From the NCBI GenBank assembly GCA_015179125.1, contig WHVA01000136.1, forward strand, positions 1 to 64,000: a stretch of DNA of 64,000 nucleotides. Direction: 5' to 3'. The DNA comes from Gautieria morchelliformis. Taxonomy: Eukaryota > Basidiomycota > Agaricomycetes > Gomphales > Gomphaceae. The notes under the pieces were generated by a model that had not been told where the DNA came from, did not search any database, and saw only the letters and a list, made by a program, of their open reading frames with translations. The position numbers were made by a program, and so were the translations under genes. Shown here one piece after another: positions 1 to 64,000 of this stretch. Position 1 is the stretch's first letter. Each line of letters begins with the position of its first letter.

Positions 1-1868
1 TTATAATGATATAGTGTATATTAAAAGTGGGTAGAAAAAATAAGAAGAGGCGTAAAAATAAGAAGAGGCATTCTCGTCGGCGGAGCGGCCGCTTGGGGAG
101 GGACAAACGTAAATTTATTTATATCCCAACAATAAGATTGGCATGTACTTTCATCCTCTTCTTTTCTATAATCTGAGAATAAAATGGGTGAAGCTACAGG
201 TAATAAAAGGTTGTGAGCATCCGCCTAAGTGCTGCTGCACAGTGGCTGATGTGTTCTACCTGAGGGGCTTGAAATATCTGTGTATTTTATCTGGTTTTAT
301 TGATAAACAAATTAATACTCAAATGTATTAGAATTGCCCTTCTGATGAGTGGGCAGTCCTGGGCACGTAGATATGATAAGATGGTCCGGTGGCTATCATT
401 GAGTATCTAATCAGTGATGCGTAACTGATGTCAATCCAAGTACTTGGCTCAGTGATGGAAGTGATTGTTGAATGGACGTAGCTAGTTATCTGTAGGGTTT
501 GCAAATCTGCAGAATCAGATAATAAAACAAGTAACTAATTTCTATGAGCTTTGAAGCTGTTTGAAACAGTGAGTACGACCTGAAATCAGCTTCTAGGCTG
601 ACTCGAGTGTATGTAAGATGAGTGCAAAGGGATTTTGCTGGCCAGAGTAACATACAGTGAAGTCACTGTATTTATAGAGAAAAGAAAAGGATTTTCTATC
701 TATTATTTCTAAGTGGAAGAGTCATTGATTGCATTCAGGCAGGGTAGGGGTAGTTACAAATCATGGAAAAAAAAAAAACAAGAAAGATGATGAGGATTAT
801 CCTACAAGGGGATTCGAGATTATGCGGACATACATAATGCCCCTTTCAACATGTAATAGCCCCATGATCAACTGTCTTTTCCCCTGCAGACAGTCAGCAC
901 GATCAGCTTTTCCCTTGAGATCCAATGTATATATGCCTGCATATATATTTGATCTCCATGTCCCTTCCAAAGGACAGTCAAATAACTTTGACCCACTATT
1001 CTACTCACATCCCGCAAGTTCCCATGTCTCCATACAACACTTGTGGTGCTATAGAAATATTTCTTTCCTTTTGCCCCACTCAAACCATCTCCCTGATCCC
1101 GCGCTTGATCAAGACACAGGCACCTTGCTCGGTTAGATCTATCAGCTGATGGGAAGCCACCGACTGATGCATATGACATCATGATATCATCAGCATATAC
1201 ATGGTTCCTTTAACCAGGGATTGCACTGGTTAATCATTAGACAATTCTTTCTAAAAACTCTGTGATACTATTTTCAATATATTCTCGCTTAAGGAATGTG
1301 ATTGTTGGACTTAAAGGGAGTCCAACCATGGAGTATTTATCACAACAGGCTCACACACACCCTTTATAGCTCACTCTTGCACACCCCTATTGGCACTCGC
1401 TCGCTGTGCCCTGCACCTTGCATAGGTAAACCGCAGCCTGCTCACACGCTGTGCCCCAGCTAACCGAGCTATAAGCCTATAGACCTGCAGGTTCAATTCG
1501 CTCTCCCTCCTTCCCTTCCCTATGCAGCACAACACTTTCCACCGGGTTTTTATTGCCACGTGCTGCCAGGCTTCCAGACATTTTTTCCACTGATCTCGTT
1601 GCTTACTTGTATATTTACGGACTATGCTATGCAATCTCGTTACAGGCGGCCGCCTCGCCAGATGCCTGCCGTATTCCCTAAAAGCTCATTCACCACCCTC
1701 ACTCACCACCCTACCACCCCACTGCGAGCTGGAGCAATTCACGTCCAGATTCGCCGGGCTTAGTCAGTCCGTGCATACACCCAGCAAATGGCGAATATCA
1801 TGACACACTCATTCCTGAGTGTTTTACAACCAATTTTATTCTTTTAATCTAATGTAAGATACAAGAAT
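1..1868. other. intergenic, no gene seen
   Basis: I see no convincing gene. Open frames here are short, overlap on both strands and show no recognisable motif. The stretch is A/T-rich with short A runs near 765 and a C-rich patch near 1340-1760. No terminal inverted repeat, target duplication or telomeric TTAGGG array was found at the window start. Confidence 0.5.
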
Positions 1869-3171
1869 TTACAGGTGCTTGAGTGCGTCCCGAGCGGCAT
1901 CCGCCTCACGTTCGATAGCGGTTGCTATCCCGGGACGAGGTGTGATGCTGCACTTGAAGTGCTCCGGTTCGATCTAGAGGTGATGGGGGTTCAAGGAAGG
2001 GGTAGATGAGTGAAGCGAACTAATAAGGGACCGGGACAAGGTCCTAAGGCAACTCACATTGAACCCCGTTGTATACGCATATGTATCCACCACCACGCCT
2101 TCATTTGCCTTAACAACCTCAAACGAGTAGCACAAGTTGGCAAGAACGAGGAAGATTGACTGTGCGGCAAGATAGCGCCCTGGACAGATTCTGAGGGGAA
2201 CCAAGGTCATTGTTAGTTGGTCTACTGAAGGCAAATGGAAGTGACTGGAACACAAGTAAAATGACCTGGAGAGGAACGAGTCGATGTACCATCTTCCGAA
2301 CCCAAATGCAGCATGCCCCTTCCAGAGCTCGCCAACACCGCCCGGGCGATCGATCCAGTGGCGCAGCTCGAAGAGCTGTGGGTAATATTTCTGGCCGTAG
2401 GTTTGCGGGCTGGCGGACCGCATTAACATTCAGGACAATTTCGTAGAACGCAAGAGAGGGAAAAGGATATATGGATGGAAGAGACAGACATACTTGAAGC
2501 ACATCCCCCAGTCGTTTGGGATAAGTATCGCGCCAGCAGGGATACGCATCCCATGGTACGATTCATCCTCGGTCATTGTCGCCATATGCGGCAGTCCTGC
2601 AGAAACACCAGATCAGTAAGTATCAGTATAGAATGACCAAGTAAGGGACGGAAATGTACCGCCTGCCGTCACCGTCCTCCAGCGGAGGGTCTCCTTACAC
2701 ATTGCACGCACATATTCGCACTGCTCAAATTTGGCCATTGTCGGAGGGTTGTCACCACATACACTGACCACCTCCCCCTGCGCAGTTTTGAATGACTTGG
2801 GGTACGAGATAGCGGTGAGGACGAATGTCGAGATTGCAGCGGCCGTTGTGTCTGTACCGGCTTCGAACCTACACAGTGGGCCATACATTCAGTGAACTTA
2901 CGCACAAATGAGCACATCACTCTATGTCTTACATTGTCCCGGCCAAGTATGCCACATCCAGTTCGTCCATCGCGAACTGTTCCCGGCCCTCCCACAAGCG
3001 CGTCGCAAACGCGTTATCTGCCACCAGCTCGCCACATGCGACCTTTTCCCGTATGCTACGAAGGAAGTCTAAGAATACGCGGTGGTTGAGTGCGCGCCAT
3101 GGGGCGAGTACGTCTGGGAGGCGGTCAAGTGAGGGGAGGCCTCTTCCTGCGTTATCTTCCCCTTCAGGCAC
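1869..3171 (-). pseudogene. cytochrome P450, 5'-truncated pseudogene
   Basis: C-terminal half of a fungal cytochrome P450 of the O-methylsterigmatocystin-oxidoreductase type, a haem monooxygenase normally anchored in the ER. In order on the minus strand: a helix rich in LAPWR (about 3100), the I-helix oxygen-binding motif AGTDTT (2870), the K-helix ExxR as KETLRWR (2690), a segment IPAGAILIPNDWG (2540), then the haem loop FGFGR/ICPGR split by an intron at 2191-2289. Last exon is 1869-1973 and ends ITPRPG..ALKHL. The N-terminal 200 or so residues with the membrane anchor are missing. The codon across the haem-loop splice reads TGA where the family has Arg (CGA), an acceptor near 2430 lacks AG, and the frame changes near 2380. 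Family call is firm; the gene looks dead. Confidence 0.85.
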
Positions 3172-3690
3172 TTGATGTCAGTGTTTAACCTTTTTAGGTG
3201 GGCTCATATGGTTGGAGTCCGAATCCGAAGGGGTTTAATCGGGGGTGTTTCCCGTGGGTTGCTTCCCACTGCAGGATTGATCGTATTGTCATGTGTTAAT
3301 CATGAAGGAAGATCCCATTCCTCCTCGTGCGGCGGCAACAGTGTACTCTTGATCAATTTCCATGCAAAGATTGAGGTATCACTTGTATGCGGATTCTCTG
3401 GGTTCATCACCAGGAAGGAGCTTGAATAGGAGCAAGGAAGTGTCAGTGGTGGTGATCTTCCCAGCTCGCCTGCATTCAACGATCCAGAGGCATTCCATGG
3501 CAATTCCGGTTGTGTTGGATGAGGAGGAAGAGGATGCTTGAGCATTGCTAGCCATGAGAGGCTAGATGTACATGCATATAAATAAGAAATGAAACAACTG
3601 CAAAAACTGTGTGAATGTTAGCGAGATTGCAGTAAGCAAGACAAGCATGGGACTACCTGTGCAATGGGGAGCACAGCAAGCGGATAGAGC
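3172..3690. other. intergenic, no gene seen
   Basis: Upstream side of the P450 relic. I looked on the minus strand for its missing N-terminal exons and found none. Nothing else is recognisable before the LTR fragment that follows. Confidence 0.4.
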
Positions 3691-3691
3691 A

Positions 3692-4596
3692 CAGGCCCCA
3701 TTCACTGAATGGCTATTTGCTGCTCACATCATTCGCCAGCAGGCACACCATCAAACACGATCGACATCCTCTACCTGGCATGATGGTCCATCACTGGCCC
3801 CATCATATTCCTAAGGCAAACACCTTTAGGTGTTCATATGGCTGGAATGCATTCGCGGTATGTCCTACCCATAGGTCGTGTGTGATCAACCCAGCAGACG
3901 AAGAGTCCATGCAGGGTGGTGTATATGCAGGTCCCAAGGCATGTTTTTGTACATATGTGCCTTCACCCCCTTTCCTCTCCATCGTTTCATGTTTGCACTC
4001 CTCTTCATTTCTATTGTATGTTTATTTCATCTATTTGTATCATGACTGTGCACCCCTATCCAACCCTGACTCGTGACGGCCTCTTTCCTATTTGCTGATA
4101 TCATATGAGCATTTGATATAAGTAGTTTACATTCGCATGTATATTCCCCAGTTCAATTATCATATGTCCATCTTGTGCAAAACTTGACCTTGCTGTGACT
4201 ATCGTCCTGAGCCTTCTCCTGTAGATTGCTATCTTGGACCAGAAGAAGACTTAGGCATCACTGGTGAGTTTTCATACTTCATCTTCATTACCTTAGCCTT
4301 CGAACTATTTTCTGTGCTATCGGCGAAGGGCTCCGAAGGGGCGCCTTCGCTGGCAAAAGGATTGTTGCTACTTAGACAACCTTTCCGTGACACCTTGCAC
4401 ATTACGCCATCAAGTGCCACGGGCTATTTCGCTATGACTGTAGATAGGGCAAGCCCCGATCGGGCAGCCCTCTTATCTTCTGAACATTTGTTGGTTCATC
4501 CTTTTCGCCAAACGGCATACCTATTCGCACAAGTTATTCGGGAATTCGCTGTGTTCACTAATACACGATATTAACGCCCAAAAACCAATCTTGACA
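3692..4596 (+). mobile_element. LTR fragment, family of the 9051 solo LTR
   Basis: Closely matches the 3' three quarters of the solo LTR at 9051-10261 in the same orientation, including the shared blocks around the 'ggcgaagggctcc' hairpin and the terminal TTGACA. The 5' end is missing. No internal retroelement sequence adjoins it. A fossil, older or at least more damaged than the two solo LTRs of the same family. Confidence 0.8.
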
Positions 4597-4639
4597 CCTG
4601 TGAGGCACATTTAAATAATACAAACAACTATGAAGAATG

Positions 4640-6080
4640 TACTGAGGCATTCCTCAGGTTAGACCAAGGCCAAACAAAAATGAATGAAATCTTTCACCAA
4701 GTCAGTAAACTGACTCAAGAATGCAGAGACCATCTAGAACTACCAGAAATCAAATGGATATTACAAAGGCATGAATGAAAAATCATGAGGTTTTACATCA
4801 CTGCCAAAGTTCAAAAACAGCCAGTTAAAGGACAACCTATCCTACCTAGCATGACTTGGATGACTTTTCATCTATCAGAATGGATTGCAACACAGCTGAA
4901 TCCATCATCTCTTCAAACAGGAACCGTGCTAAAAGATACCAATGAGCTAATTAACATGCTTGAGCACAAGCAGAGATAGAGAACGAAAGGCGAGAAGGAG
5001 AAGAAATAAGATAGAAGCTGTACTTACCGTCTTACATAGGGCCTTGCCCCAAAAGACAAAGCTTGGATTATAAAAAAAAAAAAGAAAAAAAAACATGCTT
5101 GAATCTAATATGATTTGACAACAAATTCCCATACACAGCAAAGATATACACTTTGTAACAGCTGATGCTGAAGCACTATACCCTAACATAGATATAGACA
5201 GAGGAATACTTACTATGCAAACCCCTCTTAGAGAACTCAACTGGGAATGTGATGCCAAAAGAGAATTTCTACTCAAAGGCTTACATCTAGTCCTAACCAC
5301 AGGATATATGACATTTAATGGCTCTGTCAAAAGGCAATGAAATGGAACAGCTATGGGAAGTCCTGTTGGTCCTCCCTATGCTAATATCTTTATGCACATG
5401 CTTGAGGGAGCAACAGTTAACAAATGGAAAAGCAAAGGACTTTTATTCTACATCCACTTCATTGATGATGTACTGGCAATCTTTAGAGCCAAGCACGACC
5501 AAATCCTCATCTTTATAAAAGAGCTCAGTAGTATTGATCGAACAATAAAGCTCTGCTGAAATCTCTCAACAGTCTGTTAATCCCCTTGATGTAACACACG
5601 GGCAATATAAAAACTCAGCTGGTATTCTAGTAAAAGTATCCCAAAAAGAACTCAATCATTATCCATATCTACCCTTCCATTAATATCACCCTAACCACAA
5701 CAAAAATGGTTTTATCAAAGGGGAAGCAATTAGATATGTCAGACTTAGTGCAAGAGAAACAGACTATCAGCATATCCTCCAGCTGTTTAAACTTCGACTA
5801 CAAAGAAGAGGATATACTTTAGCATTCATTCACAAAGCCTTCCTCTCAGTCAAATGGTCATACAGAGCACACTATCTTAGACAAAAACCTAAAAACCAAT
5901 CTGTGCCATTCATCTTGAAAATCATGTACAATCCCATTGTATCACATTCGTTTTTAAGAAACAGTCTAGATGAGTTCCATAAAACAATCAAAGACATCTA
6001 TGAACTACTTGTCAAAATGGCTACACCAGTGATGATATGCTACCGAGCACCTCTTAAACTACTGGCTCTGCTACTATAAT
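4640..6080 (+). mobile_element. Penelope-like element, reverse transcriptase relic
   Basis: Reverse-transcriptase fragments in three frames. Visible pieces are FYITAKVQKQPVKGQP (4783), ADAEALYPNIDIDRG (5163), GTAMGSPVGPPYANIFMHM (5348), the catalytic box FIDDVLAIF (5459) and a downstream thumb-like block GFIKGEAIRYVRLS (5711) ending in SVPFILKIMYNP (5908). The ADAEALYPNID + GTAMGSPVGPPYANIF + FIDD set is typical of Penelope-like elements rather than LTR or L1-type enzymes. No GIY-YIG endonuclease was found downstream, which fits the endonuclease-lacking Coprina/Athena group known from basidiomycetes. Frame changes and stops make it inactive, and a SINE tail is inserted at 4964-5091. Confidence 0.8.
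4964..5091 (+). mobile_element. 5'-truncated SINE inside the Penelope relic
   Basis: About 128 bp flanked by an 11-bp perfect duplication AACATGCTTGA (4953-4963 and 5092-5102). It carries the 3' stem-loop GTCTTACATAGGGC..GCCCCAAAAGAC (5029-5057) and an A-rich tail. The body 'aagcagagatagagaacg' matches the SINE copy at 30838-31237. It interrupts the Penelope reading frame, so it is the younger insertion. Confidence 0.85.
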
Positions 6081-9045
6081 CTAGAAAAAGAAGGGATTAT
6101 AATTATTACCATCCAACTGTCACTTTTATATATAAAAAGTTGAAACTCAAAAAAAAGAAACAATATTCATAGTGGTAACCCGTTACATACCACCCCAAAT
6201 ATATACCAAATAAACAATTAAACAAAATACATGCTTCAAGAAGCCTACTGCTAAAAAAAACTAAATAACCAATATTCAAAAAACAAACATACACACCAAA
6301 AGAATTCCAGATAAAAGACTCTGTATCAGAGAATGGGGATAAAGAAATTACCGACACAAATGTGTCATCAATCTGCTTGACAACAGCACAAACAGGCAAA
6401 GTTAATTCACTTATCCACTGTATTGTAATACTATCCTAGAGGCCTTTGATTGAATGGCCCTGCTATAGTCATACAGCAATATGCTTTAACCATCTAAGCA
6501 TGCTTAGACTGCCTGCACATGAATGCTTGGAAAAAATTCATATCATATGACTATGATTCACGTGTCTGACTGAGTCAAACAAGGAATAGCCCTCACATAC
6601 ATATGATTTATACAAAAACATGTCCTTCCGACCGTATTGTAAATTATATAATACTTTAGAGTCAAATAAACACCTCGGTTTGTTCCATGCATAACAATGC
6701 AAGGAGTTTTTATTTTACTCAAGTAGATCTGATATAAATCTACTTTATATCTCGCCGATCAGGTCACCTCCTGCCTAAACAAAAAGGCAAAAAATAGCTA
6801 TGCGAAACCACATGCACACGTCAGTTCAAGTATAAAACTCACTACTATTTATGCAAAAAGACATGTACTATTGGCTGATAATGCCATATACTCTTACCAA
6901 CTCAGAATTCAAGCAGCCTGTCAAAGTCTAAAGACCACCATTCCTTAAAAATAGTGGCTTTGACTGAATTGGGAAAATAACATACAAGCTGATTATGCAC
7001 TTGGTTAATTTGAAATTGCATAAACACTGCTCTCTAGGCTTGCCTATCTTCCCTAGAGAAAAAAAACACGTTTTCCCTTTGTCACTATAATCTCTACCTG
7101 GCATAGAGGTTCAGTGCATATGCTCGCATAACATCCTGCAAAAACTCTGTCATTACAGTACAAATGACTTGCTCAAAACAATACAATAGTAGATGTCCCC
7201 AATAAATATAGATGGCAAAATCTGACTTGCAAACAAGTAACAAACCACCTCTGTTGCTATCTAATTTAATAATTCTATCAACCAACCATATTGCAAGTCA
7301 TTAAGACACCATTGGTATGGCTGATACACAATGAAGAAAATTATTACATTAGGTTGGACTTCGCATATCTCATTTATATATGCAATATATTCACAAATAA
7401 ACAGACCATAAATACTTTCACTGCCTGCAGATTGTGGTGAGATCTTACCACCTAAATGGAATACCATCATAAAAAAACATGTAGACTTGCGGCAACCTGG
7501 GGGTTCAACCCCCAGACCCCTTAGATTTATACCTAAGCCATATGACAGAACTAAAACTAAACTCCTAAAAAAAACCCTAACTGGGGCTTGTGCCGCCCCA
7601 GACCCTGGCATGATCTAACCACCAAAAAGGGTTTACTTCCATAAAAAAAGGATCAACTTATTCCTCCATATGATTCTAAGCACTTAGATGGAATCAAACC
7701 AAAAAATAACCATAACCCTGGCAGATATCTAAAAATTGTCACCAACCAGATAACTCTGCTAAAAACTGCACTACGCGGAACCTATCCGCAGCTATCAGAC
7801 AAAGCACCATCATACTCCAAACTGAGCCATCAGCTCTACTGCCATGTACTCCACTCATACATCAACATCATCAGTCCCTATGATACCAATGATTCGAGTT
7901 CGACCACCAACACTGGCCCACAACAGATGCCAATCTGGCAGGACGAGCATGAGCAGCATGGACTGGGGCAGCCTTGATCCCCGCAAACTCTTTTTTGACC
8001 CACTTTCAGGTCAAGTTGATATGCCAATCCACTATCTCCCCTTTACACAGGAGGACAAAGAAAGTACAGGAGACATACACATCGTTGAAAGCAGCACAGG
8101 CTGCAGTTTCGACCCGTACCATTTCAATTTTCCCCACCAACCTGCCCAACTTTGTAACCCAACACTGTCACCCCCTTCATCAACAGGCCAAGAAGCATGG
8201 CCCCGAAGGCTACTCACTTGGAGCAGAAATGTGTGGTGTAGGATTGTTGGTTGGCTGAAGGGATAAAAAAGACATGTACATCTAAACCATTGGTTAGGTC
8301 AGAGTTCAAAGAGTGTATAATGACACTATTTTGGATGCTATAAAGAGACATCTGTTAGGATCATCAATGGTGCAGTATATAAAATGAAATGTGTATCGAT
8401 GGGCATAGTATATAAAAGAAGCGTGCACCGCTAATGTTAAGACTATAGGTCCTACTGTAGTTCAGCTTTACCAAGGCCGAACTTGGGTCTTGGGGCAGAG
8501 GGCTTGGATTCAACCTCGTGGGTTTCACCCACTCAGTGTTCCACCCTGATTTTGGGAATGGTCATGGCTATAAGGCGGGGATCAGAATCGATATCAAGCA
8601 GAGGGGTTCAATGTATGAGAAGCTAAGTTGATATCTGAACTGAGGAACTACAATACATGACTGGGGGGTTTATGTTGTGATATACACAACTATACTATTT
8701 AAATCATCCATTTATATAGAAACTAATAAAATAAACAAAAAAAGAAGAATTTATCAAAGAATAGGAATGACACTCACGACATCACAGACATCAATATGAG
8801 CAAGTGGCACATGACATCACGAGCAAGTAGCTATCTTATCTACCGATTAGATAAGATACAGGAATGAAGGCATCGGCCATGATGTTGACAGGCGCCAGGC
8901 CACAGGCACTGAGGAGGTGCGGGCACCAAACACCGCAGAGACATATAGACTGCGCAGGAGTACCGGACATTACAGAATGATGACAGAACGTCATTCCAAG
9001 CACGTACGCTCAGTCAGCTGCCCCACAGAAGAGGCACAGAAATGG
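6081..9045. other. A/T-rich intergenic, no supported gene
   Basis: A/T-rich stretch with many short A runs. An open frame at 7844-8266 (+, 140 codons) has no motif I recognise and could be chance. A near-perfect hairpin lies at about 7498-7516 (CTGGGGG..CCCCCAG) and a second G/C hairpin near 7577-7605. I see no tRNA fold around them. No promoter, repeat end or coding signal can be supported. Confidence 0.4.
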
Positions 9046-9050
9046 CAGCC

Positions 9051-10261
9051 TGTCATGACCTGTCTATTTCTCTTACCCCACTGCCTCTATGTTCCCCCTC
9101 ATCACTCCCTAGCATCTTCGCCAGAGTTCGCCTCACCCTCCAACCACTCCTCCTCTACATCCACTCTATTCGCTGTTTGCCCCATTCTCCGAACCGCTAT
9201 TTGCTGCTCACACATTTCGCCAGCTGGCATGCCATCAAATACGATCAATACCATTTACCTGGCATGATGGTTCATCACTAACCCCATCATCTTCTTAATC
9301 CAATCCCCTTGGGTGTTCATATGGCCAAAGTGTGTTCGCGGGACATCCCTTCCGTAGGTCGTGTGGGATCAACCCAGTAGACAAAGAGTCCGTGCAGGGT
9401 TGCATGTATGCACGCCATCAAACACGATCGACATCCTTTACCCGGATTGATGGTTCATCACTGGTCCCATCATCTTCTCAACCCAACCCCCTTTGGGTGT
9501 TCCTATGGCTAGAATGCATTTGCAGGGCGTCCTACCCATAGGTCATGTGGGATCAACCCAGCAGACGAAGAGTCCGTGCAGGGTGGTGTATATGCAGGTC
9601 CCAAGGTGTGTTTTCGTACATAGGGGCCTTCACCCCCTTTCCTCTCCATCGTTTCATGTTTGCACTCCTCTTCATTTCTATTGTATGTTTATTTCATCTA
9701 TTTGTATCATGACTGTGCACCCCTATCCAACCCTGACTCGTGACGGCCTCTTTCCTATTTGCTGATATCATATGAGCATTTGATATAAGTAGTTTACATT
9801 CGCATGTATATTCCCCAGTTTAATCATCATACGTCCACCTTGTGCAAACTTGACCTTGCTGTGATCATCGTCTTGAGCCTTCTCCTGGAGATTTCTATCT
9901 TCGACCAGAAGAGGACTTAGGCATCACTGGTGAGTTCCCATACTCCATCTTCGTTACCTTAGCCTTCGAACTATTTTCTGTGCTGTTGGCGAAGGGCTCC
10001 AAAGGAGCACCTTCACCGGCGAAGGGATTGTTGCTACTTAGACAGCCCTTCCGTGACACCTTGTACATTACATTGTCAAGTGCCACGGGCTACTTCACTA
10101 TGACTGTAGATAGGGCGAGCTCCGTTCAGGCAACCCTCTTATCTTGTGAACATTTGTTGGTTCACCTATTCGCTGAACGGCATACTTATTCGCACAAGTT
10201 ATTCGGGCATTCGCTGTGTTCACTAATACACGATATTAACGCCTAAAAACCAATCTTGACA
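9051..10261 (+). mobile_element. solo LTR with 5-bp target duplication
   Basis: A 1211-bp LTR beginning TGTCATGACC and ending CAATCTTGACA, flanked by the exact 5-bp duplication CAGCC (9046-9050 and 10262-10266). There is no internal domain, so this is a solo LTR left by recombination between the ends of a former element. The start TGTCATGAC is shared with the LTR that follows a polypurine tract at 54584, suggesting a Ty3/Gypsy origin. Clean ends and target duplication argue for fairly recent insertion. Confidence 0.9.
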
Positions 10262-10739
10262 CAGCCCCATCACCAAGAGCAGCATTTATGCTGCACAAGA
10301 GAAACTTAATTTCCATTTTTCTATTGAACTCCATGACACGACCAGCTGATTACTATCTTAATATCATGTAGACAGGAGCTTTGTATAGTAGGTACAAGAC
10401 TCTATTCCAAAGCCTAACACCCCTGTCATCATCCCCATCTTTTTCATGGCTTTATGACTACAAATAGTCACCCCTTTAGTTACACATAGTTTTTTGACCC
10501 ATTTACCCATTATCCTGAACACTGGTAGTTATCACCATTATAGTATAAATAGCTACCACAAATGTATTAACTGATCATCCAGAATTTACTGTTTCACCCC
10601 CTGAAGCCACTGTAGTCTTGTTTGATAGCTACAGAACTTAAATCTTGATAGTTTTCTCCAATTCTTCATTGAGAGTCTATTATTGCTGTCTACTCTAAAC
10701 TATCTCAAAAGCGAAGCCTTTTGAGACAGCTGTCCTCAA
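10262..10739. other. intergenic, nothing recognised
   Basis: Between the solo LTR and the LTR starting at 11128 on the minus strand. No coding signal. Part may belong to the distal end of that neighbouring LTR, whose end I could not place. Confidence 0.35.
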
Positions 10740-11197
10740 GACCATTTCTTCATCGATGAGGTCACGTGACCACCATCCATCAGTGCTGGACACGCCTCAC
10801 AGAGCTTAGTCAGAACATAGCGAAAGGTCAGATATAGCGGTCCCAGTCGCTAAGCAATAGGAATCTTTTATCAAGGCATTTTAATCTGTTATTTAATCAT
10901 AAAGGTTTATATAGTAAAGTAGTATGCAGGGTCAAGAGGGATCAATGATCGGAACAACAGATAGGAGAACAAAGGGTCAGGCATACGGGGAACTAACTAG
11001 GAAGGGAAGTCAGGGGTTATGGAGAGGTACGAAGAGAAACCCGAGGGAAGCCAAGTAACCCGAGGTTCCCAAGCAAGTACCGAAGCCAAGGCTTTGGGAC
11101 CGGACTCGGGAATAGATCATAACAGTACCTCCCCCTTATGGCCGAACACATGAGGCCATAAGTGAGATCCCCGAGATTGCTGGGTCAGGAAGGTTAC

Positions 11198-11972
11198 CAG
11201 GGCTGTCCACGAGTCCAGGTTCCTGCAGGTGACTCACAGTTCAACCTGCGATTTTAACCTGCAGATCCAACTCCCACAAGTCCAGGTGACCTGGCACCTA
11301 AAAACCTGCCAAGTCCAGGTTTGGCCTTTGGAATTCCGCAGGTGACTCGCAGACCTGCAAGCCTTAAATGCCAAGAATTCATGTCATTTACATGTCATTC
11401 AACTACTATTACCTCCTTCTGGAGTAGAGAAGTCGGTCATCTCAGGTATCTGCAAGTATGCCGGTTCCTCCACAATGGATTACAGGGTTGACTTCCTTAA
11501 CTACTAGACAATTGAATAGAGACCTGAAACACAGAAAGAAAAAACATGAACCGGTAGAGAACTTGCAGATCTCAGGTGATCTGCGAGTATGCCCGTTCCT
11601 CCACACCGATGTGGTGGCATTGTTGCCCACTGATTGACCTATGTAGGGTCATCAGTTGTGCAGACCTGCGAGTCCGAACAGACCATGTGACTCGCTGTCT
11701 GTTCATATGATCTGCACCTGGCCAGGGACCTGGGCCGTGTCTTTCCATGGAGGAGGGCCGTCCTCACGGGAGGAGACGCATCATGCACTCACACGGGGTG
11801 AGTCAGCTCGGAATAATCCGGCAAGTCACCGCAAGTCACCCGCAGGTTTAACCTGTGGTTCCAAGTCAACCTGCAGAAAAACTCAGGTCAAGTCCAGGTT
11901 CCACTTCTGGAAGCTGCCAAACCTGCGAGTCCAAGTCCAGGTAACCTGCAGGTTGACTCGTGGACAGCCCTG
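11198..11972. mobile_element. hAT-type MITE with 8-bp target duplication
   Basis: A 775-bp non-autonomous DNA transposon. Its ends are inverted repeats CAGGGCTGTCCACGAGT and ACTCGTGGACAGCCCTG, exact over 17 bp, flanked on both sides by AAGGTTAC (11190-11197 and 11973-11980). An 8-bp duplication plus CAGGG-type ends is the hAT signature. The interior is full of short direct and inverted copies of ACCTGCAGGT / CCAGGT-like motifs and has no transposase. It ends 64 bp before the start codon of the next gene, so it forms part of that gene's upstream region. Confidence 0.92.
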
Positions 11973-12043
11973 AAGGTTACATAAGCTTTGTTTCGTGTTC
12001 TGCTTCTTGCCTTCTCCCATCATCATCAAAAACTTCATGAGTC

Positions 12044-13390
12044 ATGTCAGATGCTCTAGAGTTGAACATTGATGAGATCGAGGAGCTCGACGCAGAGCTC
12101 ATGCAGGCAGAGTGCAAAGCAGATGAGTGGCAGAAGGCGCTCCAAGAAAAACGACGACTTGTGCAAGAGCGCAAGGAAGCCTTGGAGAAGAAACGGCGGG
12201 AGGATGAGAAGAAAGCCAAGGAGGCTCAGAAGGAATGGGAAGCGCAGGACGAGGCTGCGAAAAAAGCTGAAGAAGCATGGAAGGCTGAAGATGCACGAAA
12301 AGTGTGGGAAGTGAAAGCCGAGGAGGACAGCAAGGAGCGGGAATGTGTAGCTGAGCACAAACGTAAACATTTGATGGACATCCTGGAGGCCGAAAATGTT
12401 TGGCAAGCAGATGTGGACCAGAACATACACATCCTGTTGCCTGAGCCCGTTGTCATGGACTCGGCAACTGCGCAGGCAGGGATTCTCGCGGCCAAGCACA
12501 CCCTCGAAAGGAGTTCAGCTAAGGCAAAACTGAGGTACTCTGGACTGAAGAAAAGGAAAGCGGCTGAGGAATCGGATGAGGAGGAGTTGGATGAAGAGGT
12601 GAGTACTTGGGTTGGTTCAGCTTGGGTTTTTTTACTTATGGCTTTGTAGTGCGAGCCATGCAACGCCTTCAGGCAGCGCAATACCAAATGTTTGCGTGGG
12701 AAGAAAACCGTGTGCCGGGACTGCGTGGACCAAAAGGTTTGCTGTAGCTTCCTGGACGGGAAGCAGAAACGGAAGGACGAGGAGGAAACCAAAGGGCCAG
12801 AGCCGAAGAAGGCAAAGATAGCGCCAATCAAACCATCAGGGGCCATACCATTGGTTGATATAGGTGCTGGGCCATCGGGGACAGGATTGAGGGGTTTAAA
12901 ACCTGACAGCCTTTCCAGAGAAGAGGTGTCCGGAATGTTGAGCAACTTGTTGTCCCAACAAACCCAGCAGTTGGAATGGAGCAATCATTTGCTCCAGGCC
13001 ATACTGGACTTTGTGCAGCAAATCGAGCAGCAAAACGCTCAGATGAACAAAAGGATCAGGTTATGGACCACAGCGGCAGAAAAAGCTGGTTTGTGGTCAG
13101 GTTTGGACTCGGGTTGGGGCAGGTTCGATTTGTTTGGGAATGGTTTGGGATCAGGATCGGGATCAGGAAGCAGGGATAAAGGAAAGGAAAAAGAGAAGGA
13201 AAAAGAAACAGTGAAAAAAATGGAGGTGGATTTGGGCTCAGAAAACGGGAACGAGGACGCAGAGAAGACGAGGGATGGGGGTTCAGATGATGAGGGAATG
13301 AGCGGGATAATGGGGAAAAATATGCGGACAGGGATGCTACTATGGAGGATAATTAAACTACTAATGTTTTGGGTTTTTGATCTAATGTGA
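12044..13390 (+). CDS. coiled-coil protein with cysteine cluster, antisense in a Ty3 element
   Basis: Two exons, 12044-12598 and 12650-13390, with a GTGAGT..TTGTAG intron; joined product about 431 residues. The first exon encodes a long charged helix of Lys/Glu/Ala heptads (residues 20-120) expected to form a coiled coil. The second opens with a compact cluster, CEPC-x9-C-x7-C-x2-C-x5-CC, resembling a small zinc-binding fold, then a basic stretch PKKAKIAPIK and a Gln-rich helix, then a Gly/Ser run and an acidic tail. I do not recognise a named family. It lies antisense between the chromodomain and polypurine tract of a Ty3 element, so it may be cargo of that element rather than a host gene. 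The intact reading frame suggests recent use. Confidence 0.7.
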
Positions 13391-13599
13391 ATCTTTTTTC
13401 TTGGTGTTTTGTTTCGGGAACGGAAATGAGTGAACAGAACAGAGAGATAAGGGAAACAGGTGCCGAGAGGAATGCTGAGAACTACAAGTGTAGCTATTCA
13501 GCAAAATGGCCAAGGTAAAACATAGCAAAGAGTGTATGTGTCTAACTAAGAAAGTGACCATAAAATGAGTGAGAGGGAACGGGAGAGCCAAAGCTCGGG

Positions 13600-14095
13600 T
13601 TCAAGGAACCCATGGTCCAGGCTTGGCAGGGTAGGCCGAGTGAAAGTCGGTCACAATCTTGGCCGCATGGCCGAGCTCGGTCACAAGGACCCATGACATC
13701 TCTTCATTGGTTCCTTCATAACCAGCCCGACGGATGAGGTACAGGAGGTTACAGGGTCTACATCATTGGTCACTCTTGGAATCAAGAATCTTGGAAATCT
13801 CATACTCTGTCTCACCGTCAATCTCAACTGGAGGCAGTGGAGACTGAACCTGATTTGGAATGGTGTTTGGGATTGCAGGTTCGAGCATGGAGACATGGAA
13901 GACTGGGTGGACTGCCCAAAGGCTATCCAGAAGCCATAGAATGTAAGCTCAGGATCTGGCCTGGCCAATAATCTCAAAGAGTGGGAGTGCAACACACATC
14001 AGCCGAGACCTGATACTGAGATTGAGCGAGTTTAATTTGCTCCTTCAGGGTAGCATGTAACTGGTCAAGGTGTGACCTCCACAGCCAGCTAGGGT
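13600..14095 (-). mobile_element. integrase C-terminus and chromodomain of Ty3 chromovirus
   Basis: Fragments match the end of a chromovirus integrase: DQLHATLKEQIKLAQSQY (14060), VHPVFHVSMLEPAIPNTIPN (about 13900) and a chromodomain ending PAKPGPWVP. Chromodomains of this kind steer integration toward heterochromatin marks. At its upstream edge (14060-14102) it carries a block of about 40 bp also found at the 3' end of the LTR at 59561-60054. Broken fossil. Confidence 0.8.
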
Positions 14096-14129
14096 TGCCC
14101 TTACAGTATCCCCCTTACCTCATAAACCT

Positions 14130-14239
14130 TTATTGGTTTTACATTGTTTGCTGAACTACATACCTCATTGCACAAGCCGTTCAGGCATTCACTGTGTTCA
14201 CTAATATGCAATATTAATGCCTAAATCCAATCTTGATGC
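14130..14239 (+). mobile_element. LTR 3'-end fragment
   Basis: About 110 bp matching the 3' end of the 9051-10261 LTR family in the plus orientation, ending in a diverged copy of the CAATCTTGACA terminus. It abuts the Copia gag relic. Fossil; how it got there is unclear. Confidence 0.6.
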
Positions 14240-16240
14240 CATCGAGCAGGCAAGACTTGGCAGTGAGGGACGCCTCGATAGCCACATTGATAGTGTCAGA
14301 ATCACTGCTGCTAGAGTCCACCATAGCATTAGCGGTGTTAGCCTTTGCCGTCTTGTCCGTTTTCTTCAGTTTCTTCTCAGACTGCTTCTTCTGAGCCTCT
14401 TTGAACCAGTCAGGTGCTTTGTCTTCGGCATCATCCCCCTTCTTCCAGCATCCCTTGAACAGGTTGTTGCAGCCACAGTTCGAGCACTTAACAGTAGAGT
14501 GGTAATCAGATCTTGTGGCATTAGCCTGATCAGTCGTGGAGTCTATTTTCTTGCAGGCAGCAAGGTGTATGGTCTCAATGATATCATTCTTGGATGGTAT
14601 GGACTTAGACTTGCCATTCGAGAATACTGCAAGCAGGTGCTTGCAGACTCAGTCGAGGCTGGTCCCCTTAAGCACATTCACGAGGACAAGTATGTCAAGA
14701 TTGGTTTTTAGGCATTAATATCGTGTATTAGTGAACACAGCGAATGCCCGAATGGCTTGTGCAATGAAGTGTGTAGTTCAGCGAATAAGATGTGCGAATA
14801 AATGTTTAGAAGGTAAGATGGCTTCCCAAACAGGGCTTGCCCTATCTACAGTCATAGCAAAATAGCCCGTGATACTTGACGATGTGACGTGCAAGGTCTC
14901 ACGGAAAGGTTGTCTAGTAGTAACAATCCTTTCGCTGGCGAAGGTGCTCCTTCCGAGCCCTTCGCCAACAGCACCGACAATGATATGAAGACTAAAATAG
15001 TGAAGGTGAAGTACGAAAACTCACCAGTGGTGCTTAAGTCCTCTTCTGGTCTAAGGTAGTAGTCTATAGAAGAGGGCTCAAGATGGTAGTCACAGTGAGG
15101 TCAAGTTTTGCACAAGATAGACATATGATAATTGAACTGCAGAATATACATGGGAATGTAAACTACTTATACCAAATGCCCATATGATCTCCGTGAATAG
15201 GAAAGAGGCCGTCGTGAGTCAGGGTTGGATAGGGGAGCACAGTCAGGATACAAATAGATGAAACACATATACAATGGAAATAGGGAGGAGTGCAAACGTG
15301 AAACAATGGGGGGAGAGAGGATAAAGGTACCTATGTAATAAAACACACCTTGAGACCTGCATACATGTTACCCTGCACGGACTCTTGGCCTGCTGGGTTG
15401 ATCCCACATGATCTACAGGTAGGACGTCCCACGAATGCATTCCGGCCATAGGAACACCCAAAGGGGGTTGGGTTGGGAAGATGATTGGGCCAGTGATGAA
15501 CCATCACGCTGGGTAAAGGATGTTCGATCGTGTTTGATGGTGTGCCTATTGGTGAATGATGCGAGTAGCGAATGGTCCTTCGGCAAATTCAGCGAAGGGC
15601 GAAATGGAGAAAACATAGAGGTGGAGTGATGAAAGGGAGAATGGGAATAGCTGGGTACCAGAAATAAATGAGTCATGACAAAGTACAGTGTATTCATCCT
15701 AGGTAGGCGCATGGCCTTCGTCATAGATATTGGAGACAGCATCCTCAATCTCAACGACAGTGTGGGCAGTTTTTGACAGGTCCGTGAACTTAGCGCTGAT
15801 TGTAAACGTAAGCGCATCGATCTTGGAAATCATACTGCCATTATGAGTGTGAAGCTTAAGGAGATTCCAGGCATCGTTTGCGGACATGGTAGGGAGGAGG
15901 AGGCGATGGAGCATACTATCAACCTGCTTGCTAAGAGTGCCAATGATGCACAAGTTGATAAGATGCCATTCAGCAGATTTCTTTTGATCAGCGGGTTCAT
16001 CAATGGAACCATCAACGTAGCCCATGATGCCAGCCTCAAGGAAAGAGAATTCCATCTCCCAAGACCATTTCAGCCAAGAGCCCTCAGTAAGCTTCTCTAA
16101 GTCCTTCACTCTGATGTGATATTCAAGTACCATCATAGATGTAGAGAAGTAGGCAGAGAGAAGTAGTATGGGGGGTAGCTACAATATTGGTTATGAAGAT
16201 CCGCATGTAGTGTGATACTTAAAGCGTGGATCCCTGAAAA
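14240..16240 (-). mobile_element. Ty1/Copia gag relic, split by a solo LTR
   Basis: Minus-strand gag of a Copia-type element. The N-terminal part (16136-15699) shows EKLTEGSWLKWSWEMEFS, GIMGYVDGSIDEP and SANDAWNLL, typical of the Copia gag (UBN2-like) family. The C-terminal part (about 14690-14240) shows a zinc-knuckle region CSNCGCNNLFKGCWKKG and a Ser/Asp-rich tail. The two parts are separated by the solo LTR at 14693-15681. A candidate primer-binding-site region lies near 16260-16280. No pol region of this element is seen. Broken fossil with a few disruptions. Confidence 0.75.
14693..15681 (-). mobile_element. solo LTR with 5-bp target duplication, nested in Copia gag
   Basis: A 989-bp LTR of the same family as 9051-10261 but on the opposite strand: on the plus strand it begins TGTCAAGATTGG and ends GAGTCATGACA. 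It is flanked by the exact duplication AAGTA (14688-14692 and 15682-15686). The Copia gag reading frame continues on both sides, which fixes the order: Copia first, this element later, then recombination to a solo LTR. Confidence 0.92.
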
Positions 16241-17239
16241 AAAAAGGCAGCAAGTCTGCCGCCAGCGCCAAATTGTGCCACAGGCCACCAAATTTAAAAT
16301 TTAGAAGGAAACTTAGTGAAATGAGCATAATTTCAAAAAAAAACTGAAAAATCTCCAGTTGCGTGACCAGTCCAAATTCCAGTCAAAAATTCTCATCTCA
16401 CCAAACTTGCTGCCATGCCTCTCCCAACAAAAGAGCCAGACAGGCAAAGCTTCAGCAAGCTTCAGGCTCTGAATACTTTGACTCTGGACTGATTGAAGAC
16501 CTTGGGAGAGCTTAGCCGACCTGGATTTCATTCTGAAGTCTGTGATGTGGACTATATTATGTAATGAACATGGAACAGACTGGTCATTTACCCTTTTAAA
16601 TGCCCTGAATGAAGTTAAGGAGGTCTTGGATGACAGTGAGACTGAGGTGGAGATTCAGCAAAGTTGCTCTAAGCCAAACCTGATAAAACCTCTCAAAAGA
16701 CCCTGGCCTACATATAGATCAATTGGTATATATTCTACACTATTATTATGTGGAGCAGCAACACGGTGGTGTCACATGGTGGCCGCCGGTGACCAGCAAG
16801 ATTGGCTAACTCAGCTAATACCAAACTCTGACGTCTCCGCTCAAAGTCCAACTTTTGGGGGGTGTCCCAGGTTAAACATTGGAATTTTGAAAAAGTAAAA
16901 GGGCACACTTCTAGCTAAGCTCAATAACAGTCGATTCCACCACTTTTGTAGTGACTAAGTTAAATATCCAAGGATGAGATACAATCCACGTTGTGCCTAT
17001 GACCGAGTGGTCGGTTTTAAGCATCTCACACTGTAGTATTGCTGTGGCATGGCTTTGGCTTAGCACCAAGCCACGCTTATGAAAGCCAGTTATTATAATT
17101 ATAGCTCTAAGCCAAGCCGAGGAACCACAGCTTGGCTTGGTCTTATTCATGCTGAAGTTCCCGCTGAACTTCACCATGCGTGTAGGCTCAAGTCCCACTA
17201 GACACATCAGCATCTGTAGGAACTGTAAGGCCACCTGTG
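16241..17239. other. repeat-derived intergenic, no gene seen
   Basis: Probably includes the 5' LTR region of the Copia relic, but I could not place its ends. Open frames at 16313-16531 (-) and 16542-16898 (+) have no recognisable motif. Confidence 0.4.
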
Positions 17240-17936
17240 CATAATTCCTTCATCACCTTGTCAAGCACCAACTCATACGAGATGCCACGGGAGGCAGCAC
17301 CAGCAGCAGAGGGCCTGGGAACATGGCTGGAGTGATGCAGTGCCATCGTTTCACCTTGGACAGGTGGGACCAGTCAGGCTTGGGGGTCAGGAGCATCAGG
17401 GGGAGCAACAGGGGCATCATGAAGTGGTGGTAGAAACTGGAAAAGCCAAGGAAAGACTGTATGTCTTTTGCCTTCCAAGGCTCAGGCCAATTGTGGATGA
17501 CAGAGGGGAAATCCAAAGAGACAAGTCTAAGGCCAGCAAGCCTGTATTATATTGTGCTGGACCACAGCCAGCACCCAGCACTCACCACCTCCCCTGCCTG
17601 CAGGTTGGGAGCCTCAGGGAGCAAGGAGGAAGGCCCACCTAATTCTAGGTACAGCAAGTGTAGCGACCACCATAGGTTACCCTGAGGTCATATAAAATGA
17701 TGAAAAACAAAAAAAACCTCCCCTGCCCTCCATGAGCCTTGACCAACCCTGGATGCCACGTACTACACAAGTTGCTTCACTTCCAACATTGTTCTGAAGG
17801 CAGAAGTGCAACAGCAGAGAAGCAAGTGCAACTGGTGGAAGTGCTTCTAAAAGTGGAAGTGGGAATAGAAGCAGAACTGGTAGCACAGTAAGCAGAACTG
17901 GAAGTGTTGGAATTGGAGAAGGGGGTGTCCCCTGAC
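17240..17936 (-). mobile_element. Ty3/Gypsy fragment: RT piece plus LTR piece
   Basis: Two fossil pieces on the minus strand. About 17530-17240 carries the end of a Ty3 reverse transcriptase recognisable by IHNWPEPWKAKDIQSFLGFS. About 17936-17650 matches the 5' half of the LTR at 59561-60054: it begins TGTCAGGGGACACCC and shares the TTCCA/TTCC-rich block. So it is probably a remnant of the same family as the element at the window end. Broken in several places. Confidence 0.7.
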
Positions 17937-18092
17937 AATCCACTTCTCCTGATGTGATTTATTTAATGCAGTTTAATTGATATATTTGTCCTGACATGTT
18001 GTAATTACCCAGTGCGAATTTATATATTGTACCCCGATGCGTTTGATCTACCTCCGTGCGAAGCACGGGCATCCACTTAGTTGCACATCCTA

Positions 18093-19995
18093 TTACTGCA
18101 CCCTGAACACGGCCTGCGGCTCTGTTTGGTCCTTCGTACCGGGTTCAACAACTTTCCTAAGCCACGTATCCCCAACGTAATACATCCCTTCTTGGTTCGG
18201 CCTCCATACAAAATACCTGTCCTTGACCACATCGTGATCGTTATGTGTAACGAAAGTAGGCTGGGCCTTAGGCGCAAACTCGTCCCGTTCCTCGGAAGAT
18301 TTCTGTAGCAAATCCTGCGCAGACGCAGGATCCACAAATACGGGTGCTCGAGCCTCAGGCGAAAGATAATGAACCATCTGGGCTGCCCGTGTCCTTGCAG
18401 TCCATTTGTCATGCTTCCCTTTGCCGAGAATGGGAATCCGTGCTGAAAGCACCTTCGAAATGATTGCTGTTTGCTTCATGGTAGGTATCCAGCCGTATTC
18501 TTCCGGGTCTTCCACTGATACACTTGATGTAATATTCCGGACTGTCATTGTTATGACGAGTTCAACCGCGATGGTCTGGTAGTGCATCTCGAAGGGGCCT
18601 AGACTATCCTCTGGCACGCGAACCTGTGCTATGATCGGCTCGGTGCTGAACACTGTACCCTTCTTGACAACACCATCCTGGGGAAACTCTGGGTCTGTGA
18701 GGGTATTTTCTGCGTCGAGGCACCAGGAGCGCGCGCTCCGCAGCTGCGGGTTCTTCGGCACTAACTGTGAATTATGATGTTCTCCGGCATAAAGCAGACT
18801 CTCCGCTGTCGTATTGTCCACAGCCACCCCTGCGGCCCAGTGACGCTTCTGAGAGACGAAAAATGTGGTTCCCATAATGCGATCTGGTCGCTCGATTCCG
18901 GGGCCTACTTGATGAGAAACAACGGTGATATTGTGCACAGACCCTTATTCAAACAGGATGAACACGGGCCCGTTCAACCGAACAATGTCATACCTTGCTC
19001 CAAAGATCTATCGTGTTGGAATGTGACTTCCAGAGTAAAGACATCGACGTCTTCGGGTGCCACTGCCTTATCATTTGGATTCCCATGAGCGGGCCACGGC
19101 AGTGACGTGGCTGATACGTTAACAGTCTCCTGCAACGGTATGGCCATTGTCACATCTTTGAAAGACGTATATCCGGCTGGGACTTCCAGTGTCGTGCCAT
19201 TCATGAATGCGACATCCACAAAATACGCGTAGATATGTTCTGATCCGGCGTCCTTGAGACAAACGATAAGTATTGACAAAAATAGCTTGTAATGTGCTCA
19301 CATCCGGTTCACTATTACCTGGATGTGACCACGATCCCACTTGGAAGCCAGGCGGATAACTTGTAGATGGGACCAGGATGGCAAATGACTCAACTACATC
19401 GTGTCCGATCTGTTTGCCTAGTCATAATACCCAGCATCAGTCACCAGCTAACGCACCAATATCAATGACGGACCATGACGTAGACCATACTTCGCTTCGA
19501 ACCCGACCCTCTCTTCCTCGCGTACTAGCCACAGCGAGGGGTCCTTGACTTCATCTTGATATTTATCCCAAACTGAATCGTCGAACCCTAGAAATCTAGT
19601 GCTGGAAAGTGCGTCCGGTTCGAAAATAGACCTGCTGGTTGGGACGCGAGAGTGATTCGCTGCCGGTCGCTCCGGGAGTTTAACACCCTCTCGCCTGTGA
19701 CGAGTGTTTAAACGGCAGATAGCAGTAGCAGCGAGAAGGCACACCTCGTTTTCACCCAAGCACGCTCGGCGAAGCGTAGCCCCAAGGTGTAACTTGAAAC
19801 TTCCTCGCAGACGCCATCAAGCTTTACTTTGACATCCCCTTGGACCACCTGTCCTGGCTCCAAATCTGGTGCACGCACCCATGCACGAGCACGGCATGGT
19901 GTTACTATATCCGACTCAGTAGATGGGTCAGCAGCGACAGCGACCGTCGATAATTCCAACAAAGCGACCACTGAACAAAGTACAGGGATCCTCAT
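18093..19995 (-). CDS. secreted arrestin-like protein, paralogue A
   Basis: Five exons on the minus strand: 19995-19745, 19694-19474, 19417-19302, 19252-18994 and 18943-18093; product 565 residues. The first ~21 residues form a hydrophobic signal peptide ending AVAA. An arrestin-N-like beta sandwich follows: RAWVRAPDLEPGQVVQGDVK, LDGVCEEVSSYTLGLRF, then a strand FAILVPSTSYPPGF that corresponds to the PF..LPPSF region of arrestins. The rest is beta-rich with several N-glycosylation sequons (NGT, NVS, NIT, NTT) and ends in a conserved block around YYVGDTWLRK. Its paralogue at 39355 has the same four intron positions and phases (2,1,0,1). The arrestin assignment is inference from strand motifs; secretion is suggested by the signal peptide and sequons. 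Function unknown. Confidence 0.82.
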
Positions 19996-22518
19996 CGGTG
20001 CTGCTTAGAACGAGCGGAATTGAACAGGGATCTCTGACTTTGCCATCTGACTTACTTATGTAAGTCTAGGCTGATATATGCCACTGCAGGGCGGTGCTAT
20101 TCGCGCGAAGCTAGACCTAACTCGCAATCGAATTAGCAATTTACGGTAGCCCAGCAGCTTCTTTGCACCGCCACCTCACCTGAATTAGTACATAACATTT
20201 GATAAATCGAACCGTCGCCGAGCAACTGGAGTTATCGAGGGTCATACAGAGCGAGCAACGATCTAGTATCATCTCAGAATGATCCTCCTTGGAACTGTTG
20301 GAAGGTGGTTGGTTACAGTAAAATTGGAACTTGGAAGCTGATATTACCAGTACCTGGATGGAGTCTGAAATATACGACCAGGGGCTGTGCTGCGCTAGTG
20401 GTTGTGCAATGGAATATGCCTACAGCGCCCAGCTGGCAGCTACCGGTAACTTGGCTCAATCGTTAGGCAGTAACCGCACTGATGGAGCTCCAGAAGAACA
20501 GACTGATGAGCCACCTCCTCGTCCTTCGGATGGTCGCACGTCCTATCACAACTCTGGCTTTAGTGTTGTTGGCAAGCAGTGCTGCCATTCTGCCGGGCGG
20601 CAATTGCATGGCCGATGGCAGGCCTCCAGAATAGCACTGGCAGAATATGGCAGGAGTGCGAATAGCTTACTCTAGGCTCTGTGTAGGTTATGTGAAGTGT
20701 ACTATTATGTAAAATTGCAGGCATACGACACAAAGCTGGATTACTTACATAATCCAGATGTAAGTAAGCTCATGCATGATGCAGTCTCTAACTTGTAGTT
20801 GGTACTGACTAGCCCGAAGCCGATTTTCAGCGATGGTTAATACAAATCGTGCTAGATTGACTCGTGCCCGTTGCCATGTCTTCTCCACGTTGTAGTGTCA
20901 TGAAATAGAAACTAGTACGTCTGCGACACGAACACATACTCTGTCCCCCTCCATCGACTTCGAGCACACTCCAACCCACACACACCCCTCGAACCCATGC
21001 ACGATCACACATCACACATCATGACACCCTGCCAACCCGCGGACATGCAGCTGATACAGCGACTCGCCGGCCCATCCCTGAACCATGATAGAGCCAGAGC
21101 CAGAGCCCGAGACGCACTGATCCGAGGAACAAGTCAACGGCTAGTCCGCTGCACACTTTCTTTCTTTCTTTCCTTCCATTCCCTATTCCAAACACACACC
21201 CCTCCCTTCTGATCCTCTCAATCACATATAATATTTACCTATCAACTAGTACCATACACACTCACCGCAGCACCCGGCACATCAATCCCCGAGCCGCACA
21301 TACACTCCTTCTCATGTACCCTCAACCCCATATGTCCTAGCCCCATCCTACGCCTTAGATAAATAGTCAATCCATGTATTGTATCAAGTCAGTCAATCCA
21401 ACTCACCTGTTATGCACACAAGCACTCATCTCAAAACACTTTACTCGCATTAGATTCCATCTCACTGTGCATATACACTGCGCAGACTATTTCCTATAGA
21501 AGAACTTCCCTCTTGATTCGACTTCACTCCGAAGTCTGAATCTTACCCTCACACAAACAAAAACTCACTCACTCTTACTCTTTATATGTAGGACTTTCAA
21601 AGTCTAGGCAGAGGCCAAGGGGTTGCAGTGCCACTGTGCCAATGACTTTGTTGAAAGGAACTTCACTCGGGTTGAAAAACTTTCCAATAGCTCCAGTCGG
21701 TGGAAATGGCGACGCAATCACCGCCCTAGCGGCGCAGCACTTGTTAAGCATCGTGACAAGAACTGTCTTTGACATGTTTTCGAACCAGCATCTTGTCCGC
21801 ACGCCCCTGCAGAGGAACGCAAGCTAGCCAGGGCCATTATGGCCGCAGTGCATGGGAATGGATGTCACGGTTGACAGTGCATCTATGTCTAGCTAGTTGT
21901 ATAGTCCGGGCTGTTGTTGTAAAGCGCAAACAAAAGAGAGACTCGAATTTGGGAACAGTCTTTGACCTCAATGGTGTTGATCACGGCCGAGCACCACAGA
22001 CACACGAAGGAGGTATCTATATATATGCACGAAGTAGGGACAGTGTCAGCCTCTCAGTGGGATCCAGAGGGGGTAATGTGTGCGGCTGGCGTCTACTAAT
22101 GGTTTAACTTGTAGAATTACCACAAAGCAATCTCTGCCATATTCTGCCACCTCTGCCATTGCCGGTGCAATTGGCAGAATAAGTTTCATTCTGCCCACGA
22201 CACTGACCGGCATGCCTTTTTGTAGAATAACCAGAAAAGGTAATTTATTCAAGATCACCTGGGCTTCAAACATGGTTTATATAGCGCTGATAGTAGTATA
22301 TTAGGATGTCTGTAAATATTATCATCATTGTATGAAACACTCAGCCTAGAATTCTATTTCGAAGCAACTTTTGAACTTACTCTTAGTCTCTTACATATTG
22401 AAACCTTCAGACATGAGGCGTACGTGGAAATCGTAAGGAATGAAGTGATCGAAGTAGAAGATCTAAGTATTATAATGTAAAGGCAAAGACGTATATGCAG
22501 GTCACTGTAAACTCTGGG
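19996..22518. other. intergenic, no supported gene
   Basis: No gene I can support. 20565-20660 and 22115-22210 share repeated TGGCAGAAT/ATTCTGCCA words, perhaps remnants of one small repeat. A plus frame at 21636-21827 follows a possible acceptor (tatatgtag, 21585-21593) and may be a last exon of something unrecognised. A pyrimidine-rich run (tttctttctttcc) sits near 21160. Confidence 0.35.
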
Positions 22519-23780
22519 CTACATCTCCAATTCAGTCGCCAGTAGCTCCTTTATCAATCTCTCAGCCTCCCATACGTCGTCTTCCGGGTCCCCTCTTCCC
22601 TCCCACAACCATTCAGAGAGGCTGTTCAAAGCTTGTGCCACGTGCTCAGTAGAACGACCATCATACTCCTCCAAGAACTCGAAAGCGCGTCTAGCTTCAT
22701 GAGAACGATATATGACTTGGTTTGCTCTCGGTGCTCTCACTCGCTCATATGCCAGAAGCACAGCGGGAAGCATATCACATGTTGCCAAGGAGGAGCCTAG
22801 AAGGCGGGAGAGGACATAGGCATCCTGTGCATCCGAGAAGATTCAGCTTCACCCGATCAGCTAGGGAAAATAGATATACCTCAAGGACTTGGCCGCCTCC
22901 GGCACCGAGAAAAGGCATGGTAGCGTGGGCCTAATGACAGTATAAGTATGTGATCAACCTTATTGGTGGAAGTTACTCGCTGCATCTCCCAACAAAGTGA
23001 CGCGACCCCTTGACCAGAATTCAAGTGGTTCCACGTCATATATCGCCCACCTGGACGACTTATCGACACACTTCAAGTTGGCCAGAGTTGAGCTTGCACT
23101 CCGAAATGGATCGACGGGTTATGAGATATACCTACCTTCAAGAGCACCTGAACCTCAGGTTCAAAGTCTTGGAATTGATCAGAAAGTTCAGCATGGTCCG
23201 CCTCTGCCACCCACGCTTGACTTCCCCACTCTGCTTGTCTTGCGGGATCAGACGAATAGGCGATAAAGTTGAGGAAACAACCGCCTCCAACAGGATATGT
23301 CACAACGTGCTATAGAACGAAGTCCAGATTGAGCAGAACATGTCATGCAAGGCTGCCGAAATACGCCTGACCCGGTTCCTTCCACAATACTGAAATTTTG
23401 TCGTCAACATCGGTATATATATGACACCAGGATATTGGGAACACACCATCTTCTGCCCAGAAATTGCGCTGTGGTCTCCGGCGACCGCTTTCAGGTCCTC
23501 GGGTTTCACCAGGGCACGATATGCCATGGTGCCACTGAAAGTAGTGCCAGCAAATCTTTTCCCGTCATTGGTTGTATTTGGTGTATATTTGTTTGTGATC
23601 GGCTCTGTTCTGCAGCTCATTAGTTCTCCACGAACTGCACTCTTGATTCCGTCGCTTCCGACAAGGACATCGCATGTCGCACAGGTACCATCAGTGAAGC
23701 AAAGTGTCACAGAATCGCGAGGGGGGACATGTGGATCGATTCAAGTGTCTGGACTCGGGGGTACGGTGTTCCAGAGGCAG
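22519..23780 (-). pseudogene. salicylate-hydroxylase-like FAD monooxygenase, N-terminally truncated
   Basis: Class A flavoprotein monooxygenase, a family that hydroxylates aromatic acids using NAD(P)H and O2. Visible parts are the DG motif region CDVLVGSDGIKSAVRGEL (about 23670), YRALVKPEDL, VTYPVGGGCFLNFIAYSS (about 23290), then LLGDAA/HATMPFLGAGGGQ, the FAD-ribityl GD motif, rebuilt across an intron near 22930-22995, and a C-terminal helix region ending at 22519. The intron at the GD motif reads best as GC-AG. The first 110 or so residues with the GxGxxG FAD-binding fold are absent, and the sequence between 23300 and 23460 does not join cleanly. I judge it a truncated, probably dead copy. 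Confidence 0.75.
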
Positions 23781-24099
23781 CGGTGGCTAAGATGCTAGTC
23801 TATCGAATGGGGAGGGATGTAGGTAGTCATATATATCAGAAGCATCGATTTAGGAAAGAAAGACATATGGAAGATATATGAAGATGCGGCTCAGCCTCTA
23901 GCTCCTCCGTGGATCAATGCGCCTCGGGCTCGGGCTTTGTCTCGAATCCGCGGGTACTGGATCAGGGTTGAGTCGGCAGGGCAATGGAAACATCGTGGTG
24001 TGTCGTGCGGATGTGTGTGGGTTCTAGTGAGGAGCTGAGGATCAGTGGCATGGACGTGTCGCAGGTGGGAAGGATTGGATGGGTAAACTGATAGTAGTG

Positions 24100-25330
24100 T
24101 TTTGGAATAGGATTATGACAAGGAATTTGATACCTGTGGCACCTGCGGAGACCAACACAAGACCTCGGCCTGCGCCAACACTAGTAAGGTCTGGTGCGCG
24201 TCCTGCAACACAGACACCCATGCCAGCTGGGACTGAGCATGTCCCTCATTCATACGCAGATGCGAAGAGATGGACGGGAGACTGCCGGAGAACCTCCTGC
24301 CTTACTTCCCCACAGCAGAACCATGGATGCACGTCTCGCAGCCACCAAAAATAGCCCCCCCCCACGCTGATGCTACCACCACCTGCCAACCCACACACCA
24401 CAGGGGGGTGGACAACAGTCTCCTGCCACGGTAACACGCACAGACAAACCACTCTACCCTACCAGCCGGCACTACCAATACGACCGCCGGCGGGCCAGGG
24501 GAGACCCATATCACAACGGCAGACCAGCCCTGCCACCTTACCCAACTGCATCGACTTAGGCCCCACACAACAATGGGGCGACACAGGCAACCAAACAGGT
24601 CAGCCCCCGCCTATGCAAAACTGATGTCATATACGATAGAACCCACACCGAAGAGATTGAAAATATTCCAACAAAACCTAAACAAATCCGACAAAGCTCA
24701 ATTCAACCTCATCAACTCGCCGATACACAACAGCTGGGACCTCGTACTCCTACAAGAACCATACATCGACGCCCTGGGAAATACCAAGGCCAACCATAAC
24801 TGGCACATACTCTACCCCACGTCCCACCTTACTGACAACTCCACAAAGCGTTCCGTCATCCTGGTCAATGCGATGCTTGACACAAATACATGGAAACAAC
24901 TAGTGTACACACACTCGAACGACGTCACCGTGTTCCAGCTCACACACCCACAAGGTAAAGTAACGATATTTAACATATATAATGATTGTACACACTTGAG
25001 CACCATATGCCACCTCGAGCAATTTCTAGAGACAGAGCGACACGACATACTATCACGTGACTCGGATGCCATGGTCTGGTGCGGGGACTTCAACCGTCAT
25101 CATCCCATGTGGGACAAGGAGCGGAACTGTCACCTCTTTACGGCTGCAGCAATGGCGGAGGCGGAGAAGCTGATAGCAGCGATAGCAGACTACAACATGG
25201 TAATGACATTACCAAAGTGCCTGCCCACTCTACAGTCCATGTCAACAAAGAATTGGACTAGAGTGGACAACGTGTTCTGCACTGACAACGTAGCTGACTC
25301 CATAGTTAAGTGTGACACTGACCCGGGCGC
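24100..25330 (+). mobile_element. LINE (Tad1-like), 5' half: ORF1 zinc knuckles and ORF2 endonuclease
   Basis: Non-LTR retrotransposon. The end of ORF1 (about 24112-24330) encodes zinc knuckles CGTCGDQHKTSAC and CASCNTDTHASWD, then ENLLPYFPTAEPWM, as in fungal Tad-type gag-like proteins. ORF2 starts near 24624 and gives an apurinic-type endonuclease: IFQQNLNKS, LLQEPYID, WCGDFNRHHPMWD and TRVDNVFC. The reading frame ends at DTDPGA exactly where the left hydrophobin repeat arm begins (25331), so reverse transcriptase and 3' end are missing. ORF1 has a stop (SWD-stop-ACP) where the family has Arg, consistent with CGA to TGA. Loss of the 3' rather than 5' part is unusual for a LINE and points to a later rearrangement. 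Confidence 0.85.
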
Positions 25331-25862
25331 AGTTTCAAGAGCAAACTTCCCAAGGCCTTAAAAAGTGCCAAACCTCTAACGAGTCAAGTGCTAACCAAGA
25401 CCGGCCAGCTCTATCCAAGGAGACAAAGGAACACGTCATTGCCTAGGACGAGCTTTTTAGGCGTGTACAGTAACAATTGAATGGCTGATAGTAACTGATC
25501 TGGCGTGTGATGTCTACGCTCGACCAACAGCGGATATCTACAATGAATCGCCTGCGCTTCCGTGAAATGATCAACGTCGCATCTCGGGCAAGGAGAGCGT
25601 GAAAATCCTTTGCCTTGCCGAAGCTAGCGAACTAATTCACCAGCATCACTAGCATATATAGGTTAGACGGGTTCTGCATAGAATGGATGGCTGAAAGCCA
25701 ACACGATGCCAATTTTCCTTTTTTTTTAACAATAAAATTGCAATTTATTGCACGCATGTTGCAGATCAACGACATTGACTACAGAAATATACACGCAAGA
25801 CCAATTCACATGGAAAAGAGAGTTATGCCCGAAATAAATTTAACAGCAATGGGTAGTCTTAT

Positions 25863-26344
25863 TTACAAGGAGATGGGGGTGCAGCCGATGTTGATCTACA
25901 TTTATATTAAGCAAGGGTGCACTCATATCATGCCGAATAGGAACTCACGACGCCGTTGAAGTTGTTGTTAGTGCAACACACGGGCTGCTGGGTGCAGGTA
26001 CTACCTCTGCACATAGAATGGGTGGTTAGCAATTGATAACAAACCAGATCAAAGCAAGAAAAGACTAACACGATGTTGACGCAGTTGAGGCCAACAACGA
26101 CAGAGGGGTCCTGGAGGATAATACCGAGCAAGCCTATGATGGCGGCAGCACCGGGCAGAGAGTTGGCAGCTCCGACGCTGTTGCAGCACTGAGCAGCACC
26201 TGGCAAGGTTGTCAGCAGGGTGTCAAGCTATTAGAATACACACGAAGTCTCACCAGTGTTGCACTGCGAGGTGGTGGTGGTGGGAGCCGCGGCGGTAGCA
26301 AGGATAGCAAATGTGGAAACGACGACAGGCTTGAAGAACATCAT
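25863..26344 (-). CDS. class I hydrophobin, left copy
   Basis: Small secreted amphipathic protein that self-assembles at air-water interfaces to coat hyphae and fruiting structures. Four exons on the minus strand (mirror of the right copy), joined length 103 residues. A ~20-residue signal peptide starts MMFFKPVVV. The eight cysteines follow the hydrophobin order C-x-CC-x-C-x-C-x-CC-x-C: QCNTG, AQCCNSV, GLNCVN, STCTQ, PVCCTN and GCTPISL at the end. The start is the first of two adjacent ATGs, about 85 bp downstream of TATAAAAG. It differs from the right copy by one residue I could see, Val for Ala, in the codon split by intron 2. Both copies look intact. Confidence 0.93.
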
Positions 26345-26426
26345 GTTGAGAAGAGTAAGAAGAGCTGGAAGTGGTGAGTAGTTCGACTGGTTGGTTAAAC
26401 TGCAGAAAATCTACGAAAGGGATCGC

Positions 26427-26434
26427 CTTTTATA
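26427..26434 (-). promoter_or_regulatory. TATA box of left hydrophobin
   Basis: TATAAAAG on the minus strand, about 83 bp before the start codon; the same box lies at the mirror position in the right arm. Confidence 0.65.
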
Positions 26435-27139
26435 CGATGGACGGTGCATACCAGATGACATATTCGCTGCATCGAGGTACCCGTCGCTCCACAGTGGCGT
26501 TCATTCCGCACATGGTCCCGGACCACGACTTCAACTAACATCACAATGAGCAAATTGACCCATTTGTGGAAACTTGACAGCACAGCTAGAGAAGGGGATG
26601 ACAAATGTCATATATTCTGAAGGCGTATGCTGTGCTTTTGATCAAGTACGCACTAGTTCTGCGAACGCTCCACATCAATAGCGGGTGTTCGGCTAGCAAG
26701 GGTTCGAGCTTGCAACCAAGACAGGATTCGAGTTAGACAGGTAACAACCTGTAATAGCCACAACGATCTGCATTGGAGCTTGACGTTGAATAAATATCTG
26801 ATTAACCATAGGAATGTTTAGGCCAAGGACTGCTGCTGGTCACAGGAAATATGAACAGCATTAGAAGCCAAGAGAAGCACAAGCAGTATTTCGTGGACGT
26901 AAAACTTGAAAAACAAAACATTGACAGCGGCCACCTGAACTATGACGGTGTTCGCTGCCTTCTTTGACGCCGCTGGACGAGCAATGAGCACTGGCAGGCA
27001 ACAACCGCACCGACAGTGAGCCTTAAGGCACAGCCACATTAGTCGGTGAAAACCATCAGTCTGAGGATCATCAGTGATTGTGACGGTAGGTTTCATTACG
27101 GTATAGCTGTTGTCCGTGACCTTGGCATCCCGTAGAAGC

Positions 27140-28051
27140 TGAAAGCCAGCTTTTTGATGCTCCACCTCAGGGTAAAGTGAAGTAAAACATGGCATCTGTG
27201 CCAGTGGAGCGTTTTTCAGCCTTGAGTGGAGGCGTGCCTAGAACAATCTGGTGGCTTAGTAGAAGACTGTCACGGTGAAGCACTCCAAGCAATCTGCGCC
27301 CGCTAGTACGTAGGGGTCGGTCCAAACCTGTGTATAAGTATACGTTAGTATCCATCGGGACAAGACAGCTTGGCTGGCACGAGAAATTTGTTGATAGCTG
27401 GCTAAGTTGAGATTCCATCACCAGTCGTCATCGCTTACATAATTCATCAGTGTTAGGGACGTCCTTACACAGAAGAATTCCTTACCGAGCTCTCGGTTTC
27501 GCGCGTCGTCGCACGTGACCCTGTGCACATTCGCTGTCTCTCAACCTCAGCTTGTGTTTTTTATTCTTCTCTTTTGTTCTTCAGGGTGCGCTTCACCCTA
27601 TCGCTCAGCATTGCTAGTTCCCCTAAACTCTGCCGCACGCTCTGGATTGAGTCCCGTTGGTCCGCGCTCGCATCAGACACGCGTCAGCGAGCCGTCATAC
27701 GTGTCTCAACGGGAGTATGTAGGAACGCCAAGGCATATACCGTACGTACGGCAGCCCCAAGTACCTGGACAGCAGATACTATATGTCACGGTAAACGCTG
27801 CTCCCGACGCGGTCTTGTTGCGGATGCGTGCGGTTGCATCCGCAGAGCAGATCATGTCGACTATCCGGTGCCACATGACTTTGTTCTACGAAGCGTAGTA
27901 CCACGGCCAGGAGGAACGTTAAGGCATGTACCGTACGTATGGCAGCCCCAAGAACCTGGACAGCAGATACTATATATCACGGTAAACGCTGCTCCGCGGT
28001 CTTGTTGGGTGCAAGCTGCATCCGTGTTTCTTTTGGTGCCGCTTCACAATT
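27140..28051. repeat. spacer of the inverted duplication with a direct repeat
   Basis: Unique 912-bp spacer between the arms. It contains a direct repeat about 191 bp apart: copy 1 about 27721-27820 and copy 2 about 27912-28010, both with AAGGCAT-TACCGTACGTA and CTGGACAGCAGATACTATAT blocks. No gene is supported; frames that cross into the right arm are open but match no family I know. Confidence 0.75.
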
Positions 28052-28756
28052 GCTTCTACGGGATGCCAAGGTCACTGACAACAGCTATACCGTAATGAAA
28101 CCTACCGTCACAATCACTGATGATCCTCAGACTGATGGTTTTCACCGACTAATGTGGCTGTGCCTTAAGGCTCACTGTCGGTGCGGTTGTTGCCTGCCAG
28201 TGCTCATTGCTCGTCCAGCGGCGTCAAAGAAGGCAGCGAACACCGTCATAGTTCAGGTGGCCGCTGTCAATGTTTTGTTTTTCAAGTTTTACGTCCACGA
28301 AATACTGCTTGTGCTTCTCTTGGCTTCTAATGCTGTTCATATTTCCTGTGACCAGCAGCAGTCCTTGGCCTAAACATTCCTATGGTTAATCAGATATTTA
28401 TTCAACGTCAAGCTCCAATGCAGATCGTTGTGGCTATTACAGGTTGTTACCTGTCTAACTCGAATCCTGTCTTGGTTGCAAGCTCGAACCCTTGCTAGCC
28501 GAACACCCGCTATTGATGTGGAGCGTTCGCAGAACTAGTGCGTACTTGATCAAAAGCACAGCATACGCCTTCAGAATATATGACATTTGTCATCCCCTTC
28601 TCTAGCTGTGCTGTCAAGTTTCCACAAATGGGTCAATTTGCTCATTGTGATGTTAGTTGAAGTCGTGGTCCGGGACCATGTGCGGAATGAACGCCACTGT
28701 GGAGCGACGGGTACCTCGATGCAGCGAATATGTCATCTGGTATGCACCGTCCATCG

Positions 28757-28764
28757 TATAAAAG
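28757..28764 (+). promoter_or_regulatory. TATA box of right hydrophobin
   Basis: TATAAAAG 83 bp upstream of the start codon at 28847, identical to the mirror position in the left arm. Confidence 0.65.
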
Positions 28765-28846
28765 GCGATCCCTTTCGTAGATTTTCTGCAGTTTAACCAA
28801 CCAGTCGAACTACTCACCACTTCCAGCTCTTCTTACTCTTCTCAAC

Positions 28847-29328
28847 ATGATGTTCTTCAAGCCTGTCGTCGTTTCCACATTTGCTATCCTTGCTACCGCC
28901 GCGGCTCCCACCACCACCACCTCGCAGTGCAACACTGGTGAGACTTCGTGTGTATTCTAATAGCTTGACACCCTGCTGACAACCTTGCCAGGTGCTGCTC
29001 AGTGCTGCAACAGCGTCGGAGCTGCCAACTCTCTGCCCGGTGCTGCCGCCATCATAGGCTTGCTCGGTATTATCCTCCAGGACCCCTCTGTCGTTGTTGG
29101 CCTCAACTGCGTCAACATCGCGTTAGTCTTTTCTTGCTTTGATCTGGTTTGTTATCAATTGCTAACCACCCATTCTATGTGCAGAGGTAGTACCTGCACC
29201 CAGCAGCCCGTGTGTTGCACTAACAACAACTTCAACGGCGTCGTGAGTTCCTATTCGGCATGATCTGAGTGCACCCTTGCTCAATATAAATGTAGATCAA
29301 CATAGGCTGCACCCCCATCTCCTTGTAA
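28847..29328 (+). CDS. class I hydrophobin, right copy
   Basis: Exons 28847-28937, 28992-29121, 29185-29242 and 29296-29328; introns of 54, 63 and 53 bp all GT..AG; joined product 103 residues. Signal peptide, then Cys1 in SQCNTG, Cys2-3 in QCCNS, Cys4 in LNCVN, Cys5 in STCTQ, Cys6-7 in VCCTN, Cys8 in GCTPISL, giving the full class I pattern with a Gly/Leu/Val-rich loop LPGAAAIIGLLGIIL between Cys3 and Cys4. The last exon adds only ten residues but carries the eighth cysteine. The two copies are divergently transcribed, starts about 2.5 kb apart, each with its own promoter, so both could be expressed. Confidence 0.94.
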
Positions 29329-30089
29329 ATAAGACTACCCATTACTCTTATATTTCTTTCGGGCATAACTCTCTTTTCCATGTGAATTAGTCTAGCGTGT
29401 ATCTTTCTGTAGTCAATGTCGTTGATCTGCAACATGCCTGCAATAAACTGCAATTTTATTGTTAAAAAAAAAAGAAAATTGGCATCGTGTTGGCTTTCAG
29501 CCATCCATTCTATGCAGAACCCGTCTAACCTATATATGCTAGTGATGCTGGTGAATTAGTTCGCTAGCTTCGGCAAGGCAAAGGATTTTCACGCTCTCCT
29601 TGCCCGAGATGCGACGTTGATTATTTCACGGAAGCGCAGGCGATTCATTGTAGATATCCGCTGTTGGTCGAGCGTAGACATCACACGCCAGATCAGTTAC
29701 TATCAGCCATTCAATTGTTACTGTACACGCCTAAAAAGCTCGTCCTAGGCAATGACGTGTTCCTTTGTCTCCTTGGATAGAGCTGGCCGGTCTTGGTTAG
29801 CAGTTGACTCGTTAGAGGTTTGGCACTTTTTAAGGCCTTGGGAAGTTTGCTCTTGAAACTTGTCGCTTCGCACCATTCATTGCACTTACTCTGATTGAGA
29901 ACTGCGCCTGAATGAGCTGGAGACAGAGCATAGATCGCAAACGCACCTCGCGTGTAGCTTGCATAATATGGCGGCGGATCAAGTGTGGTCACTTCATGGA
30001 AGTTCATGCATACATTTCACCTTGGGGCGTTGCTGTTTGCTAGAAGCACAAGTTGAAAGATGAATGAGCTTGCCATCTGCACAACGTAT

Positions 30090-30715
30090 CCACTTACTAG
30101 CCAATTTTACAATCAACCACTTTGGGCATTCATGTACAACACGCAAATTATTGAAGAAAAACTCCATGTTCCGTGTGCGACATTCCGGATCGGACAAAGT
30201 TGCCGCCTCTAGCTCCCCAAACCTACAGTTCTTTGAAAGAATCATCAGGATGAGGGTCCGCCTGGGGCCGGGGGTGTTGATCGAGTTTACCAGGTACGGG
30301 GTCTTCAGACCTGTCCGGGTTATCGATTTATCCCTCAACATTTGACACTTCGATGATTCGCCAGTGGCTGAACCTTCGTAGCCACTTACTTGCAAATTTT
30401 ACAATCAACCACTAGTTCGGGCTTGACAGGTCATGTACAACATGCAAATTATCGAAGAAAAACTCCATGTTCCGTGTGCGACAGAAGTTCCGGATCGGAC
30501 AAAGTTGACGCCTCTAGCTCCTCAAACCTGTACAGTTCTTTGAAAGCATCATCAGAGATCGACCTTGATTAATTGGATCTAATCGGGTAAGAAACGTGAC
30601 AGTTTATCAGGTACGGGGTCTTTAGACTTGCCGTTATCCCTTGTGACGTCAACTTCGATGATTCTTTCTGCTTGCACGAGTTCGTTACTGGCAGTGTACA
30701 TCCACTTAGTGACGT
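30090..30715. repeat. tandem duplication of a ~300-bp unit
   Basis: Two diverged direct copies: about 30090-30379 and 30380-30715. Shared blocks include ACAATCAACCACT, GAAGAAAAACTCCATGTTCC, TCCGGATCGGACAAAGTTG, CTCTAGCTCC and CAGGTACGGGGTCTT, in the same order in both. A minus-strand frame in copy 1 (29994-30395) reads like one exon of an unidentified gene, so this may be a duplicated gene fragment. Confidence 0.8.
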
Positions 30716-30837
30716 GCTGAGGACACCATCATGATATGGCCCCGCATGCCCAGTGGGTTTATTGTCCTCCGTGACGTCGGGCCAGGGACTCGGACTCTGA
30801 TCAGCTTCCACTCCACTACACAGCCAGACGTTAGGTT

Positions 30838-31237
30838 GTTTTTTTTTTTTTTAATAATCCAATTTATCGTCTTTTGGGGCCGAGCCCTATGTAAGACGGT
30901 TTCTACAAAGCCCCGGTCAACAGGTGTGTCCGCCATGTCTTTCGTTCTCTATCCCTGCTTGCGCTCATGGGGCAGAGCCCCGAGCGAGTCCTGCCTATGT
31001 GGGCGGGGTTGTGGTAGCTTTGCGCATCGCGCATCCGTGTGATCTCTCCGCGTTTCATCTCGCCTCTCTGTCCTGCACCTCCGGTAGCTCGAGCTCCCCG
31101 TGCGTTTTTTCGAACCTGCGTGTAGCGCTGATATACTTGAACAAATGCGTCATCGCCTTCGGCCTTCCCAGCAATGTTCTCGCGGACTTCGCCCCTCTGC
31201 ACAGCCCCTTCATGCACCAGCACTCTCCTCTGCGCAG
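30838..31237 (-). mobile_element. SINE copy, probably 5'-truncated
   Basis: Minus-strand copy with the family 3' stem-loop (30869-30897) and a T run on the plus strand (its poly-A tail) at 30839-30852. CGTTAGGTT flanks both ends (about 30829-30837 and 31239-31247), giving a 9-bp target duplication. The body shares GCAAGCAGG-ATAGAGAACGAAAG with the copy at 4964. No good tRNA head is visible. Confidence 0.7.
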
Positions 31238-31247
31238 GCGTTAGGTT

Positions 31248-32667
31248 ATCATCCGTATGTCAAGTGCGGCCAGGTATCCGATGTGGCTTGCATCAATGCC
31301 TATGGGCCCCCCGAGTCAGTCGTCCTTTTGATTCTTCCGCCGCAATATCATGCTCCCTTACATGTCATATATCGTTTAGGTGTAACTTCACCCCAGCTTT
31401 CACATGGCGGTCCGACGAGGATGGCGGATATGAAAACAGTCTTGGAAGTCTTGTATCCACGTTCTTCACAATAAAGACTCATTCAGCCAGTCCCCTTGTT
31501 GCTTGAAGCTCTTCATAATCGCTGTCTGTGATGCTGAAGGCTCGCCTAACCTCTTGGAACGGATGGGGTGACACCCTCACCGGGGCCGCATGAGCAAACA
31601 AGAGTGGTAACGTTGTACTGTAGTAAAAAGATAGGGGCCGGTGCAATACCGAGCAGAAGCTCTACCTACAAAGATATCTCGATACCTTTGAGCCTGGGAA
31701 TAGACCTAAAGGAGCAGCGAAGGATGAAAGCAAGACAAGGTACCACTCCACATACCTTCAGACCTTGTGTTGAGCAGTGGAACAGTCCATGTGATCATAA
31801 CTGTGTTGATATTTTTCTCCTAGTAGGAAGGGGCCATCGCGTATGTGATCGTGACCTTCCGTTTTCCAGTAAATCTGTCGTATTTTGGATTCTGCATCCT
31901 TGAATAACTTAACATTCTCCTTTACTTCTCTCCATCCACCCCTAATCTTCTTCACTTCTGACGCTCAATTGCGGGGTATAATTAATAGTCGTATTCATGC
32001 TAGGCGGCTGGGACGGAGTCCGCTCGCACATATGCATGGCCAGTTTAGTGGACATTCGCTCTTTCTCGTTCTATTTCCGAAGGTTATATCATGGAGGAAC
32101 AGGGTTCTTTGTAGTTATATATATAGAGATATGTGACATATTCTGAGCCATATATAGTTACAGACCTACCTAAAGTCTGTCTATACGTCTGAGGTTGCTG
32201 GCGTGCGATGAGACGAGGTTAACAGCCCTTGCTGGAGTCAGGAAAGGACATATGGCCACATCTTCACGAATTGTGAAGAGGCAATCTTACCGGCCTCTGG
32301 CATGCTTCAATATTCGTGCGCACACAGACCTTAACAGACGGGCGATAATCGATACTAGGTGAGCTCTCATCACTCCGAAGATTATCTAGACTCAGCTATC
32401 CGTGGCCCGCAAATATTGGGCTTAAAACGCAATGATTCCGTGGTATTTACCGCGGTAAGACCCTTTGCGACTAAAAGAGCTGACCCGGCCTACCCCACGT
32501 CCACATATGTGAGGTCGCGACCTAAGTTTCTTTCAAACTCAGGATGATCAGGTGGATTTACCATGATGTTGGGCGCTCCTATGGCTCCCACGTTTTATGC
32601 AGCATTCACAGTGAGAATTTTGGGCGAGTAGATCGTACTCTGTATTATGTAATGTCGCTAACACCCT
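31248..32667. other. intergenic, no gene seen
   Basis: Upstream region of the methylesterase gene. Open frames are short and mutually shadowing. No repeat ends or motifs recognised. Confidence 0.45.
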
Positions 32668-34227
32668 ATGTCCGCACTTCAACGTTCCGCCTTGAGTGCC
32701 AGAATAGCCAAGCTGCCCCAGTTGCCGCCTGGAATTGCGCCAACTGTCGCACCGCAATCAAACTATGATGACTGTGAAGACGATGTGGAGGAAGACGAGA
32801 CTGATGGCTTGGGGGCATTGCCTAGCATGGCGCCCTCAAATCAGTACATATATCAACTTTTCTCTCGAAAGACGCCAGCAAACAAATTTGAATTTTTCTT
32901 GTTCCCTACAGATCAAACCGACCAAACCGGTCTCTAAAGCGCACCAAGCCCCACGATTCCGAACTTACACCTATTTCAGCAGCGTCATATTTTAGCCAAG
33001 CTGTAGAGGTTGCTGTGCCACCAGCCCAGCTCACATTCCGCGTTTACTACACACCTCCCAAATTATCTGGCACCAAGGGCACGGTTATGGTTTGCCACCA
33101 TGGCGCAGGCTTTTCTGCCCTCAGCTTTGCATGTTTCGCTAAGGAAGTGGAGAACTTGAGTCACGGAGAGTGTGGGGTATTAGCTCTAGACGCTAGAGAA
33201 CATGGTAGCTGTCCAGCGTGTGTGATTATGCTGGTGCTCACGTATGCTGGTACTCTAGGCAGGACTGAATCGACTGCTGCCGCAGAAGAGATGGACTTAT
33301 CGGTCGAGAGGCTCTGCGTCGACGTGGTAGAGTTGATAAAGACTATTTTTCCAACGCCGTCGGAATCTCCCACTCTACTTGTACGTATATTTACCTTCTT
33401 ATTCCGGTCATGGTTCTGAGACCAAGTACTTGTCAAGCTAGTAGGACACAGCATGGGCGGGTCTGTGATTGTTCGTGCCAGTGGTGCTCTTCTTGCAGCC
33501 AAGTACAAACTCGCTGGTGTTGCTGTTCTGGATGTTGTAGAAGGTGTGCATGAGTGCATTGCAATTGTTGAATCCAGGTCCTAATGCGCGTCCCTGTTAG
33601 GCTTCACTTTGGACGCCCTCCCACATATGCACAATCTCCTTGATTCTCGTCCAGATGGCTTTGATTCGCAGGAGGAGGCCATCCAATGGCAGTGCGTTGC
33701 CGTCTTATTTGTGTCACCTCATCAAGTATAAATTGCATTCAACTGCAGTGTTTCAACAAATACAATTCGCAATCCTCTTTCTGCCAGAATATCTGTTCCG
33801 CCAATAATCACTCCTTCCGGTACAGCATGGAGGTGGAGAACTCCATTACGCTCAACGGCCCCATATTGGGCTAGTGAGTCCCCAGATGTCCTGACTCTAT
33901 GTCATGCAAATTTTTGTATCCAGATTGGTTCACCGGCTTATCGAAGACGTTCCTGAGTGCTCGAACGGCGAGATTACTCGTCCTTGCCGGTACGGACCGC
34001 CTGGACAAGGAGCTCATGATTGGACAAATGCAGGGGAAATTTCAGCTAGTAGTAATTCCGAATGTGGGGCATATGGTGCATGAGGTTAGTCTCCCTTCCA
34101 TTATCATCATTGAGTGGTGGTCAACAATACGCAGGACGATCCGACACGCCTTGCGGAAATCCTGGTCGAGTTTTGGAAAAGGAACGATCGCGTTGTCGCC
34201 GGCGTGAAGAAGGTTGGAGAGTCATGA
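32668..34227 (+). CDS. PPE1: protein phosphatase methylesterase 1 (PME-1 / Ppe1)
   Basis: Alpha/beta hydrolase that removes the methyl ester from the C-terminal Leu of the PP2A catalytic subunit. First exons 32668-32843, 32912-33204, 33259-33380, 33438-33543, then three more ending at the TGA of 34225-34227. Family blocks in order: N-terminal PISAASYFSQAVEV, the oxyanion region MVCHHGAGFSALSFACFAKE, LALDAREHG, the nucleophile elbow LLLVGHSMGGSVIVRA, AIQWHV-TNTIRNP-SARISVP, PYWANWFTGLSKTFL, LLVLAGTDRLDKELMIGQMQ and the catalytic His in NVGHMVHE, ending LAEILVEFWKRN. The nucleophile Ser (GHSMGG) and His are present. Its stop lies 46 bp from the stop of the convergent RIX7 gene. Confidence 0.93.
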
Positions 34228-34273
34228 CATATTGTAGCCCCCAAGACATATGTATTACTCTGTCACGTTTAGC

Positions 34274-36939
34274 CTACTTTTCGTCTCCCTCCTGGGGCTT
34301 GCTCATTCTTACGGGCAACCCTGCGAATTTTGCTCTGAGCGACTCGTACCTCCGCCGTTGCGACACGCTGACGCTTGGCCCAAGGTTGTCTAGCGCCAGC
34401 TCGAACTCCCGCACCCCCACTCTAACATCCGTGCCTTCTTCCTGCGCGGTGCTCAATTCGCGACCTGCATCCAGATCGCCAATTCTTTGCCTCAATGCAC
34501 CAACGGCTGCCTCTCTTACAAGTGCTGCTAGGTCCGCGCCGCTGTACCCCTCACATCTAGACCGCACAATTGCCTCAACAGCCGGAAGTGCATCATCATC
34601 CAGTGGGACGCTGCGCGCGTGGATCAGGGTGCGGACAATTTCAGCTCGCTCTTCTGCCGATGGAAGATCGACATATAGCAACTTATCGAGGCGCCCTGGA
34701 CGACACATGGCCGGGTCTATCATGTCGGGACGATTTGTCGCCGCGATAACGTAGACTGCCTTGCGGGCATCGAGGCCATCCAGTTCAGTAAGCAGCGTGT
34801 TGACAACTCGCGCTGATGACTCCGACTGGAGTCCGCGTGGTTAGTCTCACCGAACACAATCTACTTCAAGGAAGACAAAGAGCGTACCAGACTGTCATCT
34901 CTTCGTGGAACGAGAGCATCAAGCTCATCAAAAAATATAACGCACGGCGACGAAGCCCGCGCTCGTGCAAAGACCTGGCGAACGGCACGCTCGCTTTCAC
35001 CTACATACTACATGATGTAACATTAACTTAAAGAACCAAATAGTCACCAAGTACCAACCTTGTTCAGCAATTCAGGCCCTTTCACAGAAATGAAGTTCGC
35101 ACGACTCTCGTTTGCTACAGCTTTTGCTAGAAGCGTCTTCCCACATCCTGGCGGTCCCCACAGTAAAACGCCACATGGTGCCTCCACTCCTAGCTTTTGA
35201 AACAGTTCCGGGCGGCGGATGGGCTGTACGATTGCCATGTGAAGCTCCATTCGGGTGGCATGGAGGGCGCCAATGTCGGCCCACGTTACGTTTGGCACAG
35301 TTGCGAACCCTTCTCGTGTGGACGATGGCTGAACCTGTCCAAGGGCTGCCGCGAAGTCTGAGGGTATAATGTTCAGGGGTGAGAGCTGGGTAGGTGTGAG
35401 AGGTGTTGGATGGGCGCGTAAAAAGGAAGCAATCGAAGGGTCAGGAATAGATGCAAAGGGAACATGTTTGGTGGGAGTGACGCTGATGTCGTCTGAAGGG
35501 TTCTGAGGCGCCAAGTTATCGACTTCCATGGTCGTGTCGCCTTCAGACACCATAGCTGGAAATGGGTCATCGGGGAGAATTAATGTTCCATCAGAAAGTT
35601 GCTGAAATATTCTTTTCACCGCGATAACGCCAGCAGCTCCAGTCAGAGCGGCAAGGTCTGCGCCGACATAACCAGGCGTAGCTTTTGCCATTGCCTTGAA
35701 ATCAAAGTCGCCGGACAACCTCAACTTTGCGCACAGAACACGGAGAATTCTGCGGAGTATGCGGGATTGATCTGAGACCTTGTATTGAAAATGTGATCAA
35801 AAACATACTGAGCGCGAGCGGCGTCATCAGGAACGCCCATACTAATCTCGTGATCAAACCTTCCAGCTCTACGTAGGGCTGCATCAAGAGAGTCGGGCCG
35901 ATTTGTAGCCCCAATCACTATCACAGGTTTGTTGTCAGTCTTCTCCCATGATAAATCTACGCATAAGAAATATATGAGTGTCTCACATAACATGTCTGAC
36001 CTTGGCTTACCATCCATGCATGTAAGAAATTGTGCCACAATTCGACGTTCCATCTCTCGCTGGGCACTCTCGCGTTTGGGTGTGATGGCGTCAATTTCAT
36101 CGATGAAAAGGAGACAGGGTGCTGCACGCTTAAGAGGCAAGGAATACATCAGTCCGGAAGGCCATAGAATCAATGGGTGCGAACCTTTGCCTCATCAAAT
36201 GTATCCCGGAGTGTCTTCTCCGACTCACCGGACATGCCTGAAACAATGGATGGAGCAGAAACACTTATGAATGGAAATCCAAGCTCCTGTGTTAGATGTC
36301 AGCCTCTTATGACTATACCCACCACGGGGTACAGCTACTTACCCCAGCTATTGCATTTGCAAGTAATGTCTTCCCACACCCTGGCGGGCCATGCAGTAAG
36401 ACACCTCTAGGAGGCTGTATCCCAGTGTGTAAATACACCTCTGGATGGGACAGGGGCATTGCCACCAACTCCAACATCTTCTCCACGCAAGGTTGGACGC
36501 CTCCAAGGTCCGATAGTCGTGTGCTGGGTGCGATATGGTCCTTAACACTAGACGATGTCTTTGCACGTTTGCTACTGCGTTCTTCAACGCCATCAGTAAT
36601 ACGCGCAGAACGATTTCTACGCTTCGGCGTTGGTAGAGTAGATGTAGGGAGAGGTAATGGAAGACCTGGAGAGGCGTCCGCAGTATTGGCATCCTCTGCT
36701 GGAGTTGCTGTGCCACCTGTATTAGAGCCGTCCTGACCCATTACAGCAGGAGCTTCTTCGGAGACTACAGTGGGTGGAGTCGATGGTAGGGACGCATTCA
36801 GATTCACTTTATTCCGTCTGTGGTTGGTCCACAGACCCTGCATGCTCCTATTAAGAGCATTTCCAGCCTGACTTAACGGTTAGATTAATCGAAAAGAACA
36901 TAAGGAGGTATTTAGAGCGCTGCTCACAGATATATCCAT
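34274..36939 (-). CDS. RIX7: ribosome biogenesis AAA ATPase Rix7 / NVL
   Basis: Type II AAA ATPase that strips factors such as Nsa1 from nucleolar pre-60S particles. Eight exons on the minus strand: 36939-36928, 36867-36343, 36286-36185, 36128-36011, 35956-35809, 35749-35059, 35007-34888, 34825-34274; 755 residues. Basic N-terminal region with PTPKRRNRS and SSKRAKT, likely nuclear localisation signals. First AAA module: Walker A GPPGCGKT, Walker B LLFIDEID, sensor [13 protein letters not shown], arginine-finger region LRRAGRFD. Second module: [70 protein letters not shown] is typical of Rix7/NVL. The start (a 4-codon first exon) is chosen because its frame joins the next exon; the ATG at 36843 is the alternative. 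Confidence 0.93.
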
Positions 36940-37031
36940 ACTGGGAGATTTCGAGGGCTGTGGGCGGTTGTGGGCCAACCGTTCTTCGTCGTAGAAAATC
37001 TTTTTTCAAGTCTAGTGAGGAAACAGTGAGC
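36940..37031. promoter_or_regulatory. bidirectional RIX7-LAS1 promoter
   Basis: Only 92 bp separate the proposed start codons of RIX7 (minus) and LAS1 (plus). Whatever drives the two genes must be packed here or inside their 5' ends. No clear TATA box is visible. An in-frame upstream ATG for LAS1 at 36960 would shrink the gap to 20 bp. Confidence 0.7.
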
Positions 37032-38793
37032 ATGAAGCTTCCGAAACGTGTCCCTTGGGCAAGCCTCTCCGAAGTAGAGCAGATCTGCTCTTGGATATAT
37101 GCAGATGAAGGGGACATTGCAGCTAAAGTCCATGCTGTTAACAGAGTACGTCTGCTCAATCGTAAATTCCTGGTGTGAACTAAAGTCATGTTATTATAGC
37201 TGGCAGCGTGGAAGGCGTCCACTGCATTGCCTCACTCCCTAGAGAGTACTCTGTCGCTTCTCACTGTTATTCTGCAGGACGAGGACTATTCAAACACATC
37301 TTCTCGCTCTGCCACTTTGTCCTTACGCCAGTCGTATTCTCTTGCTCTAATCCGGTTAGTGAACGGTCTTGTGGATCCCCTTCAGCACGGCGTATACGCA
37401 CGATCGATTGCATCTATCGCAGCGCAAATCGGATTGCCACTCTGGCTCGTTGAGCTGCGCCACGCTAGTACCCATGAGGAGCTGCCCAGCTTAGAATTGC
37501 TCCGTGAAGGCACTCGAGAGGTGATCAAGGCTCCTCGTGCTGGGAGACAATAGCTGATTTTATCATCTCTTGAAGGCGATGTCATGGCTCCTCCGTAATT
37601 ACTTCTTGCCAACCATTTCTCCTGTGAATCAGTCCGTCGCTGACAGAATAACGCTTCCCCCTGTCTCACCATTGCTTGCACAATACAAAAAACTCCTCAA
37701 AATGACAAACCGCGATACCTCACTCAAATCGCAATCCAAACCGGAGCTGGCTCGGATACTGCGAGACATTGAGCAGTGGATCTTAGAGGCCAAAGTTGCG
37801 GCTTCTATGGTCGAGTTTGACATTGAAACGCCAAACGACGAAGAGGATGAAAAGGAAAGGTGGGCATTGGAAAACCTGTGCGATGCACTTAGTACTCGAG
37901 GCGGACTGGTCCCGGTGTCGAAAAGGTTTGTACCCAAAGATTTCCCAAAACACCGCGTTTCACCTCATATTATTTAGGAAACGTCCTTCTTCCTTGCACG
38001 GATTAAAAGTCCCTAGTTCAGAGCATGTTGCGCTCTGGGTGCCACTCGTTCAGCACGTATATACGCGGTACACGTGCTTTCCTTCAATACTTCTATCCCG
38101 CATAATAAATCGACTTCTTTCTTCGTCGCAATCCTCGTCAGCCTCCTCCGCCCCCGTTAACGACGATGTGCACGCCGTTGACCCAACATACGATCATACC
38201 CTGGCTTCTTGGGCACTATGGATTGTAGACCAATGGGGCGATGAGCCATACGCAGAGTGTGAATCCAGCGAAGTCGTCAAAGAACTACTTCTCGGTCTGG
38301 GCCGAGAGGATAATAAAATGTGAGTCAGCACTGACCGATCCGTTTTGTATGCTGCAACCCTCTGATTCTCTTACTTCAGTGTCAGATCGCTGCTGGTGGC
38401 TTTATCTGAAAACGACCCCCGAATTAGAGACAGGGTCCATTTACTTTCGACGGCTATGCAGCCTTCAAGTCAATTTACGGTGAACTCATTTACTGTCATC
38501 CTTGCGGTTTCTTGCTAATTCCTTCGTGTTGACTTAATTAGGCATGGGAGGGTAATGCACTTGACATTATGTCAGAAAGGCTTTCGCAATTGCGACCTGG
38601 TTCACTCCACTCCGGGTTTTCTCCATCACCTCCGCAGGACAGCCTAGAAGATGTTGAGATATCTACTCGGAGAGATACATCAGCGGAATCATCTTCTGCG
38701 CAGAGCGTACACGTGAGGGGTTGGAGACTCCTTGACAAAAACTCTGGATGGAAACCATGCCCAATTGGGGTATATAATGGAACCAATTTCTAG
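37032..38793 (+). CDS. LAS1: Las1, ITS2 pre-rRNA endonuclease
   Basis: Nuclease of the Las1-Grc3 complex that cuts ITS2 between 5.8S and 25S pre-rRNA. Six exons: 37032-37145, 37200-37520, 37576-37925, 37978-38319, 38380-38479, 38542-38793; 492 residues. The N-terminal HEPN domain starts KRVPWASLSEVEQICSWIY and carries LVNGLVDP and the catalytic motif RHxxTH as LRHASTHEELPSL (about residues 122-134), followed by SWLLRNYF. The C-terminus ends with the Las1-type GWKPCPIGVYN block. All splice sites are GT..AG and every phase closes. Start chosen at MKLPKRVPW; an in-frame ATG 72 bp upstream would add a basic extension. Confidence 0.93.
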
Positions 38794-39354
38794 ATTGTTC
38801 CTTGGTTGTCCGTCTCATCGTCAAGGACGCAAAGACGCACCCAATCGTCTCTGCATGATCTGAACGCAAGTGCATAAGCCCCAATGGTCTGTTGCATGCC
38901 ACAACTGGTGATGTTATTATCTGTCTCTACGAGCACTGTGCTGCTGCGTCAATGTGGTCATTCAACTTCTCACGCTCACCCTAAAACAGGGAACATGGCT
39001 GGGAGTGGATACATACCTGTTCATGAAGAGGTTTTCCCTACCTACGTAGTCACACAAGAATCTTAGTTTGATCCAAGTCATCACCACTTCTCGATGGATC
39101 CACAATACTATCAGAGGAGTTGATGACATCGCCTCACCTACACCGGTCGTCCCCTCGACCATGTCAGGAGTTGGTTGCGCGTTAGCGCGGGACGCAGCCG
39201 ACCTCACCTGGGGCAACTATTCCGGCACCAAATATGCAATTGCCATCACTGGGCGCCTACTGCAGGACCGCCTCAACATCCCATATGCTTACTTATATAA
39301 CTTAGTAGATTCGATAAGTATCATTGTGATTAGCTCTCACTTATAATCGGCGGC
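38794..39354. other. intergenic, no gene seen
   Basis: Between LAS1 and the arrestin-like gene. A plus frame at 39068-39346 has no motif I know. Probably 3' flank of LAS1 and promoter of the next gene. Confidence 0.5.
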
Positions 39355-41248
39355 ATGAAGGCTTTTGTCAGAAATTTAGTAGTGCTCGCCAGCCTGTCGA
39401 CCATTGCTGCCACTGCCGACACTGGCGATCCCCATGGAACGAAACCTGATTGTCGTGTCCGTGCTTGGGTACGTGCACCAGACCTTGAACCAGGACAAGT
39501 ATTGCAGGGAGACGTCAAAATCAAGCTGGATGGTGCGTGTTCGGACGTGTCGAGTTACGGCATTGGGCTGCGTTTCATGGAACGCTCCTGGGTGAAGGCA
39601 AGGTATGCATGTCGCTCGAGTTCCTGTCACGATATAACCCATTGTGCCGACAAAAATTTATAACCTCGTACACAGGCGTGAGGGCGTCGTTTTACCTGAA
39701 CCCCCCACCGCAAACGGGTCTTCTCCGACTTCCACCTCCTTAAATGACAGCATCTTTGAGCCATTAAAGCTAGGCAATGCGGCGTTCTGGTCCGGGTCCG
39801 AGCGTGGTGTGGAACCGTCCGCGTGGAAAGCATACCAGGACGGTCTAAGAAATCCAGAACTATGGTTAGCACGAGAAGAGGAGCGGATTGGTTTCGAATC
39901 TAGACATATTCTACGCAAGGGTGAGAAATATGCATTTAATCGGCTTCCGGAATTAACTCACAGCCTTTGGTCACAGGTGAGCGGTTGAGTCATGAGCTAG
40001 TCGATCATTTCGGTGTCCTTGTTCCCTTTACCAATTACCCCCCTGCCTTCGACATGTCTTTTGCACGACTAGGACCCCTTGGCGAAACCAATGTAAGCCA
40101 AAGCCGTTATCTTGCTCGACCCAGGCTGTAGGCTCACTTTGGCGCTATGCATTTTCATGGAAGACCGCGGACGCTGAGCATATCTACGCTTACTTCGTGG
40201 ACGTGACATTTGCAAACGGGACCCGCCATGAAGTCCCCGCAGGCTATACATCATTTAGGGCCGTGCTTCCAGTAGAACAGACAGAGACGGAGACGTTCAG
40301 AACAATAGCTACCCCTCCGTCAAAGTGCAAAAAAGGACATAGTTGTCCGGATATCACAGAAGAGGACCCAGCTCAGGGCCAGTATGCATTGGAGGTCATA
40401 TTTTCCAATGGCAGACACGTTGTACGAGGTATAGCCCAGGCTCTCTTTTTTTCTGACACCCATCTCACGGTTCAATAGGATCTTCAAATAATGTCACAAT
40501 TATAGCCCATCAGATGGGCCCGGGAAATCACCACCTCTTAAACCTTCAGTCGCTGGACGTCAGACTCCAACATAATCTCAGCTGGGCTGCCATGTTCGCT
40601 GCAGACAACGAGACGGCCAAGTCGATTCTGAATAGCGGCTCCTTTAAAACGTCTCAGTTACTACCCGTCATCGAGGATGGCATGGTCTATCACCAATTTA
40701 TCTCTGAACAACTGGTCAACGGAATAGAAGCCCCACAATTATTTCAAGCAAGAGTGGTGGAAAATGCAACAGCATCTTCAGCGGAGGCTATCAATGTGTC
40801 TTACAGGGTGCCCAAAGATTGTTATCCTTCTTTCACTACATATTATCAAACGACGGGTGTCTCGCTCCAGGTCACCCTGCAAGTGCAGAATGTTTCATCA
40901 ACAAATGATGAGGACGATGAGTCCGCCTGGACACCGAAGGAGGAAGAGACAGAGTATCTCGAGGCTAGGATCCCGCTGTTCGTACGCACTCACGACGGAA
41001 CATCCGAAGCTCCGGCGCCGACCCACTACCTTTCTGCGGGTGCACGACGACCCGTTTTCGTAGACCCAGTCTCTATTTCAGAATTGCAACGGAAAGGTAT
41101 AGCCGATCGCGATATGCTGGCACCCGCCGCTGAGGCGAGAATCATAACACCCGTCGGGGATGACATTGTCAAACATCGGTATTATGACGCAACGCGGCTG
41201 CGAGGTCCCACTGCAGCACCACCGTATTACGTTGGTGATGTCTGGTAG
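39355..41248 (+). CDS. secreted arrestin-like protein, paralogue B
   Basis: Exons 39355-39602, 39676-39920, 39977-40092, 40164-40428, 40479-41248; 547 residues. Signal peptide of about 20 residues, then VRAWVRAPDLEPGQVLQGDV and LDGACSDVSSYGIGLRFMER, nearly the same as paralogue A. Further matches: WLAREEERIGFE, FGVLVPFTNYPPAF, EHIYAYFVDVTFANGT, HEVPAGYTSF, NVTIIAHQMGPG, RRPVFVDP and the C-terminal YYVGD. Intron positions and phases equal those of paralogue A, so the two arose by duplication after the introns were fixed; they face opposite ways 19 kb apart. It is 18 residues shorter at the C-terminus: the shared frame stops at YYVGDVW. Sequons and signal peptide suggest an extracellular glycoprotein. 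Confidence 0.83.
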
Positions 41249-41793
41249 AGAAAAGTCCTAGCGAGGGGCAACACTAGGGACTCGCCAACACATACACAGT
41301 CTGGGGGACTTATGGTTCAAGGGTGAAGTGTAGTCCTAAGTCTATCGATGTGCCTTGTAAGATATTACAGTAGTAGCACACGGCTTGTTAAATTAAGAGG
41401 ATAACTGACTCATCCCTGTGGCGAGTTAATAAATGTGCGAGATTATATATCATCAAAATTGGTATCCGATATGCTCTAGATAGCAAGACTGTAGATATAT
41501 CAGAATGAAGAAAGCATAAGAATTCGTATCAGCATAGTAAATCGTGATCATCATATCATAAACTTGGCAAGAAACGGGATAAAAATCAAGAAACCAGAGT
41601 TCGCAAGCTGCAGTATGAAGGATGAACACAAAAATGTCAAGGGACCAAACTCCAAGGTAGCCTTTCAACCGGCTTCAGATCTAATGGCATGCAGCGACAT
41701 CCACGGCGAACGCTGGAGTCAATATACTCAGCTGGCTGGCCTCGGGGAGCCTGGCGAACCTCGGTCAGACGGTCGTCAAGCACGAGGGATGGG
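41249..41793. other. intergenic, no gene seen
   Basis: A/T-rich 3' flank between two genes that point toward each other (arrestin-like B on plus, membrane protein on minus). No features recognised. Confidence 0.5.
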
Positions 41794-44698
41794 CTACCGC
41801 TTTTCGGAGGATGCAGTCACACCTGACACCATGGTCTGTGCACCTGTACTATAGGACCCAGAGGCGAACGTCCCGGTAAAAGTTATCTCACTGGGTCCGG
41901 AGTTGGGTCTGCTGCTGGTTGTTGCACCTGACTCGTCCTCAGTTTCCCTGTCTTCGATCGTTTGCTCCATAGGGGGTTGCATGGTGCCCGACGGCCTGAA
42001 AAGCGGGAGTGGCGGCGGGCCATCTCCTCCCAGGGCAGAGAGACTGGCCCGATGAGAAGGTACGAAGTTCCCATAATCACTCTCTTGGCTGGAAGGGTGG
42101 GATGCCGCGTGCGAGTGGGAGGTGGTGTGCGTGTGCTGTGACGGGCGAGAGGAGTGAGAACCCGAACCGGAGTGGGATAGGATGTCCGAGCGCGAAGAAG
42201 CGTATAAGGAAACGTTCGGCGTGAGGACAAAGCCTAAGCTACTTGGAGGGCGCAGTGACGCAGAGGATGGATCAGCTCGTCGAAGTCCTGATGAGAAAGA
42301 TGCTGTCTCGGATGTAGCGGGATCACCAGGGATCACGCGGACGGCTTGCTGGAAGGTACATTGCAGGTTGAGAGATCCGCTTCGCTCTATGTGAGACCAA
42401 GACAAACACTCACCTCTCCCATGCTATTCCGAGTCATCGGACCGAGAGCTCTCCCAGTGCCTGGGACGGCGCCGTCACCTGCATCGCTCGTGCTTCCTTT
42501 GCTCCGCATGCTACTCCATTCACCGCCTGCTTGCGGGGGTTCTTCCTCCAAGATGTCTCTCTCTTCTCTGCGGTTCGACGAGCTAGTATGCGAGCGACGG
42601 TCCCATTGTGGCACAGCAACCAAGCCAGGTGGAATGGCTAAACCCGTGGCTCGTGAGGACGCCGTGTCGGACCTAAGTGCAAGTTCCGGGAGAACAGGTT
42701 CACTGAAAGGCAAAGCACGTTCGGGCACAGGGAGGTCGAGCATGTCCACGGATCGAACCGTGTCTCCACCGTCACCCAAATCCAGATCTGGGGGAAGGGT
42801 GATAAGGGTGGGTAAGGCAGGAAGAAGCTCCCTCTCGTGATGTGCAAGCATCGGGGTTTGTGGCCGAGACGAAATGGAATGGTATACTGTCCCACCGCTT
42901 TTGCCACTACCGCTTCCTCCGCTTCCGCTCCCTGTTCCAGAAACAAGGATACTCGGCGGACGCATGCCGAGTTCAGCATCAATACCACGGGAGCTCACAT
43001 CAGACAGTGGTCTCGGAGCAAATGTCGGAGATAACAACCATGATCCCGAACCAGGACGTGTAAAGCTCACACCACTGGCTGGCCTGCTTCCCGGCTTGCC
43101 CTCTGGCTTGATTCCGGATTTGCTCGACTGGCCGCCCTCAGGCTTGCTTCCGGATTTGCTGCTCACAGGTTTACTTCCTCGATGGCTCGAATTGGGACTA
43201 GAATGACGTGTGCTGCCTCGGCCAATATGCGCCTCCATACGTCTGAACCAGCTGAGTCGGCTAAGACGTCCGGCAAATCCAGTGAGGCCTCCCATAGAAT
43301 TACTCCAAGTCCCTGGACTGGTATGTGTCCCGGCCATATGATCATGAAGGTCGCCACTTAACGAAATCGTCCAGTCCTCCAAGTTCTTGCCTTTCTCTGA
43401 GGGAGACGATGGTAGAACCGGGTCTGATGCTGATCTAACATTGACTCGGCGCGCCGTGAGAAGCGCGGCACGCTCATCAGTTTCACTAGGTGGGCTGTCG
43501 GGATAAACCCAACTGGCTCCTGAGCCGCTTGAGGGCTGAGCGTTTTGCAAGTGGAGCACACGATCTGGGTCAAGTGGCCGCGGGGGACGGAATTGCTCCT
43601 CTGGCTCATCGTCATCGGGAGATGTTGGATATACGAGATTGTATTGAGGATCAGTAGGTAGAGGGTGGGTCAGTATATGCGGAGGCCCTGCCCCTGGGGG
43701 TCGCGCTGAGTAAGTTTTTGAAGAGGACGCTACAGCACCTGCTGTTAAAGAAGTCCCTTCTCCTTCAACGAGTTCTTCGTCAGATCGCCTAACGCCATTG
43801 CCCCGACCATCCTCTCGCAAAGGATTGAAGAAGAGCGAACCCGCAGCAACACTGGATCCACTGGCATTAAGGTGCGTAAGGGCCTCCCTTTTGGCAGTTG
43901 AGTCGAGTGTGGACGTATCGGTCTTGGCAGCCCACGATCCAGAGCCAGAAGTGCTACGAGCTAAGGCTCTGGGTTCACCGACTTGCTGAGACCAGTTAGA
44001 CCCAGCGTGTGACAAGGTGGGTCCTCTAGAGTTCTGTGCCATGCTGCTGGGACCGCCAGTTATAAACGAGGCAGCTTCCCCATCCTCGGCGGCTGTTTCG
44101 ATAGGTTGTTGTGTGGCTGATGGATTGACCAGCTGCCAATTAGAGAAGTTTACCCGGCCGCCGGGAGTAGCGCGATTTTCACGCCGCCGCCGACGGATGA
44201 GGCACAGAACAACGACAAGTGCGACCATCGCTATCGTACCAAGAACCGTGGAAAGGATAATGGCCAGACGTGCACCACTGGATAATCCATGCGAGGCAGT
44301 GGCAAGAGCAGACGATGAGGGTGAAGCAGACGAAGAAAGCGAGGTACGGGATGAGGTGGTAGACGCATTGATGGACGAGGATGTGGATGAGGATGAGGTG
44401 GCAGTTTGACTAGGAAAAGAAGTCGATGTAGAAGCCGTACTCGGCATGGAAGATGCGAGCGATGTGGCGATGGAAGCTGGAAACGTCGAGCCACCGAACA
44501 CCCACCCAGGGCCTAGCGGAATCTACACGCAACTGATTAGCACGCAATAGCTCTCAAGGAATCAAGACTCACGCTTGGTCCATAGTAGGTCTGAGGAAAT
44601 TGAACCACCGTGGTCTGTACCACCGCCGTGCCGTCTTGTGTAAGAGTGACGGGTACTGGAGAAAGCCACGGTGGAAAGGCTTGTGTCGGCGCCGTCAT
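41794..44698 (-). CDS. mucin-like single-pass membrane protein
   Basis: Three exons, 44698-44573, 44522-42414 and 42348-41794; about 929 residues. The N-terminal ectodomain begins MTAPTQAFPPWLSPVPVT and passes into a Ser/Thr/Ala-rich mucin-like stalk (about residues 55-125). One transmembrane helix follows, LAIILSTVLGTIAMVALVVV (about 128-150), with the stop-transfer run RRRRR on the cytoplasmic side. The very long cytoplasmic tail is Ser/Pro/Gly-rich and disordered. There is no classical signal peptide, so the helix likely acts as signal-anchor. The layout resembles fungal Mid2/Wsc-like wall sensors, but no WSC or cysteine domain is seen, so the role is open. Confidence 0.8.
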
Positions 44699-45865
44699 TT
44701 CTATGTATCTTTTAGGATTTGGGGAGCTCTGTTTGCTCTAAGTGTGCTGTAAGATGTCAGTTTGAAGAGATCGTGATGTAAAGAAAGCAAAAGTTGGAAA
44801 CTGCTACACAGTGGTCCGTTAGCTATTGCAGCTTATGAAAGAGCAAAACCCACTAGTGCGTATTGTTTTTATGTTTTGTGGGTCGTGAACAAAGCGTGTA
44901 TTCGTGGGTGAAGGTAGAAGGATAATTCCACTATTGTAGAGCAGAATAACCCGACTAGCGTGTGACACAAACTGTCACCCAGACTTAGAACCACCGCGGT
45001 TGGTCACGTGATGATCTGCTATCAGCCAAATGCGGAATCCCGTTGCCCGTCGGAGTTGCAGAAGTAACTGAGACCTATCCAGAGATGGTCAAACCAGACG
45101 TGAACTGAAAACTTGTCCTACTCTCGCGGAAACGCCTAGCATGCTATGCTGCACTTGTCTCGCCACGTCTGTTTCCCCGATTATACAAGCCACCGCCAGC
45201 ATTGTCAAATCGCACAACCCCATCATTTCCTCCGAGAGTGATTATGTAATGAAGCTGGAGGCTTCTTTAAATTTGTTCTTTCGTCAAGTCACTTGTGAGT
45301 GCCAATGAGGCAGGAAACCTCTGACCACGCGCTCTGTAGGACTTATTTGAAATAGTACAAGTTCGCTTGGCTGGTTGAAAATCCGGATTCGGACAATTTG
45401 ACATGTTTGGTCATCGTACAGTCATGGTATGGTCGCCATACCAGTATCTGTCGGATAGAACACGGCCCAAAGGGGAAACGGCGGTGGGCGACTAGGATCT
45501 TCCAGAATCTAGCCCCAGATTATTTATAGGGAAATGCTCGAGGATTCCTCGGAAGAGTTATCACTCTGGAGGTTAGTCTAGCGGCGAATGTGATTGCGAA
45601 AGGTCTGATGCGTTCGGAGCATGATTCTGAGGTCTCCGAGAAGACAAGGCGCTCCACAGTGGAAGGTAAATCGGTCGACAGACACCAGCAATAATAAATC
45701 ATGTGCCTCAATCAATACACGGTGCCCGCGATCGCCTTGCACCTGGCACAACTTGATACACATTTAGGACATAAACTTTTCATTTTCCTGACAAGGGTAT
45801 TGTAATACAACAGATCGTGAAGACTGGGACTTCAAAAAGTCAAGTCACCAGGAACGGGTAGGAGT
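44699..45865. other. intergenic, no gene seen
   Basis: Upstream of the membrane protein and downstream of the ferric reductase. A CACGTG-like TCACGTGA sits at about 45003-45010. No coding signal. Confidence 0.45.
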
Positions 45866-48497
45866 TCAGCATGTTGCATGGAATGTGCTATAACAATCTT
45901 TATCACGACGTGCTCCGAGATGTCTATGTTCGAGGGACCGTCTATATTTCACTGTACGACAGCTGTCAGGAGCGAGACAATGTCGACTATGAAAGCTGCT
46001 CACCGCCATTGCAAACTTCTCTACGTGTAATGTTACACTTTCTCTACCCCTAAGCGCGCCCATTGGTCCCGCAATACCAGATGATAACGCGGAACGAACA
46101 GCCTCCGACAATGCATGTGGTCCACAAACTGCCCCCAATAGATCGATCAGTCCCGCATATCTCTCCACAACGAGGCCCACTCACCGTCCACTGAAACAGG
46201 CCCGTCTGCACACGAGACCTCCTCTTCCAAAATGCGATGGATGTCTGGCCTTCCATTCTGAATCCGCACACCCCTCATCTTGGCCAACTCTGGTTCAGAG
46301 TCAATATCCTCTTTGTCATCCGTGTCCACTTTTGACCCGTCAGGCGATGAGGGTATTGACAAGTCATCCTTTGAATTCTCGGCAGTCCCTTGAGGTGTCT
46401 TCTCCAAAGTCGGAAGTACGTCGGCCATATCCCGACCCGTCACTTGGATGCGAACGTCAATTTGAAGGTGCGACGGTGCATCCGCCAGTGTCTGTATAAG
46501 TGCTTTTGAGATCCAGTGCATGTGCTCTAACAGGGATAACATTAGGTTGAAATCATGTCAATATAATTGAAGTGAATATCTTCACCTGGCACCCGCACAG
46601 ACCACACGAGTACGACACGACGACAAGCCGCTTTGTTCGCTGCTGTCCTTCTAAAAAAATGGGTGAATATGTAAGGTACGACCACAGTATCCACGCCTGT
46701 CCTCACCTGACTATGTCTGTGAAGAGTGGAAGACAATACGAGACTCCAGATCCACCTGAATATACGATTCGGGTTAGCTCGTTACTCTCCGGTACTTATT
46801 CAGGTATAAAGGCTGACCTGCCATCAACACGACAGTCGAGAAGGGAGAGAGATCCGGAGGCGAGCCGTACGGGCCGTCAAGGATCACGTTGATTTTCTTC
46901 GTGCTTCCGGACGCTTCCCTCGCCACGTCCCTTAGTCGTCCAGTAAGTCCATTGCGTGCCTTGATGAGGAACACGAGCTCCTTCTCGCCCTTGCTCTCAG
47001 CAACAGTTGAAATCGTGAAAGGGTGCGATTCAAAGGGGAGGGTCGAGATTGAGGGGAGATTGACGAACATGCTTTGGCCAGGACGCCAGGTGATGTGTCT
47101 ACGACTCACAGTAAGTCGAAGAGCATCATTAGAGAGTATTTCGACGGTCGATGGAGACGTGTTGGAATGCAAAAAGGGGAGATTGGAAAAGAGCAGCCAG
47201 CTCGTACGAATGGCGCGGTCGATTCCCCATACGAGGAGAGCAGGCCAGACATAGTTGCCCATTCTGAAATAAAACGGTCACAAAGATGCACTTGAAGACG
47301 AATTTCATGAAACATTTACTTGTAAAGCACGTCCTTCATGTGGAAGTATGCACCGAAGAGCATGATGCTATGAACAGGGTGTCAGATGTGACTCCGAGAG
47401 AGAAAGGTACTGCTCACAGGGCCAAGATCGTATGTGAGTAGTAAAAAAACTCGTATGCCGCTTGTCGGACTGGTCGAAGCCCTATAGCCATAAGAAGGGT
47501 ATATGCCACCATGGCTAAAATGCCAGCTTGGATGTAGACCTGGCTGAGCGACTGATCGCCTACAAGACTAGAGAAACTGCGTCAGGACTTATATCTGGAG
47601 CCACAAAAGACTGGTCATGTACCCAGCTTTGATCTGAGATGCTGTAAGCATAATGGTTTACAAAATAAATGGAAAAGATAACTCACCCTGGCCGCGGTAT
47701 GAATCCAAACTAGCAACATTACAGCCCTCGCCACACCTCGATGAACTATGTTCAGCTATGAAGCCAAAGCTAAGCTGGAATGCCGCCAGAAGACCACAAC
47801 AATTTACCTTCTCATAGCTGATTCCGGTGAGGACTAGGGGGAAATTAGTATGCGGTAGATGCCATTGACGCTGTTAGACGTACGAGATATTATGTTGTTT
47901 TTTCCCGCTAACGCAACGATGAGTGGCGTTTGACTAGCGGCAAGCGTCCCAGCGCGATTAGCCCAATAAGTGAGGTCCAAGTTCTGGTGCGTTGTTATGT
48001 TGCGAGCTAGTGAGTCGCCACCATATTAGCATTATGCTTACCTTGAAGTGATAGGCGAATGCGTGCTTACTATTGACAAACTCCCAGACGAGGAGCGCAA
48101 TCAGGTAGCCGCCTATAACCGTAATTTCCACTAGGTTCGCCGTAAGGTTACCACCCAGCTTGACTGTCCAACGAAAAGCTGTGATTCTGAATGCGGAAGA
48201 GATTGCCTGTGGAAGTCGTCTTAAGGATACAGATGTGCTGGGCCTTGGGGAGCGGGCACCCTCGATCGACAAATCGCTGCCAGCCTGTCTAGAGGAAATA
48301 TGTCCAATGAGGGAAGCCTTTCGTGTGTAATTCCAGAGAAACGAGAGGATATGAAAGAGTGATGCGACGAATATGACACTGGCGACAAGATACCAGACTT
48401 CCTTGGGGTATTCGGAAGACAGGGCTACCCTTATGGCGGTGTTAGGATCTACCGGTTTGGCGGCGGCGGCCAAATTGACAGAGGACGACGAAGACAT
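45866..48497 (-). CDS. ferric reductase transmembrane protein (FRE family)
   Basis: Plasma-membrane flavocytochrome that reduces Fe3+ or Cu2+ outside the cell with NADPH from inside. Many-exon gene; exon 1 is 48497-48042, exon 2 47983-47884. A first membrane span lies near residues 35-55 (VWYLVASVIFVASLFHILSF). The two HX13H haem pairs are visible: HRGVARAVMLLVWIH (across the 47.7-kb exons) and HTILALIMLFGAYFH (rebuilt across an intron at about 47360-47418). The FAD motif is SHPFTIST (about 47010), the NADPH motifs GGSGVSYCLPL (about 46740) and VCGPHALSEAVR near the C-terminus. The final exon runs to the stop at 45866 in the only open frame, but a GTGAGC at about 46010 could instead be a splice donor. 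Confidence 0.88.
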
Positions 48498-50387
48498 GGC
48501 TGATTGAATTGGCTACCCAACGATGCAGGGTGGGATGTTGTTCAATTTCTGCTCTCCTTGAGGGTCTATATAAATGTTAATCTGCCCGTGCAGGGATGTT
48601 GTTGTTGTTTAGAACACCGGTGAAATCCTTCCTAAGTGATCGATATCAACTCGCCCACGCAGAGTCTTCGGTTCGGGAAACAGTCGGTCCCCAAGGCTAT
48701 AATGAGGCGGTCAGGGATGGCCTAAGTTTGTCTTGAAGGTCGCCTCCGCCTGGCGCACCGTCGGATAGCGGGGGCTGTGGTTCTGCCCTGGTAGAACCCT
48801 CTCTTAGCACAGGGAGCGAAGCTACGAGATTACGATGCTGCCAATGGATGTTAGGTGTGTTATCGGTGGCGGGGGACACCACACGACGAGCGCGCGCGGG
48901 AGGGCGATTCAAGGGTTTACCACGGAGTCCACCCGCGAAATTTCGGCGCGAAGTGCTCCCTTCCACATGTTACTTGTAAGTGTAGAATCGCTGGGCAGGA
49001 ACGTAAATCACAGTATAAAGTAGCAACGGTTGATGCCATGCCTGCGTTTATGGACGGGTCATTCTAATGTCAAGAGAGTTCCTACGAGACTCGGACTTCT
49101 TAATTAGTGATCGAGTTCGAACTTGGAGATTAGTGAAGATCAGACATTGCTCTCTAGACGGATGGCGCAAGAATCAGGGGCTAGGGGGACTTGGTGGCAT
49201 AGCAGCAACCAACATACCAATGTATTCCTTGTCCGGGTGATTGCCAGCTGTACTCTTTTCGAAGACAGTGAGAGCTCTCGGACAAGCGCCCAACTCGTGC
49301 GACTGGAAAATATCGGTATTTTGCGAAGGTCTCACGGCGAAATGCCAAGATATGCGCGCGGGATTCAGAGAATACTTGCACATGGCTGGTGCATCGGATT
49401 TTTTGAGCGACGACTCCGATTTCCTGACGCTACAATCTGATAGCTTCAGCATATTCTGTTCGTTTCGTGCGTCCCTGGCGGTGATTCTAATCAGACCGTA
49501 ATTAGCCGTTATCTGATTACCACCGATTGGATATCCTGTATCTGATTACCTCCGATTGGATACGATGCTATCTGATTACCTCCGATTGGTTACATCCGTA
49601 TCTGATCATGTCCCACATTCCGGCCCGTGCCCGGACACCGACGGACCCAACTACTTCGATCGAGTTGTCCCCCATATTCGAAGAACACATGCTGTTGAAC
49701 GCGCCTTACCATGCTGCCCGACGACTGCCCTGTTTCCGAGCTGTTGCGTCATCGCACTCGGTGCTTGCTGGCGTGCTACTTGTGGTGTCTAGCCAATGTA
49801 GATTAGCTGCGATTATCACGCACGCCGAGCCTCAAATTTCCCATGCGGCACCATGCCAAGTACCCTGGGGTGAAATAGGATTGGCAACATTTGGTCGAAG
49901 AGAGAACTAACTTGTCCTTTCTCTCAGACGGGCTACTCACATTTCGTTTATTTGGAATAAACAAAGGGCAACAAGGACCGACGATGTGAGGTGGTAACTC
50001 ACTTTATAATCAGACAGTTCTTTGTGGAACACGTGGACAAGACTCACCATCAGTAGGTGAAACATGGGCAATACTTCCAAGCATCTTGCTGCTATTGATA
50101 CGCTATTGGGCCCATGCTACTCCGGGACCCGGACGAACTTTCTCTGGAACAGTACTTGACATTCACGCTTACCACGGCCACCCCATGCATGCCTGGACGC
50201 CAAACAGCTTTTGAGGTAGAATTAGACTTGTGACAGGATCATCGCTGGCAGCCACATTACAGGTGTCGGGAACACGCTGGGAACGCCACAGATATCTGCA
50301 GCGTCAAGCATTGGAGATACGTATCCAAGGGATTCTATGGGTATGAGGTCAGTATATTTCTCCGGCATGGAGAAGTTAAATTTTTAT
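48498..50387. other. intergenic, no supported gene
   Basis: Promoter side of the ferric reductase and beyond. Frames at 48697-49067, 49123-49501 and 49527-49910 are open but overlap each other and match nothing I know. A small tandem array lies at 49510-49613. Confidence 0.4.
49510..49613. repeat. 30-bp tandem array carrying CCAAT boxes
   Basis: Three and a half units of 29-30 bp starting at 49510, 49539, 49569 and 49599, each beginning TATCTGATTAC. The first three contain CCGATTGG, i.e. a CCAAT box on the minus strand at regular 30-bp spacing. Confidence 0.8.
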
Positions 50388-50520
50388 TTTTATTTATTTT
50401 TTATTTTTAATCCAATGGCTTTTGGGCAGCGCCCTATGTGAACCAGTGCATTGTCCAGATACCTCCTCTTTGTCCTCTCGTTGATGTCATGCTGCGGGTT
50501 GGAGACACTTATAATGAGAT
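50375..50520 (-). mobile_element. SINE 3'-end fragment
   Basis: On the minus strand a diverged copy of the family stem-loop (50417-50444: GGTTCACATAGGGC..GCCCAAAAGCC) followed by TTGGATTAAAA and an A/T-rich tail. The upstream extent is uncertain and no target duplication was found. Confidence 0.6.
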
Positions 50521-50792
50521 ATACGCAGACGACGAGGGTCGCCCCCCCTACCTGTAACCATGGCTGACGTCACGACGGGCTCGGAGCAAATGCGCCGATG
50601 TTTTATACCCCATATCGCACGCACGGTGATCTGTCTGAAGTGAAACTGAACGCCACGGGCATATCGATCAGGTCCATAATTCAACCGTGTTTAACAAGAG
50701 AATGGTCAATCGATCCTGGGATGTTATACCACAGCGACGTCGAATTCTGTCTCAAGCTGCATTGCTTTTTGTCAGAAGCCACCACCAACAAT

Positions 50793-52137
50793 TTAGACGG
50801 GAACATGTCTCCGCATAAACTCTAATTGTGCGTGCACGGCTCGGTCGAACCCTTTGTGGCCAGGGTATACATCAAAATGCCCTTCAAGAGTTAGATAAAT
50901 GGTTAGCAAATCAATTGAAGGGGGTAGGGCTTACCTCCTTCGGTTCGCACAACTTCACACCGCTGTGCACCCGACGCAACCTTTAAGGCGCCGGGTGTGG
51001 AGCATATATTATCAGCTTCGGGTATTACAAGGAGAAGCGGGCAGGTAATCGAGGTCGCCATGGAGTGGGGGTTGTATTGGCTTACTTGGAAGATACACGA
51101 CGCATTGATCTATGCAGGAAGAGCAAAATGAGAGTTTAATAGACCTTCTGTTTAACACTTAGGGCTCACCTCGTTGGGTAGGTGCCTTGAGCGTCGAAAA
51201 GTAAACGTTACAACACGTAAGACTATGTAATTGAGCCTCACGAGGGATCCTTGACGAGGGAAGTATAGCCCTGCAGCGCGCCAGGGACAGTAAGTATTCC
51301 CCCTCCTCCCGGATCAGACGCTGCTTTGCAGTAGAGAGGGGACATCCCCACAGACTGCCTCACTACATCGGCTACCGCGAATGAAACCAATTTCACCAGA
51401 TTGCCGAAGGCAGCGAAAGAACCTCGGAGACCATGGTTGCTGCGGGCAGTGCCAGTATATGGACACTGACACATCGCCGCCACAATATCATGATCCTGCT
51501 TGTGATGGAAATATATACGATGTTGTGGGCTGTGCTAAAACGCACTGACCTCGCTTGCGAGTTGCAGTATATGCCCTCCTTAGTAGGAACTTGAACGGTT
51601 TCCCGGTTCGAATTGATAGTTACATACCGGAAAAGCTAGTCCCCCAAATAATAATTCTCTTTGAGTCAAACTCTGGCAGTTGCTGTGTCCAGCTTATTAC
51701 AGACCGATAATCCTCTAACTGCTCGGATATTCTCAGTATGTGCCGCGGGGTACCATCTGGAAATCAGAGAGTATTTCACATTAAGACATGTACAGCCAAT
51801 ACCTAATATACCTGGACTGCCACAGACCTGACATACCCCAGCGCCTGTAGTCAAAGACGACAGAAGCATACCCTTCCTCGGCGTACCGTGCAGCATATGC
51901 ATCCAAGGCAAGTAACTTGTTAGCTGAGAGCCCATGTGCCCTGCGATATCGTGCGTGTACAATCAGTGACGCAATCTGACGTGAAAGATTCAATCTGATG
52001 GCGCACAGGATGATTACAGGATATGGTCCATGGCGTGGAGTCCCTTCGTTAGTCACGGTTGGGATGTATTTCCAAGCATCCAGGTTCCAGTCTGGAGTTG
52101 CAGAAGGTATCTTCACGGTAATGCGTTCGAATGACAT
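50793..52137 (-). CDS. alpha/beta hydrolase of the DLH / S15-like type
   Basis: Cytosolic-looking hydrolase with no signal peptide, starting MSFERITVKIPSATP at 52137. Small introns split it; joined blocks in order are PVIILAHGLSANK (oxyanion HG), YAEEGYASVVFDYRRWGMSDG, DYRSVISWTQQLPEFDSKRI, the nucleophile elbow IIWGTSFSGGHILQLASE (about 51630-51540), DHDIVAAMCQCPYTG, SPLYCKAASDPGGGG, LLLVIPEADNIC (candidate acid region near 51020) and GHFDVYPGHKGFDRAVHAQL (catalytic His), ending FMRRHVPV. The Ser and His are in place and the frame closes at 50793. Substrate cannot be told. Confidence 0.85.
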
Positions 52138-52591
52138 CTCACAAGACGTTGAATGTTTTGCGCCAGTACGTCATAGGTGGTGAGTCGGCGTCGGCGTCGG
52201 CGTCGGAGTCTGTTTAGTGCAGTGCTTCGCATCACATCACCGTGAAGCTGCGAAGAACACCATTATGTAACCTTACTCTGCATTGTTTCAAGCTTTGCAG
52301 GCCGTTTTCCTCAGTTCTCATTTGGCTCTCACAGTTAGTGGCACGGAGCTCATGCAGCCATACCACAACAGCATGTATAAAATATTTAACTAGCATCATC
52401 AATATATTTAGACTCGCCGCTTCTGAATCACTGTGCGGACAAGTTGCTTTCTCAACTTGAATATCACTGCCCATTCTTTACTAGAAGTGCGGAGCGTGGC
52501 TCCGCAGATACCTTGCTCAGCTTGAACTTGCATGCGCGTCAGTCGCGCTTGGCTGGACCGTCAACAATCATATCGTTCGGTCAGGCTCAGA

Positions 52592-52755
52592 CATATGACG
52601 GTCCAAATGCACTTTTAAAATTCAGCGCAAAGTTTGGGTACAGTAGAGTCCCTCCTAACGCATACCCCTCGGGAGAAGCCTGGGGGTATGCGTTATAAGG
52701 GAGTATGGGGTATTCGATATGACGGTGAAAATGCACTTTTAAGATTCAGCGCAGG
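52592..52755. repeat. local direct duplication with a 12-bp perfect hairpin
   Basis: TATGACGGTCCAAATGCACT.. (52592) is repeated as TATGACGGTGAAAATGCACT.. (52718), both running into TTCAGCGCA. Between them lies AACGCATACCCC (52657-52668) and its exact inverse GGGGTATGCGTT (52683-52694), with weaker pairing outside the stem. It could be a remnant of a TIR transposon (ACAGTAGAGTCCCT precedes it), but a matching second end is not clear. Confidence 0.6.
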
Positions 52756-53479
52756 GGGCAGCGGTAGCTTAGTGGTAAGCCCGCCCTGGAGGTTGAGCGT
52801 ATAAGCTAAGGCTGAGCGTTCAACCCTGGCCCCTCTGGAGATAACACCCTAGACACTCCGGCAAATTTCTGCCACACCGATTGCCAATAACATCTGATTG
52901 CCTGCCCCAAATATGAATGGTGGTATACTCAACTATCCCTTCCAATTTGGAACCGACCCTTTAGGAACATGATGACACCTACTCCAATTATCTAATCCAT
53001 CCAACTGACGCATTGGAGTACTGGGTACCTGTACTATCATGATTTGTCACACCAACAGCCGGAGGCTGGGCCAGAAACATTGGCAGTAGACTGCAGCTGC
53101 TGCCACTCGTTGGGGTGTGGGAAAGGTGTCAAGGTGGTGTTGCAGCTGAGGGGTACAAACTGAAGTACACATGGGTATTACATGCCCAAATAAGCCGTGG
53201 AAGGTTGATTACTAAGTGGTTTATGGGTTGGACTGTTTGGCTTTAAAGGGGTGCTGAGGGGAGTATTGGCGTTTTGGAGGCATGATCATCCTCATATATA
53301 CCAAAAACACACCCCGCTTCACACAGGCATGGATCAGCTCAGGGGTCACCCACTGAGCGCATGCAGAGGTAGAGACGACAAGGATGGTTAGATTACAAAA
53401 GAGACAAGTTAGAAAAAATGTATGCATTGTCTTACATAGGGCAAGGCCCCAAAAGACAAAAAAAAAAAAAAAGAAAAAA
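52754..53479 (+). mobile_element. full-length tRNA-headed SINE with target duplication
   Basis: About 726 bp. The 5' end has an RNA polymerase III promoter: box A TAGCTTAGTGG (52765-52775) and box B GTTCAACCC (52818-52826), as in a tRNA gene. The 3' end has the stem-loop GTCTTACATAGGGC..GGCCCCAAAAGAC (53429-53457) and a long A tail (to 53479). AAGATTCAGCGCA flanks both ends (52741-52753 and 53480-53492), a 13-bp duplication made by LINE-type insertion. The head cannot fold into a normal tRNA, so I call it a SINE, not a tRNA gene. It is long for a SINE. Confidence 0.88.
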
Positions 53480-53516
53480 AAGATTCAGCGCAAAGTTTGA
53501 GTAATTTTTTTAGTCA

Positions 53517-53538
53517 GCGCAAAGTTGCAACTTTGCGC
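53517..53538. repeat. 22-bp perfect palindrome
   Basis: Self-complementary over 22 bp, centred on AAAGTTGCAACTTT with GCGC at both ends. The half-site GCGCAAAGTT also occurs at 52625 and 53489. No gene or transposon end explains it. Confidence 0.8.
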
Positions 53539-53662
53539 GCACTTTTACTATGCGGTTCGCGCACATTTAAATCAAGCTGTCTTAGAGACATTAGATACTT
53601 CCTGTGCGCACTTTTGTGTCAACACACAACTCATTGATATTGGAACTTCTTAACATTGCGAT

Positions 53663-54538
53663 TCAGTAACCAGCACATTCGCCCAACCCTTGTGATGGTG
53701 GGCAGGAGTTGGCTCGGACTGCGACAATCTCTGGCAAAGGACTCCGAGCATGGTCCTTCCGAGCCTTCTTCGGTGTCCGGGTATTTTCGCCTTCGTCTTC
53801 GGATGACAGGAACATGGGTCGCCGTTTCGTACGCACGGGCTGGACTGTGGCCGATTGTCCAGGTGATCCAGCGATAGGCTCAGCTGCATGAGCGGGATCT
53901 TCAAGAGAACTTCAAGTCAGGAGGCCAGCGAACAAACAAGTGTCACGTACTTTCAGACTCCTGCATACTATCCCCCTCGACTCCGGGCTCCTTCGTAGCA
54001 CCCCTCACTACCTCGGGTTCCTTCGACGGACCTCGCGACGCTACCGGTACTGACACTGCGTTCATCCCGGCATCAAGGAACTCTGGGCTAACTAAGAAAC
54101 CCACACTCCCGAGCCACTCTTTCGCTTCCTTCACCTCCCTCACCAGGTGGTCCACTTCCAATGGACGTTCAAAGTCGGGATCCGCGATCGCTTCAACACG
54201 CAATGTGGTACGCAGCTCGGCCTGTGATGGGGTGGTCAGCGAAATCCTTGATGAGGGAGCTCTATTACCTGGAGCTCTTCAGCCTCGACAGCCCACTGCT
54301 CCACATTTTCGCGCAAGGCTCCCCGAAGGTCAGGACGAACCTTCAGCTTGACCCGCGTTCGCTCGATGAGCACAGAGAGAGAGGAGGACTCATTAGGAGC
54401 CATAAGGAATCGAATAGTGAAATGAACCCATCGCCTCACGTCGCAACGCCTTTTAAAGCCCAGGGCTGAGCCGTGCATGGACCAAGCGGCGAGAGATCGT
54501 ATCGGGGGCACTATTACGTCCTCAGACTCATCCTCCAT
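53663..54538 (-). CDS. three-exon small nuclear-type protein, antisense beside an LTR
   Basis: Exons 54538-54269, 54221-53951 and 53898-53663 on the minus strand; introns of 47 and 52 bp with GTAATA..ACAG and GTACGT..GAAG; all phases close to 258 residues. N-terminus MEDESEDVIVPPIRSL, a middle helical part VEQWAVEAEELQAELRTTL and VREVKEAKEWLGSVGFLV, then a Ser/Glu/Pro-rich segment and a basic C-terminal region TKRRPMFLSSED and RTPKKARKDHARSP that looks like a nuclear localisation signal. No family recognised. It starts 46 bp from an LTR whose polypurine tract (AGGAGGGGGGTAC) overlaps its 5' flank, so it lies antisense just before the 3' LTR of a Ty3-type element. Confidence 0.72.
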
Positions 54539-54583
54539 CCCAGAGCACTACGTCGTTGGACTCCGAAGCTAGGAGGGGGGTAC

Positions 54584-55365
54584 TGTCATGACGCGTTTAT
54601 TTCCCATACTCAGATGCTCAGTTTTCCTATTTTCTGTTATGAAACCCAAAACACGTTGACAGTCCTGGACCGACGCCGCGCCCATACACGCGCATCGCCC
54701 GATTTCCCCACTCCCTTTTCCTGACTGACACTCATCCCACGACCCTTTCCCGTTCTCTCACCCCACCTCCATGCGCTCCACTCAGATCGTAAGTATATAC
54801 ATGTACGCTTAGCTACGCATCAGCCCCATGACTCGACTCCAATCCCAGGCATCTATCCCCGCACACCCCACCGATCGTTCGCATGTACATTCCTTAGTAC
54901 TCCACACCGAGCTACATATCTCCCAGTTAGTGGCATCCCGTCCAGTATATTAGCTGTTACCTTTGTATGCTCAAAGAACTAGACAATCATAATTGCCCAC
55001 TTCTGCGCTACTCTCAGCTTCAGTCCCTCGCCGCTCCCACTGCCGCTCCAACCTAGGAGACATAGGCTACAGAACCATTTGTACACTACAATATAGTAGT
55101 ATAGTTCCATCGAGTCTCGTTCCGAGTGCATCGCCACTCCCTGTCCAGTCCACTAAACAGTTTTCACTAGATTTTCTCACTCCACCTTCGTGTTCGTTCC
55201 GATCGCCATTGTCATGTTCGGCAACCAATTCTCGCTGTTCGCGCCAATTACCATAGCCACGCCATCAAACGCATGATCGACGTCTTTGGACTGACTCGGC
55301 AGTCATCGCTGGGTCTACCACCTCCTCTGCGCGACCCTCTTCTGATGGTGTTCTGGTAATTGGAT
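54584..55365 (+). mobile_element. LTR following a polypurine tract (Ty3/Gypsy type)
   Basis: A purine run GGAGGGGGGTAC ends at 54583 and the LTR starts TGTCATGACGCG. The interior is C/T-rich. The 3' boundary is set where another LTR-like start (TGTCATGACC) appears, so it is uncertain by several bases. The pol region that should lie upstream is absent. Fossil. Confidence 0.55.
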
Positions 55366-55782
55366 TGTCATGACCTGTGTATTTCCTGCACCTTGTATCC
55401 CCATTTCCCCTTTTGCTACTCCTCCCCAGTGTTCGCTCGGCTTCGCCCTCCACCTCGACCTCTCCTCCTCTATGTCACCTCTGTTCGCCCTTCCTCACAT
55501 TTCGCCGAACGACCATTCGCTGCTCGCATCATTTGCCAACAGGCACACCATCAAACCACGATCGACATCCCTATCCGGCGTGATGGCTCGTCAGTAACTC
55601 CATCAGCTTCTCGATCCAGCCCCCTTTTGGTGTTCATATGAGCAGGGTGCGTTCACGGGACGTCCTACCCGTAGGTCGTGTGGGATCAACCCAGTAGATG
55701 AAGAACCTGTGCAGGGCAGTGTATATGCGGGCCCCAAGACATGATTTCGTACACAGGTGTCTTCGCCACCTTCACCCTTATG
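55366..55782 (+). mobile_element. LTR 5'-end fragment, family of the 9051 solo LTR
   Basis: Starts TGTCATGACCTGTGTATTTCC and matches the 5' third of the 9051-10261 LTR, including CATCAAACCACGATCGACAT and GTGTGGGATCAACCCAGTAG. The rest of the LTR is lost. Fossil. Confidence 0.75.
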
Positions 55783-56519
55783 GATAGACTATCTAAGAAA
55801 AATAGGCAATTTCCTAAAGAGTCCCTAAAATATTCAAATGGCTGGCTTATTCCCATATGTCTGCCTTTGTCTTCGGTGGACTGTCAAAGGTGTGTCTTCT
55901 CATGCGAATGGTTGGGATTGGTCGGGCCGAAGTTGAGGCTGTATATGCCTGTGTCTGGGACCGAGTGGTAGGTTTGTTAGCCCATTTGTCATCGCTCAAC
56001 AGAGACAACGGCTCTGGGAAATCCTCATCGTCCCATACCCATATATCCGGGTCACCTGGATGTGCCGCTGTTATTGAAATATCCTATTAGCAGTTTATGG
56101 CATACCTATGTTGATGGATTCATGGTCAGAAATAGAACCAGTCGGATCTAAATCATCGGTGGTCATTCATGCCAGTTGTGAGATATATATAACGCATGGT
56201 AAGGTACTACCTGGTGTCCTTGCTTTTTTTTTTTCCCTTAGAGGGGTTGCCAAGGCTAGCCTTGCGTAATGTGAGCCATTAGCTACCAGACAACTCCAAA
56301 TATGTGTCTACGCACTTGTTGAACATTTTCAGCCAGCGGCCGTCAAGCCTGTTGATCATGGAGAATTTATCAGATCACTGTCCGAATCGTCAAACAGACT
56401 TGAAGAGACTGTGTCTGTGTTCCACTCATTCATATAGATCTTCGGTGAAATAGGTTGACAAGATACTGTAAAACATGCAACATTAGCTTCATGTGGCAAG
56501 GAATGAGACAGTAGCATCA
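55783..56519. other. intergenic, no gene seen
   Basis: Unassigned. A T run at 56223-56234 is followed by CAAGGCTAGCCTTG (a 14-bp palindrome, 56251-56264), somewhat like a reversed SINE tail with hairpin, but similarity to the SINE family is too weak to call. Confidence 0.35.
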
Positions 56520-57365
56520 ACTACCAATACAGATTTTGTACTCGGTCCAAGCCTTACCAGCAGTTCCTGTCACTTCCTTAAAGGCATATCCGTCTGCAAC
56601 CGATCTATGCTTCTTCAATCTCTTTCGTGAGGATTCCAGCAGACGCCAGTGCCGCTTTTTAGCATCCGCAGGAACACCATACTCGTTGTCCAGGAAACTG
56701 AATGGCTTTGGCAGGATCTCTCACAGCCATTCATCCAGGCGTTCATTGTTCCATTCTTCACAAAACCAGAGTGTCCCCTTTGCTCCTAGCACAGCCAAGC
56801 CCCAGCTCTCCAAATTTCCCTCCACTTCACCATCTGGTGTTGCGTCATTGTTCAGTTCACCATCATCCTATACCATAATGTGAGCTTCTAGACAGGTTAT
56901 CTAAGGAGGTCTTACACTGATGCCATCAGGGAGCATGATAACTCCTCGCACCTCAATGCGAGTTGACCCTTTGATGTCACGCTTTCGTGTTGTCTTCAGC
57001 ATCATCAACACCATTGGGACTGACATGTTGGTGAGAGTACTCACTTTTTTCTTACTGGCCTTTCCACTCTGCACATCTTGTTTCAAGCCGGTTATAGCCT
57101 CCTGCGCCGCCTCATCCTTGGATATCCTTGGTTTCCCAAGCTTGTTTTTCTGTACACCCTTGAGCGCAGCATCACAGTTCTTCATGATGGCCTGAACTGT
57201 GGTGCTATCTGGTATGTGATTGTCTGCTTCATGCCAGTTTTTGACGTGTGTGAAGTCACGGCACACGAATGGTTTGTTTGGGTCCTGGTCCTGTCGAAGT
57301 TCGAACTTGGGGCAGTCGTAGGGCACACCACCTGTCTTGTACGTGCACACGACACGTGGGGGCAT
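56520..57365 (-). pseudogene. lineage-specific hypothetical gene, probably decayed
   Basis: Minus-strand gene with at least two exons. Exon 1 (57365 to about 56930) begins MPPRVVCTYKTGGVPYDC, with FVCRDFTHVKNWHEADNHIP and a Lys-rich part; the next (from 56867) reads DDGELNNDATPDGEVEGN, LGAKGTLWFCEEWNNERL, FSFLDNEYGVPADAKKRHW and KRLKKHRSVADG. The intron has GTGTAA..TATAG. A TGA stands in DEWL-stop-EILPKPF where an Arg codon CGA is the simplest ancestor. I do not recognise a functional domain; it may be a gene of an unclassified mobile family, given its surroundings. Confidence 0.55.
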
Positions 57366-57842
57366 TTAGGACCACGCTCTTAGGTGGGTTGAGGTGGAAG
57401 GTAGTGGAGGGAATTAACCAGAAGGTCAGGGCTGCACGGTCATCAATTCTTGGCCGGCTGCAAATGGAAGATTTTCACGTTAGTCTGTACCTGGTGCATT
57501 TTGGATAAGTTAGATCTCTCAAGGTACATAGAAACCATGTTCACATGCTAATACACATTATAATACACGATAAACACGACGTCGTACACGCTCTAACACA
57601 CATGAGTCGACCCTCATGTGTGTAGTGCGCTCATTGACTGCACACGTACCCCATGTGCGCATGCGAAGCCATGCATGCGCGCAGACCAGAATTCCGCCCT
57701 CAGGCCCCCTGCCTCGTCGCTGATGCATGGGCCATCCGTCAACACTCCTCCCACCGCTGCTCGCATTGGCTGCTCGCAAGTGCCCCATTCACCACGACGA
57801 GTTGAAACTGCACATGTGTGCATCAGCAGGAATGCATATTGT

Positions 57843-58480
57843 CAAGGCGGCTTGCGGGGCATGTGTGGCATGGAGTTGTTGTGGGGTGTGCAGATGTGGG
57901 GTGCACGCTGCTGCACCTCCCAGTACGGCTGCGGCAGCTGTGCGCAGGTGTCTGCATGGTGGAGAGGGCTCTGAGGAGGCGCAGGGTGGGCGGATAAGGG
58001 GAAGGGCGCGGGTAAGGGTGCGGTGGCGGCGGTGGTAGTGGGCATGGCCAAGGCGGCTTGCGGGGCGTGTGTGGCACGGAGTTGTTGTGGGGTGCACAGA
58101 TGTGTGGTGCACGCTGCTGCACCTCCCAGTATGGCCGCGGCAGCTGTGCGCAGGTGTCTGCATGGTGGAGAGGGCTCTGAGGAGGCGCAGGGTGGGCGGA
58201 TAAGGGGAAGGGCGCGGGTAAGGGTGCGGTGGCGGCGGTGGTAGTGGGCATGGCCGAGGCGGCTTGCGGGGTGTGTGTGGCACGGAGTTGTTGAGGGGTG
58301 CGCGGATGTGTGGTGCACGCTGCTGCACCTCCCAGTATGGCCGCGGCAGCTGTGCGCAGGTGTCTGCACGGCTCTGAGGAGGCGCAGGGTGGGCGGATAA
58401 GGGGAAGGGTGCGGGTAAGGGTGCGGTGGCGGTGGTGGTAGTGGGCGCGGCCAAGGGGGCATGCGGGGCATGTTAGACAT
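57843..58480. repeat. 206-bp minisatellite, three units and a stub
   Basis: Tandem G/C-rich units start at 57844, 58050, 58256 and (a short stub) 58453, all beginning AAGGCGGCTTGCGGGG or a close variant. The first two periods are 206 bp; the third is 197 bp, explained by a 9-bp loss before GGCTCTGAGGAGGCG. Because 206 is not a multiple of 3 the same DNA is read in all three minus-strand frames in successive units, and all three stay open, giving Pro/His/Ala-rich phantom proteins. Confidence 0.92.
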
Positions 58481-58527
58481 CCCCTGCGATCGGCCTGTGC
58501 AGTGGAGTGAGAGGCGTTAAGTAGAAT

Positions 58528-59555
58528 CTACACATATCTGAGAGACTGTGCACCTCGAGCATAATAGGAGAAAAACATACCTCTGTCATCCAGCTCGAAC
58601 AGTACGTGGTTCAGCACGTGCAGGCTGCATGCCCAAACCACCACTCTAGGCAACCAGACATCCACTGGCAGGCAAACTGAAATCTCCTTTGCTCTTCTTC
58701 CTGCATTCAACACCTCAAGTGTAGGATAGGTCCCGTCATCCCATTCCTCTGGTAAGATGCCCATGTTCTTTGGCTGGAAGCCAGTATCCTCAAGCTCCTG
58801 GAGAACGCACCAGAATGCCACCTCCGCGGCGGGAGGTAATCTGTCAAATGGGTTCTGGTGACATGGTACCTTGACAGCTTGGTGTTTGATGTTGGCCTGC
58901 AGGTCTGCGCCAATCTGCCTTTGCAGAGTGGTAAATTCCTCTGCATCTGATTCTGCATCTGATTCATCTGGCATGGTGCGCAGATCCCTTGTGGCTGACG
59001 CATCACTCGATGCGTCAGTCGAATCTTCATCACTCGGATGACCAGCGCCGGACAAGCCATGAGCATGCGCGCCAGATTCTATGTCCACACCGTAGTAGCG
59101 CTCCAGGGTTTCTGGATGCACTCCAGTTAAATCATCCACTGGTGTACCTGAGGTAGTTTCACCTATGAAACGGAGATCCTGATCGAGCAAGTCAGCGACC
59201 AACGTTTAAGTAGGGCCGGATACTCTTACCAATGGGCTGCGGCTTTTTGTTTTATGACCTGATATTGGATGGTGATTCCATTGATCTTGAAATGCCTGGC
59301 AATCATCATTGATTAAGGTCAAAAAAACTCGGTGTAATAACCAGAGATGGCAAGGAATCAAAGGGTCGAGGCAGTGCCGTTTTTCTAAGCGAGTGAAAAA
59401 CGCATGCCACCGACGTGTGAATTGCGTTCCTACTTCAACCCACAACCATTCAATCCTTGTGTTCCTTGTTGATCTGTAGAGCATGAGAGAAGGTAGTATA
59501 AAAAACAGAGTGTGTGTTACTTACGAACCCCACATGAACGAAGCCCGACCGGGGC
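58528..59555 (-). pseudogene. fungal integrase-like (DDE) protein, C-terminal part cut by a Ty3 element
   Basis: Minus-strand gene whose 5' part is cut by the LTR at 59561. Visible: GRASFMWGS at the LTR edge, an intron (GTAAGT..CTACAG), then STRNTRIEWLWVEVGTQFTR, HLWLLHRVFLTLINDDC and FQDQWNHHPISG, then an acidic linker and PPAAEVAFWCVLQELEDTGF, PEEWDDGTYPTLEVL, RRAKEISVCLPVDVWLPR. The TRNTRIERLW..W..FF..L pattern is the end of a large basidiomycete family annotated as integrase-core proteins, possibly from DDE elements. The catalytic part would be on the far side of the Ty3 insertion, outside the window. Not functional here. Confidence 0.7.
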
Positions 59556-59560
59556 CCTTG

Positions 59561-60054
59561 TGTCAGGGGACACCCTGTTTTCCATTTCCAGTTCCAACAC
59601 CACACCCAGTTCCGACTCCATTTCCGACTCTGCTTCCAATTCCGATTCAATCTCCGCCTCCGCTTTCGGAAATGATTCCGCTTCTGGGAGAACTTCCACC
59701 AGTTCTGTTCGCTTTGCCAGTTCCACTCCAATTTCCGACTTCCACTCTCGGAACAGTGTCGGAAATCAAGCGACTCGCATAATAGGTGGCATCAAGGGTC
59801 GATCAAGGGTCAGGGAGGTCAGGGAGATGCAGGGTTGATGGCGGGTGCCAAGTGTTGTCCCTGGCTGCGCAGCATAGTATAATATGGGCTCGCTGACATT
59901 GGGGGTCCTTAGACTTTTCTCTTTGGATTTCCCCTTGTCAGGTGAGAATCCCCTCTCTTGTATACTCTATTTATTTATACATACTTTGGATTTCCCCTTG
60001 TCAGTTGTGTGGTAGTGTGATCTCCACAACTAGCCAGGGTTGCCCTTACAGCAG
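59561..60054 (+). mobile_element. 5' LTR of the Ty3/Gypsy element
   Basis: 494 bp beginning TGTCAGGGGACACCC and ending GGGTTGCCCTTACA, i.e. TGT..ACA ends. The 5' half is a run of TTCCGA/TTCCAA-like words; TTGGATTTCCCCTTGTCAG occurs twice (about 59924 and 59986). A related LTR fragment lies at 17650-17936. Confidence 0.75.
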
Positions 60055-63000
60055 AAAAGTCTCTCCCCTAGAGGACCGGCGGTCGTACTGCGGGTTGCAT
60101 TCGCCATAGGTGCGTTCGGAATCGGAGACAGCGACTCGGAGATCGCGACCTCTTCCGTACACACAGCGTACGACAGCCCCTCTTCTTACGTCCAGCTCCC
60201 AACTCCGGAAATCCCGTCCCATATTTCTCCTTCTGACATGGATCCGGACGATCGTCTTCGGAATATGGACGAGGAATTGACGCGGAACCAGATGAAGACT
60301 GACGTGATTGAAACAGCCTTACAAGCGATTTTGGCTAAGTTAGATATTCCACAAAGTGGTGGGAATGAAATGCTGGATGATCCGGATTTCGGAAAAGTGG
60401 AAGTAGTGGAAGAGAGGATGTCCGCGAAGTTAGCAAAGGTCAAACCCGCAACTCCGGCAGACTTTGACGGAGATCGGGAGAAGGGACGCGCATTCTTCAA
60501 CACGTGCAGCATCTACTTCGCAATTGTCGGAGACCTCTTTCCGAACGACCAGGCTCAGATTCACTGGGCATTGTCCTTTTTCAAGTCGGACCGCGCAGCT
60601 CGTTTTGCAAACAAGGTGATCTGACATGAGGCAAAGGGCAAGGGGAACTACTTCCGGGACTGGGATGCCTTCGAGAAAACATTTTCCGACCAGTTCTGCC
60701 TGAAAAACGAGCAGCTCACAGCCCTTACGAAGCTCGAGGGGACAAGCTGGTACCAGGCCAAGGATCTGGTCGATGACTACATCGATCGCTTCCAGGAGCT
60801 CATCGACCTTGCGGAATATGACGACGACAAGACGATCGTCATCAAATTCCGACGAGGACTTGATCCGACACTCCAGAACCAAGTCGCGCTGCTTGGGGAT
60901 GGAGCTCCGGATTTCGATGACCCGGAAGGGTGGTACCAAGCTGTGCAAAGGGTGTCCCGGAACAGGGAAGCAAATGAGGCCTTCGTGGAGACAAACCGGA
61001 ACATGACTCGCAGTTCCACTCGTCCTACTCCACCTATGCCAAAACCCGGAAGTGCATTCATTCCCACACGGAAAGTATTTCCGACGGTTGCTCCGCCTGC
61101 TCCATTAGGAACCATAGCCCTCCTCCCTCGAAGAGTGGCCCTGCCCCGATGGATGTTGACCGCATGCGTGGAAAAGGCCACAGAACTATCACCTGCTTCC
61201 GATGCTGACAACCAGGCCACTATGCTCGCGAGTGCCCCCAAGCCTTTGACATCCGGCTTATGACCACGGAGGAGAAACTCGAGCTCCTTCCAGAGTTCCT
61301 CGCACTGGCGGACATAAGCGGAGTGCCCACTGCAGAAGAACTTCCGAAAATGCGGAACATGGTCCACGGGAAGCGGAAGATGCGTCGGATTTTGTGACGC
61401 GCAGCAGGTGAGATGTGTGCCCCTGCTGCCTGTACATAACCGGTTTGCCTGTCTTGAAGTAGAGAATGAAAAGCCCCCACTCCCCTCACTTCGTACAGAC
61501 CCACCAGATAAAGTCACACAGAAACCGAATCCGACACCCCGTCCATCCCGCATCCGCCCTTGGGAGAGACGCCTCCCAAAGCACTATGTTGTTGCTTCCA
61601 CCCCTGGCCCCAAGTCACTAGTCATTAAGGTGGATATCCAGACGACAGATACTGCGGAAGTCAAATCCGGACCCGCCCTTGTCGACTGCGGGGCCACTGG
61701 ACAGTTTATGGACCGGGACTATGTGGAACGGAACCGACTGACCACGCGGAAGTTGCAACGTGCGATCCCGGTGTTCAATGTGGATGGAAGCCCCAACGAG
61801 GCAGGGTCCATCACGGAGATAGTAGACACAATTCTCCGCTATGATGGACACACAGAACGCACTTCCTTTGCAGTCACCAGCCTGGGGAAGCAAGACATCA
61901 TCCTCGGGTTTACCTGGCTCCAGGAGCACAACCCAGAGATCAATTGGCAGACTCGGAAGGTGCTGATGAGTTGGTGCCCAGCCAAGGGTCACATGTGCCG
62001 GTCGGAAGTGCGGAAGGAGCGCCAGGAGCAGCGGAAGACCGAACAGCTCATACAGACATGTCGTTCTGGCCCCCATCCACTGCTTACAGAAGAAGACTCG
62101 GAAGCGGAAGTTGAACCGGCTCCCACATTCAATTCCGATTCTGATTCCGATTCCGACTCCGATTCCGACTCCGACGTCATCCGACTCAGCCCGGAAGATA
62201 CTCTGGTGGAGGGGGAGCGCTTGCTGCACGTAAACCTTCCACCGGAAGCGGAACACATCCGCGCCACCGGAAATATTTCGCAACGCCTTGCTGAAGCCTC
62301 CAAGAAGCATGATAAAGCGGAGGTGGAAATTCCGGAGTACTTGCGGGAGTTTGAGGATGTCTTTGCCAAGGAGTCATTTGATGCCCTGCCTCCACGAAAG
62401 CTGTGGGACCATGCCATCGAGTTGGAGCCTGGGTCAAAGCCCACCAACTGCAAGGTCTACCCGCTGTCACCCAAGGAGCAGGTAGAGCTCGATGCATTCC
62501 TTGCGGAAAACCTCTGTACAGGGAGGATCCGCCCCTCCAAGTCACCCATGGCATCTCCGGTGTTCTTCATCAAGAAGAAGGACGGCTCGCTCAGACTTGT
62601 GCAGGATTACCGGGCCTTGAATGCGATCACGATCAAGAACCGGTACCCCATTCCACTCATTTCCGAACTAATCACACAACTCCACGGGGCAAGGTACTTC
62701 ACTAAGCTTGATGTCCGCTGGGGCTTCAATAATGTTCGGATCCGGGAGGGAGACGAGTGGAAGGCTGCATTCCGCACAAACCGAGGACTCTTTGAGCCAC
62801 AGGTCATGTTCTTTGGCCTCACCAACAGTCCCGCCACATTCCAGACGATGATGAATGACATTTTCCGTGACATGATAGCAGAAGGGGTTGTCTGCGTCTA
62901 CCTCGATGACATCCTCATCTTCACAAAACAATGTCCGAACATCGGGAAGTCGTGCGGAGAGTGCTGGAACGGCTCCGGGAATACAACCTGTGTCTCAAGC

Positions 63001-64000
63001 GGAAAAGTGCGAATTTGAGCGGACGCGGATAGAGTATCTTGGGGTGATTGTGTCGGAAGGGAAGGTGGAAATGGACCCGGTCAAAGTTTCCGGTGTATCG
63101 GATTGGCCCGTGCCGCGGAACAAGAAGGAGGTCCAGTCCTTCATTGGGTTTGTCAATTTCTACCAGCAGTTCGTCAAGGACTTCTCCTGCCACGCCCGTG
63201 CCCTCTTCGACCTCACCAAGAAGGAGGTTGGATGGCGGTGGGGAGAGCCGGAACAGGCCTCCTTTGACAAACTCAAAGAGCTGATCACTTCCGCCCCGGT
63301 CCTGATCTTTCCCGACGACTCTCGCCCTTATTGAGTCGAGGCGGATTCTTCCGACACAGCTACCGGAGCGGTCTTGTCACAACAGTCATCGGAAGACGGT
63401 GGGGGTGGCATCCGATTGCCTTCTTCTCTAAGAGCCTTAGTCCGGTTGAGCGGAACTATGAGATCCATGACAAGAAGATGCTAGCAATCATCCGAGTGCT
63501 GGAGGAGTGGCGACACTTCCTTGAGGGTGCTCTATGCCCATTTGAGATCTGGACAGACCACAAGAACCTCGAGTATTTCCGCACGTCTAAGAAGTTGAAC
63601 CGGCGACAAGCACGGTGGTCCCTACACCTGTCCCGGTTCGACTTCATGCTCCACCACCGCCCGGCCGCACCATGGGCAAACCCGATGCCCTATCCCGCCG
63701 TGCGGATCACGGAAGCGGAAGTGGAGACAACGCGGGTATAACACTGCTCCGCCCTAGTCTCTTTGCAATCCGCGCCCTAGAGGGAGTGACTGCAGTTGGG
63801 GCGGAAGCGGAAATGCTCCGGGACATCCGGAGGCAGTACCGGAATGGAGAGAAGGAGGAGGCAGTGGTGAAGGCGGTGGAGAAACTTCGGAAAGGGCACT
63901 CACGGTCTATACGGGCAGCGGAATGGTCGGAACGTGATGGACTGCACCACTTCAGAGGCAAGGTCTATGTTCCAGGTGGGGCGGACCTCCGCCGCCGCAT
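59561..64000 (+). mobile_element. Ty3/Gypsy retrotransposon, running off the window end
   Basis: Parts in order: 5' LTR (59561-60054), gag (from about 60238, MDPDDRLRNMDEELTR, to about 61400), protease with DCGATGQFMD (61690), reverse transcriptase with FFIKKKDGSLRLVQDYRALN, FGLTNSPATFQ and the catalytic VYLDDILIF (62900), connection domain VQSFIGFVNFYQQF (63130), RNase H with [20 protein letters not shown] and [10 protein letters not shown] (63420-63600), then the start of the integrase region (DGLHHFRGKVYVP, 63939). A (Ser-Asp)n run lies between protease and RT (62136-62178). The window ends before the integrase core. The element is broken, with several disruptions, but well preserved, so a fairly young fossil. 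It is inserted in the integrase-like gene to its left. Confidence 0.93.

Follow-up and report, generated by a model that had tools for sequence, protein, structure and literature searches.

The locus examined here raises the question of how two hydrophobin genes, lying in opposite orientations within a few kilobases of the Gautieria morchelliformis genome, have come to be nearly identical. We analysed a stretch of 64,000 nucleotides (positions 1 to 64,000 of contig WHVA01000136.1, hereafter the window, with its palindrome designated C156), and we propose that it probably holds a pair of divergently transcribed class I hydrophobin genes derived from an inverted duplication, one of at least three closely related palindromes in the genome, the gene cores having been homogenised by arm-to-arm conversion. 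An earlier note on this DNA had described a near-perfect inverted duplication with a 912-bp spacer; self-BLAST and a repeat search reproduced its coordinates, its end-to-end match and the spacer, at 99.06% identity over 1809 nt with no gap (E-value 0, self-BLAST). The features are:

25331–27139, minus strand: left arm, 1809 nt (self-BLAST and repeat search)
27140–28051, unstranded: spacer, 912 nt
28052–29860, plus strand: right arm, 1809 nt, with 17 mismatches to the left arm and no indel (self-BLAST and repeat search)
25863–26344, minus strand: left hydrophobin gene, exons 26254–26344, 26070–26199, 25949–26006 and 25863–25895, the mirror of the right gene
28847–29328, plus strand: right hydrophobin gene, 103 aa, exons 28847–28937, 28992–29121, 29185–29242 and 29296–29328
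29861–31816, plus strand: right flank, recurring inverted outside the left arm of the C893 palindrome and, as far as 30820, outside its right arm

The spacer contains a sequence of about 100 nt repeated in direct orientation (27721–27820 and 27912–28007). The gene model has four exons and three introns, with the frame open in each arm, and both arms match PF01185 (73.7 and 73.9 bits against a cut-off of 23; E about 2e-20). The eight cysteines reported by the earlier note are present in the spliced proteins of both arms, the eighth in the short exon 4, in the order C-CC-C-C-CC-C, which we take to be the pattern of class I hydrophobins. The TATA boxes were likewise recovered, as TATAAAAGG at offset 706 of each arm, and the single Val/Ala change was located at the exon 2/3 codon, Val on the left and Ala on the right. 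Among the six arms of the C156, C448 and C893 palindromes Ala occurs in the right window arm only; C138a, a unit outside this group, has Ala as well. Judged from sequence only, the protein has a hydrophobic N-terminus. Class I hydrophobins are secreted, self-assemble into insoluble layers and coat hyphae or other aerial surfaces, and by analogy with the family those of the window may do the same.

Palindromes of the same family were found on two other contigs, C448 and C893, together with a more diverged pair on C184. The C448 spacer is also 912 nt long, with one mismatch to that of the window, and the C893 palindrome has longer arms and an LTR-like insert within its spacer, which differs from the window spacer at 20 of 910 sites. 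Since the inverted structure recurs on other contigs of the genome, a simple assembly mirror is unlikely, in agreement with the earlier view that the duplication is real. All three spacers hold one orientation relative to the right flank, which rules out spacer inversion between loci. As the right flank next to the window palindrome also lies outside both C893 arms, the inverted repeat originally exceeded 1809 nt in length. Differences between arms (L and R denoting left and right) number 3 for L156-L448, 17 for L156-R156, 31 for L448-R448, 33 for R156-R448 and 48 for L893-R893.

The 17 differences between the window arms are unevenly placed. Offsets 26–1069 are free of mismatches, a gap of a length reached in 0 of 20,000 random placements, and 13 of the 17 fall in one stretch:

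29265–29473, plus strand: cluster of arm differences (offsets 1214–1422), covering intron 3, exon 4 and the 3' flank

Exon 4 contributes one difference, which is silent. The earlier note had remarked on clustering in the 3' flank and had taken it as a sign of true divergence; the clustering itself stands, and it is better read as the stretch that conversion missed and left unhomogenised.

We consider the uneven mismatches best explained by arm-to-arm gene conversion, a process that the earlier note had raised and that both a permutation test and comparison with the sister palindromes support. Over offsets 373–1188 (promoter and exons 1–3) the arms differ at 1 of 816 sites in the window and at 1 of 800 in C893 (47 of 971 outside), while C893 differs from the other two palindromes at 22–26 of 799–816 sites (8 pairs, 2.8–3.2%). 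By permutation, the longest concordant run is significant for L156-R156 (offsets 29–1066, Bonferroni p 0.012 over 15 pairs) and for L893-R893 (offsets 378–866, corrected p 0.015). R448-L893, which is not an arm pair, also passes (offsets 1303–1397, corrected p 0.009), so that either patchy exchange also reaches across palindromes or the test senses rate variation. In Fisher tests against four C893-C448 baselines, p at offsets 373–1188 ranged from 6e-8 to 3e-5 (C893) and from 0.002 to 0.035 (window), and at offsets 26–1205 from 0.011 to 0.040 (C893) and from 5e-5 to 2e-4 (window); these bounds were picked after inspection of the data, and the permutation test alone is free of such choice. Across offsets 26–1205, L156-R156 differ at 1 of 1180 sites, R156-R448 at 15 of 1180 and L156-L448 at 3 of 1179; the window arms thus resemble one another more closely than they do their sister counterparts, strongly for the right arm and by two sites only for the left. 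The C448 arms show no significant homogenising (p 0.10 to 0.82), with 9 of 815 sites differing inside offsets 373–1188 and 22 of 992 outside. Conversion over promoter and exons 1–3 would accordingly have occurred in the window and, independently, in C893, both strongly supported, and is not evident in C448.

Within the window, conversion would have run mostly from left to right, with the following putative tracts:

28370–29249, plus strand: minimal conversion tract, marked by derived states of the left type at offsets 319, 388, 1137 and 1198 of the arm
28077–29264, plus strand: outer bounds of the tract, in the right arm
near 29638–29706, right arm: second short left-type patch

This exchange apparently took place after the window and C448 palindromes had split, because a derived T at offset 495 is confined to L156 and R156, a dating that relies on this one clean site and one ambiguous site (378).

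Several other accounts of the same pattern have to be weighed. It may be that the palindrome is real, but that polishing replaced isolated right-arm differences with the majority state of near-identical copies. The left-type states in the right arm are indeed scattered, whereas the right arm's own state survives in the dense cluster at 1214–1422 and close to unique DNA, and the TATA box of L448 lacks one base (offset 709, where the exact TATAAAAGG is absent), as could result from a consensus error. However, R448 retains differences from L448 across the same stretch (e.g. 906 and 966), although C448 is only a partial control because every L448-R448 difference has a neighbour within 100 nt on at least one side. 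R156 also retains differences at 1070 and 1571, each more than 100 nt from any other, and the same pattern is seen in C893, where 47 of 48 arm differences lie outside offsets 373–1188. We therefore regard a polishing artefact as unlikely, if still deserving of some weight. There is also a slim chance that the three loci (window, C448 and C893) represent alleles or haplotypes of a single locus placed on separate contigs, their differences being allelic; they do have additional flank pieces in common, in shuffled order, but collinearity with C448 extends over just 6.7 kb with unrelated DNA beyond, and window positions 33000–37000 and 42000–48600 each match the genome once, at themselves (though a missing match is no proof of rarity).

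A young duplication without conversion, in which promoter and coding sequence merely evolve at a lower rate than the 3' flank, appears quite improbable. Offsets 373–1188 do show half the divergence of the remainder within C448 (ratio 0.50), with ratios of 0.56–0.60 for the four pairs that involve R893, but pairs with L893 give 1.02–1.24, and C893 differs from the other palindromes by 2.75–3.19% inside this stretch and 2.32–5.34% outside, as against 0.12% and 4.84% between its own arms. A mobile element whose long terminal inverted repeats each bear a hydrophobin gene would account for one inverted architecture at three loci and a 912-nt spacer at two, but is very improbable given that the outer ends are not common (C893 arms extend past the window ends), the left end adjoins a truncated LINE frame, the right half diverges from C448 by 1.8–7.4% while the left half does not, none of the three open frames of at least 150 aa overlapping the spacer (151–212 aa) matched Pfam, and no target-site duplication was seen by eye at the arm ends. 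The 1809-nt ends were also ruled out as the bounds of a mobile unit, since C893 continues beyond them and the ends differ between C156/C448 and C893.

Alongside gene conversion, the left side of the window palindrome points to an exchange between loci. The relevant features are:

23719–24120, unstranded: dispersed-repeat fragment, the window copy stopping at 23719
24121–25330, plus strand: LINE-type element of which only the endonuclease portion is present (PF14529, PF03372), interrupted mid-frame at 25330/25331, the start of the left arm
23719–28117: block nearly identical to C448 from position 378002 onward, its right end lying roughly at 27980–28118

Because the LINE-type reading frame is broken off at 25330/25331, this outer end of the left arm is a rearrangement breakpoint and not the natural end of the duplicated unit. 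As far as the spacer end, the block has 4 mismatches to C448 in 4332 aligned sites. By segment, window and C448 differ at 0 of 1612 sites in the left flank, 3 of 1808 in the left arm, 1 of 912 in the spacer, 33 of 1808 in the right arm and 40 of 538 in the right flank, with a change point in divergence at 27980 (permutation p 0.001). Copies of the dispersed repeat on C448, C970 and C394 extend beyond the equivalent of 23719, whereas the window copy does not. We infer that C448 recently served as the template for the left half of the window palindrome, roughly 4.3 kb that take in the dispersed-repeat fragment, the left arm and the spacer; this donor direction relies on one junction. Homology in the right arm would have started the event, and non-homologous joining at 23718/23719 would have ended it. 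The earlier suggestion that such a palindrome could favour further amplification is partly borne out, in that these 4.3 kb are nearly identical at a second locus. Cruciforms, which it had also raised, are doubtful because the spacer is 912 nt long; the part of PMC10164571 drawn on here indicates that distance between inverted repeats reduces their potency for rearrangement, and its title states that widely spaced repeats turn potent in long single-stranded DNA.

The ancestral inverted duplication itself may have originated by fold-back or template switching, which, in the portions of PMC10622511, PMC3907307 and PMC10766183 drawn on, would give an inverted pair. The C184 arms are 95.0% alike and at most 91.6% alike to any other of 18 units. 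The right halves of the C184 and C156/C448/C893 palindromes begin at nearly the same base; a common origin was nevertheless dropped for want of evidence, because C893 appears to continue past that start (match to C571) and left/right-specific states are not shared with C184 (parallel and crossed states number 0 and 2 for C893, 0 and 1 for C448, and 0 and 0 for the window). More tentatively, hydrophobins in this genome might evolve in concert via palindromes, through repeated formation of inverted pairs, homology-seeded grafts of half-palindromes between loci, and conversion keeping promoter and exons identical while flanks diverge, with the C184 pair a second, older case; we hold this wider scheme to be possible but less than even in likelihood.

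The kinds of event invoked, inverted duplication and conversion, are already known. As in mammalian sex-chromosome palindromes, which undergo arm-to-arm conversion according to the part of PMC8981503 considered, inverted gene copies would here be held near-identical; unlike those large palindromes, arms are 1.8–2.9 kb, the gene encodes a surface protein, tracts are limited to promoter and exons, and one of three palindromes is unhomogenised. The passages used from PMC2253510 and PMC3879219 present hydrophobin families as products of duplication and of the birth and death of individual copies. The Trichoderma class II family likewise duplicates, but no recombination was found and concerted evolution was judged unlikely in the relevant part of PMC2253510, for which reason the window, where conversion tracts are indicated, is notable. 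The portion of PMC3879219 drawn on gives one recombination event among 13 Heterobasidion irregulare hydrophobin genes, and neither 'gene conversion' nor 'inverted' appears in its main text.

With sister palindromes serving as outgroups inside a single genome, conversion tracts can be mapped and their reach tested; here that reach would be promoter and coding exons, sparing the 3' flank. The sister copies indicate that the genes stay alike through mutual overwriting while adjoining DNA diverges. If so, two surface-protein genes can be held alike by a fungal palindrome that is short and has a 0.9-kb spacer, which may raise dosage, and a change in one copy, such as the Ala of the right gene, can spread to the other or be erased by it.

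In the genome as a whole 22 hydrophobin loci were counted, resembling the duplication-made clustered paralogues of other basidiomycete class I families (26 genes in Phlebia brevispora and 24 putative genes, 8 of them probable pseudogenes, in H. irregulare, in the part of PMC3879219 used). All 18 aligned units from these loci have an open frame and at least eight cysteines by transferred exon bounds, C131a having nine. By NG86, dN was slightly greater than dS in C131a-C666 and R156-C666, L893-R893 had a dS of 0, and dN was below dS in 14 of the 17 chosen pairs.

The inverted repeat of the window holds two arms whose likeness points to gene conversion between them. The duplication described in the earlier note was recovered exactly, including its 912-nt spacer and its lack of indels, and the arm alignment gives 17 mismatches (7 transitions, 10 transversions). 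Each arm carries one hydrophobin gene read outward, the promoters facing each other over the spacer.

Arms of the inverted repeat and exons of the right hydrophobin gene in the window
25331–27139, minus strand: left arm, 1809 nt
28052–29860, plus strand: right arm, 1809 nt
28847–28937, 28992–29121, 29185–29242, 29296–29328, plus strand: right hydrophobin gene, four-exon model

The gene model has GT-AG introns and gives a 103-residue protein with eight cysteines; both genes match PF01185, their best-scoring solved structures are hydrophobins (e.g. 6e98 and 2nbh), and they encode class I hydrophobins, predicted to be secreted proteins which coat aerial surfaces. The eight cysteines and TATA box attributed earlier to both copies were found in both arms (TATAAAAGG box at offset 706, counted along the arm). 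The differences are indeed concentrated toward the 3' flank, offsets 1214–1422 holding 13 of the 17 mismatches, while offsets 26–1069 are free of mismatch, a gap equalled in 0 of 20,000 random placements.

We searched the genome (122 Mb, 1113 contigs), that of a filamentous fungus and presumably a basidiomycete, and found 56 matches to arm-like sequence, with the paired inverted layout also present on two other contigs, C448 and C893.

Sister palindromes
C448, 379615–381422, minus strand: left arm
C448, 382335–384145, plus strand: right arm, spacer 912 nt
C893, 4325–6118, minus strand: left arm
C893, 13292–15100, plus strand: right arm

The C893 arms extend both outwards and inwards (inverted repeat 3356–6216/13180–16044, 89%), and their spacer contains an LTR-like insert with 608-nt direct ends 99.8% identical. 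A fourth pair, on contig C184, has arms 92.3% alike across 1967 columns and is older than the other three. Hydrophobin loci number at least 22 (26 Pfam matches merged by place), eight of them in the four pairs; these counts are lower bounds, weaker relatives such as C131:168175 and C138:297001 lying outside the Pfam list. With exon bounds transferred, the frame is open in all 18 aligned units of the 22 loci, including one with a GC donor (C666) and one with nine cysteines (C131a). In a tree of these units one cluster unites the six arms of the window, C448 and C893, and another the pair of C184 arms, each with support 100/100. The Ala of the right window copy is missing from the other five arms of its group and recurs at the same codon in a more distant unit, C138a.

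The LINE-type frame at 24121–25330 (PF14529, PF03372) breaks off mid-frame at the left arm. Beyond that break, LINE copies on C672 and C473 can still be aligned with one another over about 590 nt (81%). C893 shows that both arms of the inverted repeat once extended beyond the equivalents of 25331 and 29860. Because the frame is cut and the C893 arms run past both ends, the 1809 nt are the remainder of a longer inverted repeat.

Assembly polishing could have erased isolated differences between arms. However, the right C448 arm retains scattered differences from the left (each within 100 nt of a neighbour on at least one side), the right window arm retains two isolated differences, at offsets 1070 and 1571, that lie more than 100 nt from any other, and the same pattern recurs in C893 at a different set of sites. 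The window and its sister loci are probably not ordinary alleles either, since 33000–37000 and 42000–48600 of the window each match only themselves in the genome (although a missing match is not conclusive) and collinearity with C448 is limited to 23719–30403; they probably represent paralogous loci, unless the assembly partly merged haplotypes.

Gene conversion between arms, which the earlier note had thought possible, is indicated by several tests. A GENECONV-like permutation (106 polymorphic sites, 15 arm pairs) gave corrected p values of 0.012 for the window arms (offsets 29–1066), 0.015 for the C893 arms (378–866) and 0.009 for right C448 with left C893 (1303–1397), not an arm pair and one for which we have no explanation; the remaining 12 of 15 pairs were not significant. 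In a second test the longest run in the window arms had p 0.018 (40 sites variable among four arms). Across offsets 373–1188 the arms differ at 1 of 816 sites in the window and 1 of 800 in C893; slow evolution of this promoter and exon stretch does not explain their likeness, since between palindromes (eight pairs of C893 and other arms) it differs at 22–26 sites (2.75–3.19%). Fisher tests against four C893–C448 baselines, with bounds picked from the data themselves, gave p 6e-8 to 3e-5 for C893, 0.002 to 0.035 for the window and 0.10 to 0.82 for C448 over offsets 373–1188, and 0.011 to 0.040, 5e-5 to 2e-4 and 0.25 to 0.53, respectively, over offsets 26–1205. Given these values C448 is a palindrome without sign of homogenising; in direct comparison with it over the same stretch, the window gave p 0.0034 and C893 p 0.35.

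When the C893 arms serve as outgroup, the right window arm is a mosaic: it carries derived states of left type at offsets 319, 388, 1137 and 1198, then again at 1587 and 1655, and right-type or ancestral ones at 1214, 1231, 1253, 1305, 1387 and 1752. The exchange seems to have followed the split from C448, because at a single site (offset 495) a derived T is confined to the two window arms.

The divergence between the window and C448 is stepped: the left flank has 0 differences in 1612 sites, the left arm 3 in 1808, the spacer 1 in 912, the right arm 33 in 1808 and the right flank 40 in 538. The best change point falls at 27980, with 3 differences in 4261 sites to its left and 34 in 1881 to its right (permutation p 0.001); of the 77 differing sites, this analysis used the 37 lying no further right than the end of the right arm and dropped the 40 of the right flank. 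The shared block begins at 23719 within a dispersed repeat whose continuation is present on C448, C970 and C394 and missing from the window, where DNA up to 23716 matches a different C448 place (424821–426528, 94%). On the simplest reading the window locus would have received the block from C448, copying having perhaps started in the shared right arm and finished by non-homologous joining. The state at offset 25, common with the right C448 arm, is part of the recently copied block.

Conversion would maintain the similarity of the pair, and through it a change in one copy can be passed to the other or lost. Cruciforms, which the palindrome had also been thought to favour, are unlikely to extrude across a 912-nt spacer; recombination between arms is the process that the evidence here supports. 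In a Trichoderma study no recombination was found and concerted evolution of hydrophobins was judged unlikely (PMC2253510), whereas conversion is indicated here. Clusters of hydrophobin genes are already known, and so are palindromes with conversion; their combination, with sister palindromes as outgroups, offers a good case study and not a novel type of system.

Among the other family members, the hydrophobins at C131:161837–163337 (C131a) and C666:30975–32599 carry several Asp at positions of Asn or Gly in other copies, and dN slightly exceeds dS for C131a–C666 and for right window arm–C666. A one-base deletion in the left C448 arm (offset 709) falls in its TATA box and may be genuine or an error of the consensus. 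More diverged hydrophobin-like stretches lie divergently across a related spacer at C131:168175–168498, C138:297001–297271 and C571:235004–235316, which suggests that two unlike genes may originally have stood in divergent orientation, one of them being replaced in the palindromes.

Pieces of the hydrophobin gene also occur in repeats, and the window contains further repeats.

Repeat copies
C1054:17202–17690, C1004:224898–225386, C480:338–826, C654:29563–30044: promoter piece
C360:181187–181438, C573:31642–31893, C1015:6177–6427, also C380, C793, C843, C564: exons 3–4 with 3' UTR
Window 3695–4597, 9179–10262, 14693–15628, 55442–55772: repeat up to about 0.9 kb

The promoter piece (482–489 nt, matching window 28298–28766) is embedded in a repeat with 577-nt inverted ends on C1054 and C1004, which also contains an apparent fragment of a DEAH-box helicase gene and is possibly a gene-capturing transposon; because their flanks are also common, the C1054 and C1004 copies may be one duplicated stretch. 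The dispersed exon 3–4 family has about 78–84% identity, and shorter relatives with its outer parts, on C97 and C217, lie outside the 56 arm matches. The 0.9-kb window repeat occurs in direct and inverted copies of 77–91% identity, and window 57789–58527 is a tandem repeat (period about 206 nt, copies 93% alike) open in three overlapping minus frames.
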